From positions 1 through 24,843 of IMG/VR virus record IMGVR_UViG_3300032215_000295: DNA of 24,843 bases; one strand, given 5' to 3'. This document shows positions 1-24,843 of this stretch, in pieces. A program made the position numbers and the translations under genes. The stretch's first letter is position 1; each line of letters opens with the position of its first letter. The notes under the pieces were generated by a model. It searched no databases. It worked only from the letters and a program-made list of their open reading frames with translations, and was not told the origin of the DNA. Origin of the DNA: a virus.

Positions 1-576
1 GCCATGGTCTTTATTAAAGTTACCTGTAGTTAAATCACCTTCCCAATGACTTTTGCCCACACAATAAAATGTATTATTTTCGTCAACTTTATAATGTTGG
101 AATGGGGGAAAGTTAACCTTGACATGAACCATGTCATCAACTTCTTTTTTAGTTGTAACGTCTTCTAAGTCAGCAAAAATCTCATCAGGATCCACAATGT
201 CATCAAACTCAAAAATATCTTTTGCTGTTTTCTTTTTCACATTTTTTCTTGGTACTTTTGGGGCAACTGGAACATGATCCCAATTCATTACTCTAAAAAC
301 TAAATCATTTGTTGATATTGTATCTGGATCAACTTTACTTCCTGTTTCTACTGATAAACGAGTAGCACGTGTTTCTTTAGCTTGTTGTATTGATTCTGGC
401 TTGAAAGCATATTCTAAACTGTTCTCAATACTATCCTGCGGCATATCTACGATAAAGTCGTAACGATGATATTCAGGTTTTGTAAAGTGACAGTAAGTAG
501 TTTTGCTTTCGTGAATTTCTTTTAAAATATCTTTATTATTAAGATAGTTTACAGGTTTTTTGCTGGGTAATGACAT
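1..576 (-). CDS. Putative late sigma factor (T4 gp55-like), N-terminal part; runs off left edge
   Basis: This is the first 192 codons of a minus-strand gene cut by the window edge, with an open frame throughout. The start is the ATG at 576-574. A GGAG ribosome site lies at 584-581, four bases upstream. The N-terminus reads KKPVNYLNNKDILKEIHESK, matching the opening of T4 gp55 (KPKYNYVNNKELLQAI) in the pattern KP-Y-NNK-L-I. Known role of that family: gp55 binds host RNA polymerase and recognises the TATAAATA late promoter. Residues 110-150 form a charged, low-complexity stretch (KVPRKNVKKKTAKDIFEFDD, then many D and E). The visible part ends in a CVGKSHWEGD motif. No sigma region 2 helices are visible; if present they lie beyond the edge. 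The gene is divergent from the baseplate block. I am confident it is a gene; the sigma assignment rests on a short N-terminal match and on late-promoter-like boxes nearby. Confidence 0.6.
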   Translation of the reverse strand, partial: MSLPSKKPVNYLNNKDILKEIHESKTTYCHFTKPEYHRYDFIVDMPQDSIENSLEYAFKPESIQQAKETRATRLSVETGSKVDPDTISTNDLVFRVMNWDHVPVAPKVPRKNVKKKTAKDIFEFDDIVDPDEIFADLEDVTTKKEVDDMVHVKVNFPPFQHYKVDENNTFYCVGKSHWEGDLTTGNFNKDHG

Positions 577-667
577 AATTCTCCGTTATTGTGTTAGACA
601 CATTGTAACACTTTTTGTTGCGAGAATGCAACATGTTTTGGTTGAATTCACTAAAAATAGCACTCTT

Positions 668-675
668 TATTTATG
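668..675 (-). promoter_or_regulatory. T4-late-type promoter box, leftward
   Basis: On the minus strand this reads CATAAATA, seven of eight bases of the T4 late consensus TATAAATA. Transcription would start near 660, giving a leader of about 85 bases before the sigma-like gene. The box abuts the rightward box at 675-682. In AT-rich DNA such a match can arise by chance; its support is its position in the only long intergenic region. Confidence 0.35.
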
Positions 676-682
676 CTAAATA
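675..682 (+). promoter_or_regulatory. T4-late-type promoter box, rightward
   Basis: This reads GCTAAATA followed by C, six of eight bases of TATAAATA plus the C often found next in T4 late promoters (TATAAATAC). It lies 22 bases before the ATG of the tube-cap-like gene, with an AAGGA ribosome site between (688-692, 12 bases from the ATG). It would drive the block from 705 to at least 8884. Confidence 0.4.
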
Positions 683-704
683 CATATAAGGATAACAACA
701 TATT

Positions 705-2354
705 ATGCCAAAATATACGAGTACGAAGACCTCCGCTGACGGTATCTTTGTTTTTAATATAGTACTAGATACCGTAACTAATAGCGTAACAACTACTGTA
801 ACCGCTGGTAGAGATGATCCGCCCTTTCGTAAAGCCGGTTCAATAATAGACACTTCTACTCAACAGTTACCGGCAAAATTTTTACCAGGCGCGGGCACTG
901 ATGCATACCAAGACGTATTAGCTCAATCAAAACAAGCTACGGCGATTTCAGAAGCTACAGGTAACCCACCACCTACAGAATCAGCCGCTATTCCGGTACC
1001 ACCAGCAGATAATCCAAATGCAGTACCAAACGCATCTAATTCTTCTGTACAAAACACCAATGCAGTAGATACCGCAGAATACACAACTGATAGTTTAGGA
1101 AACTCATATAAAGACGGGGTATTGTATCGTGCGGTTGAAGTAATAGAAAACGAACAACCCGGAGCAGATGCACAATACACAACTGACAGCTTAGGCAATC
1201 AATTTAAAAATGGCGAATTATATCGTGCGGTTGAAGTAGTAGAGAATGTAGAACCAAAGTCTGCTGTTGGTTATGGCGATGACCCCGGGGAAGAATATAC
1301 AACTGATAGTTTAGGCAACACATATAAAAATGGCGAACTATATCGTGCGGCTGAGGTTATAGAAAATCCTGAGCCGCCTACAGCAACGGGGTACGGAGAT
1401 GACCCTGGACAAGAATATACAACCGATAGTTTAGGTAACGTTTACAAGAACGGCGAATTATATCGTGCGGCTGAAGTAAATGAAGACCCTAGCCCAGCCA
1501 ACGGTTTACAAGCGCCTAAATTAAACACACAAAGTCAAGCCACACAACAGGATGCGGCAAACTTTGCACAGCTAGGTGATTGGCGTGTTAGACTAGCACT
1601 GGCCCCCGGAGCTACGTATCTCTATAAAAACAAAGGTAATGAAGGCATATTATTACCATTAGCGGCTACAGATGGTGTTATATTTCCCTACACTCCTGCT
1701 ATATCAGTTCAATATGCCGCAAGCTATGATTCAACTGAATTAACACACAGTAACTATAAGATTTATCAGTATAAAAGTAGCTCGGTAGAGAACATTTCAA
1801 TAACTTGTGACTTTACTGCACAAGATACTGCCGAAGCAAATTACCTATTAGCAGTGATTCACTTTTTCCGTAGCGTTACAAAAATGTTTTATGGTCAAGA
1901 CCAAAATCCAAGTAATGGTACACCCCCGCCTCTATGCTATCTATATGGATTGGGTTCATTTCAATTTGACAATCATCCATTAGCAATTACTAACTTTACA
2001 TATACATTACCAACAGATGTTGATTATATTCGCGCCGGCGCAACAACAACGCCCCCGGGAGTTTCTAAAGCACCATCAAATGTACCAATAAATAGCAATA
2101 GCGTATCAGGAGACCGTGCAACTAATAATGGTTTAACTACAGGTGGAGGACAAGCCCCTCCCCAGTTTTCAAGTAATGACGGCACAAGAACACCAACATA
2201 TGTACCAACAAAAATGCAAATAACAATCACAGCTATACCAATCGTTACACGTAACGATATTAGTAACACCTTTAGTTTAAATGGACCTAAGCCAAATTAT
2301 GGTTCAGGGGCATTATTGCAGGGAACAAAACGTAAAGGCGGAGGTATTTGGTAA
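705..2354 (+). CDS. Tail tube cap / tube-initiator-like baseplate protein with four tandem repeats
   Basis: A 549-residue structural protein. Residues 1-120 are a Thr/Ala/Pro-rich N-terminal part. Residues 125-258 hold four copies of a unit with core YTTDSLGN-YKNGELYRA-EV. Residues about 293-440 (WRVRLALAPGATYLY, PYTPAISVQY, LTHSNYKIY, VIHFFRSVTKMFYGQD, LPTDVDYI) look like the beta-rich tube-type domain of proteins that cap the baseplate and start tube polymerisation; T4 gp48 (364 aa) and gp54 (320 aa) hold this role. A Ser/Asn/Pro linker (about 441-498) precedes a final strand region (MQITITAIPIVTRNDIS). The ATG follows a late-promoter-like box and an AAGGA site. The stop TAA shares its last A with the ATG of the next gene, so the two are translationally coupled. 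Structural role is likely; the tube-cap call is by motif style and gene context. Confidence 0.55.
   Translation: MPKYTSTKTSADGIFVFNIVLDTVTNSVTTTVTAGRDDPPFRKAGSIIDTSTQQLPAKFLPGAGTDAYQDVLAQSKQATAISEATGNPPPTESAAIPVPPADNPNAVPNASNSSVQNTNAVDTAEYTTDSLGNSYKDGVLYRAVEVIENEQPGADAQYTTDSLGNQFKNGELYRAVEVVENVEPKSAVGYGDDPGEEYTTDSLGNTYKNGELYRAAEVIENPEPPTATGYGDDPGQEYTTDSLGNVYKNGELYRAAEVNEDPSPANGLQAPKLNTQSQATQQDAANFAQLGDWRVRLALAPGATYLYKNKGNEGILLPLAATDGVIFPYTPAISVQYAASYDSTELTHSNYKIYQYKSSSVENISITCDFTAQDTAEANYLLAVIHFFRSVTKMFYGQDQNPSNGTPPPLCYLYGLGSFQFDNHPLAITNFTYTLPTDVDYIRAGATTTPPGVSKAPSNVPINSNSVSGDRATNNGLTTGGGQAPPQFSSNDGTRTPTYVPTKMQITITAIPIVTRNDISNTFSLNGPKPNYGSGALLQGTKRKGGGIW
1077..1478 (+). repeat. Four tandem 32-40 residue coding repeats
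   Basis: Units start at 1077, 1173, 1293 and 1413 (spacing 96, 120 and 120 bases). Each encodes [E/Q]YTTDSLGN, then a variable residue, then [Y/F]K[N/D]G and LYRA[V/A]EV. The two longer units also share a GYGDDPG spacer. DNA similarity is high across the core (for example ACTGATAGTTTAGG and TATCGTGCGG recur). The fourth unit lacks the GYGDDPG tail. The repeats sit between the N-terminal part and the tube-like domain. Confidence 0.9.
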
Positions 2355-2668
2355 TGGCAACTATTAATGGAATCTACTCTGCATCTAGTCCTTATTACAA
2401 TACAAGTATTGTAAATAGTAAATTTTTAGATGTTATGATTAACAGAGGTATACCTATGCAACCCTCTGATGTATATTGGAAAATAACACCGGTCTATCAA
2501 TATAGACCTGATATGCTAGCGTATGATTTATACACAGATAGCAGGTTATGGTGGGTATTTGCACAGCGTAATCCAAATACATTAGCAGACCCATACGGAG
2601 ACTTCATTACAGATACAGGGATTTATTTACCCAAATTAGATTTGTTGAAACAAGTGTTAGGAATCTAA
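2354..2668 (+). CDS. 53: Baseplate wedge protein, gp53-like
   Basis: A 104-residue protein. The motif YRPDMLAYDLYTDSRLWWVF (residues 50-69) followed by AQRNPNTLADPYGDF and a closing TGIYLPK is the signature of the T4 gp53 baseplate-wedge family (LY-D--LWW---NP--ADP). In T4, gp53 joins the wedges around the hub to form the inner baseplate. At 104 residues it is about half the length of T4 gp53 (196). I chose the ATG at 2354: GGAGG at 2340-2344 is nine bases upstream and the ATG overlaps the previous stop (TAATG). An upstream in-frame TTG at 2348 would sit only three bases from that site. The following gene starts one base after this stop. Confidence 0.8.
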   Translation: MATINGIYSASSPYYNTSIVNSKFLDVMINRGIPMQPSDVYWKITPVYQYRPDMLAYDLYTDSRLWWVFAQRNPNTLADPYGDFITDTGIYLPKLDLLKQVLGI

Positions 2669-2669
2669 C

Positions 2670-5432
2670 ATGGCTGGTCCAATAACTATTAACGGATATA
2701 CTTACTCATCATCACCTGTTGGTCGTGTGATAATGAACGGTCCTGGCTTAGCTAGAGTCGGAGTAGACTTAGGTTACAGAAGTGATTTATCAGGACAAGC
2801 ATTCTTAAGTGGTCAAGGTCCAAACAACACTGATGCTGGTAATGCATTACTAAAAGAAATATCAACTGATGCTCAATTAATAGGTTCAATTCAAACAGGT
2901 TTAGCACCTGCACCTGATCCGCTAGATGCTCCTGTAGATAAAACAACTACTGTAGCAACTCAACAACAAGGCCCCACAACACAAACTACACAGCAAAATG
3001 AAAATTATGCCGCTAGTGGTGGCGCCCAAGATGATAGCGGTGTAGAAAAAAATAATCAAAATGGATTAAATGTTAATACTGATAAATCAGGTGCACAAAA
3101 CTCAACTAATTCTACTGCGGTGTATACCCCCGGCGTCGGGAATGACCTTGGAACTGTGACCATCACTGCTAAAAGATTACCAAAACAAGAAGCACCGGGT
3201 AAAAGATTAGAAAACCCATTAGGCAATTTTAGTAGCTATACATATCAAATATCATTATATATGATTACACCAGATGCATATGCGGCCTTTATTGATTCAG
3301 GTAGACGAGATGTTAATGCATTTCAAGGACAAGGAAGTAACGGAGCGTATCTAATTGCACAAAGCGGTGGCATAAACAATACATCACAAAAACGTGCTCC
3401 GTTTTTTGACCAAGATTTTTTTATTGATAACTTGAAAATTACACAAGCTATCAACGGTAAAGATACAGGAACTAGTACTAATGTAACAAATATATCATTT
3501 AATATTACAGAACCATATGGGTTTTCATTTGTGTCTAGGTTGCGTGATGCATCTACCCAACTAGCAACAACTGCTCAAAGATCCGATGCATTTAAAGAAC
3601 TAACAAATCCTTCAAGACAGTTTTTTATTTTAGGAATAAAATTTTTAGGATACAATGCTGATGGTAGTTTAATTTCTCCCAAAGATATTACAGGTGTCAA
3701 TGCAGATCCAGTTGGAAACTCTAGTGGTATTTACGCTAGGTATTTTGATATTATGATTAGGGAGATGAAATTTAAACTTGAAGGTAAAGCGGTAGTTTAT
3801 TCAATTCAAGCTGTTTCTACTCCGGTGGATGCAGGGTTAACATTAAAACGAGGAATCATGTGGAATGGTGCTGAACTAACAGCAGATACAGTTGCCACAG
3901 CATTAACTGGTGATGACGAAATGACACTGGGTATATTAACAAAACTAAACAAAGACCAAGAAAGTTTAGTTGGAAAAACAATTACCAGAGCAACAAAATA
4001 TAGTGTTGTTTATTTAGGTGAAGCTAGACAAACAATTGCTAATGCATCTATTGTAAGCCCTGCTGATGTGGATAAATTTAAATATCCAATGTCACAAGTT
4101 ACTGATACTGACCAAGTAAACGAAAAAACTTCTCAGGAATCAACCCCTGACCCTACATTAACTAGAATTAAATTTGATAACGGTACACCTATTTTACAAG
4201 CTATAGAACAAATTATAAAACAAAGTTCATACATGACGGATGCCTTAAAGGCTATCCCAACTACAAGTGAAGAATCTGACCCAGACACGGGTGAAGACGA
4301 TGAAATTATTACAAAATCTAAAAAAACTATTAAGTGGTTTAATATTGGAGTAGAAACTAAAGCATTAGAGTACGATCCAAAACAAGAAGACTTTGTATAC
4401 GATATAAAATATATTATTCAACCCTATGAAACACCTGTAATAACTAGCGCATATGCCAATAGTCCTACTCCATATTATGGACCATTTAAAAGATATGCGT
4501 ATTGGTTTACAGGTAAGAACACAAACGTAATCAAGTATGAACAAACACTAGATAATGCATTTTTTAATGTGACTTTAGGTGAAGAAAGCGATGAGTCATC
4601 ATCAGGTGGAAATGCAAATATACCAACTATACCAAACATACCACAAGCCCAACCAAGACAAGGTCTTTTTAACAAAGGTAGTGAAGGTATAAATTCATAT
4701 ACTAGTAGCTTGTTTGATCCTGGTAGTTATGCAAAAGCTAAAATTCAAATTTTAGGCGACCCTGATTTTCTAATGCCAACTAATCCTTGTAGTGAAGAAT
4801 CAGTATATAACAAATATTATGGTACTGATGGATTTACTATCAATCCAAATGGGGGACAAGTGTTTATTGAAATTAACTTCAAAGAACCACTTGATTATAA
4901 TAATAACACTGGTGTACAAGACGTTAATGACAGAATTAAATTTTGGAATTACCCTAAACATATTCAACGAGATATTGACAGCAGGGGAGGCGGAGTTAGT
5001 TACATGGTTGTAATGGTTGTGAGTACTTTTAGTGGTGGCAAATTTATACAAGATATAGAAGCTAACATTAACACATTTGGAAATGATACTAATAGTGAGG
5101 TAAGTGATGAGGCGTCGGGTAGAGAAAATCAATCAGATGCAGAAACCGCAAGACTTAATAGGTCAGGTTCAGGAACAGCAGAATCTTCAAATGGACAAGG
5201 CTCATCTATTGCAACAGTTGGTTTCGCTAAGCCTGATATTACTAGCCTTACTAATACATCAGGTGTTGGGCCACAGAATCCATTGGGGATTAACTTACCA
5301 ACAGGACAGATAACAATAACTAACCCTTTGACAGGACAACAGATAGCAAACGGTGACGGAGAAAAAATAATAGCGACTGCAGGCGCCGCAAACGCAAGTG
5401 AACAGGGTGGTAGAGATCCACTAGACTTTTAA
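2670..5432 (+). CDS. Large baseplate hub-like structural protein (gp27-type candidate)
   Basis: A 920-residue protein. Residues 1-75 are a compact N-terminal region. Residues about 85-180 are a Gln/Thr/Asn-rich linker. Residues about 181-420 form a conserved-looking phage domain (NPLGNFSSYTYQISLYMITP; FFIDNLKITQAI; ISFNITEPYGFSFVSRL; RQFFILGIKFLGY). Residues about 670-780 include YAKAKIQILGDPDFL, a strand-turn motif common in phage hub and VgrG-like proteins, and VSYMVVMVVSTFSGG. The last 110 residues are Ser/Gly/Asn/Gln-rich and probably flexible. AGGA at 2659-2662 is seven bases before the ATG. It lies between gp53 and the spike gene. In T4 the gp27 hub (391 aa) binds the gp5 spike, so a hub role fits the neighbour, but the length is far greater and the assignment is inference. 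Another inner-baseplate protein is the main alternative. Confidence 0.5.
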   Translation: MAGPITINGYTYSSSPVGRVIMNGPGLARVGVDLGYRSDLSGQAFLSGQGPNNTDAGNALLKEISTDAQLIGSIQTGLAPAPDPLDAPVDKTTTVATQQQGPTTQTTQQNENYAASGGAQDDSGVEKNNQNGLNVNTDKSGAQNSTNSTAVYTPGVGNDLGTVTITAKRLPKQEAPGKRLENPLGNFSSYTYQISLYMITPDAYAAFIDSGRRDVNAFQGQGSNGAYLIAQSGGINNTSQKRAPFFDQDFFIDNLKITQAINGKDTGTSTNVTNISFNITEPYGFSFVSRLRDASTQLATTAQRSDAFKELTNPSRQFFILGIKFLGYNADGSLISPKDITGVNADPVGNSSGIYARYFDIMIREMKFKLEGKAVVYSIQAVSTPVDAGLTLKRGIMWNGAELTADTVATALTGDDEMTLGILTKLNKDQESLVGKTITRATKYSVVYLGEARQTIANASIVSPADVDKFKYPMSQVTDTDQVNEKTSQESTPDPTLTRIKFDNGTPILQAIEQIIKQSSYMTDALKAIPTTSEESDPDTGEDDEIITKSKKTIKWFNIGVETKALEYDPKQEDFVYDIKYIIQPYETPVITSAYANSPTPYYGPFKRYAYWFTGKNTNVIKYEQTLDNAFFNVTLGEESDESSSGGNANIPTIPNIPQAQPRQGLFNKGSEGINSYTSSLFDPGSYAKAKIQILGDPDFLMPTNPCSEESVYNKYYGTDGFTINPNGGQVFIEINFKEPLDYNNNTGVQDVNDRIKFWNYPKHIQRDIDSRGGGVSYMVVMVVSTFSGGKFIQDIEANINTFGNDTNSEVSDEASGRENQSDAETARLNRSGSGTAESSNGQGSSIATVGFAKPDITSLTNTSGVGPQNPLGINLPTGQITITNPLTGQQIANGDGEKIIATAGAANASEQGGRDPLDF

Positions 5433-5434
5433 TT

Positions 5435-8400
5435 ATGGATAATTATTTTAAACCAAAAGGACAGGCAAGCACAAGTAAGCCTGAAGCAGGGGGAGGTGTA
5501 GTACGAAACACACCAGTAATAGGTGTGGTTAAGAATATTATTGACCCAACACGCGGTGGCAGAATTCAAGTATATATTTCTGACTTTGGATCGAATAAAC
5601 CTGATGACCACACATCATGGACTACGGTTGGATACATGACTCCGTTCTTTGGAGCCACCCCACCTTCAGGTGGTAAAGATACAAATGGAACATACTTAGA
5701 AAATCCTAGCAGTTATGGTATGTGGTATAGTCCACCTGATATAGGAAGTTTGGTTGTTTGTATTTTTATCAATGGTGATATCAATTATGGTTATTGGATT
5801 GGATGCGTACCTAAACCAGAAATCTTACAAATGGTTCCTGCAATTGGATCATTTGGTAATGTAATAACAAATGGTGGTGAAGCACAAAGTTATGGTGGCG
5901 CAACAGTACTACCTGTTACTAACATTAACACTAACAATAGTTCAATCAACGATAGTTCAAAATACTTAAATGCGGCAAAACCTGTACATAGTTATCAAGC
6001 AGGTATATTCTCACAGCAAGGATTATTAAGAGATGATGTTAGGGGTCCTATTACAAGTAGCGCATTGCGTGAAAGTCCTAGTCGTGTTGGTTGGGGCGTT
6101 AGCACACCCGGTAGACCAATCTATGAAGGTGGATATACTGACGCTACTATTAAAACAGCCGCATTAAATCAAGAAACAGACGCAAAAAAATTACAACTTG
6201 TATCTCGCAGAGGCGGACATAGTATTGTAATGGATGACGGTGATGTTGAAGGTAAAGACCAACTAATTAGATTTAGAACGTCAGCCGGTCACCAAATATT
6301 AATGAGTGACGATGGGCAAACATTGTTCATTGTTCATAGCAATGGGCAAAGCTATATTGAATTGGGTAGAGAAGGTACAATTGATATGTACTCTACTAAT
6401 TCAGTTAATATAAGAACACAGGGTGATTTGAACCTACATGCTGATAATAATATCAACATTAATGCAGGGAAAGATATCAATGTAGCTTCTAAAAATATTA
6501 ACATTAATACTGAAAAAGATATTAGCTTTAGAACAGGCGGAGACTTTAAGGGATATACAGTTGGTGCATACACATACAAGATTGATGGTGCAATGAGTAT
6601 GTCTAGCGGAGGTGAAGGATCATATGCCAGTGGCGGTATTATGTATATCAATGGAGAAAAGGTTAATTTAAATAGTGGTTCTACATCGGTAACTCCTGAA
6701 ACAACTTCTTTAATAAATGCAGTTGCTCACACTGATACTTTATTTGATAAGACTAAAGGCTGGGCTAGTGCTCCGGGTAAATTATTATCTATTGTTAGTA
6801 GAGCACCGGCGCACTCACCATGGGCAGGAGCAAATCAAGGTGTTAATGTTAAAGTTAGTAATAACTCAAGTGATGCACTGCCGCCGGCGCCAAGTGACGC
6901 AGTTGCCGCTACAAATGCATCTGCAACCACAACTCCAGAAAATGTTGTATCAACCGCAACAGCAAGTACGGTTCCTGCATTAGGTTCAACTAGTGGAGCA
7001 CTAGATGGCTCAGTTACAGCAACACTAGTTGGTGGAGTAGCCGCTCAAGCAGCCGGAGCCGCAAGTAGTGTTGTTGCAACAGGTACTGGTATCATTAAAG
7101 ACGCAACAGGTAGCTTAACAGCCGCAGTAGGTTCATTAGCACAAACACCAAAACAATTAGAGGTAGCAGGCATATTAAAACCTGGTTCTAGTACACTAAT
7201 CAACGGACTAGTGCAAGGTGGTTCGAATGTAGCAAGTGCTATGACTAACAACTTGTTCTCGGGTGTGCCAGGTGCACAAAACTTAACAGCACTAGCACAA
7301 AACACAACTGCTCAAGTTGGCGCACAAATTGCTAACTTTACTTCAGCACAATCTGCGCTTACTAAGTCAGGTATAATTACAGGTAATGAAGCACCCGGTG
7401 CAGTTGCAGGTTTAGTAAATGCTACCTCGCAGGTTGGTATAGGTGCAGTTAAAGACTTTGTACAAAATGCGGCTGGTGGTGCTGCCGGTGGGGTAACTAA
7501 TGCATTAAATAATGCAACGGGTGGAATAACTAATGCATTGAATGGAGCCGCAGGTGGTGTTGCCGGCGCAGTATCTAGTGCTATAGCAGGTGGAAACTTT
7601 GCTGCCGGTATAGGTACAAATCTTACTAGTGGTTTAGGTTCAATTGCTACTTCATTGGGTGGTATAGGAACATCTGCTATTAAGGGTATTAGTGGGGCAC
7701 TAGATGCAGCCAAAGGTATTGCTGGTTCAGCGTTTGCGGCAATTACTAAATCGTTTAAACCGTTTACAGCGGGCATACCTCAAAACTTAACAGCAATATC
7801 AGTTAAAAATGCGGCTGAACAAGCGGCATCCGAGGCCAGTGCCGCGGCAGGGGGTGCTAGTAGCTTGTTAGCAGATGCTACATCAAGTTTACCAAATCTT
7901 AACACCGGCAGTCTTACTGACCTAGCAAAAAGTGCTACAGGGTCATTAACGGCCTCAGTAGGTAACGCAGTCTCAGGAGCATCCAACTTACTAAACCAAG
8001 GCACTTCTGCGTTAGCTACCTTAGGGAATGCGGCTGGAGGCGCAGCCAGCGGGGTAACCAATGCTATCAGTACAATAGGTACAGCTACAGCATCATTGAC
8101 TGCTATTACGTCAAAAGTGTCAGGGGCATTTACCAGTGCAGGTAGCGCATCAGGCTTAGGTGGGCTTCCAGGCGGGGCAAGTGCAGTTGCAACATTAGTT
8201 AGTGGATCAGGTGCATTAGCAAGTATTCCAAATATTGGCGGAGTATCAGATTTAGTGAAAAATGTATCAACGGCTGCATTAAATGGAATAAATGCAGGAT
8301 CAAGTGCATTAGGTGCTGTAGCAGGATTAGCTACAGGTGGCGCCGGGGATGCATTGAATAAGTTAAAGAGTTTAGACGCAAACTCATTAGTAAAAGGACT

Positions 8401-8884
8401 AACAGCCGGTAATCAAAGTCTTGCATCGTTGGCTTCATTGGGTATGCCAGCAGGAGCAGCCGCCGCGTTGCAAGCTGGTATAAATGCACTGAGTACCCCG
8501 GGTTCAATACCTATCACACTACCAACTGTGGCAGCCGGAACAAACAATCGAGGACAGATAAACGCTCAATTAACTTCGGTATTGGGCAGTTCAAAAATAC
8601 CTATCCCAGATTATAGTGCAGAAATACAAAAATCTAAAGACGAACGTGAAGCAAAGAAAAAGAAAAATGATGAAATATTTGCTCAGGTAGATGAAATTAA
8701 AGTAGAACTTAAGGCTAAGGTTGCAGAATATCGCAAACTACAAACTGAGTGGCACAATTTAAGAGACTCATTGCCTGAAGGAACTCCTGAAATTGCAACT
8801 GCGTATCAGGCATATAGCGATGCTTGGGAAGAAGGTGAAAGAATTAAACTAAGAGCATTAAAACTCTTAAACACTGTAACTTAA
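5435..8884 (+). CDS. 5: Central tail spike, gp5/VgrG-like, with long Ala/Gly-rich C-terminal extension
   Basis: A 1149-residue protein. Residues about 23-130 look like the OB-fold of phage spikes (IGVVKNIIDPTRGGRIQVYI, TVGYMTPFFG, SPPDIGSLVVCIFINGD, YWIGCVP). Residues about 255-415 are the spike shaft: RRGGHSIVMDDGD, RFRTSAGHQILMSDDGQ, SYIELGREGTIDMYS, then alternating strands NIRTQGDLNLHADNNININA. This is the gp5/VgrG beta-helix that punctures the outer membrane. SRAPAHSPWAGANQGVNV (about 455-472) is where such proteins usually end. Here about 600 residues of Ala/Gly/Ser/Thr-rich sequence follow, then a charged, probably coiled-coil end (residues 1085-1149). No lysozyme domain is seen between OB and shaft, unlike T4 gp5. 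The ATG lies two bases after the hub stop without a clear ribosome site, suggesting coupled translation. Confidence 0.8.
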   Translation: MDNYFKPKGQASTSKPEAGGGVVRNTPVIGVVKNIIDPTRGGRIQVYISDFGSNKPDDHTSWTTVGYMTPFFGATPPSGGKDTNGTYLENPSSYGMWYSPPDIGSLVVCIFINGDINYGYWIGCVPKPEILQMVPAIGSFGNVITNGGEAQSYGGATVLPVTNINTNNSSINDSSKYLNAAKPVHSYQAGIFSQQGLLRDDVRGPITSSALRESPSRVGWGVSTPGRPIYEGGYTDATIKTAALNQETDAKKLQLVSRRGGHSIVMDDGDVEGKDQLIRFRTSAGHQILMSDDGQTLFIVHSNGQSYIELGREGTIDMYSTNSVNIRTQGDLNLHADNNININAGKDINVASKNININTEKDISFRTGGDFKGYTVGAYTYKIDGAMSMSSGGEGSYASGGIMYINGEKVNLNSGSTSVTPETTSLINAVAHTDTLFDKTKGWASAPGKLLSIVSRAPAHSPWAGANQGVNVKVSNNSSDALPPAPSDAVAATNASATTTPENVVSTATASTVPALGSTSGALDGSVTATLVGGVAAQAAGAASSVVATGTGIIKDATGSLTAAVGSLAQTPKQLEVAGILKPGSSTLINGLVQGGSNVASAMTNNLFSGVPGAQNLTALAQNTTAQVGAQIANFTSAQSALTKSGIITGNEAPGAVAGLVNATSQVGIGAVKDFVQNAAGGAAGGVTNALNNATGGITNALNGAAGGVAGAVSSAIAGGNFAAGIGTNLTSGLGSIATSLGGIGTSAIKGISGALDAAKGIAGSAFAAITKSFKPFTAGIPQNLTAISVKNAAEQAASEASAAAGGASSLLADATSSLPNLNTGSLTDLAKSATGSLTASVGNAVSGASNLLNQGTSALATLGNAAGGAASGVTNAISTIGTATASLTAITSKVSGAFTSAGSASGLGGLPGGASAVATLVSGSGALASIPNIGGVSDLVKNVSTAALNGINAGSSALGAVAGLATGGAGDALNKLKSLDANSLVKGLTAGNQSLASLASLGMPAGAAAALQAGINALSTPGSIPITLPTVAAGTNNRGQINAQLTSVLGSSKIPIPDYSAEIQKSKDEREAKKKKNDEIFAQVDEIKVELKAKVAEYRKLQTEWHNLRDSLPEGTPEIATAYQAYSDAWEEGERIKLRALKLLNTVT
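6888..8881 (+). other. Ala/Gly/Ser/Thr-rich extension and coiled-coil end of the spike
   Basis: This codes for roughly residues 485-1149 of the spike. It is built of short hydrophobic, small-residue helices broken by Gly (for example SAIAGGNFAAGIGTNLTSGL), with recurrent ASG/GGA/TNAL patterns and almost no charge until residue about 1070. The last 65 residues switch to a strongly charged segment (KSKDEREAKKKKNDEIFAQV) that looks like a coiled coil. It resembles no enzyme I recognise. Confidence 0.75.
7490..7555 (+). repeat. 33-base tandem repeat in the spike extension
   Basis: Two adjacent 33-base units (7490-7522 and 7523-7555) encode GVTNALNNATG and GITNALNGAAG. Both contain TAACTAATGCATT. 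A related GVTNAIS copy lies near 8055, suggesting the extension grew by small internal duplications. Confidence 0.75.
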
Positions 8885-8887
8885 AAT

Positions 8888-8895
8888 AATAAATA
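8888..8895 (+). promoter_or_regulatory. T4-late-type promoter box before gp25
   Basis: AATAAATA, seven of eight bases of TATAAATA, in the 15-base gap between the spike stop and the gp25 ATG. With T4-like spacing, transcription would begin at or next to the ATG at 8900. No ribosome site is visible in this gap. A chance match in AT-rich sequence is possible. Confidence 0.3.
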
Positions 8896-8899
8896 TATC

Positions 8900-9352
8900 A
8901 TGCCTAATTATATTGGATTTAATACACAAGACATAAACACATGCAAGCCTTCTAGCACATACAATGCTGGGGTTGACGGTGGCACTGGTTCATTGGTACA
9001 ACCAATCACATCCGGAAATAGCTTTAAACTAGTTGATAGTTCATTGGTGATTAGAGATTTTCTAAACGCATTAAACATACGACAGGGTGAGAAAGTTGGA
9101 CAACCTGAATACGGTACAGCATTATGGAGTTTTGTTTTTGAACCAAACACAGCAGATGTTCAATTTCAGTTAGAAAATGAAATACGTAGAGTAGCTAGCC
9201 TAGACCCTAGATTAATTTTAAATCTTGTTAGGGCGTATCCTCAAGAAAATGGTATTTTAGTTGAAGTTGAATTAGCTATATCCCCCTTTAATCAAGCACA
9301 GATGCTAAATGTGTTTTTTAATAACTCAACTAATACCGCAATTTTAAGATAA
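8900..9352 (+). CDS. 25: Baseplate wedge protein, gp25-like
   Basis: A 150-residue protein of the GPW/gp25 family (T4 gp25 is 132 aa; the type VI secretion homologue is TssE). Seen: VIRDFLNALNIRQGEKVGQP, then PEYGTALWSFVFEP (residues 69-82), ENEIRRVASLDPRL (92-105) and a closing VEVELAISPF strand. The family's EPR core motif appears here as DPR (102-104), a conservative change. In T4-type baseplates gp25 contacts the sheath and gp6/gp53 in the inner wedge and helps start sheath assembly. The first 40 residues are a polar N-terminal arm longer than in T4. No ribosome site precedes the ATG. It sits 15 bases after the spike stop and 52 bases before gp6. Confidence 0.88.
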   Translation: MPNYIGFNTQDINTCKPSSTYNAGVDGGTGSLVQPITSGNSFKLVDSSLVIRDFLNALNIRQGEKVGQPEYGTALWSFVFEPNTADVQFQLENEIRRVASLDPRLILNLVRAYPQENGILVEVELAISPFNQAQMLNVFFNNSTNTAILR

Positions 9353-9379
9353 TTGTTAAAATCAGCGGTTTTTAGGTAT

Positions 9380-9387
9380 GATAAATA
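9380..9387 (+). promoter_or_regulatory. T4-late-type promoter box before gp6
   Basis: GATAAATA followed by CTTA, matching the T4 late consensus TATAAATA (7 of 8) and its usual downstream C-T. It lies in the 52-base gap before gp6, 17 bases ahead of the ATG. A weak AGAG ribosome site follows at 9394-9397. It is the best of the four late-type boxes in this window and would drive gp6 and the giant gene. Confidence 0.5.
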
Positions 9388-9404
9388 CTTAAAAGAGAAT
9401 TCAC

Positions 9405-12400
9405 ATGGCTACAAGTTCAAGACAATCAGGATTATTTGGTGTAAACGATTGGAAGGCTATCTACCAAACCTTCCAGCAGGCTGATTTTAGAAGCTACGAT
9501 TACGAAACACTTCGTAAGACGATGATTGATTATCTACGTCTATACTATCCTGAGACCTATAACGACTATATTGAATCAAGTGAATTTATTGCACTAATGG
9601 ACGTTATGGCGTTCATGGGACAGGGTATTGCTTTCCGTGATGACTTAAATACCCGTGAAAACTTTATTGATACTGCTGAACGTAGAGATAGTGTTATCAA
9701 ATTAGCTAACTTAGTAAGCTATACACCTAAGCGTAACTTAGCAGGACAGGGGTATTTAAAAGTTGTTAATATCCAAACTACTCAAAATCTCACTGATTTA
9801 AATGGTTTCAATTTAAGCAATGTTCCTGTACTATGGAACGACCCTGCAAACCCAAATTGGTTACAACAATTTAACACAATTATCAACGCTTCTCTAGTAA
9901 ATGCACAACAAGTTGGTAGACCAGCTAACTCACAAGATATTCTTGGTGTAACTACTAGCGAATATAACATTCAAATTCCAGCAGGAAGTTTACCAGTCGT
10001 GCCCTTCACTAGTACAGTTAATGGTATAACTATGGGATTTGAATTGTGCAGTGTAACAAGTGTTGGTACTGATTACATTTATGAAATTCCACCTGCACCA
10101 ACAAATCAATTTAACATGCTGTATCGCAATGACAAGTTAGGATACGGTAGTCCAAACACAGGATTCTTCTTTTACTTTAAACAAGGATCATTGCAAAGTT
10201 ATAACTTTACATTACAGCAACAAATTTCTAACCAAGTAGTCAACGTTGATATTCAGGGTATCAATAATACTGATACTTGGCTATATCAGCTTAACACTAA
10301 TAATGGCACATATGGTTATTGGCAACAAGTTGATAACATTTATGCGGATGCATATTTACAAACAGAATCAAGTAAAAGAAATATTTTTTCTGTAAACTCA
10401 AGATACAATGACCAAGTAAGTTATGTCTTTGGTGACGGTGTGTTTAGTCAAATACCAGTTGGAACATTCCGTGCATATGTTCGTGCAGGAAATGCACTAA
10501 CATATACAATTCAACCAAATGAGATGCAGGGACTTAGTGTAACGTTTAGTTATGTAAGTAGATTGGGTCGTGTTGAAACATTGACGGTAGGATTGGCACT
10601 ACAATTACCAGTGTCAAATTCACAAGTTCGTGAAAGTCTTGCACAGATTAAATTGAATGCCCCTAGTAGATACTATACACAAAATCGTATGGTTAACGGC
10701 GAAGATTATAATAACTTCCCATATACATTGTATAGTTCTATTATTAAATCAAAAGCAATTAATCGTAGTAGCGTTGGTATAAGTAAAAACTTAGATTTAT
10801 TAGACCCAACAGGAAAATATAGTAGTAGCAATAATTTTGCTAGTGACGGTGGTATTTGGTTAAATGCTAAGCCAGGTAATGCATTATTAACTATTAATGA
10901 CGTTGGTGATATTATTACATTCTTGTCAGGAACATTAGCGGCAGCATTAGCTGGTAATAGAGCAATGCAATACTATGTTCAATATTATAATAGGTACATA
11001 ATTGGCCCTACAAATAGTAGTAACGCAGGATACGTTCCTGACACTACTACTTCAAGTGTGTATTGGCAAACAAGTACAGTAGACGCAAGTAGTTTAAGTG
11101 GTTATTTTTATAATATTACTAATAATGTAGATACTAGTATTCCAATTGGCACATACTCTACGACTAATGCAAAATATATTACAACTGGTGCAATGTTAAA
11201 GTTTGTCGCACCCGCCGGCTATTACTTTGATAAGAACAATAGATTAGTAAGCGGTATTGCTACACCATCTGATACAACATTTATATGGACTACAGTATTA
11301 AATGTTGTAGGTGACGGATATAATAATGGTCAAGGTAGCTTTAGTAATGGTACAGGTCCTGTAACATTGAATGGTTTTATCCCAACAGGCGCTATCTTGT
11401 CAGTTGTGTTACCATCATTCACTAACGTATTATCTAATGCTGTTATTCAAGAGTGTATTACTAGACTTGAATTACAACAGAATTTTTCTCTAGTGTTTAA
11501 TAATTCATTAACGATTGCACAAGACAGATGGAGCGTAGAATTATATACTAATCCAAATTGGTTTGTACTTTTTGAAAGTGTTGGCTATAACCGCTATCAA
11601 GTTACATATCGTTCATTGGCATATTACTTTGGTAGTGTGTCAGAAACTAGATTTACATTTGAAACTGGCGCATTAGTTTATGATCCTTTCACTGGTAAAA
11701 TTTTACAAGACTTTGTTAAAGTTTTAGAAACCAATACTCAACCAGATAGTAATTATCCATTAAGCACTCCTGTAACAGCTAGTATTATTGGTCAAACAGT
11801 TGAGAGCGATGGGTACATTGATGACTTTGAAGTAGAAATTGCAAGCATTGATGTTAATAATAATTCAATTGTTGAAAACCCTGACTTCTTTAATCAAGTT
11901 ACAGGCTATGTTCCTAATGGTAGCAACATTGGCATTTATGCATTCTTTGAACAAGTTCAAGATGCAATTAATTTAACACGATATGATTTAATTCCTAGTA
12001 CTAGAGTATCTTATCAATATGCTACTCAATCACAAATTGAAGTTGTAAAATATGAATATCCAGTTGGACAATTATTTTATGCCTATACTGATAACATATT
12101 TTATATTACTGTACAGGATCCGGCAATAGCAACACCCTATTATGTTTTAGTAAAACAAAATCAATATAGTGTTGAGATTGGTCGTCAAGGATTAAGTTTT
12201 CAATACCGTCATAATAGTAACAATACCACACGTATTGATCCTGCCACAACTAACATTATTGATTTATACGTTGTAACACAGTCCTATTATACTCAATATC
12301 AAAATTATATTCAAGATAGTACTAATACTATTCCTAAACCAATACCACCTACAATTAACGAATTAACAACTCAATATTCACAATTACAAGATTACAAAAT

Positions 12401-12806
12401 GTTGAGTGATAGCGTTATAGTAAATAATGTAGTGTTTAAGCCTTTGTTTGGGCCTAAAGCAGATTCACTATTACAAGCAACGATTAAAGTTATTCCAAAC
12501 TCTACAACTAATGCAAGTAACAGTGAAATTATAAGTGCAGTGTTGACACAAATGAATAATTATTTTAATATTAGTAATTGGAACTTTGGAGATACATTTT
12601 ATTTTAGTGAGTTAAGCGCATACATTCATACCAACATCGGTGATTATGTAAGTTCATGTGTACTAGTACCAAATGATCCTACATTAGCGTTTGGTGATTT
12701 GTATGAAATTAAATGTATGCCTTACGAGATATTTGTAAATGCCGCAACAGCACAAGATATTCTTGTGATTGCCGCGCTTACACCGGCTGAGTTACAAGTA
12801 AAATAA
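9405..12806 (+). CDS. 6: Baseplate wedge protein, gp6-like, enlarged
   Basis: An 1133-residue protein. Residues about 50-120 carry the conserved N-terminal block of gp6/gpJ-type wedge proteins (YIESSEFIALMDVMAFMGQG, FRDDLNTRENFIDTAERRDS, LANLVSYTPKRNLAGQGYLK). VNGEDYNNFPY and KAINRSSVGISKNLDLLDP lie mid-protein. The C-terminus (residues about 1042-1133: LTQMNNYFNISNWNFGDTFY, SELSAYIHTNIGDYVSS, FGDLYEIKCMPYEIF) matches the gp6 end that forms the inner ring. In T4, gp6 dimers bind gp7, gp25 and gp53 and form the continuous ring of the baseplate. This one is about 470 residues longer than T4 gp6 (660 aa); extra beta-rich sequence lies in the middle. The ATG has a weak AGAG seven bases upstream. 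The next gene starts 10 bases after the stop. Confidence 0.85.
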   Translation: MATSSRQSGLFGVNDWKAIYQTFQQADFRSYDYETLRKTMIDYLRLYYPETYNDYIESSEFIALMDVMAFMGQGIAFRDDLNTRENFIDTAERRDSVIKLANLVSYTPKRNLAGQGYLKVVNIQTTQNLTDLNGFNLSNVPVLWNDPANPNWLQQFNTIINASLVNAQQVGRPANSQDILGVTTSEYNIQIPAGSLPVVPFTSTVNGITMGFELCSVTSVGTDYIYEIPPAPTNQFNMLYRNDKLGYGSPNTGFFFYFKQGSLQSYNFTLQQQISNQVVNVDIQGINNTDTWLYQLNTNNGTYGYWQQVDNIYADAYLQTESSKRNIFSVNSRYNDQVSYVFGDGVFSQIPVGTFRAYVRAGNALTYTIQPNEMQGLSVTFSYVSRLGRVETLTVGLALQLPVSNSQVRESLAQIKLNAPSRYYTQNRMVNGEDYNNFPYTLYSSIIKSKAINRSSVGISKNLDLLDPTGKYSSSNNFASDGGIWLNAKPGNALLTINDVGDIITFLSGTLAAALAGNRAMQYYVQYYNRYIIGPTNSSNAGYVPDTTTSSVYWQTSTVDASSLSGYFYNITNNVDTSIPIGTYSTTNAKYITTGAMLKFVAPAGYYFDKNNRLVSGIATPSDTTFIWTTVLNVVGDGYNNGQGSFSNGTGPVTLNGFIPTGAILSVVLPSFTNVLSNAVIQECITRLELQQNFSLVFNNSLTIAQDRWSVELYTNPNWFVLFESVGYNRYQVTYRSLAYYFGSVSETRFTFETGALVYDPFTGKILQDFVKVLETNTQPDSNYPLSTPVTASIIGQTVESDGYIDDFEVEIASIDVNNNSIVENPDFFNQVTGYVPNGSNIGIYAFFEQVQDAINLTRYDLIPSTRVSYQYATQSQIEVVKYEYPVGQLFYAYTDNIFYITVQDPAIATPYYVLVKQNQYSVEIGRQGLSFQYRHNSNNTTRIDPATTNIIDLYVVTQSYYTQYQNYIQDSTNTIPKPIPPTINELTTQYSQLQDYKMLSDSVIVNNVVFKPLFGPKADSLLQATIKVIPNSTTNASNSEIISAVLTQMNNYFNISNWNFGDTFYFSELSAYIHTNIGDYVSSCVLVPNDPTLAFGDLYEIKCMPYEIFVNAATAQDILVIAALTPAELQVK

Positions 12807-12816
12807 AGAATAAAAA

Positions 12817-15800
12817 ATGGCTACAAGAATTAGAACGTTAGATTTTCTACCAGAAATATTTAAGACACCTACCAACGCACAATTCTTAAGTGCAACGTTG
12901 GATCAGCTTACGTCACAACCTAATACTAAAAAAATTCAAGGTTATATAGGCAGTAAGTTTGGTTATGGTGTCAATCCAAACAATTACTACGTAACTGAAC
13001 CAACGAAAACAAGAACAGACTATCAGTTAGAACCTGGTGTTGTATTTACTAAACAAAGCGAAACAAACGCAAAAGATTTCATTAGCTATCCTGGCATTTT
13101 AGATGCACTAAAACTTCAAGGTGGTATAACTGATAATAATGATAGATTGTTTAACAGTCAATTCTACTCATGGGATCCTTTTGTTGACTTAGACAAAATT
13201 ATTAACTTTAATCAATATTATTGGTTACCAGCCGGGCCACCAGCAGTTAATATCTCTACAACCATTATATACAATTCTGTTAACTACTTGGTACAAAATC
13301 AAGCTGACTCATATTTGATTTCTTCAAATATAGAACCAACAGGAACAGTTAATCCAACATTAACACTGTTGCGTGGCGGAACATATACTTTTACGGTAAA
13401 TCAAAATAGCCAATTTTGGATTCAAGGCGCACCAGGTGTTACTGGGTATAGTCCAACTCAACCTAATTTACAAACACGTAGCGTATACGGAGTTTCAAAT
13501 AATGGTGCAGAGTATGGAGTTATAACATTTCAAGTACCTGAAAAAAATGCATTAGACCAATATAATTTCCCAACAGGTCCTACAGTTGATGTTATATCTA
13601 CATTACCTTTTAGTCAGGTTAATGGCGCATTAGTAAGTACGTTAGGCGGTATTGATGGTGTAACATCATTAAACAACTTAACTGTTATGTTTTACGACAC
13701 TGGAGTTGAAGATGAATATGGTTATGTAAATCAATTTTATGGACAAACTTTGTTTGACCAATCGCCTAATAATCCTTTTGTATTTCCAGGCACACCGTTA
13801 GACGATAATAATTATGAAGGTGGATATTATACAGAAGTCAACTCTACTTTCTACACAATTAATTTAATTGGTGATCCTAGCAATCCTCAAATTCAATTAA
13901 CACCCTCAGCTACTATTCCTACTAACCAAAAGATAAAAGCAGTTTATGGTACTCAGTGGATTAACTTAAACTTTTTTAGAAACACCAATGGTACTATTCA
14001 ACAACTCCCATATGATAGCGCAATATTAGATACATTGTATTATCAAGATGGTACTACTGCAAGTAAAGTTGGTGTTATCAAACTTGTTGATAACAACAAT
14101 CTTAATACATTAAACATTGATACTGAAATTTTAGGTAAAAAACAATATACGTCAACTTCAGGTGTAGTGTTTACTAATGGATTAAAAGTAACATTTCAGG
14201 GTGATATTTATCCTACAAAATATGCAAGCGGAGAATATTATGTGCAAGGTGTTGGTACTGCAATTGAATTGATTGCTACTACTGAATTGGTAAGTCCTGG
14301 TTTATTTGCAGAAGGTCAATATATACCTTATGACACTACCACATACGATATTGGTAACTATGATATTACATTGTACATTCCAGTAGAACAAGATTACATA
14401 ACTATTGCTAGAAATTCTATTAATAGAAATGCTTGGTCACGTAGTAATCGTTGGTTTCACGTTGATGTCATCAATGCAACGGCTACATACAATAATGATC
14501 CAACCATTATTTCAACCTATGCAACACAAGCCGCTAAAGCAGTAAGACCAATTATTGAGTTTTATCCAAACTTGCAATTGTTTAATTCAGGTACAATTGG
14601 AAAATTGCCTATTGACTTTATAGATACTAGAACAACTGATGCATTCTCTCAAGTTGCAGGTAAAACAAATTATTATCCAGACGTAGCAGGCTATACAGCA
14701 TATAATGCTACTATTGCTCCTGTAACAGGCCCATCTACAAAAACTGCAACTAATACAACTGCATTAATAAATCAAATTACATTAAACAATACTACTGGTT
14801 TATTTGTAAATGATACGATTACATTTACTGGTTCTGCATTTGGTGGGATAAGCACAGGTGTTACTTATTATATTACTAATATTACTGGTAATAACATAAC
14901 TATATCAACTTCAAAACAAGGTACTACACTATCATTAACTACAGCTAGCGGTTCACTAAGTGCCTCAGTTTATCCTTATAGTACACTTATTACTATACCC
15001 ACAGCTAGTGTATCTGGATTATTTGAGATAGGTCAATATATTGCAGACTCAACCTTAGTATTACCGTCAATTACTTTTATCACTGATATTCAAAAAGTTG
15101 GTAGTAATACAGTACTTACAGTATCATGGTATAACCAATCGATTATTGCAGGTACAAGTGTAGCATCAGTAGTAACCGCAAATACTGCACTAAGTAATTA
15201 TGGTTTATTTGATGGTTCTAGAGTTGTGTTTGCCACAGACACTAACATAACCGTAAGAAACAAAATTTATGTTTCACAGTTTTCTACTACAGCAACAAAT
15301 GGCACACCTGTAATTACATTAACTGAGGCTGAAGATGGATTGGTATTACCATATGAACAAACTACAGTTTATCGTGGTTATAATTATCAAGGTACAGATT
15401 TTTACTACAATGGTTCTAAATGGTTAGAAGGTCAACAAAAAACAAATATAAATCAAAAACCATATTTTGATGTGTTTGACAACAACGGGGTAAGTTTTGG
15501 TGACTCTACTGTCTATCAAGGTACATCATTTATCGGTTCTACTTTGTTCTCATATGGTATTGGCACAGGTACAAACGATTCAGTATTGGGCTTCCCAATA
15601 TTATATTCTGGTGTAACAAACATTGGTGATATTTCATTTAGTGTAACATTTAACAATGACACATTTACATATGTAAGTGGGTTAGCACCAATAACACAAA
15701 AAGTTAATACTGGTTATGTGTATAATTATACTATCGATGGCAGTACATATGTTCGTCAATTGGGTTGGCAGACCGCTGTATCACCTAGTGTACAATATCA

Positions 15801-18800
15801 AATTTTTGAATTTACTACAACAGTAAACACTACACCTACATTAGTAACTACGAACACATTCACATGTGATATTGCACCATTGAGTTCAAGTAGTGCTATT
15901 CAATGGCCTTCTATACAAGTATACGTTGACAACACATATTTAGACCCTGCTAATTATACTATCACCACAACCAATACTACAACAGTAATTCAAATACCTT
16001 CAACTTATGTTCCTATAAAAGAAACAGTAGTTCAAATTTTAATATTAAGTGACCAAGTTAGTGCAACTGCGTACTATCAAACACCTATCAATATTAATAA
16101 CAATCCGTTTAACACAGATATTACTGTAGCAAACGTTGGTGATATTCGTAGACAGTATCAAAGTATTTTCTACAACAATCCAAACACAACAGGTCAAATT
16201 TTTGGACCAAACAACTATCGTGACTTAGGTAATTTAGTACCTTGGGGGAACGCTATTATTCAAAATAGTGCTAGTTTGGTATTACCGGGCGCATTCTTGC
16301 GTGGACCAGCCCATAACTTATTTGATTCACTATTGTATAATGGTAGAGAGTATATAACTTTTAAAGACTTATTAGTATACACAGTTAATAGTACAAACTA
16401 TACAAGTATATTAACACCTGCACAAATGCTAGATGATGCGTTGACACAAATAGCATCAACTCATTCCTCAGAACAATCATTCTTTTGGAGTGATATGGTT
16501 CCTTGTAATGCACCATATATATCAAACACATATACATTTGCTAACTCATTAGATATTAGTATCTATCCATTAAGCACAATCTATGATTTTACTACTGCAA
16601 ACTATAGCAGTGTGTTAGTTTATTTGACTAGAAATAATGTCCAAACTCAGTTAATAAGAGGTGTTGATTATACAGTAAGTTCTACTGCTCCCTCATTGAC
16701 TATTACATATAGCTTGTCACAGGGTGACATAATCACAGTAAACGAATACAATAAAACATATGGTAGCTATGTTCCAAACACACCTACTAAATTAGGTTTG
16801 TATCCTGCAACTATTCCTAGCGTATCATTAGATACTGCATACTATCAACCAACATACTTTATTGTTGGTCATGATGGTTCATATAATAAATTGTATGGCA
16901 ACTATAATCCAACAACAGAAACACTTGATGACTTCAGAGACCAAGTATTACTTGAATATGAAACACGTGTGTACAACAACTTAAAACTTAGTAACGTTAT
17001 TCCTATACAAGAGTATCAAGTATTACCTGGTTTTTTCAGAACCACTCAATATTCATATGATGAATTCTTACAAGTTTATAGTGAAGGATTTTTAAATTGG
17101 GTTGGTACAAATAGAATTGACTACAAAACACAATTCTACTCAAAGGCAAATGATTTTACATATAATTATACCACCAACAGCAATAAACTAAATCAAGAAC
17201 CTATCCAACAAGGTTACTTTAGAGGTCTGTATTTGTATTATTATGATACAAGTACACCTGACCAAACACCATGGGAAATGATAGGTTACACTACACAGCC
17301 AACATGGTGGGCAAGTAGATATGGCTCAGCTCCGTATACTAGTGATAACTTAGTGTTATGGAATGACATGGCAGAAGGTGTTAATTGGAATGACGGCAAA
17401 CCTTTTGTAAATGAAATTTATGTACGTGATGGATTGTTAAATGTGCTTCCTGTAGATAGCAACGGTGATTTAGTATCACCAATGGTATCTATACTTGGTA
17501 ATTATAATGCTAACTCATTCCAGCGTGATTGGAAAGTGGGAGATGTTGGACCTGCAGAATTCAGTTACCGCAGAAGTAGTACATGGCCTTTTGATTTAAT
17601 GAGACTATACGCATTGGCTAAGCCTGCACAGTTCTTTAATTTAGGCGTAGACGTTGACAACTACAAATACAATGCTGAATTTAATCAATTTTTGGTGAAT
17701 GGTAGAAACCATTTAATAATAAAAGATATCCCTATCTATGGTACAGGAACTCCTGCAACTAGTTATATTAACTGGATAGTTGATTACGAAAAACAATTGG
17801 GTATTGATTCTACTGGTCAAATTACTAATTTGTTTAACAACCTAGATGTACGTTTGGTATATAGATTAGCAGGCTTCAGTGATAGCTCATTATTAAATTT
17901 CTATCTTGAAAAAAGTTCTGCAAACAGTAACAACAGTTCATTGTTAATTCCTAGCGAAAGCTATAATGTAGTATTATATGAAAATCAACCATTCGACAGA
18001 ATTGTGTACAGTGGTGTGGTAATTCAAATAACTGCAAATGGTTACAAGGTATATGGTAATAGCCAAACTAATGCGTACTTTAAAGTTCTTGTGCCTAACC
18101 CTGCATCACACCCTGAAAACATAAGTGTAGATAATTTATCAGTAAAACTTTCAACTAAGTTTTATGATAAAGTTGTGTTGGTGCCCTATGGAACTGAATT
18201 TTACTCAGCACAAGAAGTAGCACAATTTATCAATGGTTATAGTGCATACCTAGCATCACAGGGTATGATTTATGATACTGTAGAAAATGGAATACCTGTA
18301 ACTTGGTATCAAATGATTACTGAGTTCTTGTATTGGGCACAAATGGGTTGGGATACAGGTGTAATCACTACACTTAATCCTTCTGCCGCATCACTATCAA
18401 TTAATAAAGATAGTTATATTGTACAACCATTAGCGTTACAACAACGTAACTTTGTGTTAAATCAAAACTTATATCCAATAAAAAATAATGATTTAGCTAT
18501 ACAGCGTGATGGTACGTTATTCCATGTTTGTCCTAAGAACCAGGGTGATGCAATAAGCTATGGACAGTTCAATATCAGTAACATTGAACATGGTATTGTA
18601 TTCAGTAACATTACATTGTTTAACGATATTGTTTATAACTTAGTAACAGGTCTAAGACAAAATAGAATTTATGTACGTGGTGTAAAAACTGCTGATTGGA
18701 ACGGTACATTAGATGCTAATGGATTTATTTTAAATCAAAATAATATTCTACCATGGGATCCTACTGTTACATACACAACAGGTAGTATTGTAACATATAA

Positions 18801-21800
18801 AAACAAATATTGGTTTGCATTACAAATCGTTCAACCAAATTCAACATTTGTTGAAAAGAGTTGGAAAATTACAGAATATAATGAAATACAAAAAGGCCTA
18901 CTACCAAACGGACAAACACGTGCCTATGAATCTACTTTATATTATGATACATATAAAAATAACTTAGACGAAGATGCTAATTTACTAAGTTATAGTTTAA
19001 TTGGTTATAGACCAAGAGATTATTTGGCTACTGTTGATTTAACAGATATTACTCAAATCAATGTTTATCAAAACATGATTAGAGAAAAGGGTACAAAAAA
19101 TGCATTAAATGCCTTTAAAGGAGCCAGCTTACCACAAGGTGGAATTAATTATGACGTATATGAAAATTGGTCTATACTGTCAGGTGAATTTGGTGCCACA
19201 CTTAATAACAACTACGTAGACTTAATTCTACAGCAAAATTTACTTACCGGTAATCCAAGCATTGTTGGTTTAACAAATGGTGAATATACTGATGGTGTCC
19301 AACAAGAAGTACCATTATATTCATTAGCTAACTATTCAGAAACAATTTCTGATCCTAATATATTACCAACTATATCTCCATTAACTCCTAATGACTTGTT
19401 CCCTACTGCTGGTTATGTGAATTTTAATGATGTTAAAATGTCAAGTTTTTACTATTCAGGATTATCAACTGCACGTAATATCAACGGAACAGTGATTCCT
19501 TTAAGTGATTTTTATGTGCGTGATTATGCTTGGGTTGCAAACTACTTAAGCGATTGGGATGTGTTCACCCCTATCAGTATAGGTTCTATCATTGATGCTA
19601 AAAATAATTTAAATGGCACTGTTACTATTACTTTCACCCAGCCACATAATTTAAAACAATATCAAATTTTTGCAATCGTTAATTTCAATACGCAAATCAA
19701 TAACTATTATATTGTTGCTGGTATAATTGATCCAAACAGGGTATTAATTAACTTATCATTGAACCCACAGTTAACAAACATAACAGGGTTAGGTATTGGA
19801 TTTAAGTTTGATAGTCAACGAGTTGCATCAGCTCCTGAAATTTCAACACTACCATCATTACTTGATAACGAATTCAATAGTACGTTGGTGTGGACAGATA
19901 CAAACAATGACGGTAGTTGGGCAGTATATAAAAAGACACTAAATTACAAATATGATGCTGAAATTTTACTTCCAGCAAGCGAAACATTTGGAACAGCAGT
20001 TGCATACTCAACTAATTTGGGATATTTAATAGGTGATAGCGCGGCTGGTAAAGTATATAGATATGAATATAATACAGTATATAATACCTATGTGCCAAAA
20101 CAAACACTTACTCACAGTGCAACATTTGGTAGCACTATATCATATAGTGGTAATACATATGTTATATCAGAAACTTCAGGTAATGTTTACATTTATGAAT
20201 TAGTAACCAATACCTTAGTTAACGCATTGGGATTAACACAAACTATCCCTGCACAGGGTGGTGCAACAAACTGGGGTTATGCTACGGCAATATCAGGTGA
20301 TAAAAATTGGTTGTATATATCTGCTACTGATTTGAATAGAGTTTATGTATACCGTAAATCAAGTGTAACAAATTTATATGAGTTGATGACTTCATTGACT
20401 GTTGCAGGTTTAGATGCTGATGCTGAATTTGGTTACTCAATTGCAACGGATTATTACGGTGATTCTGTAGTTATTGGCGCACCTTATCAAAATTACGATG
20501 TTAACACAAATAGTTATGGTTATGCATATGTGTTTAATAGAACTGTTCAAACATTTGAAGCCAATAATGCAAGCCAATCATACATACCTCAAGCGTATGC
20601 ATTGGCTTGGACTCCAACAACCACAACAAAAACTACGACAAGTTATACTAGTAATGCTTTAGTTCTAAGTAATACAATAGGTGTAGCTGTTAATACGCCG
20701 TTTGTTATAACAGGAACACCGTTTGGTGGATTGGCACTTAACACAGTGTACTACGTTAAAACTATTGCTGGTAATAACATAACAGTATCACTGACTAGAG
20801 GTGGAACTGCATTTACTTTAGTTGGCCCCGGTGGTTCAATGGATTTAATAATGCAAAATGATCCATTGTATGTAACAATCAATGGAACATCGATTAATGA
20901 TAATAGTTATGCTGTAATTGGTTCAACATTGTATATGTACAGTCAAGCAGTACCTATATTAAATTACGGCGATTTACTAACAGTAAGCAGTCCTAATTTT
21001 GTACTAGCAAAAACATTCACAAATGAAGAAACACCTAGAATTGGTGTAGAGTTTGGCACAAGTGTTGCTACAAACAGTTTTGCTAATGAAATTTTAATTG
21101 GTGCACCTTTCGAACTAAGCCCTGAAAATTACGAGGGTGCAGTCCACAGATTTACTAATGGTGGTGAAAAATATGGTATCATAGTTGGTACAGATACATG
21201 TAATATAACTACAACTAGAAAAATCTTATTGAATGGTTTTGTTGTTACTCTGTTACCGGGTAATGCTTCTACTATCAGTAACATTATTAATAATAGTAAT
21301 ATCACTAATGTTACTTCAGCCGCAGTAGATGGTAAATTAATTATTCAATTGATTGACGTAGCATTGGGTCAAGCAAGCAACAAGTTATCATTAACAGTAT
21401 TAGACACTGCAACATTGAGCGAATTAGGAATTAATTTATTCACACAAACACAAAAAATTATGTGTCCTCATTTAACAGGACCCACACAATTTGGTTCAAC
21501 AATTAAGTTCAATGAGTTTGGTTCATCTATTGTTGTTAGTGCACCGGCTGGTACACGCTACTCAGCAACAACATTTGACTTTACTGATGACGGCTTAGAT
21601 AACGATACTGTTTTTGATAACAATGCAACGCAATGGGTTGATCCTTTTGTAAACGCAGGTGCAGTATATATGTTTGATTATTTAGGTGCTTATAACGAAA
21701 GTTTAGATACACCGGGTAAATTCGTATACGCACAAAGTGTTAACGCATATGACTTAGACTATGGTTCACAACCAATGTATGGTACTGCATTAGATTACCA

Positions 21801-24800
21801 CAACAATGTTGTAACAATTGGTACACCTAATTTTAATCCAACAACATACAACAACGATACTAATGGTCAAGTGATAGCATATGTAAGTACAAGTTCAACT
21901 AATGACTGGGCCGTTTACAGAACAACAAGTGAAATTGTTGACATAAACAACATTGGTCCTATATTAATTTACAGTGCAGAAACAAATAACACATTAGTAA
22001 ACTTAGATTACTTTGATCCATTGCAGGGTAAAATGTTAGGTGCTGTTAGAGAAAACATCGACATCATTAGTAATACTGATCCTGCTGTGTATAACTCTAT
22101 TGGTAGCACATTAGGTGGTAGAGTTTGGGGTGCAGAAAATGTTGGTAAACTTTGGTTCGACACATCTACTACACGTTTTGTAAATTATCATCAAAACGAT
22201 ATATCATATAACAGTAGATTTTGGGGTACAGTATTCCCAGGAAGTAATGTTTCTATATATTCATGGGTAGCAAGTAATGTACCTCCTAATCAATATACTG
22301 GTCCAGGAACTGCACGTTTAATAGACACATATGTGGTACATGCTGACATTGACGCACAGGGTGCTATTGTACCAATTTATTATTTCTGGGCTAAAAATAC
22401 CAACGTAGTAAATCAAGCACAAGGAAAAACTCTAGCTGATTCTACATTAGAATTATATATTTCACAACCGCAGGGTAGTGGTATTAGTTACTTCTCACCA
22501 TTATTACCAAATATATTTGCACTATACAACTGTAGCGATTTTATTAATAATAGAGATTCTGTATTACACGTTGGTTATTCTTCTGGTAATGGTAACGGAG
22601 TAGCACACACCCAATATAATTTAATACGTGCAGGATATCCTGACGATTTCTTACCAGGTCTACCAACTTATACTCAATATAATATAAGAGGTTCTGCACT
22701 ATCAAATCAACCTACTAGCCTATATGCTAGAATGTTGGATAGTCTATCCGGCACAAATCGTGCTGGTGCAGTGGTTCCCGATCCGTTCTTACCTCCTCCG
22801 GTACGTACTGGTGTACTAGTAAGACCAAGACAAAGTTTCTTCTATGATAGATTGGGCGCATTAAACAATTATATCAACGGGGCAAATGCCGTGTTACTTC
22901 AGTACCCGTTCAATGAAATAGCTAATAGCGTTTTCCTATATAAAGTGGGTGAGACTAATCCTTCTACTAAATTACCTTTCTACGATGTGGGTAACTATGT
23001 TGAAAATGTTAACTGGTGGGCACCAGGATATAATAATAACACAAGAGCCAGTGTACAAGTACCTATATATGCTGATTTGTCAACACTAAATGTTCCTCCA
23101 GGGACAATTGCAAGTGTTCAACAAAATGGTAACGGTTTCCAAGAAACATATGTTTTAGATACTGCATTGGGGTGGGTTCGTATTGGTTTGCAATACGGTA
23201 CAATTCAAATTAGTAGTGCAATATATGATTATGCAAATAATTCTATTGGTTTTGGTAACAACTTCTATGATACTACCCCATATGACACATATCCAAGTGA
23301 AGAAACACGTTATATCATTCGTGCATTAAACGAAGAACTACCTGACAGTTTACTACCCTTCAGAAATACAGGTTTAATACTGTTGTTTGAATACATCCAA
23401 TCAGAGACAATAGAAAATCAAAACTTCTTACCGTGGTTAAATAAAACATCATTGGTTGACGTTTCACATACTATTCGTGAACTAATTCCGTTACAAGTAT
23501 TTCAAAGTGATAACCAAATATTTCTAGAGGGTTATATCAATGAAGTTAAACCTTATCACGTTGTTATTAAAGATTTCTTATTTGCATATACAAAAACAGA
23601 TGTATATGAAGGTTACATAACTGATTTCGATTTACCAGCACAATATAATAATACTGTTAAACAATTTATTACTCCTGAATTGGTATATTCTAATCCAAGC
23701 GGGGATAATCAATATTTACCAACTGATCCGATATGGCAACAAAGCGCATATGTGCAGTGGTTCAACAATTATGGATTAAGCATTATTGGTGAAAATTCAT
23801 ATCCAATATCAACATTAGAATCTTATTTGGCATTTAATACAAATTCTTGTTATGTTAATAACATAACAGGCTTCCCAGTAACCGGTGTGATAACAATCAA
23901 CGGTGAAGATATTTCGTATTCAAATGTAAATTTAGCAACTGGGCAATTATTAGGTTTATCACGTGGGTATAATGGTACTGCTATCACACAGCATATACCC
24001 GGTGAACCAATAGTAATGAATCTACCGCCGGTATTAGTGTTGAACACAGGTAGAGGATATTCTAACCCACCAAAAATTACTGCTTATATTGACACAACAA
24101 TTTATCCTGCACCAAGAGTACAAGCGACATTCACAGCCATTATGAATTTGGATAAAGTGATTGGCGTTACTGTTACTAACCCAGGACAAGGTTATGCTGT
24201 ACTACCAAAGATTGTTATTGATCCTGCATTCGTTGTTACTATAAGTAGCACACAGGTTAATACAACTAATAACACACTTGATTTAATAACTCCATTACTA
24301 ACAACAGGTGATTTAGTTGTATATACTCCTGCAGATGGTGCAACTGTTATAGGTGGATTAATTGCAGGTGAAAGATATTTTGTCAACGTATTAGAATCTA
24401 GTCCAAATATTGTTGTTGCATTATATGAATCATATTTAAATTGTATCAACGATGATGGTCGTATACCATTGATATCAACAGGAACAGGATATCAAAACTT
24501 TAGCGTTGGTGCTGTTGCAAGTTGCATATCAAGTGCTATACCAGTAAGAGAAAACAGCATTAGATTAAAATTTGATAGAACAACATATAACAGTCAAGTG
24601 ATTGATTGGCAACCAAGTGGTTATTATGGTGCATTCTATGCCGGCACATATTCAAATAGTGAATTAGTATCAAGTCCATCTATTACATTAGAAAGCACTC
24701 AACCAAGTATTAGTACAGTGTTAGCTAGTGCGGAAGGTGCACCTTTTGAAATTTTAAATGTAACTAATAATCAAGATTTAATTTGGTCATCTCGTACAAG

Positions 24801-24843
24801 AAATACAGTGCAGACATATGGATCTGCTAGTTTATATCCTAAC
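12817..24843 (+). CDS. Giant modular baseplate/virion protein, partial (at least 4009 aa)
   Basis: Translation from the ATG at 12817 (TAAAGAATAAAAAATG, weak ribosome site) shows no stop to the window end: 4009 codons, C-terminus missing. The N-terminus (TLDFLPEIFKTPTNAQFLSA, KIQGYIGSKFGYGVN, LEPGVVFTKQ, FYSWDPFVDLDKIINFNQYY) looks like a family of very large structural proteins found beside gp6 in T4-superfamily phages. Visible parts: cupredoxin-like domain (residues about 181-255); GNNIT/YYV modules (664-720, 2625-2680, 3829-3901); a region with FGPNNYRDLGNLVPWG and PGFFRTTQYSYDEF; a CBM5/12-like motif (about 1977-2021); FG-GAP-like blades (about 2390-3025); VGKLWFDTSTTRFVNYHQND, VRPRQSFFYDRLGALNNYIN and GYINEVKPYHVVIKDFLFAY blocks; then GFP-GLSRGYNGTA and G-GY strand repeats. 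T4 has gene 7 (1032 aa, wedge) after gene 6, so a gp7-like role is possible, but I see no clear gp7 similarity. Receptor or polysaccharide contact at the baseplate rim is inferred from the modules. Confidence 0.8.
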   Translation, partial: MATRIRTLDFLPEIFKTPTNAQFLSATLDQLTSQPNTKKIQGYIGSKFGYGVNPNNYYVTEPTKTRTDYQLEPGVVFTKQSETNAKDFISYPGILDALKLQGGITDNNDRLFNSQFYSWDPFVDLDKIINFNQYYWLPAGPPAVNISTTIIYNSVNYLVQNQADSYLISSNIEPTGTVNPTLTLLRGGTYTFTVNQNSQFWIQGAPGVTGYSPTQPNLQTRSVYGVSNNGAEYGVITFQVPEKNALDQYNFPTGPTVDVISTLPFSQVNGALVSTLGGIDGVTSLNNLTVMFYDTGVEDEYGYVNQFYGQTLFDQSPNNPFVFPGTPLDDNNYEGGYYTEVNSTFYTINLIGDPSNPQIQLTPSATIPTNQKIKAVYGTQWINLNFFRNTNGTIQQLPYDSAILDTLYYQDGTTASKVGVIKLVDNNNLNTLNIDTEILGKKQYTSTSGVVFTNGLKVTFQGDIYPTKYASGEYYVQGVGTAIELIATTELVSPGLFAEGQYIPYDTTTYDIGNYDITLYIPVEQDYITIARNSINRNAWSRSNRWFHVDVINATATYNNDPTIISTYATQAAKAVRPIIEFYPNLQLFNSGTIGKLPIDFIDTRTTDAFSQVAGKTNYYPDVAGYTAYNATIAPVTGPSTKTATNTTALINQITLNNTTGLFVNDTITFTGSAFGGISTGVTYYITNITGNNITISTSKQGTTLSLTTASGSLSASVYPYSTLITIPTASVSGLFEIGQYIADSTLVLPSITFITDIQKVGSNTVLTVSWYNQSIIAGTSVASVVTANTALSNYGLFDGSRVVFATDTNITVRNKIYVSQFSTTATNGTPVITLTEAEDGLVLPYEQTTVYRGYNYQGTDFYYNGSKWLEGQQKTNINQKPYFDVFDNNGVSFGDSTVYQGTSFIGSTLFSYGIGTGTNDSVLGFPILYSGVTNIGDISFSVTFNNDTFTYVSGLAPITQKVNTGYVYNYTIDGSTYVRQLGWQTAVSPSVQYQIFEFTTTVNTTPTLVTTNTFTCDIAPLSSSSAIQWPSIQVYVDNTYLDPANYTITTTNTTTVIQIPSTYVPIKETVVQILILSDQVSATAYYQTPININNNPFNTDITVANVGDIRRQYQSIFYNNPNTTGQIFGPNNYRDLGNLVPWGNAIIQNSASLVLPGAFLRGPAHNLFDSLLYNGREYITFKDLLVYTVNSTNYTSILTPAQMLDDALTQIASTHSSEQSFFWSDMVPCNAPYISNTYTFANSLDISIYPLSTIYDFTTANYSSVLVYLTRNNVQTQLIRGVDYTVSSTAPSLTITYSLSQGDIITVNEYNKTYGSYVPNTPTKLGLYPATIPSVSLDTAYYQPTYFIVGHDGSYNKLYGNYNPTTETLDDFRDQVLLEYETRVYNNLKLSNVIPIQEYQVLPGFFRTTQYSYDEFLQVYSEGFLNWVGTNRIDYKTQFYSKANDFTYNYTTNSNKLNQEPIQQGYFRGLYLYYYDTSTPDQTPWEMIGYTTQPTWWASRYGSAPYTSDNLVLWNDMAEGVNWNDGKPFVNEIYVRDGLLNVLPVDSNGDLVSPMVSILGNYNANSFQRDWKVGDVGPAEFSYRRSSTWPFDLMRLYALAKPAQFFNLGVDVDNYKYNAEFNQFLVNGRNHLIIKDIPIYGTGTPATSYINWIVDYEKQLGIDSTGQITNLFNNLDVRLVYRLAGFSDSSLLNFYLEKSSANSNNSSLLIPSESYNVVLYENQPFDRIVYSGVVIQITANGYKVYGNSQTNAYFKVLVPNPASHPENISVDNLSVKLSTKFYDKVVLVPYGTEFYSAQEVAQFINGYSAYLASQGMIYDTVENGIPVTWYQMITEFLYWAQMGWDTGVITTLNPSAASLSINKDSYIVQPLALQQRNFVLNQNLYPIKNNDLAIQRDGTLFHVCPKNQGDAISYGQFNISNIEHGIVFSNITLFNDIVYNLVTGLRQNRIYVRGVKTADWNGTLDANGFILNQNNILPWDPTVTYTTGSIVTYKNKYWFALQIVQPNSTFVEKSWKITEYNEIQKGLLPNGQTRAYESTLYYDTYKNNLDEDANLLSYSLIGYRPRDYLATVDLTDITQINVYQNMIREKGTKNALNAFKGASLPQGGINYDVYENWSILSGEFGATLNNNYVDLILQQNLLTGNPSIVGLTNGEYTDGVQQEVPLYSLANYSETISDPNILPTISPLTPNDLFPTAGYVNFNDVKMSSFYYSGLSTARNINGTVIPLSDFYVRDYAWVANYLSDWDVFTPISIGSIIDAKNNLNGTVTITFTQPHNLKQYQIFAIVNFNTQINNYYIVAGIIDPNRVLINLSLNPQLTNITGLGIGFKFDSQRVASAPEISTLPSLLDNEFNSTLVWTDTNNDGSWAVYKKTLNYKYDAEILLPASETFGTAVAYSTNLGYLIGDSAAGKVYRYEYNTVYNTYVPKQTLTHSATFGSTISYSGNTYVISETSGNVYIYELVTNTLVNALGLTQTIPAQGGATNWGYATAISGDKNWLYISATDLNRVYVYRKSSVTNLYELMTSLTVAGLDADAEFGYSIATDYYGDSVVIGAPYQNYDVNTNSYGYAYVFNRTVQTFEANNASQSYIPQAYALAWTPTTTTKTTTSYTSNALVLSNTIGVAVNTPFVITGTPFGGLALNTVYYVKTIAGNNITVSLTRGGTAFTLVGPGGSMDLIMQNDPLYVTINGTSINDNSYAVIGSTLYMYSQAVPILNYGDLLTVSSPNFVLAKTFTNEETPRIGVEFGTSVATNSFANEILIGAPFELSPENYEGAVHRFTNGGEKYGIIVGTDTCNITTTRKILLNGFVVTLLPGNASTISNIINNSNITNVTSAAVDGKLIIQLIDVALGQASNKLSLTVLDTATLSELGINLFTQTQKIMCPHLTGPTQFGSTIKFNEFGSSIVVSAPAGTRYSATTFDFTDDGLDNDTVFDNNATQWVDPFVNAGAVYMFDYLGAYNESLDTPGKFVYAQSVNAYDLDYGSQPMYGTALDYHNNVVTIGTPNFNPTTYNNDTNGQVIAYVSTSSTNDWAVYRTTSEIVDINNIGPILIYSAETNNTLVNLDYFDPLQGKMLGAVRENIDIISNTDPAVYNSIGSTLGGRVWGAENVGKLWFDTSTTRFVNYHQNDISYNSRFWGTVFPGSNVSIYSWVASNVPPNQYTGPGTARLIDTYVVHADIDAQGAIVPIYYFWAKNTNVVNQAQGKTLADSTLELYISQPQGSGISYFSPLLPNIFALYNCSDFINNRDSVLHVGYSSGNGNGVAHTQYNLIRAGYPDDFLPGLPTYTQYNIRGSALSNQPTSLYARMLDSLSGTNRAGAVVPDPFLPPPVRTGVLVRPRQSFFYDRLGALNNYINGANAVLLQYPFNEIANSVFLYKVGETNPSTKLPFYDVGNYVENVNWWAPGYNNNTRASVQVPIYADLSTLNVPPGTIASVQQNGNGFQETYVLDTALGWVRIGLQYGTIQISSAIYDYANNSIGFGNNFYDTTPYDTYPSEETRYIIRALNEELPDSLLPFRNTGLILLFEYIQSETIENQNFLPWLNKTSLVDVSHTIRELIPLQVFQSDNQIFLEGYINEVKPYHVVIKDFLFAYTKTDVYEGYITDFDLPAQYNNTVKQFITPELVYSNPSGDNQYLPTDPIWQQSAYVQWFNNYGLSIIGENSYPISTLESYLAFNTNSCYVNNITGFPVTGVITINGEDISYSNVNLATGQLLGLSRGYNGTAITQHIPGEPIVMNLPPVLVLNTGRGYSNPPKITAYIDTTIYPAPRVQATFTAIMNLDKVIGVTVTNPGQGYAVLPKIVIDPAFVVTISSTQVNTTNNTLDLITPLLTTGDLVVYTPADGATVIGGLIAGERYFVNVLESSPNIVVALYESYLNCINDDGRIPLISTGTGYQNFSVGAVASCISSAIPVRENSIRLKFDRTTYNSQVIDWQPSGYYGAFYAGTYSNSELVSSPSITLESTQPSISTVLASAEGAPFEILNVTNNQDLIWSSRTRNTVQTYGSASLYPN
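13357..13581 (+). other. Cupredoxin-like domain in the giant protein
   Basis: Residues about 181-255 read TLTLLRGGTYTFTVNQNSQF, then WIQGAPGVTGY, GVSNNGAEYGVITFQVPEKN. The order (strand, TF-V, F-I--APG, GV-NNG---G-ITF-VP) matches cupredoxin-fold domains. The usual copper ligands are not evident: the His expected before PFWI is replaced (NSQFWI), and no C---H follows. It is probably a structural, metal-free copy. Confidence 0.45.
14806..14976 (+). repeat. GNNIT/YYV module, copy 1
   Basis: Residues about 664-720: VNDTITFTGSAFGG, TGVTYYITNITGNNITISTS, then a Gly/Ser strand. It pairs with copies at 20689-20856 and 24301-24519. The stretch CTGGTAATAACATAAC is shared with copy 2 at the DNA level. 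Confidence 0.6.
18745..18879 (+). other. CBM5/12-like carbohydrate-binding motif in the giant protein
   Basis: Residues about 1977-2021: ILPWDPTVTYTTGSIVTYKN, then KYWFALQIVQPN and a closing KSWKI. The spacing W---TY--G-IV-Y---YW-A------W is that of the short CBM5/12 (chitin-binding type 3) fold, whose surface aromatics stack on sugars. It suggests glycan contact, but such motifs also serve as plain structural modules in phage tails. Confidence 0.45.
20689..20856 (+). repeat. GNNIT/YYV module, copy 2
   Basis: Residues about 2625-2680: VNTPFVITGTPFGGLALNTV, then YYVKTIAGNNITVSLTRGG. Same order of strands as copy 1 (F-ITG--FGG, YYV, GNNIT-S, G-TAF-L). It lies inside the propeller region. Confidence 0.6.
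21190..21432 (+). other. Flagellin-hook-IN-like segment
   Basis: Residues about 2792-2872: RKILLNGFVVTLLPGNAST, ISNIINNSNITNVTSAAVDG, KLIIQLIDVALG, LDTATLSELGI. The layout (-NG--V-L--G--ST---I-N-INN---ITNVTA---DG-L-I) is that of the hook IN motif found in flagellar hook-associated proteins and some phage structural proteins. It appears to be inserted between propeller blades 5 and 6. Confidence 0.4.
23869..24225 (+). other. GFP/RGYNGTA module followed by two G-GY strand repeats
   Basis: GFPVTGVITINGEDISYSN and LGLSRGYNGTAITQHIPGEP (23869-24015) form a compact beta module I associate with phage structural proteins. It is followed by two related repeats: NTGRGYSNPPKITAYID (24043) and TNPGQGYAVLPKIVIDPA (24175), pattern G-GY--PPKI-I. 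Function is not evident. Confidence 0.4.
24301..24519 (+). repeat. GNNIT/YYV module, diverged copy 3
   Basis: TGDLVVYTPADGATVIGGLI, AGERYFVNVLESSPNIVVAL and GTGYQNF follow the strand order of the two other modules (GD-V-F/Y, GG---G--Y-V, N-I-V), but sequence identity is low and the match is less certain. Confidence 0.35.

Follow-up and report, generated by a model that had tools for sequence, protein, structure and literature searches.

The long reading frame at the right-hand end of the DNA analysed here (a complete IMG/VR record of 24,843 bases, called the window below) is a real, truncated gene of a known but uncharacterised virion protein family, and its product is an enlarged variant that is absent from the cultured phages searched. 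This product is one of the longest versions in the family, and its size alone is not unprecedented. It is probably part of the virion baseplate, taking the gene-7 position in a large phage of the jumbo type with a contractile tail, and would combine conserved wedge blocks with outward host-binding modules. The genes of the window and the features of the giant protein are collected in Table 1.

The frame starts from the ATG at position 12817 and has no stop as far as the last base; because the window is the entire record, the gene is cut short where the contig stops. At the base composition of the frame, stops are expected at 7.5% of codons, or about 1 per 13 codons, and an open run of 4,009 codons has a chance probability of log10 P = -135 (about 1e-135), while stops make up 5.8–12.4% in the other five frames. 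When the frame was compared with the closest complete relative (L010), the differences at codon positions 1, 2 and 3 were 0.18, 0.11 and 0.41 overall, and in each 250-codon block the third-position differences exceeded those of the first and of the second position. This excess in every block shows translation and selection along the whole frame, and 12817–24843 is therefore one coding frame under uniform purifying selection from end to end. A chance open frame was rejected on both grounds, and the preliminary description of a frame of at least 4,009 codons, open at the window end, is borne out. The start codon is supported because many relatives begin with near-identical residues (MATRIRTLxFLPEIF).

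For a survey of protein length, we took the best 80 relatives in IMG/VR, 38 of which contain both gene ends. All 38 encode the protein as a single frame of 4,927–6,673 aa (median 6,283), which makes a frameshift or chimeric join unlikely. L010, whose protein has 6,337 aa and 690 kDa, is 78% identical over 4,003 aligned residues and colinear, and the window end aligns with its residue 4,013. With the uniform codon-position bias added to these results, we give almost no credence to a frameshift or assembly error that fused separate genes, a scenario named in the preliminary description. The lengths of these relatives indicate that the full protein probably has about 6,300 aa, with a mass around 690 kDa if it is like that of L010. 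At least 570 relatives of the gene were found in environmental viral contigs and none in the bacterial genome contigs searched. The PA5oct and SCTP-2 proteins, used as single queries against the viral contigs, retrieved no relatives; patterns made from one sequence are probably too specific.

Table 1. Genes in the window and features of the giant protein (aa, residues of the giant protein)
Feature	Position	Strand	Remarks
gp55-like late sigma factor	1–576		Opposite direction to the tail genes
Structural protein	705–2354	+	
gp53-like wedge protein	2348–2668	+	
Structural protein	2670–5432	+	
gp5-like hub protein with OB domain	5435–8884	+	
gp25-like wedge protein	8900–9352	+	
gp6-like baseplate wedge protein	9405–12806	+	Immediate upstream neighbour of the giant gene
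Giant virion structural gene	12817–24843	+	Cut off at the contig end after 4,009 codons; complete protein expected to have about 6,300 aa
Conserved N-terminal domain, aa 1–160	12817–13296	+	LPEIF...DYQLEP...INFNQYYWLP; common to all cultured relatives compared
Beta module copy 1, aa 642–715	14740–14961	+	E 1e-23
Family core, aa 1060–2240	15994–19536	+	Best-conserved block; partial fold, mean pLDDT 54
Beta-sandwich, aa 1233–1312	16513–16752	+	Similar to attachment domains of phage tail fibres and tailspikes (N-terminal part of CBA120 TSP4, N-terminus of T7 gp17)
CBM5/12-like (chitin-binding type) domain, aa 1975–2021	18739–18879	+	Pfam below cut-off; fold match
K-G-T, aa 2091–2093	19087–19095	+	Candidate equivalent of the gp7-type TKG/KGT stretch
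FG-GAP beta-propeller insert, about aa 2360–3010	19894–21846	+	Interrupted by module copy 2
Beta module copy 2, aa 2604–2677	20626–20847	+	E 1e-19; inside the propeller
Second conserved block, aa 3024–3660	21886–23796	+	Matched at least partly in 6/6 cultured relatives compared

The gene order in the window is gp53, hub, gp25, gp6 and giant gene, and the last two are separated by 10 nt. Among 153 loci of relatives with enough upstream DNA, some of them near-duplicates, gp6 was found upstream on the same strand in every case (no more than 500 bases away in 152) and gp25 in 148, so that the placement of the frame directly after a gene 6 homolog, noted at first for this DNA, holds across these relatives. 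The same order is present in PA5oct, GAP32, 121Q, CBB and Vibrio phage 2.275.O. The Salicola phage SCTP-2 is an exception, where the giant gene does not adjoin gene 6; a hypothetical protein of ~3,096 aa (L003 8609–17899) precedes it there, and the gp6 homolog is about 90 kb away. Two other genes of the window have peculiarities of their own. Within the structural gene at 705–2354, a 120-bp repeat unit (YTTDSLGNxYKNGELYRA...; 1174–1479) is present in about 2.5 copies. The hub protein scores slightly below the Pfam cut-off for an OB domain and has no lysozyme match; the C-terminal half of its chain is rich in Ala and Gly, and GC rises locally to 46%.

The giant protein matches PHROG_10938, annotated as "virion structural protein", in five stretches (E 1.6e-248, 829 bits), with the best match at aa 1080–1979. 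By tblastn, 57 phage records contain a homolog, each of them remote (<60% identity); they include Rak2-like phages, PA5oct-like phages, Atu_ph07, Phosso and SCTP-2, and the cultured homologs examined, Rak2-like phages, PA5oct and Atu_ph07 among them, have 3,323–4,449 aa. Two members of the family have been detected in purified virions by mass spectrometry: 17 unique peptides were obtained for phAPEC6 gp245 (381.88 kDa), which adjoins the baseplate wedge protein gp244 in the published table (PMC7247149 Table 1), and 21 for CBB_236, of about 3,340 aa (PMC5259590 Table 4). Three points other than sequence comparison led us to take phAPEC6 gp245 as a homolog: how large it is, that it follows the wedge protein, and that phAPEC6 is closely related to 121Q. 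The record of PA5oct gp355 also carries an ESI-MS/MS note. The family is thus a virion component in relatives, which answers for them, as regards presence in the particle, the proteomics check suggested in the preliminary description; by analogy with these homologs our protein may be regarded as one. The preliminary assignment to a large structural-protein family was accordingly correct. PHROGs places the family in the head and packaging category, a label that is probably mistaken and open to revision.

Peptide coverage of phAPEC6 gp245 and CBB_236 is only 7.6–7.7% (PMC7247149, PMC5259590), which leaves room for a polyprotein that is cleaved after translation into several virion proteins. We regard such processing as very unlikely, in view of the single frame kept by every complete relative (n = 38) and of the cited virion tables, in which the homolog is given as one product; no processing site was noticed in the sequence.

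Within the best-conserved block, a first fold of aa 1060–2240 from 34 sequences gave a mean pLDDT of 54.5, so that short parts alone were usable. The structural match of the beta-sandwich (Z 8.4, rmsd 1.9, 64 residues) is borderline by the yardstick of the tool. The CBM5/12-like domain scores 17.0 bits against a Pfam cut-off of 26.2, and its predicted fold matches with Z 7.8 and rmsd 1.1 over 45 residues. A second fold, of aa 1846–2262 from 126 sequences, reached a pLDDT of 75.5; structure searches with it led mostly to the CBM-like domain, and the matches listed included no solved chain of gp7, TssG or gpI. The propeller insert has an FG-GAP_2 match of 25.1 bits against a Pfam cut-off of 23 in one stretch and internal repeats with a self-alignment E of 8e-11, and it was found in the present clade and in a minority of remoter contigs. 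In the C-terminal part of L010, which is missing from the present contig, 'DGxTW' repeats seen by eye mark another propeller-like region.

Two features set the clade apart: the FG-GAP propeller insert and a C-terminal extension of some 2,300 residues in which a beta module of ~75 aa is abundant. Complete clade members carry 9–16 module copies, mostly beyond residue 4,000, except for the 4,927-aa member with a single copy, whereas the six cultured relatives have none, and the region of module copy 1 had no match in cultured phages. Across 33 distinct proteins, longer chains have more copies (r 0.91; 0.82 when the short outlier is left out), with a gain of about 106 residues per copy. Because the modules total just 665–1,144 residues per protein, the short outlier aside, they do not explain the whole extension. 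For each of 404 module copies, a copy in another phage was at least as close as any in the same protein, indicating that the array is old, and recent tandem duplication was rejected as its source. When the module was compared with solved structures, weak matches to antibody V domains appeared (best E 0.056), which we took as chance.

Kinship with T4 gp7 could not be found at the level of sequence. No gp7 was among the Pfam and PHROG matches to the giant protein, and hhalign against T4 gp7, with narrow and then broader alignments, gave nothing significant (best probability 5%). The best match that involves cyanophage gp7 (probability 12%, aa 3650–4009) was read as a small shared beta motif and not as core homology. 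Across the 126 diverse members compared, the K-G-T stretch is at least 90% invariant; it lies between predicted helices, much as in gp7 and in the protein of the cyanophage DSL-LC03; alignment to the latter sets KGT on KGT with a score that is not significant.

The match to PHROG_10938, the fixed gene order, the virion mass spectrometry of homologs, the FG-GAP propeller, the CBM5/12-like fold and the attachment-type sandwich speak for a baseplate protein at the gene-7 position. A rim location, as named in the preliminary description, may be surmised from gene order. The conserved blocks (the N-terminal domain, aa 800–2250 and aa 3024–3660) probably bind gp6 and partners and build the wedge, while the sandwich, the CBM-like domain, the FG-GAP propeller, the beta modules and the second, C-terminal propeller probably project outward, where they would hold fibres and touch sugars of the host surface. 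Such sugar contact may help to trigger sheath contraction, and six copies of the protein would be present if it is like gp7. The wedge place, copy number, fibre holding, sugar binding and part in contraction triggering are all inferred. Counted against the baseplate reading are the lack of a significant relation to T4 gp7, the lack of gp7, TssG and gpI among the structural matches listed, the gene order of SCTP-2 and the head and packaging label.

Some of the same evidence can be read differently. Sugar-binding-type and propeller modules, an attachment-type sandwich and the absence of gp7 homology in hhalign, together with the unusual fibres and whiskers on Rak2-like phages (PMC5259590, PMC7247149), would also suit a giant peripheral adhesin or fibre-network protein, such as a whisker or branched-fibre base, that merely adjoins gene 6 while another protein takes the place of gp7. 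We find this unlikely, because the place after gp25 and gp6 is fixed, with gp6 upstream at all the loci surveyed, because long conserved blocks are common to all relatives, as expected of a core assembly part, and because no other gp7 candidate was seen within the window. A baseplate protein at the gene-7 position remains our preferred interpretation. A more ambitious form of it, which is speculative, is that the gene-7 wedge protein has become in this clade a single ~700-kDa chain that unites the wedge core, the fibre holder and several host-binding modules, with the C-terminal array as a new type of rim or skirt; if this is true, the baseplate would be some 4 MDa heavier with six ~700-kDa copies. 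A virion family in the wedge position, common in environmental viral contigs, can evidently reach almost 6,700 residues through the addition of beta modules and propellers, and the giant protein is a concrete target for studies of how jumbo phages construct their baseplates and carry extra host-binding parts.

We finally compare the giant protein with known systems. It shares with T4 gp7 the position directly downstream of gene 6, but T4 gp7 has 1,032 aa and is 4–6 times smaller; the ratio of about four estimated at first is 3.9 (4,009/1,032) for the part in the window and would probably rise to about 6 with the complete gene. The cultured members of PHROG_10938 (GAP32 gp230, 121Q 582, CBB_236, phAPEC6 gp245, PA5oct gp355 and Atu_ph07 gp180; also SCTP-2) are homologous at aa 1–160, ~526–600, ~800–2240 and ~3024–3620, with 23–37% identity in most blocks, and in most of them the gene has the same place after gene 6. 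Those examined differ from the complete members of the present clade in being shorter and in lacking the ~75-aa module.

The third system is that of the cyanophage DSL-LC03, which has a 4,107-aa protein directly after gp6, annotated as baseplate wedge initiator, and a second very large gene, of about 2,574 aa (L118 22135–29859), two genes after it. The giant cyanophage protein (PHROG_2885 and PHROG_701) is matched by PHROG profiles of 4,179 and 6,136 positions. Since PHROG_10938 was already known and proteins of such size occur at the gene-7 position in cyanophages, the impression of an unprecedented protein given by the preliminary description is not supported. A T4-gp7-like stretch near the N-terminus of the cyanophage protein (aa 149–216; PHROG_964, E 9e-6) is a feature of the cyanophage, and no relation of core sequence between the two giant proteins was detected. 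Judging from these comparisons, giant gene-7-position proteins exist in a second phage group, and loose modules are shared without a detectable common core. Residues 926–1051 of some remote family members (L132 and L133) are about 41% identical to residues 1256–1375 of DSL-LC03 gp7, a region with a YHYH-type motif (AYDGNPIYG), and modules seem to have been exchanged between the giant proteins of such members and DSL-LC03. The wedge initiator with its gp7-like stretch and a C-terminal propeller related to that of the present clade (E 2e-13) supports a gene-7-position reading of our protein, which resembles its cyanophage counterpart in giant size, in its place after gp6 and in its richness in beta modules.
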